Shown piece after piece: positions 1 through 64,000 of a stretch of 64,000 nucleotides of DNA (within the stretch, counting starts at the first letter, position 1; each line of letters begins with the position of its first letter). The translations under genes and the position numbers were made by a program. The DNA comes from Bolinopsis microptera (Eukaryota > Ctenophora > Tentaculata > Lobata > Bolinopsidae): positions 13,536,340-13,600,339 of the forward strand of contig NC_087081.1 of assembly GCF_026151205.1 (NCBI RefSeq), written 5' to 3'. The notes below the pieces were generated by a model. It was given only the letters and a program-made list of their open reading frames with translations, was not told where the DNA came from and made no database searches.

Positions 1-144
1 AGCACAGCATGATAACAAGGTCAAAAGAAACACAATGAAGGTAGGTTACGAACACCACAATATAACCATCATACTAACAACTGAATTAAGTTTATTCTGA
101 CGACGGGCAGCCCTGATGTGCTCCGTGATCCTCAACGAGCGACC

Positions 145-275
145 ACTTGTAATAGAGGTGTTATGTCACGTGACACCGATCCGTCCAATCACAAACAGGA
201 AGAGTGAGCAGATCGATATCGTGTGTTTACTTTCCTTATATTTATTTGACCCTCTGTTCACATTGTCATCTCTAC
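145..275. repeat. Dispersed repeat segments with copies at 2341-2398 and 4845-4900
   Basis: Positions 150-208 recur in the same orientation at 2341-2398 with a few substitutions; both contain the palindromic E-box GTCACGTGAC. Positions about 218-275 recur in inverted orientation at about 4845-4900. No coding potential is seen. The arrangement suggests a dispersed repeat broken up by later insertions. The boundaries are read by eye. Confidence 0.55.
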
Positions 276-410
276 CACATCTCGGCTCGGCAAGATCCGC
301 GTGCAATATCTGCACCGCGGTAAACACGCCATGATTACGTCATGAACTTGAAATAGTGTGATTGTTGTACTTATATAACCGTGCCCATTGCCCACGTACA
401 ATACAAACTG

Positions 411-412
<2 letters not shown>

Positions 413-445
<33 letters not shown>
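413..445. repeat. 33-nt G homopolymer
   Basis: An uninterrupted run of 33 G in the left arm of the inverted-repeat element. The partner arm has only 13 C at the same place, so the tract has expanded or contracted since the arms were identical. It could form a G-quadruplex. Length in the assembly may be unreliable. Confidence 0.9.
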
Positions 446-447
<2 letters not shown>

Positions 448-1486
448 TAAGATAAACAACCGATCTTGATAGTGTGTTGGTCGCTCCTCCAACTGACTGT
501 GATGCTAACCGTTCAATCATGAACGGAACATTAACATTGTTTAGTTATAGCATGTTTCGGTTTAATTGGTTTAAATTTATGTGCTACAGCTCGACTTAAA
601 ATTGTCGAATGATAACACCAACCTCTTTGCAGATTAGCTTCCAGCGCGAATGAGACTCTTGTTATCTACTAAGTATACTCAAATATCGGGAATGGTGTGT
701 GAACATGGATAACAGGTGGTAAGTCCGCCAACCAGCAGGGTACTTACTTACTAAGTTAATTAAGAGGCTTGTGGGATACAGGGATAAGTTACAAAATCTT
801 AGCTTGGCAGTCTGCAGGGTCCGAGGAGCCGTTCTGATAGCTTGGTTTGTTTTCGATCTGTACAGCCTTTTCCTTTCGTTGATAAACATTGATTCAGTAG
901 GAGGTGCACCATAAAAATAAACTTGCTCGGATTTTAAAAATTTTTGTACCATTGTTTTCTAGAGACTGTGAAAATTTTCACAATACCAAATTTGTCATAC
1001 CTTTTTGAAAAGATCAGTGAGTTTCGCCTAGGTGCCATATTTGATGGTGCGCGGCTTTTGGAGCAAAATTAGCTGTAAAAGTTGCGTAATTTGACCAAAT
1101 TTGACCAAATTCGTTGATTTTTGTCGTATTATTTGGATATATCTTCAGTTCCTTGAATGAGATCATTCTGAAAATTGGCGACGACCTTCCAATAGGGCTT
1201 TTACAACTGTCCGAAAAATTTGGTGGATATCGGAGTTGATATAGTGATCAAAATGGGGCAAAATAAGCTGCTTTTAGCTGTAACATAATGTCTGATGGTT
1301 GGATAGGCTTTAAACTTTTCGGACACCTTCCTTGTAAGTCTATGAGTAAGCTTACCAATTTTTGTTGCAATCGGAGGTCGGGAAGGATACTTAATATCTA
1401 TTTGTTTGAAGAAAATTGTGCTGGCCGAAATTAGCGCTAAAAAACCATCCTACAGTCGGCACGCGCGGCTCACTGTCGATGGCGCA

Positions 1487-1768
1487 CTACCTAGATTCAG
1501 GAAGCGACAAATTTAGGTAGATCTGGTCATTTAAAAAAAAATCACTGTCCACCTCCCTTAAAAAAACAGGGTTCAAATTGACAAGTTGGGCACACACGAA
1601 TGCGATGTCGCTCAGATAAGGCAACATCTTAGCCACAACTTTGTTCCCCAAAATCTTGTACCGCTTCAGATAGCCAATGGAGCGTTCCACGTGGATGCGG
1701 GCGATGCTGACTTTTCTGCTGGCTGCTACTTCTTCCGGCGTGAACTGAATCTTGAGTGTAACTCCTGA
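1487..1768 (-). pseudogene. DDE-type (DDE_Tnp_4-like) transposase C-terminal exon, remnant
   Basis: On the minus strand, from a plausible splice acceptor (TTTCAG) near 1769, the translation runs open to 1487. It contains FTPEEVAASRKVSIARIHVE, then RSIGYLKRYKIL, then a hydrophobic stretch ending VCAQLVNLNPVFL. This is the C-terminal signature of DDE_Tnp_4 transposases (Harbinger/ISL2EU-like animal elements), where IHVER-IGR-K-(F/Y)-IL carries the last acidic catalytic region. No N-terminal half or DNA-binding domain is visible nearby, and the exon sits between long inverted repeats. I read it as a non-functional remnant. The superfamily is an inference from the motif only. Confidence 0.6.
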
Positions 1769-2592
1769 AATAATTTAATTCGCTATATATTCCGGTTAGT
1801 TAAGAATAAGATTAATCACTCTACACTCGACTGTTACGTGACGTTTCAACACGTTCTCTACTTCTAGCTGGCTCTGAAACCTTAACCACCCACAATGACC
1901 CTAACCCTATATATATATATAACACAAACCCGATTTCTAACTTAAGCATATGCTGAAACCTTAACGAGAAAATAGACCAACATTTTTATTATAAGTTCAT
2001 AATCATAGGTCATATCACGTGATCAAGACAGTTTCTCAGTTTTCACCGTTATCTCGCCAGGGGAGCATCATTTGGGGTGATTCGCAATCAGCATTCAAAA
2101 ATGAAAAATGCTACGATTTAAGTTGGTTTCAACTGTTAGTGTTAGGGGCCCTTTCAGAAAAATCTCACATTTCAAGTGTAGCACGCTTGGAGTAAACAAT
2201 ATTAATGTTCCGTTCATGATTGAACGGTTAGCATCACAGTCAGTTGGAGGAGCGACCAACACACTATCAAGATTCAAGATCGATTGTTTATATCTTAAAC
2301 CCCCCCCCCCCCAACAGTTTGTATTGTACGTGACCAATTGTAATAGAGGTGTTCTGTCACGTGACGCTGATCCGTCCAATCACGAACAGGAAGAGTGATC
2401 AGAGCGATGACCGACAACTGGGAACCTCTCATTCAGGCCTCTCACACTCTCACAGGTATCACATCACATGGCCCAATCAGTGACGTATCATTTATGATGT
2501 GATCCATATATTATATGTTTTTGAAATTGAATATATTGTGCTAATAATACACAATTGTGTTGATAAATAAATATCAATACTATTAATATTCA

Positions 2593-3766
2593 TCATTCAT
2601 ATATCAATATTGAAATACCATGACTTGTAGAAGTTTCCACGCTGGTAATGTCAGGGAACTGATAAGACAGCTGCATTTTCGACCGGATAAATGCTCTGAA
2701 GCTAAACACGGTCAGACTATATAGATGTAGAAGTTGCTGATGGTGTTTAAAAACAGGAGCGAGAGTGCAACTCTATAAAACGTGGTGTAGAATGAACTCT
2801 TGCTCTTGTCATATACGCTGACGATAGCTATAGATTCCCTAAAACGGTAAGCAAGGTATGGTAGGAGAGACAAGCAGAAGACTGTGGCTGTAAGGACTGT
2901 TGTCGCGATCCCCTGCCACTTCAAATTTTCTCTGCTCCTGGAAACAAATTTTCTGGCTTCAATCAACAACCAAAGGGTGGTTGATACAACGAGGCATATT
3001 GGAATAAATAAAAATGGCACTGCCATAAAAGGAGACAGATAGCGATATATCTCCGATGAGAAACCATATTCGCATTGATAACCCCTATACGAAAAGAAAA
3101 CATCATCTTTATCTAAGAGAAGGAGTGTCACAGGGAAGGTGAAAGCTGCCATCCAACATATTCCGTACGCTGATCAAGTGTGCTTTCTTCGAAGTGGTCG
3201 TTCTAAATCAGAAGGGATATTTCAGGAGGAGCAGCTTGCTGGTTGTCATGGCACAGATGAGAAACACGCTCGTCAGGTAGGAATATAAGTACCTTGCATA
3301 GGATAACAAGTAGCAGAAGAATTTTCCTAGCACCTACTTATCAGAGATGATAGAGAACATATTTGGGAGAACAGCGGTAGCAGATACAATCAGGTCACAG
3401 ACTGCTATGTGCTGGATGATGACAGTGATGACTCGATGAAGATTAAAGGCCTTGTACTTTATGGATGCTATGAGAATGATTGTGTCTCCTATTAAAGATG
3501 AGGCAATGACGAATAGATAGTATCCTGCCCAAGTGTATCTTATAGCATCACTTTTAATGCCATAAGCAGTCTTGTTACTGTAATCATCAAAATATTGGGT
3601 TGTTGCAGGGACAAAAGGATTTCGCGATTATTTTGGCCAAAAATCGCGATACCGCGAATTTTAACAGACTATACATTAAACTATACATAAAATTTGTCGC
3701 AAATAATGGGAAAAATCGCAATTCCGTACATGCCGCGATTTCCTTTTGTCCCTGGGTTGTTGGCAT
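2593..3766 (-). pseudogene. Rhodopsin-class GPCR pseudogene (two nonsense codons, two frameshifts, MITE insertion)
   Basis: The minus strand encodes a once single-exon seven-helix receptor. The ATG lies at 3764-3766; after three more codons the frame is broken by a 149-bp MITE (3606-3754). It resumes with an acidic N-terminus and TM1 (YLFVIASSLIGDTIILI) and TM2 (IAVCDLIVSATAVLPNMF). A TAG at 3334-3336 stands where W would be expected (DK-stop-VLGKFFC), and a TGA at 3208-3210 where R would be expected (KYPF-stop-FRTTTSK). One frameshift lies near 3170, before TM4 (AYGICWMAAFTFP). TM5 to TM7 are then open to 2720. A second frameshift near 2720 separates SNFYIY from SLTVFSFRAFIRSKM; this tail ends at TGA 2593-2595. 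The D/ERY motif is replaced by TSK. The family resembles orphan class A receptors; the ligand is unknown. It is certainly broken as assembled. Confidence 0.85.
3606..3754. mobile_element. 149-bp hAT-type MITE inserted in GPCR pseudogene
   Basis: The ends are imperfect terminal inverted repeats beginning CAGGGACAAAAGGA and followed by TCGCG-like sequence. The element is flanked by a perfect 8-bp direct repeat GGTTGTTG (3598-3605 and 3755-3762). An 8-bp target duplication with CAGGG-type termini is the hallmark of hAT elements. Removing the element and one duplication rejoins the GPCR reading frame exactly at codon 4, which confirms it as an insertion. It has no coding capacity. Confidence 0.88.
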
Positions 3767-4052
3767 GATAAAGTATTTGTGAAAATGGATAACTATTGCG
3801 ACAAGAAGCAAAATGAATTGTGTGCATCAGAAATATAATGTTTCTTTTTTATTTCTAATAACATGATATCAAGCTTGATCTTCAGCTTGAGGGTATCAGA
3901 ATTAATACAACAGCTTTAGAGTTAGATTGATTGATCAAAGCCCCTCGTAAGGGGGTCGTCTCTTATGGACTAATTAAGCTGTAGTAGAGATAATGTTATA
4001 GTTTTATATTCTGATAAGATGAGTAAGTGGGGCGTTGTTTAAGAGTCGCATG

Positions 4053-4714
4053 ACGTAATGTTGATAGGTGAAAATTCTGTTTTTCCTCCACTAGCGAGTT
4101 CAACAAATGAAACAAGCAGTTAATTACAAGTAGTAATCCCTCCACATATCCTAACAATGCCATAGGCAAACACGTTGTAGAACATTATGTTAACTGTGTA
4201 CCTGTACTAACTTTCACCATTCTAGATAAACAGTCTAGTAGTAGTACTGCACGTCGAAAAATATCTGAAGCTATTTTGATAAGTAAACATGAACCCTCTA
4301 TAAATGTTAAGGAAGAGTTATTAGAAACAATGAAGTTTATGCTACACGGATAAGTGTGTATCGTACTGTGTGTATAATTTGTGTATAATGGGGAATAGAC
4401 TATTACCGGTTTAGCCGGATTTACTTGGACTAAATTTAGTGTTGAACAGTTGCACCTGTGCTACAGTTTGTGTTATGGTTAAGTTTAAGTGACGTTAGTT
4501 TTTCAATTCGTAGTTGTTTAGTACTTTCATGTTTTGTTTAGTTTTGTAATCAGTGTATGTTATAATTCTTCGTATCGTAGTATTTAATATATTTTTCTGT
4601 CAGAGTTTTACCACATATGTTCCTTGTCGTTATATTTAATTTAATTAATAAATTTCAGAACTGATGAAAATGTAGACCATCGAAAAACAGAATTTTCACC
4701 TATCAACATAACGT
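4053..4714. mobile_element. About 660-bp element with 33-bp terminal inverted repeats
   Basis: Positions 4053-4085 (starting ACGTAATGTTGATAGG) match the reverse complement of 4682-4714 with about one mismatch. A 13-bp direct repeat, GTTTTATATTCTG, occurs at 4001-4013 and 4713-4725, near but not exactly flanking the ends. The interior contains a short retroelement-like reading frame (4111-4353). The class of the element is unresolved. Confidence 0.5.
4111..4353 (+). pseudogene. Retroelement C-terminal fragment (Penelope/GIY-YIG-like)
   Basis: An 80-codon open stretch without its own start reads ...NNAIGKHVVEHYVN..., VLTFTILDKQ..., then RRKISEAILISKHEPSINV and stops at TAA 4351-4353. The pattern H...H, F-x-IL, then R+K-I-x-EA-x-x-I-x-K-x-x-PS-(I/L)-N is what I know from the C-terminus of Penelope-like and related retroelement polyproteins that carry a GIY-YIG endonuclease. 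Only the end is present and it is enclosed by short inverted repeats, so it is a fossil. The family assignment is from motif memory. Confidence 0.4.
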
Positions 4715-5695
4715 TTTATATTCTGTCTATAATTTGTGAGTTCTTCAAAAAATTGATACACTTGTTTATAACTTGGACTTGAATCCTAGGCTAATGATAA
4801 GAATAGTTAATAATCATTGTATTGCATAATATTAGAATTCACAACAGATAACAATGTCAACAGAGGGTAAAATACAGATAAGGAAAGTAAACATACGATT
4901 TAATGTCCCCCTGATCGGCTGACGGACAACTGGGAACCTGTCAATTTTACCTTTAGTTAACTAATTAACATGCAAGCTTGGGAAATCCAATCAGCTCCGA
5001 CAACTGGGAACCAATCATTACGTATCCCCGACAACTGGGATTTCACAGCTGTGCTGTATATATTTCTGCACTAATTCAGACGAAAATTTTCTTTCAAGAT
5101 AATGATAGTTCAAACAGGCATGTTAAATTGAAACCGATACTATTCATGTTCACGTTTCAGCATAGTTGGTCAGTACGCACTGTACGAACTTTTAAAAGGT
5201 ACCGAACTGTACGAATTTTAAAAAGCTGTCGAGGAATTTTTACCGAATTTTAAACCACTTACCACCGCACCGACCGATTTTAAAAACCTTAATCATTTGG
5301 CTTCGTCAGAGTTTTTTCGGCACTATTTGGGCACTATACAGACAGACAGACACTAGACAGTAGACAAACACACACACACACATCTATTGAGATTATTAGT
5401 ATATTATATTGATTATAATATACTAGATTCGTTCGTTAATAATGCTCACCGATTATAGCGAGGAAGAAGTCAATAGCAGCGATTATATAGTAATAGAGCA
5501 CATAGTTTTCCCAGCCCAAAAAATTTCCAAGTTCAGTGATGTTCAGTCTTGGGATGTAGTGAACAGTGTTACTTGTCACGGAGGGCGCGGGAGGGAGGCA
5601 TTCATGCCTTGGTAAAGTTCATTATAGGAGCGACCCCTGATGTACAGTGGTACAAAAGTCAGTCACAAACCGATGCCGACTATTTGGAGTATAAA
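4715..5695. other. No gene seen; short repeated motif
   Basis: I see no supported coding sequence. The 11-mer GACAACTGGGA occurs three times here (4925, 4999, 5030) and once more at 2413. A short CA-rich tract lies at about 5368-5382. Confidence 0.5.
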
Positions 5696-6035
5696 ATTTT
5701 ACCAAAACCCATAATCATGGGTAGAGTGGACCGCTGCCAGTGTCTCTCTTTCCCAAACAAAAGGAAATGATATTAATTTGATTGACCGTTCTCAAATGCA
5801 AAATGATACCGAGAATGAAATCGGTCGCTCGCTTTTCCCCCACAGATGCCTTTGGGTAGTTCTTCATAATCTATTACAATTGCTAATGAATGGGAAAAGC
5901 GAGGGACCGATTTCATTCTCGGTATCATTTTGCATTTGAGAACGGTCAATCAAATTAATATCATTTCCTTTTGTTTGGGAAAGAGAGACACTGGCAGCGG
6001 TCCACTCTACCCATGATTATGGGTTTTGGTAAAAT
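5696..6035. repeat. Near-perfect inverted repeat, 144-bp arms, 52-bp loop
   Basis: The left arm 5696-5839 and right arm 5892-6035 are reverse complements with, by eye, a single mismatch (GCGAGC against GCGAGG). The loop is 5840-5891. Transcription would give a long, almost perfect hairpin RNA. An open frame at 5549-5770 runs into the left arm but resembles nothing known. No target duplication is obvious, so it may be a fold-back element or a local inverted duplication. Confidence 0.9.
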
Positions 6036-7267
6036 ATCATCTCTTTTTGATTATAATGTCAGGGTACTTTATAACGTCGAAATATAAACTGATATCTTCA
6101 TTAATATTAATAAGGATCGGAAGTTTCCACGATTTAGAAATTTTTCCTTTAAAAACATTTCCTTGTGTTTAGGTAAGCATATCGGTCGATCACTGACTGA
6201 ATATGCCACTTTATACTCATTCAAGTTGGCATTAAATTCATATATAATGACATTAAAAAGCAGAATTTGTTGGAAATCACGAATGAGCAAAATTCTCACT
6301 TTTCGCACGTGCAAACTTTGAGCGGACGTTGCGTGCGCATCCAATATTGAATCGCCGTAAATTTTTGCGTGTAATTGTTTTATATATAGCTTGATAAGCA
6401 TGCAAAGTTTCAAAGTATTTCAAGAAGAACTGTAATCACAACGGCACTCTAAAGTTGACAGAAAATGACGAAAACAGCAATTTTCAGTGATTTTAGCAAT
6501 TTTCTATCAATTTGGGCGTGTCCCCACGTGTGCAACTTTTCGATTTTCAACTTTAAAACTAGCCTAATGCACAATTTATACCTATAGGAAGCAGAACTGA
6601 GCTCCACAACCCAAGGCATGGCCCAACACCAGAGAATACTAAATCGCAAAATTGACGTTTTTATAAAATAATTCTTCAAAAAAGCACAAACTTCAATCAC
6701 GAATATCTTTATGAAGGAGCAAGCTAGAAAAACTTTCCGGTAGATTTTCAGAATGCTTGAACAATTATCTAAGATAAAAATTTCCTCAGATTTTGAATTC
6801 AATTACTTTTTAATGGTGTAAAATCATTTTTAAAAGTTATTACTTTGTCAAAAATCAAGTTTTAAAAACGGTTAACTTGATGACGTCATCAAGGGGTGTT
6901 CATGACGTCAAATAATTTGTTTATACAATGTAAACTAAAGTGTAAACAATTATTTTCAAGACCTGTGGTCGGAAATTGCTGTATCTTTTATACTTTTGAA
7001 TCTATGGACAATTAAAAACAGGCTACATTTGACTGGCAAAGCGTCTATCCCTGAATATATGTATGTATGTATCACGACAATCTATCGTAAAACAGGGGTT
7101 CTAGAAAACCCATTTCCCGATGATCCTGAGACCTGAAACTTTTTTTGCAGTCGATTTGGTTAACGTCTAGACGCTCTGAAAAATTTCAGATCTCTAACTC
7201 GATTTTAACATGGTTATTAAGGCTCCTGAATATGGCGATTTTGGGTTTTTTACCGAATTTCGTATAA
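6036..7267. other. No gene seen
   Basis: AT-rich sequence with two moderately long minus-strand open frames (6069-6413 and 6449-6802). Neither shows recognisable domains, and codon content looks like random AT-rich DNA. A short (ATGT)n tract lies near 7060-7070. Confidence 0.5.
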
Positions 7268-7556
7268 CAGTGCTGGCGAGTATTTTATGCAAATTTCTTA
7301 AAAATCTCAACATAACTATTTTTTATTCCTGTCATCTTTGACATCAAATTAGAATGTTTTGAACTAAAATTAAATCTGCTGAACGACTTCCGATGAGTCT
7401 TAATGCCTGAAAAACTCCTGCCGGAGGCGGCGGCCTTCGGCCGCCTCCTCCGGCCGGAGTGCACGCTTCGCGTGCACGAAAGAGGCTTGTAACGTGTATC
7501 AAAGGGGGTACATAGTATACCCACAATAAATGCACCGGTCGTGCTTGCCAGCACTG
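7268..7556. mobile_element. About 289-bp inverted-repeat element with GC-rich hairpins
   Basis: It begins CAGTGCTGGCGAG and ends with the near reverse complement CTTGCCAGCACTG, giving 13-bp termini with one mismatch. No clear target duplication flanks it. Inside, about 7423-7478, is a GC-rich island with two or three adjacent short hairpins, one of them GTGCACGC-TTC-GCGTGCAC. The open frames across it are not convincing. It is likely a small non-autonomous element. Confidence 0.45.
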
Positions 7557-7913
7557 TGATAAAATAAAATCTCGGTTATGTAATTCTCGTTATATAGCAC
7601 CACGCAGGAGAAAATATCGCGTCTAGACCATCGTAACGTTGACGCAGTTAAACTAATGGCAAGAATATACCCTTTCACAGGTTGAGCTGTATCGGGAGTG
7701 GGAGTACTATATGTAATTATAATCTGCTTTACAAAGTTGTCGATCTCTTTTAAATTGCACGTTCATCTATAAAAGTTCAGCACTGAATTTTCTACTTTTT
7801 GATGTGCTGTGCACCTATGGAAATTGGAACGGTTGTTTTAGAAACAGCTTTTCAATTCAATTAAATAACTTTAAAATCTGGTTTATAAAATGCAATCGTT
7901 TAATGAATGCTGT

Positions 7914-8329
7914 AGCATCAATCCTGATCTCTATGATATATTAGTAGTGACTAGCAGGAACCCGTCTAACCCTAAAGTGGTGTCAAGACTCACGAGACTA
8001 AAATAATTATTACCTATTCAATTCGCGTTTTTGACACCACTTGGGGGTCCAAATTTTGGGCTTTAAAACTCCTATTTCTTGGCCAATTTTTATTTTTTCA
8101 TGCTGATTTGAAGGCCATTAAAGCATCAATCCTGATCTCTATGATATATTAGTAGTGACTAGCAGGAACCCGTCTAACCCTAAAGTGGTGTCAAGACTCA
8201 AGAGACTAAAATAATTATTACCTATTTAATTCGCGTTTTTGACACCACTTGGGAGTCCAAATTTTGGGCTCTAAAACTCCTATTTCTTGGCCAATTTTTA
8301 TTTTTTCATGCTGATTTGAAGGCCATTAA
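7914..8329. repeat. Tandem duplication, two 208-bp copies
   Basis: Positions 7914-8121 are repeated at 8122-8329 with only a few differences. Each copy holds a short inverted repeat (AAGTGGTGTCAA and TTGACACCACTT about 60 bp apart). No coding function is seen. The low divergence suggests a recent duplication. Confidence 0.9.
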
Positions 8330-8543
8330 AGCATTTGACCCAGTCAAAAAAGTTTCAGTTGTATATCTTTTACGGTTTTTGCGGAAAGTCGTGTTAAAGT
8401 TGATGCCATTGTGTCAGTAAAATGGCACGGAACCATATACCTATGTATATATATCGTCTCGCTTTATATATAAACAAAAGCTCTAAGAAACAGATAGTAA
8501 ACAAAGTAAACATTTCTGTCCCCTAATCTTTCTCAAACAAAAG

Positions 8544-9143
8544 TCATGCAATTTGCATACTTCTCCATTTAACTCTATTCTGAGCAATTAACGTTAAATA
8601 GTCCAAATCACATAAATTATTTAACGATAATTTTCGGACACTAAGGTCGTGTAGAATCAGTGAGAAAAGGTTTGACTGCGGTCTTCCACGCCGCCCTTGA
8701 AGCTGTAAGGTGTTGACAGCAAAAACAAGCGACGAATAGGCTGGGCCATCTGTAGGCCCACGCAGTACATGTCCGAGCATCCTCCACCGACTACGAGCCA
8801 CTTAAGCTGACAATGGTTCACTATTGCAGCGTTTATACAAGTTCTTGTTGGAGATGATGTGAGGGTATTTGTAATTCAAAATTGATCGCAGATGACGTCT
8901 GTGAGCAATATCTAGTTTTTCCAATACTGATTTAGGGGCAGCCCAGCAAGATGAATTGTACATTAAAACGGATACTACCAGAGCCTCATACAACAGAAGC
9001 CTCTTGCTCAGAGGGATCTTATGGTTCCAAGCTTTTTTGTATTTGTTAAACGCGGCATATCCCAGACATATCCTTCTAGAGATGTCCTCCTTACTACAAA
9101 GTCCGTTATGTGAACACATGCCGATTGCCGACAGTTCAAACAC
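8544..9143 (-). pseudogene. LINE reverse transcriptase, C-terminal fragment
   Basis: Two adjoining minus-strand frames in the same phase are split by one in-frame TAA (8802-8804). The first reads ...SRRICLGYAAFNKYKKAW, LSKRLLLYEALVVSVLMYNS, LDIAHRRHLRSILNYKYPHI, ISNKNLYKR. The second reads ARSRWRMLGHVLRGPTDGPA and then GRRGRPQSNLFSLILHDL. This order is typical of the region after the reverse transcriptase domain in non-LTR retrotransposons: R-x-A-x-AAF, the LY-ALV-SVLMY helix, HRR-LR-ILN, and R-RWR-LGHVLR with a GRRGRP motif. The catalytic fingers and palm are absent and the 5' end is truncated near 9180. It is dead by truncation and by the stop codon. The LINE clade cannot be fixed from this piece. 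Confidence 0.8.
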
Positions 9144-9378
9144 TTATAATCCGACGTATCAGACTATCAGAGCTACTTCAGCTAGTGTGTAGTGCGTACT
9201 GCGTTATGTCCAATTTGAGTCATTTTAGGGGCTACGAAATAATTTCCCCCGCGATTTTTGTCGTATCAAGTGCGTTTCGACTTTCGATTCAATACAAGTT
9301 TCTGAAAACTTTTTCGAGGCTTGCGAATTTATTGCTCGCTTCTCTCACGTATATTATTTAAAAAATATATATTTTAAC

Positions 9379-9741
9379 GGCCAGGTAGCGCAGTTGGTTA
9401 GAACGCCTGTCTTACAATCGTTAGGTTGCGAGTTCGAAACCCACTGACTGCCTGGTCGTGGGGTGAGCGTCGTCGACGTTCAGCTAAGGATCATGAGTGG
9501 TCTATGCAGCCCCCCGGTCTACTCAGCCGAATACTCGAGAAATCGGGTGTGAGGGTTAAATGAGGAGCTGCACATTGCAGCAAAGTCTCGGACGAAGAAA
9601 GTATGGTACACACTACCTTAACCGTCTCTGGCCAAAAAGATCCTTCGGCTTCCTGTAATTGGCTGGTTGCACTTGTGTAACATTGTGGCTGTTGGAATAC
9701 ACCGAAGTAAAATAAGTGTCTAGATAAAAAAAAATATATAT
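9379..9741 (+). mobile_element. tRNA-derived SINE (tRNA-Val-like head)
   Basis: The 5' 79 bases resemble a tRNA: acceptor arms GGCCAGG and CCTGGTC still pair, box A-like TAGCGCAGTTGGTTAGAACGC is split across the D arm, box B-like GTTCGAAAC follows, and the anticodon position reads TAC (Val). The anticodon and T stems are degraded. A non-tRNA body follows, ending with an A-rich tail at about 9725-9741. Similar A/T runs flank both ends and could be the target duplication. A second copy of the body lies at about 22114-22335. Pol III promoter boxes are inferred from the tRNA resemblance. Confidence 0.75.
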
Positions 9742-10711
9742 ACTCTCACCAATTAAATGAGTAGCTCGAAAAGATCAAAAGCGCCGTGCATTGGGATTGG
9801 CATGCCAGGTAAAACTAAAAAAGACTGCTAGCAGTTCTGTAGCTGTTTTGCAACCGTCTTATGTACTAGATTAAGGGCTTTTATATACTAGAAAAGGGCT
9901 TCATTGTACTAACTCAACACTGAGGTGGTTCTAATGCTAGGATGAAAATATTTTGAAAAATGATTTAACGTAACCTGGAACATTTAAAATTAAAGCAAGT
10001 TATTTGTTTCCCAATTTTACTGGAAACCACAAAGTAATTTTTATTGATTTACTCTGTGCTCTGGCAAATTTTAACTGTGCCGAGTTTGAAGTCACTTAAT
10101 TGTTAATTATAAAACCAAATAGAAAAAACTGTTGTATGAGATTAAATCTAATTTTCACTTTCAAACATCAAAGCATAATTAGAAGGCATATAGACAGCAA
10201 AATAAGGAACACGTATGATTCATAATATAATTTACGTTACAAATACCAGCCCATCCAGCCAGCCAGTCAGAGGGAAAGGTAGACTTCTTAATCTTATCAC
10301 ATATCACAAAGTAAATTAGCTTAGTCAGCCTCTCCTTATCACAAGTCTAATATGTTATTGACGTTCTCTGGAAAAATGCGAAATATATACCTCTACTTAT
10401 TATAGTATTACCTGTATTACCCTAGCTTAGGGATCGCTCACATATATTAATATTATTAAGCCACATTTTGGCCATTTTAGATTTACGTATTCACTTTGTA
10501 ATTGTTCATAGTTATCGCGTAAAAATTGCGTTCGTTAATAGTCATACTCATACTGTCAAAGTGTACCAAATTCCCTCTTTCCTACATAGACTTACGTAAT
10601 TTGTGAACAATCCCATATGCATGTCGCATGCATGGCTTACACTTACACTTTCAAATAGCTTCAAAGACAAAAACTCGAAATTTGTCTTCATAAAGTAAAT
10701 TAGCTTAATAG
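9742..10711. other. No gene seen; small repeat of receptor 3' end
   Basis: Non-coding by inspection. About 30 bp at 10313-10342 (TAAATTAGCTTAGTCAGCC...) are repeated at 10695-10728, over the stop codon region of the neighbouring receptor. This may be a scrap of an older tandem copy. Confidence 0.4.
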
Positions 10712-11811
10712 TCAGCCTCTCCTTGCAACTCGAGCAGCCAAGTCAGCAATCCTAATCCTGCGTCTTCTCCGCAACAAAAGCAAGAATTTATTTCTAGCAG
10801 ATATTAACTTAATCTTGATGAAAGCACCAAAACTTCTTATAGTTAAACAGTAAATAAATGGGTTGGCAGCACAATTAATACAAATTGAAACGAGGATATC
10901 ATCTTCAAGATCTTAAACAGTGTCTTATTTGTCTTTGTTATAAATTCAATTTCATCCTTAGAAATCAGTGTTCCTGATGTTACCGAAGAGAAAACTACAG
11001 TTGGGGCGAGCGACAACAAAAACGTTGCTGATACAACGAGGAGCGTCAAAATAGTTTGTCTCTGGATCCCCGATACTCTTTTTACAAGGAATAACATCCA
11101 AATTGTTGTTATTACAACGCACACCATGGGTATAAGCGTAAAACATATGGTAATGAATATCGGAATCAAGCGTTGGTATTTATTTAGGAAATAAAAACGA
11201 CACGTTAAAGTTTCCCCACTGAATCCATAAGGGATAAATTTAAACGATAAATCATCATGAGAAAACAGCATATTCAAGACAATAACCACAATACTTGCGG
11301 TCGATAAAGCCCACACTGCACATGAAATGATGTAGCCTCTTTTGAATCTTCGTATGTTCGATCGTAGCGGGAAAAGCAAATTATTCAATTTGTTCACATT
11401 TAGCGATGCTAGAAAACAGCTGCTAGTATACAAGAAAAATATAGCGATGATCTTTATAATCCCACAAATACGATATTTAAAATCATTCCATCTCATCGCT
11501 TCTTTCATTGCAGAGCTGAAAAGACTCAGTCCAAATCCTAGGTCCGCTAATGCCAAATTTCTAATCAGAATGATAGACACCCTGTCTAAATGGATGGCGT
11601 TGTATTTGATGGAGGAGACTAACACTATAATGTTGCCAACGGTGGAAAGGAAAGCAGTGAAGAAGAGCCAAGTGAGGATAGTAATGTGTTGTTGAGAGAT
11701 AATATGTTTAGCTTCTGGGAAAGTATCGAAGGTTTTATTGGAGAGGTTGTCAGTTGGAATTGTAGGGGAGATCAATTCGTTGGGATTTCCAATACTGGTG
11801 GTGGCTTCCAT
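10712..11811 (-). pseudogene. Rhodopsin-class GPCR, single exon, frameshifted before TM7
   Basis: Translation from ATG 11809-11811 gives 303 residues with an N-terminal tail bearing an NLS/NKT glycosylation cluster (22-27). TM1 is about 43-68, TM2 78-101 with conserved D90 in LALAD, and TM3 114-138. A C116-C204 pair suits the TM3-ECL2 disulfide. TM4 is 160-180 with W167, TM5 211-239, TM6 252-276 with P270. The DRY motif is replaced by VNKL (139-142). Near 10904 the frame shifts by one base. The next frame continues as DDILVSICINCAANPFIYC, the TM7 NPxxY motif, then a basic tail ending ARVARRG at TGA 10712-10714. The total would be about 367 residues. Everything else is intact, so this is either a young pseudogene or a 1-base assembly error. 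Ligand unknown. It shares the intronless structure and DRY loss with the pseudogene at 2593-3766, so both probably belong to one local family. Confidence 0.85.
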
Positions 11812-13695
11812 TGAAAACTGTAAGTGTAATGTAATTGTATAAAATCTATGATGGGTACCAGGAACATGTCAATGGAAAATGAACAAATAAGTAATTCATG
11901 TTGAGTGTTGACGCTATCTTCTTCTAACTCTAACTCTAAGCCCACGCCAGCCCAAAATAAATGTTAATTTTTCAATTATTCTCTCAAGGTTTAAAGGAAT
12001 TTTACTATATCCGCAATTCCCCATTCTATTGCGAATGGGCGGCGCTCGGTTTTCTTGAAAGATATGGTAGGTATAATACCGTGAAATATTTTAATAAAAA
12101 AATAATTTTCTTGGCCAATACCCGCTCAAAAGAAATGTTAACAGTTACTTTCATTTCTAAGTTTCTTGCTATAATCTTCTCAAAATGAATATAACTATCA
12201 AATCCCATCCCTATTTTTCTACAAACCATATCTATAAACTTATAAAATATAGAAGTAAAAAATTAACAAAATTGAGGAAGTTACTTTATAAAGCTTAATA
12301 AACTGGTGGGAAATGGCTTGACAGTACAAATGACTGAAGGAACTATTAGCTCTCAACTAAACACTTTGATTTATATCTGTCTTACCTGGGGACCCCAGGC
12401 TATAACGTTCACAAACATACTATAGAATAGAGAGTCGGCGGAATGACAGGCTGAGCGCCGCCCAGTAATTAAATATCTGTCAAGTTAAAGTTGTAAATCA
12501 GATGAAGCTGGTATGATAGCAAAGCCATGTGTTCAACTTATATTTATAAACTGTCAAGAAAGATTTAAAATACTTAACAAATCTACGAAATCAAACGAGC
12601 ACGTGTTTTGGTTGTGTTATGCACGTGTCATGTGATTAAAATAATCACCTTCCTTATTGGGATACACTGTCAAAAGACTCAAAACGTTATCGATATTGAA
12701 GGACGCTGACTTTTTGTATGCAAAGAAACGATAAAGAAAATGTATAGCTTTTAAAAGATATGGAACAGCTTGTTTGTTTAGTTTGTGCTTATTTCCATCA
12801 ACTTACCTCACTTTATTGCAAAATGGCTATAAATGCATAATAATAATATTCTATTTCTACTCAATCTCATAAAATTCAAAGGAAATAAATCAAAATCAAA
12901 TTCGTTAATTAATAATTTTCACAATTTATCTTATTTCACATATCTCTGGAATAAAAAGCTTGAAATTAAATTCGTAAGACAAAAGATCAAAATAGCAAAA
13001 ATTTTGTTAGCGTCACGGTTTGTGGTTACTAGCTATTTTGCATACTTTTAAAAATATCCTACAGAGCCAAACTGAATCACTGATGACATTTTTTTTGTAC
13101 GTGAAAATAATGTCAGCTGTGGCATTAAGGTCCGTGAATAATAAAGTCCGGTAATTATTTCCATTAATTTTAGTGTGTGTCCTTATACTACATATGCGTA
13201 GATATGTGTAGCCGATTACTATATTAGCTTACTAGTATACTACTACTAGGACAAATATAATCACTCATCAGTCACATACAGTAAGTTAAAGTACTTAAGT
13301 TATAGCACCATGATTACTATGACTTAAGAGTTCAAAAAAGAGTAAAACACTTATCAAAAAATCACCAAACATTTCACAATTTTTTGGAAATTTTTGGGCG
13401 GTCATGATCGTGAATAATTATGTCCGTGAAAAATTTGGTCCGTGAAAAACTTGTCCGTGACAATCATGTCCGATGAGGTAATGTATTTACGATTATTTAA
13501 TCGCAGTAGAATGACAGAATGATTAAACAAAGATATGATAGAGAGAAACTAAGTAAAACTAAATATTTGTAAAGATGGTTTCTATCCGTTTGAAGCTGCA
13601 TGTTATTGTTGTTTTTGTAGAACATTTTTCAAAGTTATAAAAGAAAAAGAGCCAAAAAAGTAATTGTTTTTGTCATAAGAGCACTATCCAAATTC
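11812..13695. other. No gene seen; two repeat signatures
   Basis: AT-rich, with no supported coding sequence. Positions about 12385-12478 share a repeat with about 40455-40560 in inverted orientation. The 8-mer GTCCGTGA occurs at 13130, 13422, 13439 and 13453, with related forms nearby. Confidence 0.45.
12385..12478. repeat. Interspersed repeat, inverted copy at about 40455-40560
   Basis: The segment from GGGGACCCCAGGCTATAA to GAGCGCCGCCCAGTAAT matches the reverse complement of 40455-40560 along most of its length, with small indels. No coding or tRNA-like features are seen. Two copies 28 kb apart suggest a low-copy mobile element family. Confidence 0.65.
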
Positions 13696-13920
13696 TCAAA
13701 TCCCTGTGTAGTCAATATAGTCGTCTTCTTTGGTGTCTCCATTGAAGTCGATGTAGTCGTTTTCCAGCCCAATAATTTCCATGCTTGGATCTACTTTTGA
13801 TACGGTATTAAGCAGCAAAATCCCTTGGGATGATTCTGGAGTCTCGAAGTGAAATTCTGTCACTAGAAATAGTATTATCATCATTAATATTTTCTTGTAA
13901 TATAACCTGTCAAAGCCCAT
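13696..13920 (-). CDS. Possible small secreted acidic protein
   Basis: From ATG 13918-13920 the frame encodes 74 residues. A basic start (MGFDRLYYKK) is followed by a hydrophobic helix (ILMMIILFLV), a plausible signal peptide. The C-terminus is acidic and tyrosine-rich (ENDYIDFNGD, EDDYIDYTGI), resembling tyrosine-sulfation motifs or a peptide precursor. No dibasic processing sites or cysteines are present in the putative mature part. It lies 241 bp downstream of the TSP1 gene stop codon on the same strand, so it could also be 3' UTR sequence or an exon of another gene. I do not recognise the family. Confidence 0.3.
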   Translation of the reverse strand: MGFDRLYYKKILMMIILFLVTEFHFETPESSQGILLLNTVSKVDPSMEIIGLENDYIDFNGDTKEDDYIDYTGI

Positions 13921-14161
13921 GGTGCCCTCATGGTGTAAAAGAAAGTCAAGATTTGGCACTTGGCTAGTGGTCGCCACTAATCGAATGACTTAAAAGATGT
14001 AAAAACCAGCCCCTATATTATGATAGGCACGCCGCACGGAAAGTAAAATATTGTCCTGAACGACAAAGACTAATTTGTTTGCTTTCATTGTGTTGACCAA
14101 GAAATTAGTCAAAATCACTAACTACCTAAAGCAATAGATAATTGCAAAATAAAAATATTTT

Positions 14162-14358
14162 CTAACCCAAATGCAGGGCTTCTTCAGTTGTCTCCTCTGA
14201 TACTCTCTTTTGTTTCATCTGCATTATCCAGGAGTATTTCATCGCTGCTGTGATAGCGACAACCGTACAGAGAAGACCTATTAAACAGCATATGAAGATC
14301 AGGACGGGTTTGCTAAGTCCAAGCGGGCCGTCTGCAGACAAAAGAACTGGTAGTATAC
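14162..14358 (-). CDS. Terminal exon: transmembrane helix and cytoplasmic tail
   Basis: An acceptor (TTCTTCAG) precedes 14358. The exon is read in phase from the last TSP1 exon and encodes a short linker (LPVLLSADGPLGLSK), then a hydrophobic helix PVLIFICCLIGLLCTVVAIT. The tail is MKYSWIMQMKQKRVSEETTE followed by EALHLG and stop 14162-14164. The Cys pair inside the helix could be palmitoylated or dimerise; this is inference. No ITAM, kinase or death motif is seen in the tail. Confidence 0.85.
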
Positions 14359-17300
14359 CTGAAGAAATGAAGTCGTTATTTGTACATTGCGAAATTTAAT
14401 CATTGAGTTAAGTCAGAGCACAATATTTTTGCGTTGGTTGCAGAATCGCACAATTTGTCGCATTCCTTTTGAGGAAATGGCACGGAATTACATATTTGAA
14501 ACCATGATTGCATTCAATCCTCAACCTTTATGTTACCAATACCATGTTATTGCAAACCATTTGACAATTGCCATTTCTGAATCATAATGTTATAATTATT
14601 CTTTAAACTAATGTGTGAAGGTTTCATTCAGCTTCAAAGGCAAAAATTGATAAGATTAAGCCTTTTTTCTCATTATTTTAATAAATTTTTGTTTGTAATT
14701 ATGTACTTCAATTTGTAAGTAGATCTATTGGAATATGTAAATTATGAACCGATCAGCGAGATTTAAATATAACCTTACTTTTGCAACTTCCCTCACAGGA
14801 TATATTTTGTACGGTGTCACCCTCGCATTCCCTGAAACAACATCCAAATTACGATCATAAAATCGTCCGATTCATAAATGATCTTTATGGAAATAAACCG
14901 ACCATAATTTATATAATAATATATTAATTCATATCAGAAATTTGAACTCATTACAGTTACTCAAATTTTTCACTAACCGTCCAAAACAACTGGGCGAAGG
15001 ATTGTTACATGTTCTTGTTCTATTTCTAGTTTCTGTTTCACCATCACACTCGCATTTGCTCCAGTTTCCCCAATCCGACCAAATTCCGTCTACAGTTTGG
15101 CCTGAAATTTATTTTACACAAAAATGAAAACATTTTCATAACAAATCACAAAAATATTTGGGCTTGAAGAACTATAAGGATCAAAAGTATATTCTACGAG
15201 AACATGGTTATGACGCAATGAATTAGCATTTAGCATCATCGATGGTAAATACGTCAAAAAATCGCCTGTAAATACGCCGTATTCAAAAATTCTAAGAAAT
15301 ACGTGAAATACAAAATAGGCAAAATTTGGCGCTTAAATTCTTTGATGGTAAAATTTCTCAAAATACGCGCGTATCTCTTTCGAAATACGTGATTACAGAT
15401 TAGTGATATTTGCGCGTGCGTCGCTGGCCCAGTGGTATATTAATATAGCAATACTGACAGTCGTTTTGGAGACTTCACGGTGCTCGAATGAAAACGCTGC
15501 AGCGACTTGCTATTCTTATGCTGAACTGCAACCAATCAGTCGGTCTGCTGCAGAGCAGAGCTTCTCAGGTTATAAAGCAGTTATGCCTCCCTCGAGGAAT
15601 AGACTTTCAACCGAGACCCAGTTCCAGTGCATTTTTATCTATTACAATATTCGCAGACTAAGATCACAAGTCTCTCTTGCTTGAATTTTGAAACCGGTTA
15701 CCGGATTAACACGGACTTCCCAGTGGCATAAGTTTAAAAAGTGACTAGGAATCCAGCCTGGAAAGAAAAAACGGCTATAATAAACTTTTAAAACGGCTAT
15801 AATAAATTTTTCGGCCGGATGACGATTTCATTTCACCTTGCTAGTTATATTACAGAGGTATTTTTAGTTATTCATTAGTTATTCATAATTGCCAAAAAGT
15901 ATGGGAAAAAATGATCCTATCCGAGTCTCGAACTCGCAATCTGCTGATACGGAGTTAGCGTATTAACCAATTAGGCCACGATTCCATATACTGTAATGTA
16001 ATATTCATATATAGATCTTCGCGCGTTACTGCAACTTAATTTGAAATACGTAATTTATCATCGGGAAATACGTATGCGTAGTACCTACGCGTAGTCTCCC
16101 CAAAACGCATTTACCATCCTTGTTTAGCATAATATACACCTTTTTTGGATTAACCTAAAGAATCACGCGATTTTAACTGTTACAAAATATATGAAGGGAT
16201 ATCTATATCTTACTCACAGCATGAATCATGACATGTTCCATTATCAACCAAGTCTCCTTCACAGTTGCTGTATGATAAAAGAATTATAACTCTAGGTTTT
16301 AGACAATTACAAAACGATGCAAACAGCAAATGATTGACTTGAAATAGAGAAAAAACGATCGTCTTGAAACCTTAGATATCCATACCTTCCATAACAGAAA
16401 GGTGCCGGGTTGGTACAAGATCTAGTTCTGTTCCATGTTCCTGTTCCTGTAGTGTGATCACACTCACACGTACTCCAGTTTCCCCAATCAGTCCAATTTC
16501 CGTTCACAGTTTGACCTGAAAAATAATGAAAATGAATTATATTTTGTCGACTTATCAAGTGATATTTTAGTTCATGTATCATGAAAATTGTTCCTGAATC
16601 GTAGTTGATTGAAATAATTTTCAGCATAAGAATTTTTTTTTGCCTTTTTAGATTTACAACGTGGTATTCCACCAATACCAAGATTTTGCCCTACATTTGA
16701 TTGTATGTACTTACAACACTGATCATCGCATGTTCCATTGTCCTTAACGTTTCCCTCGCAGTCACTGGAATGTTCATTGTTTTGGTTTTTTGGTAGTTTC
16801 ATGTTTAAAGTTGAAAGTTAAACTCATTATGAATGAATAGTCATGAAAGAATTATAAATGAACTATAATGAATTAAGAATCCTTCGACAATTCGTGGTCT
16901 AAAAAATAAATTTCAACAGTAAAACTACCTTCCATAACAGAAAGGTGCCGGGTTGGTACAAGATCTAGTTCTGTTCCATGTTCCTGTTCCTGTAGTGTGA
17001 TCACACTCACACGTACTCCAGTTTCCCCAATGGCTCCAGTTTCCGACCACAGTTTTACCTGAAAATAGTTATAGGAATTAAATCATGTTATTGTTGACTT
17101 ATTTATAGTTCGATATTTTTTAAAAAGTTTATGTATCTTGAAAACTGGATTTTAATCTAAGTTGATCTGGAAGATTTTTAACAGAACGTACATTTGTAAA
17201 ATGATGTGTCACACAAATTTAGATCAGGGTCCTTTATAGTTTGATCGAATTTACTTACAGCACTGATCATTGCAAGTTCCATTATTGATAACTGCTCCTT

Positions 17301-20300
17301 CGCAGTCACTGAAATGTTCATTAGGTTATGTCACAATTTTGGTGTTCTGACGTTAACTGTTATGAATCAATAAACATGAATGAATAATGAATCCGAGTTA
17401 AAAACGATGCATAAAATTACCTTCCATAACAGAAAGGTGCCGGGTTGGTACAAGATCTAGTTCTGTTCCATGTTCCTGTTCCTGTAGTGTGATCACACTC
17501 ACACGTACTCCAGTTTCCCCAATCAGTCCAATCTCCGTCCACAGTTTGACCTGAAAACAAGAATGACAATATTAACCATTTCTTTACTTAGCAATGATAT
17601 TTTCGTAAAGGTCTGTTTACCTAAAATTTGCTTCTTTCATAATTAATATTCAGTAGAATGGTCTTTAATTGCTCAACAACTGAATCAAGATTGGGATCAG
17701 TTATAGTATCTTTAGTTTGATTATGTGTACTTACAGCACTCATCATCACATGTTCCATTATTGTTTATTTCTCCTTCGCAGTCACTGAAATGTTCGCAAA
17801 GTTATGTATTGGTGCTATGATAGTTTTACGTTGAACGTTAAATGTTATGAACCAATAATCATGAATAAATCATGAAATAATCATGAATGAATTATCAATC
17901 CGAGTTAAAAACGATGCATAAAACTACCTTCCATAACAGAAAGGTGCCGGGTTGGTACAAGATCTAGTTCTGTTCCATGTTCCTGTTCCTGTAGTGTGAT
18001 CACACTCACACGTACTCCAGTTTCCCCAATCAGTCCAATCTCCGTCCACAGTTTGACCTGAAAACAAGAATGAAAATATTAACCATTTCTTTACTTATCA
18101 ACTTTATTTTCGTAAAGGTCTGTTTACCTAAAATTTGCTTCTTTCATAATTAATATTCAGTAGAATGGTCTTTAATTGCTCAACAACAGAATCAAGATTG
18201 GGGTCAGTTATAGTATCTTTAGTTTGATTGTGTGTACTTACAGCACTGATCATCACATGTTCCATTATTGTTTACTTCTCCTTCGCAGTCACTGAAATTG
18301 GTGCTATGATAGTTTTACGTTGAACGTTAAATGTTATGAACCAATAATCATGAATAAATCATGAAAGTATCATGAATGAATAATGAATCCGAGTTAAAAA
18401 TCTATGCATAAAATTACCTTCCATAACAGAAAGGTGCCGGGTTGGTACAAGATCTAGTTCTGTTCCATAATCCTGTTCCTGTAGTGTGATCACACTCACA
18501 CGTACTCCAGTTTCCCCAATCAGTCCAATCTCCGTCCACATTTTGACCTGAAAACAAGAATGAAAATATTAACCATTTCTTTACTTATCAATGATATTTT
18601 CGTAAAGGTCTGTTTACCTAAAATTTGCTTCTTTCATAATTAATATTCAGTAGAATGGTCTTTTATTGCTCAACAACTGAATAAAGATTGAGATCAGTTA
18701 TAGTATCTTTAGTTTGATTGTGTGTACTTACAGCACTGATCATCACATGTTCCATTATTGTTTATTTCTCCTTCGCAGTCACTGAAATGTTCGCAAAGTT
18801 ATGTATTGGCGCTATGATAGTTTTACGTTGAACGTTAAATGTTATGAACCAATAACCATGAATAAATCATGAAAGTATCATGAATGAATAATGAATCCGA
18901 GTTAAAAACGATGCATAAAATTACCTTCCATAACAGAAAGGTGCCGGGTTGGTACAAGATCTAGTTCTGTTCCATGTTCCTGTTCCTGTAGTGTGATCAC
19001 ACTCACACGTACTCCAGTTTCCCCAATCAGTCCAATCTCCGTCCACAGTTTGACCTGAAAACAAGAATGACAATGTTAACCATTTCTTGACTTATCAATG
19101 ATATTTTCGTAAAGGTCTGTTTACCTAAAATTTGCTTCTTTCAAAGTTAATATTCAGTAGAATGGTCTTTAATTGCTCAACAACTGAATCAAGATTGGGG
19201 TCAGCAGTTATAGTATCTTTAGTTTGATTGTGTGTACTTACAGCACTGATCATCACATGTTCCATTATTGTTTACTTCTCCTTCGCAGTCACTGAAATTG
19301 GTGCTATGATAGTTTTACGTTGAACGTTAAATGTTATGAACCAATAATCATGAATAAATCATGAAAGTATCATGAATGAATAATGAATCCGAGTTAAAAA
19401 TCTATGCATAAAATTACCTTCCATAACAGAAAGGTGCCGGGTTGGTACAAGATCTAGTTCTGTTCCATGTTCCTGTTCCTGTAGTGTGATCACACTCACA
19501 CGTACTCCAGTTTCCCCAATCAGTCCAATCTCCGTCCACAGTTTGACCTGAAAACAAGAATGACAATGTTAACCATTTCTTGACTTATCAATGATATTTT
19601 CGTAAAGGTCTGATTACCTAAAATTTGCTTCTTTCAAAGTTAATATTCAGTAGAATGGTCTTTAATTGCTCAACAACTGAATCAAGATTGGGGTCAGTTA
19701 TAGTATCTTTAGTTTGATTATGTGTACTTACAGCACTGATCATCACATGTTCCATTATTGTTTATTTCTCCTTCGCAGTCACTGAAATGTTCGCAAAGTT
19801 ATGTATTGGTGCTATGATAGTTTTACGTTGAACGTTAAACTGTTAAATGTTATGAATCAATAACCATGAATGAATCATGAAATAATCATGAATGAATTAT
19901 GAATCCGAGTTTTAAAAAACGATGCATAAAACTACCTTCCATAACAGAATGGTGCCGGGTTGGTACAAGATCTAGTTCTGTTCCATGTTCCTGTTCCTGT
20001 AGTGTGATCACACTCACAAGTACTCCAGTTTCCCCAATCAGTCCAATCTCCGTCCACAGTTTGACCTGAAAACAAGAATGACAATATTAATCATTTCTTT
20101 ACTGATCAATGATATTTTCGTAAAGGTCTGTTTACCTAAAATTTGCTTCTTTCATAATTAATATTCAGTAGAATGGTATTTAATTGCTCAACAACTGAAT
20201 AAAGATTGGGGTCAGTTATAGTATCTTTAGTTTGATTGTGTGTACTTACAGCACTGATCATCACATGTTCCATTATTGTTTATTTCTCCTTCGCAGTCAC

Positions 20301-23300
20301 TGAAATGTTCGCAAAGTTATGTATTGGTGCTATGATAGTTTTACGTTGAACGTTAAATGTTATGAACCAATAACCATGAATAAATCATGAAAGTATCATG
20401 AATGAATAATGAATCCGAGTTAAAAATCTAGGCATAAAACTTAAAAACTACCTTCCATAACAGAAAGGTGCCGGGTTGGTACAAGATCTAGTTCTGTTCC
20501 ATGTTCCTGTTCCTGTAGTGTGATCACACTCACACGTACTCCAGTTTCCCCAATCAGTCCAATCTCCGTCCACAGTTTTACCTGAAAACAAGAGTGACAA
20601 TATTAACCATTTCTTTACTTATCAATGATATTTTCGTAAAGGTCTGTTTACCTAAAATTTGCTTCTTTCATAATTAATATTCAGTAGAATGGTCTTTAAT
20701 TGCTCAACAACAGAATCAAGATTGGGATCAGTTATAGTATCTTTAGTTTGATTGTGTGTACTTACAGCACTGATCATCACATGTTCCATTATTGTTTATT
20801 TCTCCTTCGCAGTCACTGAAATGTTCGCAAAGTTATGTATTGGTGCTATGATAGTTTTACGTTGAACGTTAAATGTTATGAACCAATAATCATGAATAAA
20901 TCATGAAATAATCATGAATGAATTATCAATCCGAGTTAAAAACGATGCATAACATTACCTTCCATAACAGAAAGGTGCCGGGTTGGTACAAGATCTAGTT
21001 CTGTTCCATGTTCCTGTTCCTGTAGTGTGATCACACTCACACGTACTCCAGTTTCCCCAATCAGTCCAATCTCCGTCCACAGTTTGACCTGAAAATGAAA
21101 AAAATCATTTTGTTGCTTACTTAACAATAAATAATATTATTAAAGTCCAAGTATCTTAAAACTGCACATACGATTAATGTTCAGGAATCAGGAGAATGTA
21201 TTTGGTTGTTACACGTTGGTGCTCCACAACTGACTCAAGATTGCGTGGTCAGTTATAGTATCTTTAGTTTGATTGTGTGTACTTACAGCACTGATCATCA
21301 CATGTTCCATTATTGTTTATTTCTCCTTCACAGTCACTGAAATGTTCGCAAAGTTATGTAAATATTTTGGTGTTCTGATAGTTTACGTTGAACGTTCACT
21401 GTTATGAAAGTATGAATCAATCATGAATTATGAATCCGATTAAAAAACATACGCACAAAAGTTAAAACTACCTTCCATAACAGAAAGGTGCCGGGTTGGT
21501 ACAAGATCTAGTTCTGTTCCATGTTCCTGTTCCTGTAGTGTGATCACACTCACACGTACTCCAGTTTCCCCAATTAGTCCATCCTCCATCTACATTGTGA
21601 CCTGTTGCATTTGCATGGATAAGTCATTGAATCACTTTCCTCTCAATTTCATCTTTTTCGAATATCTTCGTGAGAATGTTCATCGAGATTTGAGTTTTAT
21701 GTCTTGAAAAAGTAATATTTTACAAATTGAGATTTGATTTTATCAAGAAATCGGATATCTACAACATATTTAAAATTATATTTAAAAATACGTCCGCGAA
21801 TTTGGCGGCAGAATTTATGGAAACGTTTTTGAAACGAGCAAAATATCGCTAAACAAAAAGACGCCGAAAATGTGATCCAGGCAAAATTAATGCATGGCTC
21901 TTGTGTTGCAAATTTTTGAGAAAATTTTCCAATTTCTGTATTTCTTCTTAACACCTTTTTAAAAAAATTACAAAAACAATATTTAAGGAAAATCGTAAAC
22001 TTCGACTAATTGACAATTAACTGTAAAGTAATAGTTTCCGTTGGCATTCTGGCAGTGCCTATTCTATTTCTAGGGAGTGAGCTTAAGATTCTGTTAAATC
22101 TAAGCAAATTTTCCTCGGCTGACTCGGCCGAACGATCGGGAAACCGTTATTGACAGTTAAATAAGCAGCTGCCCATCGCAGCAAAGCCTCGGGCGAATAA
22201 AGTATGGAATACACTTTCTTAACCGACACTTGCTTAATTGTTATTGTACCATCGGCTACTGAAGGTGAGCGGTCACATTGTAATCATATGGCTGTTTGGA
22301 TAAACCGAAGTAAAATAAGTATCTAGATTAAGGATATTTGCAGAAACCTTTCAAATTCAAACTTTCACCATTAGTTATAGCTATCCAAAGATCAGATCTA
22401 AATGTATAAATAATGATAATAATAAAGTGATTATAAAGTGACGGTAAACGAAGTGAATACAATAAAATATAGTGTGATAATAATCATAGTGTGATTAAAA
22501 TTTAACAAAATCAAGAACTTACAGCAAAGATGGTGACAGGTGCCGTTTTCTAGTTGATGACCAGTACAGTCACTGAAATCAAATGAGGAGTTAAAGTGCT
22601 TACTATCTTATAATAATAATATCTGCACGGAGCATATTTCCTCATAAAATCAAACATTTGACATAAAAAATGTGCTTGTAACGCGATATACATTATACCT
22701 GTCGTAAATTGGCCCTCGTACGACTACGACATACCTGTCGTATTTACGAAAGATAGATGCACACATCAAAATGGTACAAGTATGGTGTAACAGTTGTAAC
22801 GATAGATAGATATTTACAGTAAATTATAAATTATAACTTATTTCATAACTGGGATTTCGTGTCGATAATCACCTTCCATGACAAGAAGGTGCCGGGTCGG
22901 TACAAGATCTAGTTCTGTTCCATGTTCCTGTTCCTGTAGTGTGATCACACTCACACGTACTCCAATACTCCCAATCAGTCCAACCCCCTTCTACAGTTAC
23001 ACCTGAAACAATTTCTTTTTACGCTTCATTTCAAGCGTGGGGTCCCCAGGTAAGCATTCCTTTATCACCGTCTGTTTTGTTTTTAATTGATCTAAATATA
23101 AAATATGTTGACTTACAGCACTGATCATCACAAGTTCCTTCGTCTGTAAGATCGCCTACACAGTCCCTGAAGTGGTTTGGTACTTTAGTTTTTTCCAAAG
23201 CAACTTTAATTTAAGTATTTTATTTTTGCAAAGATCTCAAAACATGCTGCCTTTAGACGAAGTTTTATTTTTACCTTCCATAACAGAAAGGTGCCGGGTT

Positions 23301-26300
23301 GGTACAAGATCTAGTTCTGTTCCATGTTCCTGTTCCTGTAGTGTGATCACACTCACACGTACTCCAGTCACCCCAAGTTGTAAGACCTCCATCAACTGTT
23401 TGACCTAAGATTAAAAGATTAAAGCACCAGCAAAGGAAATCTTTTACAATTGTAAATCGCATTTATAACATTTAAATTCGTTCATAGTTTTTTGGCATGT
23501 CTTGGATAAACGTATTGGTATGGGTAATATTTCACCATTAATCCTATAAATAGAAATGTTTTCAAACTCACAGCATTGGTTATCACATCTACCATTGTCC
23601 AATAAGTCTCCTACGCAATCACTGAATTTCATGATGTTTCATTATTCTTATTTTCCATATGAAGGGCCATAGACATTTGGATTTATTAATTACTGAGTTA
23701 AGGCAACAAAATTTTAAAAATAGCTTTGATATATCAGAGAATTAAAAAAAGAGAAATGAATACAAACAGTAAAACTACCTTCCATAACAGAAAGGTACCG
23801 GGTAGGTACAAGATCTAGTTCTGTTCCATGTTCCTGTTCCTGTAGTGTGATCACACTCACACGTACTCCAGTTTCCCCAAGTTGTAAGACCTCCATCAAC
23901 TGTTTGACCTAGGATTAAAGCATCAACAAAGGAAATTGTTGGACGTCATCGTTCTAAACTATTGTCTTCTAATTCGATGTTCGAACCATAAATTTAAATG
24001 AGATTTATCCGTTTAAATTTGTATCTTTTCCTTCGTTCTTCAAGTATATCACGAATACGGACACTGGGCAATTGTTTGAATACTAATTTTGTTAAGATTA
24101 CAAATGAGTAGTAACTCACAGATTTGACAAACGTCCTGGGTAATTTCATCATTAATATTATAAATAGATATGTTTTCAAACTCACAGCATTGTTCATCGC
24201 ATCTACCATTGTCCACTAGGTCTCCTTCACAATCACTGAATTGTATGGTATTATAAAAATGCCAAAAAGATTTTAAACAATGCTAACAACAAAGGAGTAA
24301 GAACACAATCAACTCCATCTTGGATGTTTTTATGAAAACAACCAACAAGAATTTGTTCTTTACCTTCCATAACAGAAAGGTGCCGGGTTGGTACAAGATC
24401 TAGTTCTGTTCCATGTTCCTGTTCCTGTAGTGTGATCACACTCACACGTACTCCAGTTTCCCCAAGTCGTAAGACCTCCATCAACTGTTTGACCTAGGAT
24501 TACAACATTATCAAAGGAAATTATTGAACATTTTCATCGTTTGAAACTTATTATGCTTTTTAATGAGATGTTCGAACTATAAATTGAAATGGAATTTAAC
24601 TGTTTGAATGTTTCTTATTTCCTTCGTTCTTTAGTATGTTTTGAAAACAGATACTGGGCAATTTTACCATCAATTGTTTGAATACAAATTTTGTCAAGAT
24701 CACAAAAGTAATAACAGTAGTGACTTACAGCATTGTTCATCGCATCTACCATTGTCCACTAGGTCTCCTTCGCAATCACTGAATTTTATGGTATTATAAA
24801 AATTCCAAAAAGATTTTAAACAATGCTAACAACAAAGGAGTAAGAACACAATCAACTCCATCTTGGATGTTTTTATGAAAACAACCAACAAGAATTTGTT
24901 CTTTACCTTCCATAACAGAAAGGTGCCGGGTTGGTACAAGATCTAATTCTGCTCCATGTTCCTGTTCCTGTAGTGTGATCACACTCACACGTACTCCAAT
25001 CACCCCAAGTCGTAAGACCTCCATCAACTGTTTGACCTAGGATTAAAGCATCAGCAAAGGAAATTGTTGAACATTTTCATCGTTTGAAACTTATTATGCT
25101 TTTTAATGAGATATTCGATCTATAAATTGAAATGGAATTTAACTGTTTGAATGTTTATTATTTCTTTCGTTCTTTAGTATGTTTTGAAAACAGATACTGG
25201 GCAATTTTACCATTAATTGTTTGAATACAAATTTTGTCAAGATCACAAAAGTAATAACAGTAGTGACTTACAGCATTGTTCATCGCATCTACCATTGTCC
25301 ACTAGGTCTCCTTCGCAATCACTGCATTTTATGGTATTTAAAAAAAATGCCAAAAAGATTTTAAACAATGCTAACAACAAAGGAGTAAAAACACAATCAA
25401 CTCCATCTTGGATGTTTTTATGAAAACAACCAACAAGAATTTGTTCTTTACCTTCCATAACAGAAAGGTGCCGGGTTGGTACAAGATCTAATTTTGCTCC
25501 ATGTTCCTGTTCCTGTAGTGTGATCACACTCACACGTACTCCAATCACCCCAAGTTGTAAGACCTCCATCAACTGTTTGACCTGTAATTCAGTTAGTCAT
25601 TGAATTCGGCTATACATTTAACATTTACTAAGTATACCAGACATAAACATCTTATGAAATAATTAAATGATCTTCACTCCTCGTGAACATTTATTTGATT
25701 ATACTTGTTATAGTGGAGAAAGCTACAGAAAATGTACAAGGATGATTTATGGTGTACAAAACTTTCAATAAGAGACTTACAGCACTGACTGTCACAACTT
25801 CCCGTATCCGTAACGCTCCCAACGCAAGAATTTCCATGACAAGAAGGAGAAGGACTGGTACAAGATCTGGATCTAGACCAAGTTCCTGTACCAAGAGCGT
25901 GGTTACAGGAACAGGTTCCCCAGCTACCCCAGTTAGAAAACCCTCCGTGCACTGTCATACAGCACTGACTGTCACAACTCCCTGACATTGAGGCAGATCC
26001 CAGACATGAACTGTGGGTTGAGAAGTCGTTGCTATTTTAATTCACTAAGGTCTTCAAAATTCTAATCAGATTTAACTTTATGTCACCATTATGGAAAGTT
26101 TTGAAATAATTAGGATAGTTCAAAGATGCTAACCTGCCACCACAAGAAGGAGCAGGACTGTTGCAAGATCTGGAGCGAGTCCAAGTACCAGTACCGGTGG
26201 CATGGTTACAGGAACAACTACTCCAACCGCCCCAACCAGACCAGGCTCCGTTAGTGATACGACAACACTGACTGTCACAACTTCCTGTATCCCTAACGCT

Positions 26301-28458
26301 CCCAACGCAAGAATTTCCATGACAAGAAGGAGAAGGACTGGTACAAGATCTGGATCTAGACCAAGTTCCTGTACCAAGAGCGTGGTTACAGGAACAGGTT
26401 CCCCAGCTACCCCAGTTAGAAAACCCTCCGTGCACTGTCATACAGCACTGACTGTCACAACTCCCTGACATTGAGGCAGATCCCAGACATGAACTGTGGG
26501 TTGAGAAGTCGTTGCTATTTTAATTCACTAAGGTCTTCAAAATTCTAATCAGATTTAACTTTATGTCACCATTATGGAAAGTTTTGAAATAATTAGGATA
26601 GTTCAAAGATGCTAACCTGCCACCACAAGAAGGAGCAGGACTGTTGCAAGATCTGGAGCGAGTCCAAGTACCAGTACCGGTGGCATGGTTACAGGAACAA
26701 CTGCTCCAACCGCCCCATCCAGACCAGGCTCCGTTAGTGATACGACAACACTGACTGTCACAACTTCCTGTATCCCTAACGCTCCCGACGCAAGAATTGC
26801 CACGACAAGAAGGAGAAGGGCTGGTACAAGATCTGGATCTAGACCAAGTTCCTGTACCAAGAGCGTGGTTACAGGAACAGGTTCCCCAGCTACCCCAGTT
26901 AGAAAACCCTCCGTGCACTGTCATACAGCACTGACTGTCACAACTCTCTGACATTGAGGCAGATCCCGGACATGAACTGTGGGTTGAGAAGTCGTTACGA
27001 TTTAATTCACTAAAGTCTTCAAATTTCTAATCAGATTAAACTTTATATCACCACCATGGAAAGTTTTGAAACAATTTAGATTTGAAGAACTTAGGATAAT
27101 TCAAAGATGCTAACCTGCCACCACAAGAAGGAGTAGGACTGTTGCAAGATCTGGACCGAGTCCAAGTACCAGTACCGGTGGCATGGTTACAGGAACAACT
27201 ACTCCAACCGCCCCATCCAGACCAGGCTCCGTTAGTGATACGACAACACTGACTGTCACAAGGTCCTGTATCCCTAACGCTCCCAACGCAAGAATTGCCA
27301 TGACAAGAAGGAGAAGGACTGGTACAAGATCTAGATCTAGACCAAGTTCCTGTACCAAGAGCGTGGTTACAGGAACAGGTTCCCCAGCTACCCCAGTTAG
27401 AAAATCCTCCGTGCACTGTCTTACAGCACTGACTGTCACAACTCCCTGACATTGAGGCGGATCCCGGACATGAACTGTGGGTTGAGAAGTCGTTAAGATT
27501 ATAATTCACTAAAGTCTTCAAACTTCTAATCAGATTAAACTTTAAATTTCACCATCATGGAACGTTTTGAAAAATGTTGATTTGAAGAACTTAAGATAGT
27601 TCAAAGATGCTAACCTGCCACCACAAGAAGGAGCAGGACTGTTGCAAGATCTGGAGCGAGTCCAAGTACCAGTACCGGTGGCATGGTTACAGGAACAACT
27701 ACTCCAACCGCCCCATCCAGACCAGGCTCCGTTAGTGATACGACAACACTGACTGTCACAACTTCCCGTCATAATGGACGAACCTGGACAACCGCTGTTG
27801 GATATTTTGGTTAACATCACCAATGCATTGATATTTCAGCAAAGGAATCTTTGGCTTCATTAGACCAAGTCACAAAGCATTTAGTTTTTAATGATTGAGG
27901 TACCAATGATATTTTTCTGCGTAGAAACATTATTCAATGATCGAATCGTTAACGATGAATTTTACCGAACCTGCCACCACAGTATGGAGTAGGACTGTTG
28001 CAGGATCTGGAGCGAGTCCAAGTACCAGTACCAGTAACATGGTTACAGGAACAACTGCTCCAACCACCCCAGCCACCCCATCCTCCATTCCTTGCATAGC
28101 CTAGGTGATCATATCAGATATTTCGATTTCATCAAATGACCGTATATAGATAATCTGCTAATTATTTTGATTAGGTTTTTAGCTTTTCAGGGATAAGCTA
28201 AACAGTGATCCTATCACCTATATACTCAATTCAAACGTTTCCCAACCGATCTTTAATATTCAATTATCAACGGTTTTATAAAGACAGTTTGCAATGTATA
28301 TGTTGGGATGATTTTAAATTAGGAGCAATAAAATTTGACATATCTACTGAGATTGGTTTGCACTTACATGATGGGGTCCTTCTTCGTCTTCTACGTCTTC
28401 TCCACGAGCCTACATCGACAACAAGGCAGAATAGAATTAACAAAATCCAAAGCCGCAT
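14162..28458 (-). CDS. Single-pass membrane protein with about 27 TSP1 repeats, 44 exons
   Basis: The gene is assembled from splice sites and phases. Exon 1 is 28368-28458. Six exons follow: 27971-28100, 27615-27794, 27115-27474, 26617-26976, 26134-26493 and 25781-26010. Then come 18 exon pairs and a terminal exon at 14162-14358. The coding lengths sum to 5145 nt, that is 1714 residues plus stop. The order is signal peptide, eight Arg, about 27 TSP1 repeats, TM helix, and a tail of about 20 residues. Repeats have the W-x-x-W-x-x-W motif (a known C-mannosylation consensus) and six or more Cys, but CSVTCG is replaced by C-(E/S)-C-(D/N)-H, so the usual O-fucosylation site is missing. The probable role is a cell-surface adhesion or recognition receptor; no enzyme domain is seen. 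Every module is class 1-1 or 2-2, so duplication keeps frame. I have not seen transcript data, and alternative exon use is likely. The family is certain; the exact exon set is strongly supported. Confidence 0.88.
14779..15101 (-). CDS. TSP1 repeat, last (divergent) exon pair
   Basis: The exons are 14978-15101 (124 nt) and 14779-14831 (53 nt). They encode CQTVDGIWSDWGNWSKCECD, then a shortened loop (GETETRNRTRTCNNPSPSCF), and RECEGDTVQNISCEGSCK. The pair is 6 nt shorter and 3 nt longer than the standard 130/50 exons, yet the phases are kept. It is the most divergent of the 18 pairs and directly precedes the TM exon. Confidence 0.85.
15237..16122. mobile_element. 886-bp hAT-like non-autonomous element in TSP1 gene intron
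   Basis: The left end CATCGATGGTAAATACGT and the inverted right end CAAGGATGGTAAATGCGT agree at 15 of 18 positions. A perfect 8-bp duplication TTTAGCAT flanks it (15229-15236 and 16123-16130). Those are hAT features. It sits in the intron between exons 15101 and 16218. The interior has a tRNA-Arg-like segment (15913-15985) and an open frame (15403-15684) that I do not recognise. No transposase is visible. Confidence 0.7.
15913..15985 (-). pseudogene. tRNA-Arg(CCG)-like sequence, degenerate
   Basis: The minus strand reads GTGGCCTAATTGGTTAA for the D arm, an anticodon loop CTCCGTA (CCG), then CAGCAGATTGCGAGTTCGAG with box B. This is close to animal tRNA-Arg(CCG). The acceptor arms GGAATCG and ATAGGAT do not pair and the anticodon stem has a mismatch, so a working tRNA is unlikely. 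It lies within the hAT-like element and could be a captured tRNA gene or a SINE head. Confidence 0.6.
16218..25581 (-). CDS. TSP1 exon-pair array: 17 repeats of 130 + 50 nt exons
   Basis: The 130-nt exons end (low coordinate) at 25452, 24907, 24364, 23779, 23275, 22873, 21472, 20959, 20452, 19936, 19418, 18925, 18418, 17928, 17421, 16929 and 16386. Each is followed by a 50-nt exon ending at 25272, 24729, 24186, 23572, 23117, 22523, 21287, 20766, 20250, 19732, 19242, 18732, 18242, 17735, 17259, 16715 and 16218. Each pair encodes about 60 residues: a segment like CQTVDGDWTDWGNWSTCECD, then HTTGTGTWNRTRSCTNPAPF and CYGR, then SDCEGEINNNGTCDDQCC. The NRT sequon sits in the 130-nt exon of 15 of these 17 (not in the two nearest 25 kb). 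Phases are 1 into the first exon, 2 between, 1 out. All donors begin GT and all acceptors end AG. Confidence 0.88.
16929..21601. repeat. Tandem array of about 490-520-bp units (exon pair plus introns)
   Basis: From about 17421 to 21088 the distance between successive 130-nt exons is 507, 490, 507, 493, 518, 516 and 507 bp. Both introns are also nearly identical among copies, for example the run TTTCGTAAAGGTCTGTTTAC in most units. The units at either end (16929, 21472) have diverged introns but near-identical 130-nt exons. This is a recent expansion by unequal crossing-over. Confidence 0.92.
22114..22335 (+). mobile_element. Second SINE copy, head missing or diverged, in TSP1 gene intron
   Basis: The body matches that of the SINE at 9379-9741: GCAGCAAAG(C/T)CTCGG, AAAGTATGG, TTAACCG, and the tail GTAAAATAAGT with (A/G)TCTAGAT. 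It lies in the intron between exons 22523 and 21601 and is antisense to the gene. The tRNA-like head is not recognisable. Confidence 0.75.
24186..25581. repeat. Tandem array of about 543-545-bp units
   Basis: The three exon pairs starting at 25581, 25036 and 24493 are spaced 545 and 543 bp apart and share long intron stretches, including the segment encoding an alternative-frame open reading frame. It is an independent duplication block within the same gene. Confidence 0.88.
25781..28100 (-). CDS. N-terminal TSP1 module: six exons, nine TSP1 cores
   Basis: Exons 27971-28100, 27615-27794, three of 360 nt (27115-27474, 26617-26976, 26134-26493) and 25781-26010. The type A core is GAWSGWGGWSSCSCNHATGT followed by GTWTRSRSCNSPAPSCGGR; type B is GGFSNWGSWGTCSCNHALGT then GTWSRSRSCTSPSPSC. 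Each is closed by GSCDSQCC. The 360-nt exons carry one B and one A core with no internal intron. Introns are phase 2 until the last, which is phase 1 and links to the paired-exon array. The 360-nt exons and their introns repeat at 498 and 483 bp and are nearly identical, so this block expanded very recently and separately from the downstream array. Confidence 0.88.
28368..28458 (-). CDS. Exon 1: signal peptide and eight arginines
   Basis: ATG 28456-28458 gives MRLWILLILFCLVVDVGSW, a clear signal peptide, then eight consecutive Arg and TPS. The exon ends in phase 1 at a consensus donor GTAAGT (28362-28367). The first C of the next exon completes the codon. A GTG and TTG lie in frame upstream, but ATG at 28458 is the natural start. 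The Arg run could be a furin-type site or a basic N-terminus after signal removal. Confidence 0.8.
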
Positions 28459-28621
28459 CACCAATCAGGTACGATTAGCGATTGATAACCTCAAAGTTAA
28501 GAAATAAAACGTGCACTATTTTCGATAAACTGCTGATTAAATCTCCGAGCTGAGAAACTAATAAATGCTTTACTTTTAGTATTTGATGTGTAATCTATAG
28601 TCATGGTATACCCTAAGAACA

Positions 28622-29073
28622 TGATCTTATCATGCCATTGTAGATCACAGACATTTCTTTGGATTCAACTTTCAAAATCCTGGATCACATGATACGAATT
28701 ATATCATGAATAACGTTTTCTAGAACGTTCCTGGTATGGTTGTACTTGGGCGTGAGCTCAAGTTGTCTGTTGAGTAAAGTGAAAATAAAAACACACAGGA
28801 AATATCAGTCTGCTGACCCAATTACCTAATACTCTGATCAAATAGTTGGAAGTTGGAACTATGCTCTATCGTGTATCTCGTGACATTTTTTTGGCGTTAA
28901 GTTTCACCAGAAAAATTATTTAATCATAATTTGTAGTACCGAGCACTATAATAACTTAGCTATATTCAACTAAAGTGCACAAATTATCATTAGCATTTGA
29001 GGTGTTCTAATTTCTATGACAATATTTTGTCTAACAGATTAATCAATTAGCTTCAAGCATAAACCAATGAAAG
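28622..29073. repeat. Left arm of inverted repeat flanking the UGT gene
   Basis: This stretch, just upstream of the TSP1 gene start, matches 31724-32238 in inverted orientation over most of its length with indels. Shared landmarks are GTAGATCACAGACATTTCTT, GAAATATCAGTCTGCTGA, GTAGTACCGAGCACTATAAT and AATATTTTGTCTAACAG. It probably contains the TSP1 gene's promoter. No open reading frame is shared. Confidence 0.85.
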
Positions 29074-29556
29074 CTCAGAATAATTTTTACTAATTAACAA
29101 ATTATCGAGCATTTTTAAAACAGTATTTTCATTCCCACTGCCTTAATAGACTTTCCAGAAAATAGGTTATGAATTGAAATGTATTTGCAGCATTGTTTCG
29201 AACGCTCTTTTTGTGTCGCAGAAAAGGGCTATTTACTAGTTTCTACGAACAATGTTCACCTTTGTCGGGTAAACCGACACGTGTGCTACCCGAATTCAAG
29301 GTAATCAATGATCAAACAAGAGTGAGAAACGTGTAGGTGCTGAAAACAAAGTAAAACATCTGAGAAACATATTCCTAGATTCCCACAACTCCAAAAATTG
29401 ATCTGCAATCTCATATTTCCAAATAAAATTGAATGCTACATAATCAATATTCCATTTATTCTTTCAACCTAAAAATCATAATTTACCCTTAAAATGTAAT
29501 TTAGTTTACCCATTACTTAAGTTAAATAATGGTTTTTAAATACAAGCCCAAATTAA

Positions 29557-31185
29557 TTACTCTCTTTTCTCTCTAACTATCCCGGTTCCTTGAGTCTTCT
29601 TAAAATAAGTCCACCCAAAATTAACCACCTTTTTTCCAATGGTCCACACGAAAATTAAAGCCGCTAGAAAAGCAACAAATATAGCTGCCAGAATGTCAAT
29701 ATTGTAAATCTCTACAGTAGTTTGTCGGCCGATCACTTCATTCCTCAAAAAGTTGAGATTCCCGAACTCCATTAGATGATTGCAATGAAAAACTAAATTA
29801 TCTCCCGGTGTGGCTGGATTTAGTAAAACAGCAGAGGACCCAGCGTGCAGACTTTCAATGTACTTCTTTTGATTCTCTAACATTTGTGTAACCATCTGCT
29901 CCAATGCCTCATGAGAGAAATCTTCTTTCAGCAGCATCTCTCCAAAATGATTCCTTTTGACGAGAAGAGAGTTGAAATACTGGTCGGTGAACAGTGGAAT
30001 GCACAACAAGGGTACTTTGTGAAGGACCGATTCGATCTTGGCATTGTTTCCACAGGAAGATACAAACAGCGATACAGTGGAGCTTGCTAGCAGCGCTCGC
30101 TGGGGGAGCCAGGATTTTGAGAGGACGTTTGCATGATTAGAGTATTCTACGTCACTGCGCACTATTATCACTGCATCATCTGATTTTTGTAGTGTCTCAA
30201 AGAATTCTTCCCCAAACATTGATTGGTAATGGTCGAGCGAAAAAGCTAAGGTTCCAAGATTTACGTAGATTATGTGCTTTCCTCGTTTCTTGGCTGATTC
30301 CACGAACTTTGATACGTCACTACCTAATGGTTCAGATGGATTCTTTAATCCTATTCCAGCTATGTTGAGAGAATTGGGCGCCCTTAAGTATGGAAAAGAT
30401 AAAGCCGGATGATCGTTCACTAGATACAGCTGAGTCATATTATCCAAATCAGTCAGTCCAATCAACCCTTCTTCCGCCAAATACCCAGCCATAATGTTCA
30501 TAATTCCAGGAACTAAATTAAAAACGAAACTTCCGAGCTCCACAAAGAGTTGAATTCTTTGCAAGAAAGTGGGAGGTATTGATCCCTGAATGTTGAGAAA
30601 CTGTGAAGCCTCACTGGTTAGAAGTGCTGGAAGGTTCTGCTCATGTTTCGCTCTCTGCTGGTCCACCACAGATATTGCTGTCACCAAGGGTATGCTGTGT
30701 TTTCGTGCTATCACCGCGATAGGGTGGAAGATGGTTTCCTCTACAACAACCAGATCAAATTGTGTGTTTTCCATCATACCCATCATTTCAACCCCGAAGA
30801 AATAATCAAATCGTAGTTTTATTTGTTTGAGAGTTTCTCCTAAGATCACCGAGTTTCCTGTTATGCTCCTGCTGATAAGTTTATCAGAAGAACCATCCAA
30901 AGCACCTGATTTCACCGCAACTTCATTCAAGTACTTCAAACCTCTGATATCCTGAGAAATATTGGTCGGCACCAGATACCGGATATTCCTGGGCACCGGA
31001 ATGTCTGGATCGTGAAGCAGAGCTAGGAAAGTCACATTATGTCCGGAATCAGCCAGAGTAGCTGCAATGTTTAGAAGGTAGGCGAAGTGTCCGCCTCTCC
31101 AGGGTGTTGTGACAAGGATGTTCTTTGTGAAGGAGCAAGTGGAGGAATGGTAGAGGGATAGCAGAAGTATTAATAGTGGCACCAT
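29557..31185 (-). CDS. UDP-glycosyltransferase (GT1 family), membrane-bound
   Basis: One open exon of 542 residues. A signal peptide (1-18) leads to a lumenal acceptor domain with the HF pair expected for the catalytic base (GGHFAYLLN, H33). The C-terminal donor domain contains VNLGTLAFS (308-316), WLPQRALL (359-366), and PLFTDQYFNS (397-406), the usual D-Q contact with the UDP sugar. A TM helix lies at about 496-516, and a basic tail ends REKRE; a dilysine-like KKTQ occurs at 529-532. In UGTs the reaction is transfer of a sugar from a UDP-sugar to small lipophilic acceptors in the ER lumen. The signature HGG is replaced by SSCG (376-379), so the residue that normally contacts the diphosphate is changed. 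Start ATG 31183-31185; the frame is intact. Substrate unknown. Confidence 0.88.
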   Translation of the reverse strand: MVPLLILLLSLYHSSTCSFTKNILVTTPWRGGHFAYLLNIAATLADSGHNVTFLALLHDPDIPVPRNIRYLVPTNISQDIRGLKYLNEVAVKSGALDGSSDKLISRSITGNSVILGETLKQIKLRFDYFFGVEMMGMMENTQFDLVVVEETIFHPIAVIARKHSIPLVTAISVVDQQRAKHEQNLPALLTSEASQFLNIQGSIPPTFLQRIQLFVELGSFVFNLVPGIMNIMAGYLAEEGLIGLTDLDNMTQLYLVNDHPALSFPYLRAPNSLNIAGIGLKNPSEPLGSDVSKFVESAKKRGKHIIYVNLGTLAFSLDHYQSMFGEEFFETLQKSDDAVIIVRSDVEYSNHANVLSKSWLPQRALLASSTVSLFVSSCGNNAKIESVLHKVPLLCIPLFTDQYFNSLLVKRNHFGEMLLKEDFSHEALEQMVTQMLENQKKYIESLHAGSSAVLLNPATPGDNLVFHCNHLMEFGNLNFLRNEVIGRQTTVEIYNIDILAAIFVAFLAALIFVWTIGKKVVNFGWTYFKKTQGTGIVREKRE

Positions 31186-31723
31186 CTTTCTAGGTAAAAG
31201 TAAATTTAATGTCAGTTCATGTAGAATTAGAATAATCCAAAAACGTATTCCTCCACAATAGATTGTCTCAATTCAATCTGGTTCATCGAGCTAAAACATG
31301 GCAAAATATAAATATTGGGGGGAAAATGCGTCGATAACTAATGCCATCGAGTGGTGAGAAATTAATATTCCACATCTAACCATAAATTAGATTAGAGTAA
31401 TAAGATAAGAGAAATTTTGGTATACAATTACAGTTTAAGCACTTAACTGTTAAAATTAAAGCAAGTAATAAATCATAGTTATGTAAATGTAATACCTTAT
31501 CGGACTTTATTTTAACAGACATTAATTGGACGCTGGATACCCTACCGTTCATTTTATCCGTTTATTCATCTCAATTCATCATCTATTTTCTGGAAAGTTT
31601 ATCAACCCAGTTGAAATGATAATACTGATCAAATGATCAAATAGAACTGGTTGGAGAAACATTAATCAGTTTATTAGTTAAATAGGTAATAAGTTAATAG
31701 GTTGCACGTTACTGTGATTCTGG

Positions 31724-32238
31724 CCTTTCATTGGTCGATGCTGGAAGCTGATTGATTAATCTTTGTCATGCCTGTTAGACAAAATATTTTCATAGAAATT
31801 AGAATACTTATTCCTTAACTTCAGATTCGATTGACAATTTATCTATTTCTGTTGAATATAGCTCTTCCGAAATTACTATCATACTGTCATGGTAAGTGAT
31901 TATAGTGCTCGGTACTACAAATGACTACAGCCTTATTTTCCTAGTGAAACTTAACTCCAAAAAACGTCACAACATACTCTGTATAGCATGATTCCAACCA
32001 TTTGATCAGAGTATTCATTAATTGAATCAGCAGACTGATATTTCTAACGTTTTTTATTTTAACTTTACTCAAGGGACAATTTGAGATCCCACCCAAGTAC
32101 AACAGGGTTATTGTAGAAAATGGTATTCATGGTATATTTTGTATTTTGAAATCATCATGTCACATGTGATTAAGGATCTTGAACTTTAAATCCAAAGAAA
32201 TGTCTGTGATCTACAATTATGGCACGATAAAGGATCAT
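31724..32238. repeat. Right arm of inverted repeat flanking the UGT gene
   Basis: Inverted partner of 28622-29073. If the left arm is the TSP1 gene promoter, this arm is a displaced copy pointing rightward, but no gene follows it within several kilobases. Confidence 0.85.
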
Positions 32239-33319
32239 CTTCGTAAAACCTTAATTTCATTAAATGACCATAAATACATTAATTAAATTATGTGTGTACA
32301 AAAATATCATCGGTGATACAGTTTTGCCCTCTGTAGAAACTAGAATATTTTTAATGGTATGTACATATAACAATTAATTGTTAGTAACCACGCTAGTAAA
32401 ATGCTTATTATTTGTAAAGATATGTGAAATACATTGTACAAATTATTAAACGAATCTGTTTCATTTTATCTAAATGTTATGAGCTTGTGTAGTATATAAT
32501 GCAGTAACACTTTTAATTATTAAATTGTATTTTTCTGACACAAATACTGGTGCCAGTTTGTTGGTTTTGGTTGAACTTAAAACTGATACATTATCCTAAA
32601 AAGAAGAGTTTCTATTAAACGCAACGTCAATATATGAGCACGCCGGAAGATGTGTTTATATGTTCATAAAAAACATATGTGTTTACATGTTTATAAAGAA
32701 ACATATGTGTTTATATGTTCATAAAAAACATATGTCTATACAGTTTACAAAAAACATATGTTGCAAATCAATTCCTCGTCAGACCTGACGGTCTCCTACG
32801 TCAGAAGCCTAATTGAAGAAATGTGGTGTTTATAACCCGCTATACGGGCTCAGTGCACATCCATCAGCAGCTGTGAATTGATTTAAGTTGGTTGTTGAAA
32901 AGTGAGGTGCTTCACACAAGTACATCGAGTTAGAACTGTCTGTCTGTTGGTCAGTGGACCGGCCAGTTCCACACCACTTTAGCCTTACTTATCTTTATTT
33001 TATCTTTACTTTATTATTTGGCAGGAAAACAGGGTCAGCGTTAAAAGGACCGGTCGGGTGATTTAACAATTCGTCAGAATGTGCTCACCTGTGGCTCATG
33101 GTAGGCTGCGATGGTTTTTGTGCACCATTTCATTTACTTTCAGCCCTTTTTTGTTTGTCATAGTTAACAGATGTTACTTTCCTCGAGTTTGTCAATCAGC
33201 GATCAGAAACCATGACTAAAAAATTAATTTTCATTTTCCAATATCCACCAAATCGTAACTCCCTGGCACCCTCGTTCTCGCACCATTTGTTACTTCTCCT
33301 CCGATTCCCTGCACTGTAC
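32239..33319. other. No gene seen; AT repeat at 32648-32765
   Basis: No coding sequence is supported. At 32648-32765 a unit of about 38-40 bp built on palindromic ACATATGT and TTTATATGTTCATAAA is repeated three to four times. Another sequence, from 32770 on, contains short inverted repeats but no known RNA motif. Confidence 0.5.
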
Positions 33320-33512
33320 TATATATAGTAGCAGTAGTAGTGTAGTATAGTATATAGTAGTAGTAGTAGTGTAGTATATATAGGTAGTAGTATATAGTAG
33401 TAGTAGTAGTGTAGTATAGTATATAGTAGTAGTAGTAGTGTAGTATAGTATATAGTAGTAGTAGTAGTGTAGTATAGTATATAGTAGTAGTACTAGTAGT
33501 AGTGATATATAA
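33320..33512. repeat. TAG-rich minisatellite
   Basis: An imperfect array made of TAG triplets interrupted by TGTAGTATAGTATA, with a unit of about 30 bp repeated about five times. The minus-strand reading frame of Tyr, Thr and Leu across it is a by-product. Confidence 0.9.
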
Positions 33513-34048
33513 TATACAATAGTAGTGATATATCCCCGGCAATCCCTTTTCTAATTGTATAGACTATACTTAACCTTATTGTTACCAAACCCTTAAAGTA
33601 GAGGTACGCAAAAATCCAAATAATATCCTCTCATATATCCCCATCCGCGCTTGATCTAGCCTCTCGTAGAATGAATGAATAACAGAATCACACTTTATAT
33701 CATGGGTACGACAAACCTTTAAATCTGTTAACCTAGTTACTGTCTGCACATGCTGGCTATAGACCGCTAAAATCCTGGGATGAGTAGCTTAGTAGATGAT
33801 CTGAGCGTTCTATCAAGAAGAGCGGTATATTATAAAGTCAGGTGAAACATGTATCAGTATACTATACGTGAGCGGAGAATGCGTCGGTCAATCGGAAAGT
33901 CAGAAGACAGAATCATCACTTCGCAAAGTGAACATTTGGCTTTCCTTATTGTACGAGGTTTTGTTCCTGATTGACGGAACCGCAAAATTTCTTGCAATTA
34001 AATTTCAAAACTCTTGCATCTCTATGCTCGCTGTATTTCAAATCTTTC

Positions 34049-34186
34049 ATTTGATTTGGTTCTCCCAGTCCTCTCATTTGATTGGTTCTCTCACTCCCAG
34101 TCCTCTCATTTGATTGGCTCTCGCACTCCTAGTCCTCTCATTTGATTGGTTCTCGCACTCCCATCTCTCTCCGCTCATTGGCTAAT
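34049..34186. repeat. 32-bp tandem repeat with inverted CCAAT boxes
   Basis: ATTGG (inverted CCAAT) starts at 34081, 34113, 34145 and 34177, exactly 32 bp apart, preceded by an imperfect copy at 34054. The unit is roughly CTCTCATTTGATTGGTTCTC plus GCACTCCCAGTC. Arrays of NF-Y-type boxes are promoter-like, but no gene is seen nearby. Confidence 0.75.
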
Positions 34187-34323
34187 GAACTTACAATTAC
34201 CCGACTCGTCCCCCGTTCAGAAGTACCACCTCTGATACAAAAAACGTGTAACCAAAGTTACCGTCCATAATTCGATTAAGTTTCCACTCGGACGGAATTG
34301 GGATTGAGCGCAGTCCCTACATC

Positions 34324-34783
34324 TGTAATTTGTTGTAATAAGATGACGTTATAGGGGCAGTGATCATCCTTTACATTGGTAGTGGAGTGTGAAGTATCTA
34401 TTTTTAGTCGTTATATGAATTATTATGTCATGATTTTTGATGGTTCGATCTGAATTCTAAATAGATTAAAACGACATTTACTTTTTATCACAAATATAAC
34501 ATTTGTAAAATACCTGCATCGTTTACGATGGTACGTTTTTGTTGGTTTCTACAAGTCGTGCACCACTCGAATATCAGGAGGTCAAGTCAGTTTAACACAT
34601 TTGTATTCCTGGTGTGAGGTTTTAAGATTAATTTGTCATCTTAAACTTTATATATAAAATCCAGACAGCCAGCTCTGTGTGGTTGTTTGAGATTCGTAGT
34701 CAGACAGAGTTTCTACACAAGTTCCGAGTTGTTTTCACTTACTGAAATAAACGGAGTAAATAGTCTTAAAGGAGTAGTGTTCA
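34324..34783 (+). mobile_element. Possible solo LTR of a retrotransposon
   Basis: The stretch begins TGTAATTTG and ends GTTCA, contains a TATA box (TATATATAAAA, about 34649-34659) and AATAAA (34746-34751) about 90 bp downstream. The following TGGTAGC (34784 on) resembles a tRNA-Met-type primer binding site. No gag, pol or second LTR is present. The boundaries are by analogy and uncertain. Confidence 0.35.
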
Positions 34784-36090
34784 TGGTAGCCTAGAGTCTG
34801 GACTCTGGACTCTTGAAAGTCATCTTTAAAATCAATATGTTGACAATGTCAAAGTACTTACAACTATTACCAACAATGCTTATCTCCGCAGTCTTAAAAA
34901 TGCAGTACAATATTGCAGTTTTGGGGGTGATTTCATCTTTTAGCAAGCTGCATATATATATACTTTATATACTTGCAAATTGAGTAGCAGCGTGTTGCTT
35001 TAGAGTAGTACTGGTCCAACTAGGACTTGTGGAATTGTGTATAGCACATACGTCACCAGACATCATTTAGAGACAACTTTATCAAGTAAAGAGAGAGAGA
35101 CTATTAAATGTGATCGCTGCAGGTAACCTGTAGTACTTTTAAATTAATTCTCCTGGACAATTCTAGTCCCACGTACAACGTACGTGTATTTTTAATAATT
35201 CGATATATTATATTTATATGTTTTTAAATATTTATACACCTCGAGCATATTCAATTTATTGAGTTAACCTCAATACTGCTTGGGGTGCAAGCTCCTTGTC
35301 TTGCTGAGTTAATATACATAGTTAATATACAGTTAAACAAACATTTGGCTTCCTAATTATGTCACATAAATTTCGGAGAAAATTTTTTTTTTCAGCTGTT
35401 CTCTTTTTCCGCGATAAATTTCTGCACTGCAGCACCCCCATACCCACCCCTCTACCCAACAATACCTCTGAACCACTGCGCACGTGCCCCCGGTTATATT
35501 AACAATAGACCAGCCCAGCAACTGTTCTCTCCTTATGCATTTAAGCTATTGTTTGTGATACGTCATAAAGGGAGGAGGTAAAGTTGAGATACTGTACAGA
35601 GAGACATGTGTAGTATATAGCGCGTTACAACCTGACCGAGCAGATCAAACCGGTTGTTAGATGACTACAATAGGATGTATCCTTGTGTTCAAGTTCAGTT
35701 GTTTTATTTGAGATTGACATTTTACTCCTTCTGGTGACGATTGTATTGCAACATATTGCTCCTTGCAGAGATAGTAGCAACGTTAATGCAAAGTGTTAGA
35801 TTACACCATACCAACTAGCCAAGGGCCCAATATGAATAATGCCTCCTCCAAGTTCTGCAGAATCCTTATCCGCCCTACTGAAAAGTTCTTTCTGGACTGT
35901 TCTATGACGAAATTTCAGCAAGTTTCTTATCATACCCGCTGGCTCCACCTCGCACAGTTTATGTACCTTCTCATGAATCATGTGCTAACTTGGTACTGGA
36001 TGTCTGACAGTAACGTGTTTGATAACTTGTGTGATACTGTCCTGCTTTTACCATTACCATCATTTCTTTCAATTATATTTTTGTCTTTTT
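34784..36090. other. No gene seen
   Basis: Several short open frames exist, the longest on plus strand at 35793-36119, with no recognisable domain. There is a GA-rich and TATA-like composition around 34960-35110. Confidence 0.45.
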
Positions 36091-36256
36091 TAGTTTTACG
36101 ATTTTCTCCCCATTTTTGACTTAGTCGCGTATAGGAATTAGGATTTGTGTTATTTTGCTTGGACAGAACATATATCATGTTCAATCATGCAAAATAACAC
36201 AAATCCTAATTCCTATACGCGACTAAGTCAAAAATGGGGAGAAAATCGTAAAACTA
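36091..36256. repeat. Perfect hairpin, 68-bp stem, 30-nt loop
   Basis: Positions 36091-36158 and 36189-36256 are exact reverse complements; the loop is 36159-36188. No mismatch was found by eye. It directly abuts a second palindrome at 36256. Confidence 0.95.
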
Positions 36257-36301
36257 GGGAATGAAATTTTGAGGGGTGCACCCCTCAAAATTTCATTCCC
36301 T
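36256..36301. repeat. Perfect 46-bp palindrome, no spacer
   Basis: The 23 bases AGGGAATGAAATTTTGAGGG plus GTG are followed at once by their exact reverse complement. The palindrome shares its first base with the right arm of the preceding hairpin. It may form a cruciform and is hard to clone or sequence. Confidence 0.95.
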
Positions 36302-39300
36302 ACCAAGTTTACAAATATTTTTTGGATCAGAGTCCGGGCCAGGGTTGGGACTGGGGAATTGAGTTAGGGTTAAGAGTTATTAAAGCTTTAAAGCAATTAA
36401 TATGACCGACTCGTACCTTTAATTTTACTTTTAGTTTATCTCAGTTCATCAGCCCATTCCTAATTAATTGCAGCTCACTGCTGTTATAAGGATGCCCACT
36501 TATTTTGTGGAGAATCTATGTTGATTCCGGAGAAAAGCTTTGATATTATTTCGATGAATATTCTCAAAGAATTATCCTCAAAAGGTTTAATTGGACAGAT
36601 TTTGGATTGAGAAAAGTTGTATGTGGTCTGAATCCCGAACAGGTTTTAGAAAGGTCCACGAAAATCAATTAAGCCATAAAAGTTCTGGGAAACCTTTAAA
36701 TTGGGTGACCGGATATAAGACATTCATGTTAGGGGTTTGTTTAGTGTTCATGGGTTATGGTACTAGGGTTGGGATAAAGTAAGGTATGGCTAGGTTAAAC
36801 AGATTAGAGTATCGAGATGTAAAACGAAGGGTTACAGATATTGTGTTCTCTCAGTTTCGATCATTACAGCACTTGCAAAGATTGCAAAATCCATTTCGAC
36901 TTCACATCACGAGATTAATGAGCCCTATATACGTTTCACTCCCTAAATGAATGAAGACTGTGTCGGTTATATATTATGTAATACACCAGGGCTCTCTCTC
37001 TCTTTCTCTGAACCCGGCCAACACAAAACAATATTCTCACGCCCTCAATTAATCTGCAGGGCTCGTAAACACGTTCATCTCTCTCTCTACCTCTCTCTAC
37101 CTCCCGATCCCCTCGCTCAACATCTTTTGTTAATAAGCTGCTGTTTAACCTGCATTTGTAGGAGGGAAGATTACCATATTAGTGCAATCCTTTGCAAATT
37201 CAGAATAATATTGTGGACAGCATATTCTTTTTGATCGGTTGAATTTTGATGGTTTTAGTGATTTTTGATATGAAGATCACGCGTGGCTTTGCTTTGCATG
37301 TACGGTTGATCATTGATCAAGTAAAGGTACTGTAAGTGCGCCTGAGTAGGTATGTTAGTATGTATGTACTTTTCAAGCTACTTTATCTTATTGAATCTCT
37401 TTTCAAACAGTACGCACACTCAGGATTACACAATCGAATGATCACAAATGAGTTTCAAGTCTCCCCAAAAGGGTACTGTGGAAATCTTATATAAGCTATT
37501 GTGCGCCCTTCAGGATTTACTGAATTTCAGTCTACCTTATTAAGCATACCAGTAAGTTTAAGAATTTTCATTTTCTACTCTACTGTTAAAAACGCAATAA
37601 TCTTGATTGCGCAATCTGGTGACTACATCACATGTGATCTCACAGCGTACACACTAATGTTACAGCTAAGTAAATACCTATATAATACACTATATAGAGT
37701 CTGTGAGATATGGACACAATCTCATTATACATTGGTGGGAGCTACCTACCTCCTCAGCTGTTATAATATATCAGAGTAGCAACAGTTTTTGGATCGCTCG
37801 CTGGTTGCTGGTGTGTTGGTGGTACTGGCTTGCTGCTTGTGTGTATCTGTTCATGTTGCGTTTGCTTGACTGCCAACTGTGTGAGAGTATTCCAGGTAAG
37901 AGTAAGTGTAACTTACCAGGTTGCGCTCACTACACATTTTTTGCCACTCGTGCTATAGTGGATGTTCCTAGTTTTCAATGCTAAACAATGAAATCAAGAA
38001 TACTGTTAGACTTGAAGTGCACCCCTTTATTTTTACCGAGCTCAACAACTTTTCCCCGTTTTCGTATATTACTGGATCACAGCATTGCACACCCATCCTT
38101 ACTAAGTTACTATGACATGTAGTATTATTGAGAAATGCAAATATTCAGATTGTTTCTCGACAAACAAAAAGCCTTCCATGTCTCTATACTGCTCGTAGCT
38201 GTAAGACTCCTTGGTTCACTTAAATTATTCGTTACATCATACAATTAAATATAGTAGTGTTGAAAGTATACTAAATACTTAACGTTTAACCATATAATAT
38301 AAGCATATGAGTTATAACTTATATCTCATACTTGATACTTCAACTTTTGATTACGAATATGGTCAATAAGTATGTTCAAAACGACATGACTCCAGCATAT
38401 GTGTGTGTTCATGGCAACAATAAGAACTCATGTGCCATGACTCTGTCATTTCTTGAGCATATTCTGTCTTTTACGTCGCCGTTAGTAACCGTTGATTAAA
38501 ACCCGGTCAGAATACTTGAAGTGGTCGTGAGGAGAGGTTTAGCAACCTTTTAGTTGTACCAGACTAGTAGTTTATAATTGGTTATATGAAGGATGTCTTT
38601 CATCTTGAAAAACTCTGGATAGAAATATGACACAGTTTCATAGCCGCATAGAATTTCAGATATCGACATCTGATCTAATATTCTGGGCACACTTTCAGAA
38701 GTGATTATACCCCTGATATATAATAGTTCAAACTTCAAACTGAGGATCCTCGAGCTTTTCTTTTTCATAGTTACATGACGTCAGGTGGTGTGGTGATAAT
38801 CTTTGTAATTTGTATATTATACAGGAAGAGCGTCAGACTGCGAGACAGATATTGAAAACCTTATCTTGAGACTAACACGAGAGTAACTCGTCAGGTGCCC
38901 AAACTAAGATGATTCATTATCAGTATTATACTCAGCAGCATTCCTGTTCAAGAATATCATGAAGGATTCTTTATTGAGCATACATGAGGAATATTAGATG
39001 AGTATGGCGAATAAAACTAATAAAGCTCGCAAAATGTTTCCCACGTTAGTATGCTTCTTCTTCTACTTGTTGTATATTTCTCGAATTTTAATTGAAGATC
39101 AGGCTTTGTGAATTCTTACTGGGCCTGTAGAGAGATACCATCCTAATTACATGTAGTATTCTGCAGATCCCAAGGTGTTATATAGCTTACCATAGTGGCC
39201 GAAAATAGGAGTCGATAGTGTTCTTCAATACTTTATGGTGCTGAACTGAATCGCATTCATTGAAAGAAATGGAAACATGGGAGCGTAGTCGATTTAAACT

Positions 39301-42300
39301 TGTTATCTTGTGAAAGGTAGTTGACGGAATATCATAAAGAATGGCCAGTTCTTAGGTCTCAAAGATTTTCGAATTTGTATTCTCAAACAACCTCTGCAAT
39401 CTGCATCAGTCGTTTTAATCCGCCTATTAAGTCAGTCATTGTATTTCCAGCTATTCTAGTAGAACAAAGAGCAAAGTTTGCATTTTGCTGATTTTGCAAG
39501 TTGCAACCCGGCATTGTCAACTTTTCCCATCACTCCTATAGATCATCAGTATTTCTAGATTAATCTTTCCACTGGGTAATCTTATACAACTCTATTCAGT
39601 AATAATTTCAATAGCCATCTTTACATGCCATATTAACCATTTTTTACCAAATAACTTCTGTGACGTATTAAGCAAAACGTATCACTATCACGATGAGCTT
39701 ATAGTTGTGTTTTGACATGTTATAGACTATAGAGCCAGCAAAATATTTTGGACGGCATTGTTTACGTGTTAACCGTACTCGATGATATTATAATGACCGT
39801 TAAAATGTGGCGGTTTTTCGGGCACCCCCTATTTTTACCGGCCAATATTTTTAACGGTCATAATTTAAGCCGCCATGATATTAATAGCATGGTGGGTTAA
39901 ATTATGGAAATTGAGCTAATTATATTTATTATCTTGAATTTATGATGTGAAAAATTTGGGTTTTTAAAACTTGATTCTCCGATTCTTAAAAATAATCAAT
40001 TAAGGCGAATTGTGTTTGGAAATTTTGTTGAACCAACACAACAAATTAAGCACAATCAAGACAATGAGTGATCCCTTCCCCGGATTTAGTGATACTATTG
40101 AACCACTCCTCGGAATCCGTCCCAGCATTGCTCCGATCACCACTGTCACCGATAACACTCGTGATAAATAAATCTTATATATAATATTATATATTATATT
40201 AATGATATAAGCTACCTGCTCTCCTGGCGGACCGTGGTGTATCGGAGACCGGTCTATCATACCTGGAATATATGCTCTTATTGATGCATGTTGTGTTGTA
40301 ATTTGCTTCTTAGCTGCTAATCGTACGCCGTATATTTCTCTACTTCGACGGTTGTCGATGTTAGTTGTATTGAGCTGAGTTAGACGCGGTCGTCGCGCCG
40401 GTGACTGCGGCTAACTAATACTTTGGCCATTTTTGGTGATATCGGTTTAACTGCAACTCTATGATTACTGGGCGGCGCTCAGCCTGTCATTCCACCGAAT
40501 CTCTATTCGGTTTGATTATGAACACAATTATAGCCTGAGGTCCCCAGTTAACTCTATGAGGCCCGTAAAAGAAATGACTCCCCATTTCACCCAATCCTTC
40601 AAACTCACCTCCTCGACTCGCTAACGTTCTACACCGGCCTCACTTTATGCGAGTACAGGCTTACACAAAAAATACACTCGTGTATTTGGCTGAAACTGTT
40701 TAGTAGCCTGTTCTACTGACCTCAATATTGGATCCATTAGCTAACACCACACCTACTTATCATGAAGATATTACACTTATTTCATATTTGTCTGTCATCA
40801 TTGAACTCTGCTAGAATTGTCAAGTCTTGCTACTCATCGCGAAATTTGATTTCACGAGAAATTTTGTTTTGCGATTCAATTTCAGCTTCATATTACGTTT
40901 TTTTTTTCTGTTTAAAACTGAGTTGAATTCTGTATTTGTGATTTGATATTGTGATATTTTCTTTTGCTTTCAGCGCTTGCTTTCTCAAATCGTGGCTGTT
41001 GTTACGGGTTGTTTTACAGTCATACTCTTACTCACGTCATTCTTTTATACCACGACCGCGAATAGCAGGCCTCTTAATTATTAGATTTCAGCGTAATTTA
41101 ATTGTAACGTCAAGCGGCATTTTTCTCAACCGGGGCATATAGACCCAATAATATCTAGTGCTTCTGCAATACTGATATGTCTGGTCCGCTCTAGAATTAA
41201 AATAAACATGACATTATCAATAATAATAACAAGTTTAACGCCTCCTATTCATACAAAGGAGTCACAGGACTTAAAAGTTAAAAGTCATGTTCTAAGTCTC
41301 TTCTGAGTCTCTTCTAATTCATTCCCCTTCAATTCGTACCCTGAGTTTCATTTTTAACTGTTTTTATTCATCAGGGTTCTGAATTTACGCTTTGAATTTT
41401 TATAAAAGTTGAATTGGATTTAAGGAAAAATTCAAAAACTTAACTAATAAATTGATAGGCCAAAACATTTTGGCTTGAAATTTTTGATGATCATTACTTT
41501 GCAATATGTTTGTTTTACGGTATTTCTTATTGTAGATAGATGTTATATAAACTATTCTGGCGATTCTCCTTCACATGGCAGATTAGCAATAGCATGGCCA
41601 TAAGCCGATAGTATAAAATAGAATATACACTGCATCACTAAAGAATAGTATGTTCAACGACGTCTATTCATGAAGAGTCGTCAAATTGAATTGAAAAGTT
41701 CCTCCCGGGAAGCCAGGACTGTTTTGACGAAGCAGAACTTTTAAATAACAATTAACACGTTGAACTTGAAGATCCGTAAAAGTTGCATTGGGTAGTGACT
41801 TGACTAAAATTATTGGTGATAATAATTTTGTACCAATGTTTTGGGCTTGCTAATTTTAAAATTTTACAGTCGACATCAATTTGGCGACTTCTCCGTCACA
41901 AGGCAGATTGTTACAGGGTGGCATAGATACTATATATGGTAGTATAATGTATGATATACCTAGTATAGGGTATACTATATCAGGGTGTGTCATTTAGAAG
42001 GCCAGATATCTGATAAGGTAGTAGTGTGATGACATGTAGTTGTCTACGTTCACGTCTATTACTAGACGTAATTCTTACATATATAGTCTGAGGTCTGTTT
42101 CTTAGATTAGAATGGAATGAAAAAGCGCAAATTATAAGCAACCGGAATTTATCATGCCTACAATAGTTTATTTTTAGTATTCCCTTCATCAGTAATTGAT
42201 GAGCCTGACGCTGCTGAAGATATGTATGAGTAATGTTTGTTTTGACATGTGACATAAAGTCGTGGATTTGGCAGGAAGCTTCTAGAACTTCTGGAAGCTT

Positions 42301-44679
42301 CCTCCCCGGTGTAGTAACCACTACGAAGTCTTTAAAGTAGCTTCATATTGTTCGTATCCGGTTTCATCCCCACAACCACAATCCGGCATCAAAGCTACAA
42401 TTACAAGATGAAGATAACTCCGATCATGATCTTAAGGCTTCCATAGACTCCGTCTAGCTTACTGCAGCCTCCGATCCTGTCACGTATCTGTCATGATACT
42501 ATGATATATCCATCACAGAGCCCAGATATCATTTGAAATGTTGCGTGTTGTGGAGCTGTTTACGTTACCGGACATTTAAACTTGATGGCTTATTTAGGGC
42601 ATTTAGGCGCGTCAAATATGCCGGGATGATTTAACGTGGGGAATTTTACTTTGAAGTTTTGAAATTGTTGCAGTCGGGGATGGGATATTGATATGATCAC
42701 TGATCAGTTATCAGTTCTAGTCTGTATTTCGTGTTCTGACAGGTCGATAATATTTGGGATATTGGTGGTGATTGTCAGGTGTTATCAGGAGTTACTGTCG
42801 TTCTTAGTGACCAAATAGATGTCTATTACGAAGCTCAGTTTAGCTGAGATCTGGGAGTACAACTACTGACAAGATTAGTCTGGTTAGTGATTACCAATGG
42901 GAATTGGGAATGCTAGTGAAATCTTTATGCGGAGTAACTTTTTAAGTTATGACTTATGTAGTAATGACTAGTAAGATACTTGCTAGGTGCATGTCTTCAT
43001 TTCACCACAGGTGACGTGGAAATTTAACCCAAACCATCACCCTTAGTCTAACACCTAAAATCCCAACACTTATCCTGAAACGCCTAGATCTTGGCCATAT
43101 CAGGGAAGGGGCGGTCAAAAGTTTAACTAGGCAATATGAAACGTCAACTGATTAATTTAGAAGGATACAATTTCTGTAATTTACTGTGGTGGACGCCAAA
43201 ATTTCTGAAACCCGACATAAACTGTTTAATAATTTGAAATTCCACGGAAAAGGTTACAAAAATTTTGCGAATTATACTCACACATTCGTTACAACTCAAT
43301 TTGTTGAGACTGGAGACAGCGGGTAACCAGTTGAGTCTATTCCTGATTTAAACGTGATATGAGTTTGCAGGGAGTTTGCAGCACTGAACAATGAACATGC
43401 TGTCAATTCTTACTGATAACGAAGGTGTAAACTGTAAATCCGGCTCACAACCCGTGATCCCGAATATATCATGACCGACATGTCATGACTGCACTATAAA
43501 GTGGTAATGGTTATTTTGGAAGTTGACTCCCCCAACCCTTTACATCTCTAGCCTTTAGTTTAGAAACTGTGTTACAGGATCAAATTATTACATTTCCACC
43601 GTTTGGGGCCTACCTTACCAGCCGTGCGCCAATCAATTATCCAACTTCTGATCATGTGACCATCTCCAGCCAGTGAATAAGGATCAGTGGTTGCACGTGT
43701 GTTGTCATGGTAAGGTCACGAGTTAGCCACCTGATCCTAGATCATTATCAGCTGGCGTTGGGACTCGGTATCGGGTTCCAGTAAATACGATTTAGTCCCG
43801 CGTCCCTGGTGATCTGACTGTAGTGTAACTAGGTTCCTTTCTCCTTGTACCACAACGAGGCGCTGTCAGAGTGTATTTCAAATACTTCCACGAATATTCC
43901 TCAAATTACAGGCCCCCATTAACAATCTTTCAACATCATCAATTCGGAGAAACAAGCTGTTTTCTCCCGAACCACACGTACGAAGGTGCATCTCTAAATT
44001 ACACTCGTGTACCAGATGTGCAATCTGTTGTCCTTGGATCAAACCACTCTCAAGCTCTCTCTCTCCGCTTAAGTCATACGTTCTTTTACTGCTGTAGTTT
44101 TGTTGCTGGTAAGGGTGCTAGAGTGCTAGGCTTTACGTGTTGTTGCTATTGGTCCATTCATTAGTGGTGTACATAAATTAGTTATTGTAGGGTTGCAGTT
44201 TTCTGTGTGGTATAGATCGTTGTTGAGACTCGACTAGTCTGCTTTAAGGAAACTACTTTGCAATGATTCAATGCTGCTTAGTGCTTTAGTGCTTTATGTT
44301 AATGTACTCATAGTCATAGTTAGAATCAGCGCTTAAACATTGTTATTTTGTGACAATTTTGTAATCTTTTTATGATTAACATGCTGCTATTACTTGTAGC
44401 TTTCTTATTTTGGTAATTTTGCAATAATACAGTTTATCATGTTTTAAATCTTCAGTAGGTTTCTAAAATCATGAAATCATGACAATCGCGGAGACGGTGG
44501 CTGACGTTGCTGACAGTCATAAAGATCATTAAGAATCTTTTTAAGTCGAAACTGTCAAAGAGCACCCTTTAAGGTTTCCAACAATTACTCGCAGGAAGAC
44601 AATTGAACAAATAGCCGTGAGTATCAAATATTGATAAAAGCGTGGGAATGTCACGAATTTGCACGTGTAAATTACATCG
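36302..44679. other. Long intergenic stretch, no gene seen
   Basis: All open frames are short and lack domains. Seen within: a small inverted repeat around 39792-39861 (AATGACCGTTAAAAT arms); an AT palindromic tract at 40165-40205; the repeat copy at 40455-40560; two diverged direct copies of about 30 bp at 41559 and 41884 (GGCGA-TCTCC-TCAC-GGCAGATT). CT-rich tracts lie near 36990-37110. Confidence 0.5.
40455..40560. repeat. Interspersed repeat, inverted copy of 12385-12478
   Basis: See the partner at 12385. Shared landmarks are GGGCGGCGCTCAGCCTGTCA, TCTCTATTC and TATAGCCTG(A/G)GGTCCCC. Differences are mainly small indels. Confidence 0.65.
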
Positions 44680-44693
44680 CGCGCCATGGCAAC
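44680..44693 (+). promoter_or_regulatory. RFX X-box-like site upstream of ciliary gene
   Basis: CGCGCCATGGCAAC matches the palindromic RFX consensus GTTGCCATGGCAAC at 11 of 14 positions, with the right half and centre perfect. It ends 73 bp before the ATG of the CIMIP2-like gene. RFX factors control many ciliary genes through sites at this distance. Binding is inferred. Confidence 0.5.
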
Positions 44694-44765
44694 GCTGGCA
44701 ACAAGCTTCGTGCGTGTGAATTTTACTCATTTTTACTCAAATCACATACCGTATACTTCGTTAAT

Positions 44766-45545
44766 ATGGCGGTTAACATTGCTGCGTTTAACACTGATTC
44801 TTTAGTAACAGCCAGCCCATACCACATTCCTGGATATGGGGGCTACATTCCACAAAGGAAGTACAAGATTGGGGGCACCTTTAGCAAGACAACTCACGAA
44901 ATTCTCACAGACAAGGACAACAGTTCCGGAAACTTGGTTCTTTGCAAGATTGAGCCGGTAAAAGAGAAAACTCCTCAATACCGAAGCAACTTGGTTCCCG
45001 GATACACTGGCTACATTCCTAAAGGAGAGCACTGGTTCGGACTACCCTACGTTACGGCATGCAGCTACGCTAAGGGGGACCACCACAATTCACTCACTAC
45101 TCAAGCTAAGGAGAGACAGCGAATCTTGGAAAACAGGCTTCGCGCCGTACCTTTAAATCCGGTCAATTGTTCAGCTGACGCTTTTGTCAGCAAAAAGAAC
45201 TCATACAGGACGCACACGATCGACTATCACATCTCCGGCTACACTGGATTTCTTCCCATGTCTCGAAACAAGATCTCTATGGGTTACCCCTCAATGACGA
45301 AGCAGGCCATAGCTGACTACCGTGAGAAGGAGCGCCAGCAAGCTGCGATGAAAAGCCACGTCCCCTTCCTCGGAAAACCGGCGGAGAAGCCGGTGCTAAA
45401 CCGAAAAGTCCTTTATCCTGCGGACAGCGGGATGGTGCCCCACTACACTGGCCATATCCCCGGCGAAAAGTTTACGTATGGGAACACCTTCGGGACGAGC
45501 ACCAATGTGGCTCTCAAGACTATGCACAACCAGACTGCTAAGTAG
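44766..45545 (+). CDS. CIMIP2/FAM166-like ciliary microtubule inner protein
   Basis: One exon of 259 residues from ATG 44766-44768 (context TTAATATGG); an in-frame extension upstream lacks an ATG. The protein carries four copies of a (I/V)PGYTG(Y/F)IP motif: IPGYGGYIP (21-29), VPGYTGYIP (77-85), ISGYTGFLP (156-164) and VPHYTGHIP (214-222). Each is followed by a basic or aromatic stretch such as KYKIGGTFS and KFTYGNTFGTST. These repeats define the FAM166/CIMIP2 family, whose members sit inside doublet microtubules of motile cilia and sperm flagella, where the YG-TFG segments bind tubulin. There is no signal peptide and no TM helix, and the protein is basic. The exact paralogue (A, B or C) is not assigned. 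Expression in ciliated or sperm cells is likely given the X-box upstream. Confidence 0.85.
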   Translation: MAVNIAAFNTDSLVTASPYHIPGYGGYIPQRKYKIGGTFSKTTHEILTDKDNSSGNLVLCKIEPVKEKTPQYRSNLVPGYTGYIPKGEHWFGLPYVTACSYAKGDHHNSLTTQAKERQRILENRLRAVPLNPVNCSADAFVSKKNSYRTHTIDYHISGYTGFLPMSRNKISMGYPSMTKQAIADYREKERQQAAMKSHVPFLGKPAEKPVLNRKVLYPADSGMVPHYTGHIPGEKFTYGNTFGTSTNVALKTMHNQTAK

Positions 45546-48500
45546 GAGCTGTCATCAATCCGCTGATTATTGATGTAATTACTTGTCATTAATATTTACA
45601 ATATTTCATATTATTAATATTATTACAATAACTACCGCATATGTCAGTGTTGTTGATTGATTTAAATCAGCAAAGCTCTGATCTTAAAATGATCGAACCG
45701 GTAGTTGCATCCCTTTCAGTTTTTACTTTTTACATACAAAACTGATGGATGTAATCTAGCTTTCCGTCAAATTTGCACTTATCAGTATTGGCAAAATTAT
45801 GATGAAATTAGAGTCAAGTATCCTGCCAGAGTTCAACACGTACCATCCATTTCCAAACAATAATTTGTACACTAATTTTAATTCAGTTATTTGTTATTAT
45901 TTGGAAATTTTGCCATTTGAGATGAGGTTTTGCGAGCTTCTGCACGAGCAGTAGCTGAGACAAACCAATTTTAATGATTGATTGCAACAGATGCTGATTG
46001 CTGATTACTTTAATTACCGGTTTAATCAAGAATACTGCGTTTTTAGGGCATGTTTGACGTCATTCGTTTGACAGAGAAATGTTGTTATACAGTAGGATCG
46101 GCAATTGATTAATTCTCAGTATGTCAAAACGCGTCCTTTGAACTTTATTGCTGCGTGAGGTAATGTTTGATTTGTCACAATTTTAATGCTCCGTAATACT
46201 CGCTACCACTTTGAAATGTTGCTATACGCAACGTGGGCGATCAAGAAATTATGTTCTAGTTTAGAGTATAGTAGTCTTCTGAATTTTCACAGGGGAAATA
46301 GCGATATATGCTTCGTGGGTGATTTAAATTTAGCGTTAGAACTTTGAATGTTGTAAGTTATTTAGAAAATAGAAAATACTCCGAGTTTTCTAGCCGGCTT
46401 AGGGGCAACAACAACTGACCTTAGAGGTTCAAACCATATTTTAGGAAAGGTTCCAGAAGATCAAAATTAATATGATCAATCAGACCTTCTTTGGTTGTTG
46501 CATTCAAATCAAGTTCCTGGTAGATTGAGAATCTTAAGAACCGTCTTCCTTCCCTGGACTTCAGTCATTCTAGAACCACTGCCGGGATATCACCTGATCC
46601 AGCGCCTTAGTTAACCTATGTGAATATATTCATTGTTTTTACTACCACATCTTCCGGCCCACCGTCGACCTGCAACGACCCTGGCCAATGAGAATAAGTT
46701 AAGCTGGCAACGTGCCAGTCAAAACACATCCTGCTCGTCAGGTGACCGGCAACATGCTCAGAACATTCGGCGCTGTTTTGAACGAAGGCACTTGACACAT
46801 ACTTGGGTAAAGTGCACTATGCAGTATTACGAGTTTCTCAAAGTGTACGGTACCTGCAATTTACCTTGATTTTCGCTGGGTTTTTCGGGGTGATTCTCTG
46901 CAGTGCAAGGCTCTACCAATGGAGGCATAAACGGTATACAAACGCGACGCTGATTTTATCTTTAACTTCGTTAGACGTTGTATGAGCATTTTTAGCTTTT
47001 TTTGTAGAGTGATTTAACATATCAGCTCAGCAATAATATACATTAGTTCGGCAATCAGCTGAAAATAATAAAATGGCTCGTCCGCAGCCTTTGTATCTAT
47101 TTCTGTGCCTCTTGCTACGTTATTTGTGGCTGGGGATCTATTCGTTTCTCTGACCACTTAGACGTATTTCTAATTTTCTTAACACTGAAACAGTCTAATA
47201 TTTGTGGTTTATTATGATATAGGAAAACCATAATTTGAAGCTCCGCCAAACGCAATTAAGCCTTGATTAGGTGAATTGATTGTTAATTTGGTGGAACGCG
47301 CAGTGTTGATTGGCCACATCAGGATAATAGCAAACTATTGTATGCTTACATCAGTAGTCGGGGAATTTGTGTGTTTCTGATGAGCATAACTGCACACTAG
47401 ATGTGAAGTTTTACGTGTTTTGGTCACAAGTCGAGTAATATAAAACCACTCAGTTTTAACTTTTAATCGTTATCTAACTTAATTTAATTTCCCCCGCATA
47501 CTTTTCGGTTTACTTAAATTGCTTCGACTTTTAAAACCTGCTGATTAGTTTGGTAAATTTCACTGTACCACATATTGTGATCAGTTTGTGACACTTACCT
47601 TTATTTACCTTTAAAGTTGTTTTTGCGGTATAATAGAAAGTTCTCGTGGTGGACGTGGCTCATTTACTTTAGGACGGTAGACCAATTAGTATCTTATTAA
47701 ATGTCATCTTACAAGTAGCCTGATGATTCAAATAGGGCGGACCATTCTAAATTGCATACCATATTGGTCCCCTTTATTAACATCTATTAGTTTCATTGAT
47801 CTCCAGGACATGATTGCATGAAATCCATCAGAAGTCTGTTTTCTATACCATAAACTGTTCTTTATAACGTTAACGCTAACAAATCGTGCCAAATATTTAC
47901 CATAACGTTTGAACTTTGAAAGCCACGTCGAGGAGCTTGACCCGTTATAACCCTCACAGAAAAGTGAGGGTCACCGTCAGTCACCTCCGTGGAAGGTTAA
48001 ATGCTAAAACGGTAGCTCGTTTAAGACGTTGACCATATACCCACTGTCCAATCACAAGCTCTTACTTACACCACGTGACTTGATACCGTTTTATTACAAT
48101 CTCATTTAACACCACGTGACCCTGTCCAGCTGTCGGCCGATCCCGCAAGATTTTTTTGCTTATATTTAACATGATATAAAACCGATTTGTGATTGAACCG
48201 CTGGTTTACAAGGTAATCGCGTGACTCGCACGGTCACAGTCAGATGACATAGTGCAATTAAAACCTGTCTATTTCTTGAGAGGGACCTGACTCCTGAACG
48301 TCTTCTCACATAAAATTCGTATTAAATATCCAAGCTTCCTCGCTGGCACCCACTCTTAGACAGCTTGACACATTAAGTTAATGAGGATCACCCTGGATCG
48401 TAGCACTAGCTCGCGGTTTAACCATTAAATTAAAACTATTTGCTCCACCATCGTGATATATGCATATGTTTATTAATATTAACTCTAAATTTAACCGTCC

Positions 48501-48796
48501 AGATTTTGAGGTTTACGTACGGCTTGTTTCTGAGATGTCCGTTAAATAAGTCGAACTATCTTTGATCTTATACTGGGAATTTCATTCAGTTATAGCGAAG
48601 GTGACCATTTATTCTCAGTAATGTGCGACTGCTCTTTTATTAATAAAGAGTTCATCAAAGACGTAAAGTATAATATAACTTTTACTTAATTTGTCCCCAT
48701 GCTCTCTTCGTACCAGTTACTGTTTCAGCACGTTCCATTATGTAATATAGTAGACCTTAGGTATTTATCCAGTTTTACAACTGCTCCGTTCATCCT

Positions 48797-48892
48797 TGAC
48801 TCTACCTAGTGACTCTACCTAGTGACTCTACCTAGTGACTCTACCTACTGGTTACCTACTGACTACATCCTGACTACATCCTGACTACATCT
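48797..48892. repeat. Compound minisatellite, 13-bp then 11-bp units
   Basis: Four copies of TGACTCTACCTAG (48797-48848), one transitional unit, then three copies of TGACTACATCC (48860-48892). The two units look like variants of one ancestral repeat. Confidence 0.92.
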
Positions 48893-50218
48893 TAATAACA
48901 TGATGATTTAGGGGAATTGATCCAGCTGAAACGTTTTCCTTGATGCCTATTAAAACAGGAAGCATCTTTTGCCACTTTCAGTTTAATTAATAAAGAATCC
49001 TGATTTGGCCTAAGAGTTAAGATAGCCAAATATTAAAAATGATAGCCGGATTCGATTGTTGTCCTGCAGTTTTGCATTTATGACGCTGATTAGATCAAAG
49101 AGAAGCTCTTTAAAATATTATCCTGTTAAGGCCTCTTTACTCTATAATAATAAATATATAGAACATAGACCATTTCTTGATCTTCTCGGTAACTTTTGTA
49201 TTTGGCTTGAAAATTCCATTCATCTTATGTTCTCTCTTTCCTCACATTTCTGGCTCTACCTAGGTTCCTGGGAAATCCCTGGCCTAAACTATAAGTATTG
49301 ATAATCACATTTTTAGTAAGAATTGATTTATACATTTTGGAGGAAATTATGTTAGAGATTGTGAGCGACAAATGAAGCTCCTATTACACCAAAATCTCAC
49401 TGAGATTTGTATTTGTAATACCTATTTGGTGAATTGTGTTCACAGAAAGCGAACTAAAATTCATTTCTGTTCATATCGAAGGGAATTACTGATCTCTTCA
49501 CAGCTATAATTGTATGAGGTGTACTTTTTTATGATTTTAAGTTTTACAATTTGTTCTTATTTGTTCGTATACAACCGGGTCTCGGGGAAACTATGAGTAT
49601 GACCTTTTATAGCTTAATCAAAATATTGGCAATTTGTTTCCTTGAAATGGTTTTCCTTCTGCACAACGTCTTGAACCTTAAAATAGTACATAGACAGTAG
49701 ACACTAAGGAATATTTTGTGGTCAAAATTTGTCGTTACAAATTTGACGAGATTACAGCATGCTGATCTAAAAATATACAGTCTTCTCAGTAGCTTTTTGA
49801 TCACGCTGGAAGGGGATTTTATGACATAAATTACCCAAGTTATCGTCCCTTAAAGGACGACGCCCTAGCAATACTTTTTATGCATCAAATCATGCTTTCA
49901 GTTTCGAAAGGAACCAAATTTCAACACTCAAGAAGATGTATGATGTTGTAGGAAGTAATTCTTGATTAGATTAAAACGTGGGGCCTGGGCACATTGCAAA
50001 TTTATTTTATTACAACGTAAAATATTCATCTCAGAAAATCCCACTTTAACATGCAACATCCAAGAAGAGTCACGGACATCTAGGAATATGTGAATATCAT
50101 ACTGGAATAATTATTATAACCATGACCTGACAAAGACGGGGTCACGTGAGGGAGGGAAGTAACTTAACACTGTCCTGCGGAGGGCTGCGTGATCGGTCAT
50201 GTGACGTCTCACAGAGTT

Positions 50219-50244
50219 CACGTGACGTCACGTGACGTCACGTG
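50219..50244. promoter_or_regulatory. Overlapping E-box / CRE array, 10-bp period
   Basis: CACGTG starts at 50219, 50229 and 50239. Between and overlapping them lie TGACGTCA sites at 50223 and 50233, giving two copies of GTCACGTGAC, the core of the TFEB/MITF-type CLEAR motif. The 10-bp period would place sites on the same face of the helix. Function is inferred. Confidence 0.6.
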
Positions 50245-53200
50245 AGGGACCACGCGGCCTTTGGATTTTAATCAAAATTAGCGGCATGTTTACATAGGAG
50301 CTCTTTCTCTCTGGCTCTCATTGTTCACAAGGTGCCGGGCGACGGATTACTCCTCCTTGTACGCCTTACGTCTACTTTGATATATTAAGCAACATTACAT
50401 GCTCCGATCATTCAGTTTAGTACATGTTTCAACGAATTTGAAGATTACATCAACTTTTTTTCGAGCACTTTAGCAGTTTGATAGTCGAACCTGCTTTCAG
50501 TTTACTATTTCTAATATCGACTTACAATACGAAGATTAACATTTTTGCTCCATGGAGACACCATATAATCAATGAAAAAGTACACTTTATCCAAGAGATC
50601 AAGAAGAATATTCTAGGAGCAAGGAGAAAATTCTCTACAAAACCCTGAGTCTGGAGGATAGTTGACCACTATCACTATTAGACTAATAGAATGACCACCA
50701 ATATGTGACCTGACCCTAGGGTTATATTACTCTAGTGCATATTCTAGTGTCAATAAGCTAGGCAACATCCGCATAACTGCATAAATATACCGCATAATAT
50801 TCGCATCGCTGCTAGTCAGCATCTGGTGAGACGGAGGAATTAGTGGACAAAATTCGTTTTTCAAATACGGTTTCAGTCATGCTTTAGTAATGATGCAGTC
50901 ATGTTTTAGTCTGAAAAATATGCTATAAGTTTTTCCGCATTTCCAGGTTCTAAACTAAAACTTGATATTGTGTTATTGTAATTGTAAAAAGGTTTCACGC
51001 ACTTTTCCGCATCCGATTTACATTTCTTCAAGTTTACTTCAATGGAATTTCCAGTTAACAAGGTAACATTTCGGCGTGGTAAGCTGAATAGTGAATATGT
51101 CAAGTGCCTCAAGTTGGGTATATTCAAGCTTCCTGCTACCCAATTAGCCAATAACTACAATAATTGCGGTCGATCGCCCAATCAGTGCCCCGCTAAATAC
51201 CCATGTGCGCGACCCGTGACCACGGCAACCAACCAGGGCAAGTAACCCCAGTCACGTGGATGGGCCACGGGAGACAGATCGTGTACTTTGGTAGACTTGG
51301 TCGGAGTCAGCCCCCAGCCCCACAACTCTCCCTTGTTTAGTCTGGGTGCGGTGTTGTTTTATACCACCGTATTGGTTTACACTGCACACCGTAACTACTA
51401 CTATAAGTGTTGCACAGTAAACCTAGGGTTAAATTAACCGTGTGTAATAACCGTGTGTATAACCGGTGGAAGTGCAGTTGGCAGTACACTCCACGTAACA
51501 TAGAACTGCTGGTGTGTCCAACAAATGTTGGTAATTCTGCGAAAGTGTTGTCGCCTGGAAGGCTGCTAAAGAGTCTTATTGTTGCTTGTTCGAGCTGAGA
51601 GGCACGCTTTTAACGGCTTACTAGTTTATACCTTAACACTAGTTTGATCGACTACCGGTTTTAACATGTTGTATTAGTAATCGATAGAAATTCTAGCCGA
51701 CTAAATATTTTGTGTTGCCTAATTCTAATTCCTAAATCTTGTTGCCGTGCATATGATGTAAACAACTAAACGGAAGCTGGATAATTTCCAAGCGAAAACA
51801 ATTTTCGTAAGATAATGTATTCTTGTGTGTAGATTTGTGTGCTGAAAATTGTTTTGATTTGATAAACGAACCGATTGATGCCTCATGTATTTCTTGAAAA
51901 ATGTACAGTACATTTAGCTTGGGTAAGAATCAGCGACTTTGATGGCAAATCACAAGACTTGGACGGCACAATTCTGGCCAAAACTTGAAGAAACAATTCC
52001 CGTCTGCTGCTCATATTATGTTAACACTTATGTTAACTTAATCGTGTTAACACATTTGCTTTGTCAATTATGTTACCAGCTAACAGTTAACAGTTTAGAC
52101 ACGGCTTAGTTCTGACGTTACACATTGGACAATTTACACTTATTAATTACCTATACAAGTAGTATACACTTAGTGATAAAATGCGTTCTAACCGATAAAT
52201 CGCCATCAAAGATTTCAGTTGATCGAACAATTTTCATCTCGTTGGGATCTTTGACTCGTTATAACTTATAACTCATTGTAAATTTCTGCCACATCTTTTT
52301 GGATTTCTAGATGTTCAGTTAGATTTTAGAAAAAAGAAACTATTGTCAACCTCGTTTTAATATCTTTGTCACGAGTTAACTAAAATAGTCTGCGATGAGT
52401 ACATATCAGTTTTCTCAAAATGTGTATCCCATAAATTTGAACCTAAAACATAGCCTCACGCGACACTATCCCCTTCCCTAATCAGGTGGGGAAATTTCAA
52501 TAAATTATGAAATTTTTTGAAGCTACCTATGTCAAATTTCCATCGCATAAAATTAACAAGAGAACACAATTATTAATAAAGTTAATTTCTAAGAGTAAAG
52601 CCCTATACTGACTGTTAAACGATAAACTTGTAGTTGTAGCTAACATTAGACATTACAGCATTCTTCTCTCCAATCTAACCAAGACAAGTTCACTGTCTGT
52701 ACACCGTCCCGATAGTATCCTGGAATACTATTCCCGCGTGTCACACCGTATCTAGTCCGCGGACCCTTTACCTAAAAGGTCTATCACATGAGCACCAGCT
52801 TGCCTGTGATTGGTTTAGTTTCTGAGGAAACCTCCCGTGGTTGGTTCCATTTCTAAGATATCTTCTCGTGATTGGAGCAGGTGGGAAAGTGAATTTTAAT
52901 GGTGACAGGCCTTATTATCAGATCATAAGGTAAATTATCCTCTACTTTGGTTTGAGAAAATAATTTCGGTTTCTTATCTTTTTCCTTTGTAGGAAAGCCC
53001 AGATCTCATCCAAGTTTTAAACAACATTTTCCTGGACTACCATCATCCGCTTCAGGTAGAGTTAACAAGCGTTAACAAGGCCACATTTTTGTTGTTTTCA
53101 TGGTTCAGTATGAACCATGTCAGTCATCACACGTTTAAATCCCTGCAAAACTTCCTCCGTTTCCACGCAACCTACATAACCAGTGGATAATAATTTAAAA

Positions 53201-54523
53201 TCACATCAGACACGAGTAAAAATTAGAGTTATTAACCTGGTTGACAGGTTCAATTAACTGATAAGATATCGGCTCCGGTAACCGTCCCCCGCACACACCT
53301 GCCCAAAGAACCACTCATGGTATAGGTTTAATTCACTTCTTTTCTACCTAGTCCTTCTTTTATTCGTTTTCAAGTTTTACCTCGTTCGATCATTTAAAGG
53401 AATTCATAGTGTTGTAGGTGTCTTTTGTAACGAATAGGATCATGAATGATGGATAACCAATAATTAGTGTTCATGTCTAAAGTTTACTGCTGCTGTATTT
53501 TATATGGTCATCGTATTTGAATAAACTTGTGCAAAATTACAATTGATTACCGCTGCATATTAACCGGAAAATACAATCATTTATTTTAGATTCACCCGAT
53601 ACGCATGAGCGTGAAAAAATCTAATATATTGGGTTCTAATTTATTGGGTTCAACCTATTTTCCAATTGTGCAGAAAATGTTTCTTAATTTTAACAAATTT
53701 CCGAAAACAATTGTCGGAGTTCATCATAATGATTGAAGAAAACAATTTATCAGGTTTTCCAAACCACCGTGACCGAGCGTGTTTTCTTAGCGGTTTAAAA
53801 CAGACTGTAGCCAGTACGGGGGTAGAATCAGTCCATCACGCGACTATGATATTGTGTTACTACAGTGTTGTTTTAGCCGGCAAGTAGGTTACCGGAATAT
53901 ATTAGCATAATAGCATATATAATGTTGGGTAATATTACATTTCGTTGAATAATGTTATTAATACCCATTTCGTGTGGTACACGACTACGTGTCCTTTGTT
54001 GATTTGAATAAGGATCTCAGAACCGGTGGTTTGGAAACATTAATGTTATTATTACTTTATTAGAAATAGCCCCTTTTTGTCGTACCTGATTATCCGGTAT
54101 GCTCTTGATTTAATTTTCCCGGAAAACGAACATTTACTTCTCATGCGTTTTATCTTCTAGACTACGTAACATTTTGGAGATCATTCGGAATAACGTCAAG
54201 GACATATAACTAATAAATAGAATTCATGATTTATTATAATTACTTTATACTAATTTTCGGAGATTCGAGGCACACATTTTTTTGTGCATCATAATCATTA
54301 TTACAATCATCAGTCATATACATAATTCCCTGAAAACAAATAATTAACAAACGTAATACACTCATCTACATTCAACACTAACAATTGTTTACTTGGCGAT
54401 CATGTATGTGACTATATCCATTAAATAAACAGAACGGTATTGGCTTTTGAACTAACAAGGATTTTTAGCCAAATGATTTGTTTACGCTACAACACTGATT
54501 AAATAAGCTATCCAAGCTGGTAC

Positions 54524-54727
54524 TTGATAAATCAGTTAGTTGACAAGTCTATTGTATTTGATGAACTTGACTATTCCATATTGATTGAAGAGTATTGTAT
54601 CCCGTCACTTTCCCCATTGAAACTAATGTTCATTAGAACTCAGATATCCAATCTTATAGAATCTGAGGTGATTCAGACAGTTGAGGTCCAACAAGAAGTC
54701 GAGCAGACTATAAAATTAAATCAGTAA
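54524..54727 (+). CDS. Possible exon, unrecognised acidic protein segment
   Basis: An open frame without an ATG start encodes QLVDKSIVFDELDYSILIEE, then about 40 residues ending SEVIQTVEVQQEVEQTIKLN. It looks more protein-like than other frames nearby because of its acidic helical end and lack of low-complexity. A consensus donor GTAAGT lies at its end (ATCA-GTAAGTG), overlapping the stop TAA. It might be one exon of a gene with long introns. No family is recognised. Confidence 0.2.
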   Translation: MINQLVDKSIVFDELDYSILIEEYCIPSLSPLKLMFIRTQISNLIESEVIQTVEVQQEVEQTIKLNQ

Positions 54728-57700
54728 GTGGGCTTTAGTCCGACCTTCTATAGTCGTCTACAGGGTGTAGTATGAACGTCAGTAAATACATTTATAAGTA
54801 TGTGACTAAGGTTCGAGTGAGTTTTTCCAGCTGAGCAGCTGGAAGAGTATCTGTCATTATTTTAGAATTAAGTAAACTATAAGTGGCTAGCAGACGCCAA
54901 TCTTTGTAGTTCTAGCTTAAACTAGGTTCGGAAGACAAATTCTTACACTATTAATGACCATCACAGATGAATATAAGTATAATCCCGGATATAACTTCCG
55001 TAACCCTATAAATTCACAATATGTCATAAACCGTCTATTCTCCCGTTGTCCCACCTCATATAAATAATAACGTTAGTTACCTTAATAAAGTTAATCAATC
55101 AATATTATGTTAACGTCTATTTCAGAGAATGACGGTGTCGTAACAAGTCCCACTTACCCTCGTCCACAACGAATGACATCACTTTATTAAGCTCTTACAC
55201 GCGGATGACTACGATTTGAGTCACAGTCTCACACGCCCCTTCTTTAGCACCCGCCCATATACGGACATTGATACCCCTAATCTAACCATATTAAGACAAG
55301 CTCCATACCATATAAGGTCATGTGATCTGACTGAGTTACGAGAGGGGCACGTGACCTCACCGAATCCCAGATCACATTCTAACGCTACCTGCGGTCCCAC
55401 AATTAGATTATGTAACGGAATATATTGAGTTACATGCCCAGCTGTGCGACTCGTTCCTTTTTGTTTAGAGCTCTGTTCCTTTATTTTCAGGTACGCTGAG
55501 CAGCGCGAACAGTGTTTCTGTATTTTCAAGTAGTAGTACTAGTACGCCATGCGTAATAAAGTGTTCCTTTATCTTTTTATTTACACTAGGCACTCATAGT
55601 ACAATGTGCTGCACACCTTCCTTTTTTCTAGTTGTGCTCACGTGGTGATAATTTTCACGTTTTAGCGATAATTAAAAAGAAAAAACGCACTTGCACGTGC
55701 TAAATTGTTGTCATTCAGGCATATTCTGTTATCTATTTTCGCCTCCCTTTTTTCAGTGGACTATTTTCTCAAATAAAGGTTGCAGGCAGGTGGCTGATCA
55801 GGTTAAACAGTAATCACATAGGTAAACAGATTATCACTTGAATCACTCATTCCTGTAATCTTTTATCAATTGTATGCTATTATGTATTTACCTATAGGAC
55901 TCGCAAATCTAAATATTCTTGAGTTAGCTATATGATCTTGTTCAGTTAATTGTTCATCTATAAACACCTCGAGACACGGATGTTTTAACAATCAGACCTT
56001 CATTTACTGTCGTCTCGGGGAAAGGTTAAATTACAGACGATAAATAGTTGTGTGATGTTAAAATATAGGTTTGAACATAATCGTCAATTTATCTCTCTAT
56101 TGAAATTTTTACGAGGTTTTGGTAAAATTTACCGTGAATTTAATATTATAGACTATCGTAAAACAAATTGACCGTGAAGAGTATAATTGACTGCAGACGT
56201 TACACTTTAAACAATTTCCCTTAATATAATTAAGTCATCAATTTTTCTACGATGATTTTTAACAACGATTCAGCCCAACCTTCATTGACCGGAACAATGG
56301 GCAATGTATCCCAGATGTTGAGCTAGAACCCCTCAGACACAACAGTATTGATGTTAAATACCTTGTATTAAACAGTATAAAGATCAGCACTATTGGTCTG
56401 TATGTTTAAAAGACACCGTGTGTGGACTAGTATAAACTCGGTGTCGGGGATATCGGCCTGCTTGTGCCTTATATTTATATACCTGCTGCCTATATACAAG
56501 CAGATATAGTTATCGACGACATGTAGCATTTCAAGCTTCTTTATTTAGCATTCCACGGAAACCTAGTCACTTTTAGTTTAATTTTGCTCGTCACTTTAAT
56601 TTTAAACTCATGGTTTTGGCTATAAGTATTGGTCATTGGACTTTTATAACGCGCACTTAAATACACTGTTTTCAGCTCCTCTGCAAAATAACACAGACCG
56701 CAATGACGCCATTTGCACGGCGGCCCACCACGTGTGAGTGTTATTTAACACAACACGAACAAATGTTTTGAAATAACAGAGAATTCCACCAACATCGCAC
56801 GCATATCATCTTTCAAATCGGATTTGTTTGTATTTTGCAACCCAAATGAAATTGGTTCTCTTGGGTCACGCGGAGACACGGGGTCAGTTTATCAGTCTTT
56901 ATCTTGAACTCCGGTCTTTGTACTTCGTTAGGTATGTTTAAAAAACATAATTATTCACGAACCATGAAGGGTTTGACGAAAATCAAATTTTGCCGTCTAA
57001 GTCAAATTATGCGTCAAATTGTGTCATTTTACTTTTAGAAGTTTTATGCAGTCATATTTACTAATATTATGATTTTGTGTACCCGTTCATCCGGGATAAC
57101 GTATACACTGATATGAAAATGTAGCGCGGTGTTCATTCGAACAACATTATCTGAAATCTTGTAAAGATAACGTAATTACCTCTTGCCGGGTGATAACACA
57201 CGGTGGTCTCAGTTTATTATGTTTAATTTTTTCTAGAAAACATAACCACTCGTATTTCATTGAGTTTCTTTAGGTCACGTTTATATATATATCAGCTCAT
57301 GGAGCAAGTTGTGCTGAGTATATACGGTTTCCTTATCTGATGCCGTAATAGCCATGAGAATGTCACTATTTTTGGGGATTACTGAATGGTAAATATTTGG
57401 AGGGGGCGGAATGTCATACTTTTAAATTTCACTAAGTCTAATGTACGATTTGAAACATCTAAGAAATGCTGCAAGTATTAACATTGAAACTGGTAAGAGT
57501 TAGCATGAGTGTTCGTTGATAGCTCCGTTCAAATAATACCTTCCGACTAAACTTTTTAAAACGCATTTTTTCTATCTTGATTCTTGATAGTTCATAGAAA
57601 TTTAATCAAGAGTAACGACGGTATTCCCCTCCGATAATCAATATATTCATCAACCGTTTTATTTTATGCGTTGCAGGTGCCCACCGTCATTTGCTCGATA

Positions 57701-57937
57701 TGTACCTCTGATTCAATATAATATTTGATTTTATAATTCAGTATTCGCCTTTATATTTTGAGATTGGATTTCTAGAGCAGCAATTTGTCTGACAAGATTA
57801 CTTGTTTCAGTTCCGATTATCGTCAATTCACCAAATATGAGCATATCTACGTGGAATCAACGCATATAAATTGTGTAGCCCAACTTCTTTGAGCTATCAA
57901 GCAACTACCTTACTACCCGCTTCCCAGTCATTTTTCT

Positions 57938-58068
57938 GATTGGTCAACTAGAAGTCACAAGACCACGAAATACCGCTCTCTCATTGGTCGACCTGGGTAG
58001 GATGAAGCATCCTTATTGGTCAAGTTACCGTAACGACGTATCAAGATCAAACCCTCTCGCGATTGGCC
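57938..58068. promoter_or_regulatory. Cluster of four inverted CCAAT boxes
   Basis: ATTGG starts at 57939, 57983, 58015 and 58062, three of them as ATTGGTC. NF-Y boxes spaced about one to four helical turns are typical of promoters. There is no gene directly downstream on either strand that I can support. Confidence 0.4.
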
Positions 58069-60624
58069 GAGGGATAATGCCCTGATATAAAATAACGCGA
58101 TAAGGTTAAAGGTATTTAACTTTAGTCTTGACTGAGATCCCCACTCAAAGGGAAGTTTCAATCTCATGACACACGCTCTGTAAATCGTATTACATTTTGC
58201 TGAGAGGGTTATTATATTCAGTTTTATAGTTATATGACTAGACACCTGGTTCAGTTAATACGTTTCAGCTATTTATTATTGCTTCTTGAGCTTCGAGATT
58301 TCGCTAGCGTTTGAATTCATCTTTATGATTTGTCTCAGGAAGCGCCTTCATCAAATGAGTCGGATAAACCATTTCCACCTAAGTAAATCTGTAAAAGTTT
58401 CAGAATCCTGATTTTCATTTATTGCATTTGCAACCGAAAACTCCCTGAGGCAAATTTGATAAAGCTTGTACCATTTTCTTCAGCGTACGACATTTTCTGG
58501 GGAAAAACTTTTTCCTTGAATGGTGAGTTCATGAGATATCAATGTCGTCACAATCATCACAGGAAGAACATCACGGGGTATTTATATCGTATTCCTTCAT
58601 CCCTAAATTCGGCATTAGTGATTAGATCTAGAACTATATTCCTTTCTCATGATAACGACTACTTTACTACTCAAAGCGCAATTATGACACTAAGTATAAA
58701 GTCACAAGATGACACTTAGGTTCTAAATCTTGTCTGCCGTACAAATTTTATTTTGTTCAGTCCATTTTGACTTTATTTTGTTAATAAATGTTGCGTTAGA
58801 CAGGATTGTCATAATTTCTGTTCGATCTTGAAGTCTCGAAATCTTGTATTTCAGCCAATACAATTACAGTGCTTTAACAGATGGAACGATATAGGTCCCT
58901 ACCTCTATAGCTTTTGCCAAAACATGTCAAATTGAATGATTCTGTGATCCAGTCCAATCTGTTCTGGCACAGTTCCAAGGTCTACAATAAAGAGACCGTC
59001 GAGACACGACACATATCACCAAACTAACGCTAATGTACTTCACAAGTAGCCATGAAATTGACAAGAGTTTTGTGCACGTCAGAATGGCTGTGGTATAGGA
59101 TCATCAGTGTATGTTTGCTTCTTGATAAACGTTTCTCTCTGTGTAGCACAGGTATGCAGCTTATTACACAAAAAAACGTAAAACATTTTTGCTGTGATAC
59201 AAGGGATGATCGTAAACGATGTTAGCGTTCAATAGTATAACTCCAGTAACCAGTTCTGCAACGTTTCAAATCTTTAACTTCGATTACATAAGATGATTGT
59301 GCATATGATCCACGTTTAACACGAAGAAGAAATACCTCAGTTGACAGTGCATGAATGATCACGTGATATATTATTCGCATTGATAGCTTGCAAAGAGAAA
59401 CAATTTGCAGGCATGTCGAATTGCGAGCTTTTTTTGCAGTTTCAGTTCAGGATTGAATTCACTTTTAAGTTTTCTTTTTTGTTTTTATGTCTAGACTTAG
59501 ATTTAGATGTCGAGATTTAAATCAGACGATCAGGACTTATAATAAGATTGATAAATATTACCGATTTTATAATGTAGGGTCGTCTAAGATTATGGTTAGG
59601 ATTTAAGTTAAGATACAGGTTTATTATATTAACGTTTGAATTTTTGTTTAGATGCACGCTTAGATTTTAATCTGCACTTGTACGACAGTTGAGATAAAGT
59701 TATATAGGTTAAGTGGTTTGCCCCCATTCCCAAAAGAGTATGATTGAACTGGATCTCCACGATTGGATCACCCGAGTACCGTACTCTAATAAGAAACCAA
59801 CTCATCATACACTCGAGAGTCAAAGACAAATTGGTTGTTCCACTGCCATTATCCCAGATGGAGAATGAGGTTATTATCTCCTGTTAGTACTTTATTGTAA
59901 TCAAGAGATTCTTATAGTGTCTCTCACTGATTAATTGGGTTGCTCTCTAGTTCTGACTCCCGGCCAACTCATATATAAAAATCAATACTGACAGGGAGGC
60001 GAACCAGATTAGTTTTGACACGTGACAGAGATCCAGGCTTTTGACTGGCTAAAACTGAAAGCTTATCGGTTAATCTAGATAGCATCGAGTTATAAAATAA
60101 ACTGCAGTTCCGGCATAAGTACATAAAACCAATTAACCACTTCTCGGCATCTTTTACAGTAATAATATATATTTAATAATAATAGTATAATATAATGGGC
60201 GCCATTAAATAAACACTTTTCGCATAAAAACCCACCTTTTTGTTCCTTTCTCTAACATGCTATTACCATTTTACCAATATCCAGTCATGCAGATTTGCAA
60301 TTCTAGAATCCATTAGGGCGGTAAAGGACTGTACGAGAAACCAGCTATATATTTGTTGTTAATGTGTCCAAGCGATCCCTAGATTTCTCAGATTACTGCG
60401 ACAAGTTCAGTGAGCTAATGTTTGCGAACATGCTACTTTCTTTTCCAAAATAAACTCATTTATTGCATTGCTTGATACAAAGAAGATTAAAGAACTCTAT
60501 TGATAAGCTTAAATCTATTTCGAATCTGCCATTGACGTCAGATCAATACAACGAAAATCAAGCATTATTATTTGTAACAGCCACACTACATCATAGTATG
60601 AAACTTATCTTTAATTTCGGCTAC

Positions 60625-60725
60625 CGGACAACTGAACCCAATTTGATAATTTAGACTAACCCTTACCCTAACCAATTAAGCTGATTAGTTAGTGAGAACT
60701 AGGTTCAATTGGGTTCAGTTGTCTG
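60625..60725. repeat. Imperfect hairpin of about 100 nt
   Basis: CGGACAACTGAACCCAATTT at 60625 pairs with CAATTGGGTTCAGTTGTCTG at 60706 with one or two mismatches, leaving a loop of about 60 nt that itself contains short complementary segments. It could be a small RNA precursor or a minor transposon relic. Confidence 0.6.
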
Positions 60726-63700
60726 ATACATCCGCCACAACATCTACCCGGCTACCTACCCCCCTTATCTTACTTCCTGATAAGGGGTGTAAACCCGGGT
60801 CACATGACATGACCCCGTTACTACCTCAACATTACGTCATCACCATCACAATTGTTCCCTCCCCCATATATATATTTATATACTCAGTCTCTCTCAGTAT
60901 GACCTACCACCTCACGTGACCCCCATCAACACCCTTACTAATTACATTCTATAATACACTCACTCTCCCTGCTATATATCATATATCAAGTTACACTCAC
61001 TTGCTGTGTGTCGTTCGGCTCTATTATTTCGTGCTGTAGTGCTCCGTTCTTTGTGTGTTGTGTAGTGTGGTGGGGCAGCAGCAGCCATCAGGGGGCCGCT
61101 GTTCTTTGTTTTACTGTTTAGTTTATCTGTACCCGGGCTTGTTTTGTACTATACCTGGGAGTGAGTTGCTTTGTTAGTTGATATTTTTGCAGTGAGCTTG
61201 TGTTTAGTTTTGTTTAAATGTTCGTGCAGAGCTTTTAAAAACATAACAGTGGTGGTGCAGATTTCAAATGAAATGCAGAGTTTTAAGTTTAGTTCTTAAA
61301 ACAAGGAGAATTAATAAGCAACCGGTGACGACTTGTATATATAGAAACTTACAGTGACTCTTAATGGACGAAATTGTACATGACGATCAACTATCAAGCA
61401 ATCTGCACTTCTGTTCTTTTAATAACTGATCTATACATACCAGCAACCAGACGTGCTGCTGCCGCTATTGCTTATTGGAGCAAATCGCAATTAACCTTTA
61501 AAAGGACATACTGATCGTCTATCATGTTTCATTGAATCGTATTCTCAGAGAGACTATTGAAATGAAATTCTTACGGTTTCATTTCACGAAGCTCTTCTAA
61601 TATAGTACTGCGTACAATGTTACTTTTTGAACTTGATAAACCGCATCGGGGATGATAATCTGTTAACTTTGGCTTCGACGGTCAACCTTCTTCTCAGAGC
61701 GAAACAAGAACCGTAAAAGGTGATATGTTTGTTTGCGTGTAACTTTAGGATTTTAGAGCGGGAACGATCACGTGATTGTGACGCTGCACTAGAACAGTCC
61801 TTGTTACATCCGCCGCGCGCACGTGAAATGTTTGTAAGCACCATTCTCTGATCTGGCGATGTCTCTTTGTTTCAAGCCCTTTGGGCGCGGTTTTACTTGA
61901 CAGTTATCACTTAACGCCATCGCGTTATCCGATTGACATTCTGTGTGTAAGTATCGTTAATTTCGTTTGTTCATTCATTGGTCTTGGTAATTAATTGATA
62001 CCTATCAAAAGTTCTGTTTTGATTAAACATCTCGATCGTGACCAGCTATTTTCTGTAATGTAAAATGCATTGAGAAGTTCCCTGAAAGCTAAACCATGCA
62101 TAGTCTTAACTCTTAAGTCTTTCGTAAAAAAATCCCTGAAAAAGGGAATATGAAACCATTGTTCCTTTTCGACTTAATCGATTCGACGTCTCGGTCTTAT
62201 GCTGCTCATTGCTTTACTCACGGCACTTTATTTTTAGTTGTATTCTTACTTGTTCCTTCTCGATTTTAATTCGATTCATTCTGTGTGAAATTCGATTATT
62301 GTGGCTGCAGTTACAGATCGTTCAAGATTTCCGATGAATAGAATTATTCAGCGTATGAGATCCGGTTTTAATTTCTGTGTGCCTTATCCTTATAATTTTG
62401 TTTTCATAAGCTAACCTAATCAAGTCCTCGAAGCCTGTGACCCAAGCTCTGCCTGAAAGTACTTCCGGGCGGGAATGTTTGTTGCTGTGATCATGGATGA
62501 GCTCTCTCCCTAGAGGCTCTCTTTGTTTGTTGTTCTTGCCCGCGGGTGCTTGCGTGTCTCGTTCGTAACGCGACACCCTCCTCAGTGGCGTATTTCCTTG
62601 ACATGGTAAATGTTTCAAGCGTTGCCTCTTTTCTCATAGCAACCTTTTCCGGCACCAATGTACACTTTACCCCAAATACAACAATTTTAAAAATCTAGTA
62701 GGAGACTAGGACTATTCTTCATAAGTAGTTGCATTTTTGCTATCCTTGCAGTCATTCGATGACATTTACTTCTATTCAGTCTTCTGCAGTTGTTGAAAGT
62801 TTCCTTTGAACTAAATAATATTCACATTTTTTCCTGCAGGCGTCTATAGCTTGGCTACTGTGTTCTTCTTTTGTTTTCAGTTCTTGTCCATGAATTTGAA
62901 TGTATTTGAGAACTGCAAATATAATCAATTGTACTCAAGTATACATTCGAATTTCTATCATTTCAAGTTATCTCTTCACCTCATCACACTTATCGACCAC
63001 ATTATTATCAATACTTAGTGTTGACTCAATGATTTATCTTATTCCATGCGGTTTTTGCGATTACACAATGTTTACATACATTACTCGAATACAAAGTATT
63101 CGGTTTAAAGGTGGCAAAATAAACGATATCGTGCCCCACTGCGTTTGGTGGAGTTGAACGAATCCTAGACTTTTCATTTGGGTGCTAAAAATCCCAACTC
63201 ACTGATACCACATATAGTACATTATTCAATGGTCTCTCGATCCACCGTCCCCTCTCTGTCTCAATTAATTAGCTTTTTGAGCGAGTACTGGTGATCCTCA
63301 ATCTCATTACATACAGTCTCTCAGACCGCGAGTTATTTTATTGGGACCCTTTTAAACTTGTTCTAGATAACAAACTGTGAGCTGCGTGTTTTTTAACGGC
63401 TCCATCATCAGCTTAGTTGTACATACTTTACAATATAGGCACATCACGAATATGAATCAGCATGCAACACGGATTATGCGCTATTTCTTTGAATTTTTCT
63501 TCGTTAACATTGTTTCTAAATACACTGTCATTGTACATGTTATACTTATTCAGTATGTTCGGTAGTAATTTGATTTTAAAAACTCACGTTTACTTAAACT
63601 AACCTGTGAATTATCATAGCAAAGGAAGGATAAAGAACGCTGAACATCAGCTTCAACCATGCTGATATCGAGCTTAGTTCAGTTCAGCAGGTAAGAAATA

Positions 63701-64000
63701 TTTGTCATACCTTATGTTAATCATATGATTGGCACTTGAATTTCATGAATAATCAAAACTTGTTGATATTTTGACAACCAAAGTATGCTAGTAATAACTT
63801 GACAATCTGGAAGTCTATATTAGGTATCTTACTCACCGCACCACTCTATTCCTGTAACCTGATTCATCGAATCAGACAGATCACTCAAAATCACCATCAT
63901 CTCTAGAACAGTCTACCTTGTTATCTCACAAATCACACAAACATTGACCGTTGACGTCCCAGTTACCATAGTAAAGTTATATAATACCCTGACGTGTCAT

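Follow-up and report, generated by a model that had tools for sequence, protein, structure and literature searches.

A ctenophore gene for a predicted type I membrane protein with 27 thrombospondin type 1-like repeats, a nearly uniform exon core and a tyrosine-bearing tail

The window, by which we mean the whole 64,000-nt stretch of DNA analyzed here (37.1% GC, free of N), carries on its minus strand a long gene of thrombospondin type 1 repeats (TSRs) whose parts are listed in Table 1. Beside it lies a single ORF of 571 aa (29557-31272, minus strand) that matches the UDP-glucuronosyl/glucosyl transferases (PF00201, E 4.7e-24), and a single ORF of 312 aa on the plus strand (44607-45545) matches CMI2B-like (PF10629, E 8.1e-24), a family of ciliary microtubule inner proteins. 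Two further minus-strand ORFs (10843-11868 and 2712-3173) resemble seven-helix receptors by eye and have no Pfam match at E <= 0.01, and a 208-bp unit is present at 7914-8334 in two copies that are 98% alike. The first-pass annotation of this DNA had pointed to cnidarian protein sets for comparison, but the host is a ctenophore and a cnidarian origin is rejected: the best PDB match of a glutamate receptor exon is ML032222a (2.8e-62, against 5.4e-46 at best for vertebrate receptors), and the next distinct PDB protein is a "glutamate receptor kainate-like protein" (4zdm), which we take to be a Pleurobrachia protein. Among 32 matches there are glutamate-receptor genes with frames of 900 aa and more, some of them clustered (e.g., C12:11782391-11809362; C1-C13 are the numbered large contigs, by which the paralogs discussed below are also named). 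In the passages of PMC6278862 at hand, ML identifiers denote gene models of Mnemiopsis.

Table 1. Parts of the TSR gene, in the order of transcription (positions are those of the window).
Feature	Position	Strand	Basis
Exon 1: predicted signal peptide, run of 8 Arg, then TPSC	28368..28458	-	Exon chain; similar first exons in C6 and C12 paralogs
Exon 2: initial part of first TSR	27971..28100	-	Exon chain
Block 1, exons 3-7 (180, 360, 360, 360, 230 nt): repeats 2-9 and the remainder of repeat 1, in fused exons free of N-glycosylation sequons	25781..27794	-	
Block 2, exons 8-17: repeats 10-14	23117..25581	-	Exon chain
Exons 18-19: repeat 15; flanks divergent, core probably homogenized over most of its length	22523..23002	-	
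Exons 20-41: repeats 16-26; within them, exons 22-37 make up block 3 proper (spacing 490-518 nt)	16218..21601	-	
Exons 42-43: repeat 27, the last, a divergent TSR	14779..15101	-	Exon chain
Exon 44: predicted transmembrane (TM) helix; stop at 14162 by read-through, or spliced at 14167 (G|GTTAGA)	14162..14358	-	Exon chain, hydropathy
Exon 45 (new): putative cytoplasmic tail ...LENDYIDFNGDTKEDDYIDYTGI and stop	13696..13862	-	Homologous tail exons in C10a and C10b

An independent exon-by-exon rebuild reproduced the 44-exon chain proposed earlier: read on the minus strand from 28458 to 14162 it comprises 5145 nt, that is, 1714 codons and a stop, with no internal stop, GT-AG borders at all introns and agreement of phase, again without a stop, at 43 of 43 exon junctions. 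From exon 8 onward, exons of 130 nt (124 nt in exon 42) that are entered in phase 1 and left in phase 2 alternate with exons of 50 nt (53 nt in exon 43) that are entered in phase 2 and left in phase 1; since these phases are complementary, in-frame duplication is possible for the two-exon pair only. With the donor T|GT[AG]AGT at exon 7 and at the seventeen 50-nt exons of exons 8-41, the frame closes. The chain starts with a hydrophobic segment (MRLWILLILFCLVVDVGS) and has a single strongly hydrophobic segment near its C-terminus (19-residue mean hydropathy up to 2.95 at residue 1668). Both ends of the claimed course from signal peptide to TM helix were recovered, but position 14162 is most likely not the end of the gene, which appears to continue into exon 45. 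Judged by hydropathy and exon chain, the protein would combine a signal peptide, TSRs, one TM helix and a cytoplasmic tail, as a transmembrane TSR-only receptor does.

The exon chain and the repeats bear out the first-pass view that tandem expansion of TSRs built a type I membrane protein, and support a single long protein. That the locus instead holds several smaller genes, as introns of 921 and 1116 nt inside the gene might suggest, or an array mis-assembled from fewer repeats, is improbable given the unbroken phase of the junctions and a window without N. Moreover, the copies can be told apart by their differing introns, copies of the 92-nt exon core described below at 96% identity or more are confined to this locus (40 scored of 67 candidates), and the order of parts is the same in the paralogs examined.

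About 27 TSP1 repeats had been announced, and 27 TSR-like repeats were counted, 26 of them exactly 60 aa long and the last, repeat 27, shorter and more divergent than the others. With two repeats as queries, phmmer against PDB returned TSRs of thrombospondin-1 (E 1.6e-26 for 7yyk, 8.6e-18 for 1lsl) and of properdin (E 3.4e-19), all with a large bias correction, and by this comparison with PDB TSRs the repeats qualify as TSR homologs. The profile search proposed earlier stayed below threshold: two test pieces scored 16.8 and 18.2 bits with Pfam TSP_1 (PF00090), against a curated cut-off of 21.6. Repeats 2-26 have 8 Cys each, six of which align with the TSR set (by eye on the PDB alignments) and two of which are extra. 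Of the 17 repeats encoded by exons 8-41, 12 have the first Trp of the WxxWxxW ladder and the five of block 2 have Leu there. The motif CSVTCG, the CD36 site and an O-fucose consensus, is absent from the repeats, which have C-x-C in that place. At E <= 0.001 one repeat has at least 150 matches in the genome (all 150 scored of 868 candidates, the window's own included). Over the genome searches taken together, the contigs with matches were C1-C13 and C81.

N-glycosylation sequons divide the array into a head of 9 TSRs that lack them and a stalk of 18 TSRs of which 16 have them, the first two block 2 repeats being without. Repeats 1-9 (571 residues, exon 1 included) contain none, against a shuffled mean of 7.6, and repeats 10-26 contain 42, against a shuffled mean of 17.4 and a maximum of 26 in 500 shuffles. 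On this distribution, the protein may carry an unglycosylated head on a glycan-clad rod. If a TSR measures about 5.5 nm in length, 27 of them would span roughly 150 nm.

The spacings reported for three repeat blocks (483/483/498, 543/545 and 490-518 nt) were confirmed. That the blocks expanded independently holds in part: the introns of blocks 2 and 3 look separate, but a nearly identical exon core is common to both. We compared the 17 exon pairs of exons 8-41, counting 5 units in block 2 and 8 in block 3. Between the two blocks, pS was 0.72 in the first 12 codons, 0.013 in the next 30 and 0.68 in the 50-nt exon, with pN of 0.22, 0.023 and 0.21, respectively; for the other 4 units against all, pS was 0.50, 0.022 and 0.71 in the same three parts. 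A 92-nt core is identical in 11 of 17 units. As this core had first been picked by eye, a run test across the whole exon pair was added: the longest identical run between the block 2 and block 3 consensus sequences is 97 of 180 nt, at 25 differences in all, which was reached in 0 of 20,000 shuffles, and when third positions alone were taken, their own longest run was reached in 1 of 20,000. The synonymous sites rule out plain purifying selection on the protein as the cause of this uniformity. Block 3 itself is young, given that its own introns are 0.93 and 0.89 identical, and one might take both blocks for young duplicates in which no conversion occurred. We regard this as very improbable, for between blocks 2 and 3 the identity of the intron after the long exon is 0.629 when aligned and 0.637 when shuffled, that of the intron after the 50-nt exon is 0.706, slightly above the 0.665 of shuffled sequence, and pS outside the core is about 0.7. 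Nearly saturated synonymous sites, and introns that align at the shuffled level or barely better, around a near-identical core point to short-tract gene conversion; blocks 2 and 3 have probably been homogenized with each other after they formed.

Eight other loci were examined, namely two inverted genes on C4 (C4m and C4p), C7, two genes on C10 (C10a and C10b), C12, C6 and C11. Wherever the 3' end was reached (C4m, C4p, C7, C10a, C10b and C6), the array is followed by a divergent last repeat and a hydrophobic helix, and in C4m, C4p and C7 modules resembling Ephrin_rec_like and PAN precede the helix, both below the Pfam cut-offs in the C4 sequences tested. A first exon like that of the window gene (hydrophobic start, Arg run, SC) precedes C6 and C12 and was not found in the upstream stretches covered for C4m, C4p, C7, C10a, C10b and C11. 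At C6:14739445-14762516, 46 matched TSR places form one array, in which the frames of 14762201, 14760633 and 14759892 break off, maybe through decay, assembly errors or real gene ends. Directly after the donor of the last TSR exon of C10a, TACGTATGTAG-like units form a run (on C10, about 11088840-11089140).

Against C4m, C4p and C7, pS is 0.75-0.77 in the first 12 codons and 0.75-0.76 in the short exon, 0.37, 0.37 and 0.15 in codons 13-23, 0.10, 0.10 and 0.17 in codons 24-38, and 0.83-0.87 in codons 39-42. The core is common to the other chromosomes only in part, codons 13-23 and 39-42 having diverged. In this cross-locus comparison some partner exons skip to a later exon, and one exon served two C10b units. 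The exon pattern caught 4 units in C10a, 5 in C10b, 4 in C12, 1 in C6 and none in C11, which makes these rows weak; with just 4, 4 and 1 exons, pS in codons 24-38 is 0.76, 0.52 and 1.09 against C10a, C12 and C6. Ectopic short-tract conversion would explain the partial sharing, and the core may perhaps be converted with genes on other chromosomes. Alternatively, the core could be held uniform by selection on its nucleotide sequence, for instance if small exons depend on it as a splicing enhancer (GGAACAGGAACATGGAACAGAAC-like). In favor of such selection, the consensus sequences of the window gene, C4m and C4p agree over a 41-nt stretch, from which C7 departs by one change, and pS of codons 24-38 against C4m, C4p and C7 is low; however, C10a, C12 and C6 give no sign of it, within their few exons, core pN (0.023) is not below core pS (0.013), and exon 18, which matches the core except near its 3' end, fits a conversion tract with an internal end. 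We consider selection of this kind unlikely as a replacement for conversion, while nucleotide-level constraint may act within the sub-family of the window gene, C4m, C4p and C7.

The two C4 genes bear on repeat number. This inverted pair has 21 (C4m) and 15 (C4p) matched units, mostly 432-445 nt apart, with one 832-nt interval in C4p that may hide another unit; a narrower pattern gave 20, 13 and 9 units in C4m, C4p and C7, against 21, 15 and 10 with the wider one. Their units are as similar between the genes (0.952) as within them (0.954), with no positional pairing. The flanks are 98.65% identical on the 3' side and 86.98% on the 5' side (a crude cut), and as the two values disagree the age of the C4 duplication is uncertain. 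The pair supports the view that repeat number is labile within one genome.

The C-terminus of the window gene changes when exon 45 is included. From the donor at 14167 the frame joins exon 45 in phase 1, giving 1768 aa instead of 1714 and a tail ENDYIDF...DDYIDY with two tyrosines, in YIDF and YIDY. A search of the 264.65-Mb genome with GARAAYGAYTAYATNGAYTWY (codons for ENDY[IM]D[FY]) gave 3 matches: the window exon, C10:11090202 and C10:11108115. All three are last exons of TM-TSR genes, and the reversed pattern has no match. In C10a, a shorter gene of the TM-TSR kind, the TM exon likewise ends in phase 1 and continues into DTVTPLEAAQ...DAIENDYMDFTEL, and the C6 gene, when spliced, ends in ...YENESEFENAYATFTA (terminus FENAYATFTA) after a phase-1 intron, as in the other tail genes. 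On these predicted splices, four genes (the window gene, C10a, C10b and C6) share ENxYxxF at their C-terminus or close to it; no tail of this type was found for C4m, C4p and C7 in the 3' DNA examined at each locus. The 1714-codon model is probably truncated at its C-terminus, lacking exon 45, and the stop at 14162 is rejected as the sole gene end on account of this exon and its homologs. As a donor, GTTAGA falls short of a strong consensus, and the gene may also give a short form that stops at 14162.

Such a form, stopping about 37 residues past the helix, would suit a protein that is mainly a structural or secreted adhesive, a mucus, colloblast or tentacle product with a minor or cleaved anchor and a non-signaling tail. 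In its favor, TSP1 (PF00090) is named in the available passages of PMC6278862 as one of four domains common to the ToxProt, colloblast and tentacle gene sets of a ctenophore. We think this role doubtful, given that the tail motif is retained in four genes whose tails otherwise differ.

Our preferred reading, to which we assign a probability of roughly 0.6, is that the gene encodes a ctenophore type I receptor-like surface protein with tandem repeats, whose core is kept by conversion and whose length changes by unequal exchange. It draws on what can be read directly in the DNA, namely the exon chain, the repeats and their TSR homology, the helix, the common tail motif, the paralogs and the uniform core; from these we infer a role as an adhesion or recognition receptor. 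Signal peptide, Arg run, 9-TSR head, 18-TSR stalk, one TM helix and a short two-tyrosine tail would follow one another in this order. As an extended rod, the repeats would hold the head out towards a ligand, whether this sits on another cell, on the matrix or on a particle. Upon binding or clustering, the tail would be phosphorylated and dock SH2 domains, or be endocytosed through YxxF-type sorting. Unequal exchange would change the length of the array. Short-tract gene conversion within the gene, and perhaps with genes on other chromosomes too, would keep the 92-nt core uniform as the introns and the remaining exon parts diverge. A bolder and rather speculative extension is that these genes make up a recognition receptor family of the ctenophores' own, in which ectopic conversion would spread core cassettes across chromosomes, unequal exchange would alter rod length, individuals would differ in the reach and the binding surface of the receptor, and a conserved ENxYxxF tail would serve as the readout. 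The locus is open to test on two counts, as a candidate rod-like receptor of variable length and as a short stretch of exon that has stayed uniform next to diverged introns, perhaps between chromosomes as well.

Several known systems share single features with this gene. ITAM-bearing immunoreceptors have a short tail with two spaced tyrosines and a hydrophobic or aromatic residue at +3, and the window tail is alike in both tyrosine features; however, the ITAM motif is YxxL/I-x(6-12)-YxxL/I, with L or I at +3, from which the window tail (YIDF-x8-YIDY) departs by its F and Y, and the other three tails of the family show one such tyrosine. Properdin and thrombospondin-1 provide the best group of PDB matches and likewise have tandem TSRs, but properdin is secreted and has few of them, and both proteins lack a TM helix and a tyrosine tail and have CSVTCG where the ctenophore gene has C-x-C. 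Ctenophore mega-thrombospondins are likewise extracellular and thrombospondin-named, but what defines them in the passages of PMC6526912 is a thrombospondin C-terminal region combined with LRR and cadherin/Ig domains, and not an array of TSRs. Among the matches listed for TSR arrays, allorecognition and TSR conversion, the titles, abstract openings and passages contain no description of a ctenophore family of TSR-array receptors. Another parallel is with the TSR-only proteins of anthozoans, which consist of little more than TSR arrays and of which one genome encodes many (Neubauer et al., 2017, PMC5446238); a transmembrane one from Aiptasia larvae is cited there (Wolfowicz, 2016). They resemble the ctenophore genes in their TSR arrays, their number per genome and at least one membrane-anchored member; but their TSRs, from a different phylum, have six Cys and CSVTCG where the ctenophore repeats have eight Cys and C-x-C, and the published description, as far as available, gives them neither a tyrosine tail nor core homogenization. 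Measured against these sources, a TSR-only repertoire with a TM member is known, and the eight-Cys C-x-C repeat, the common tyrosine tail and the uniform core are new.
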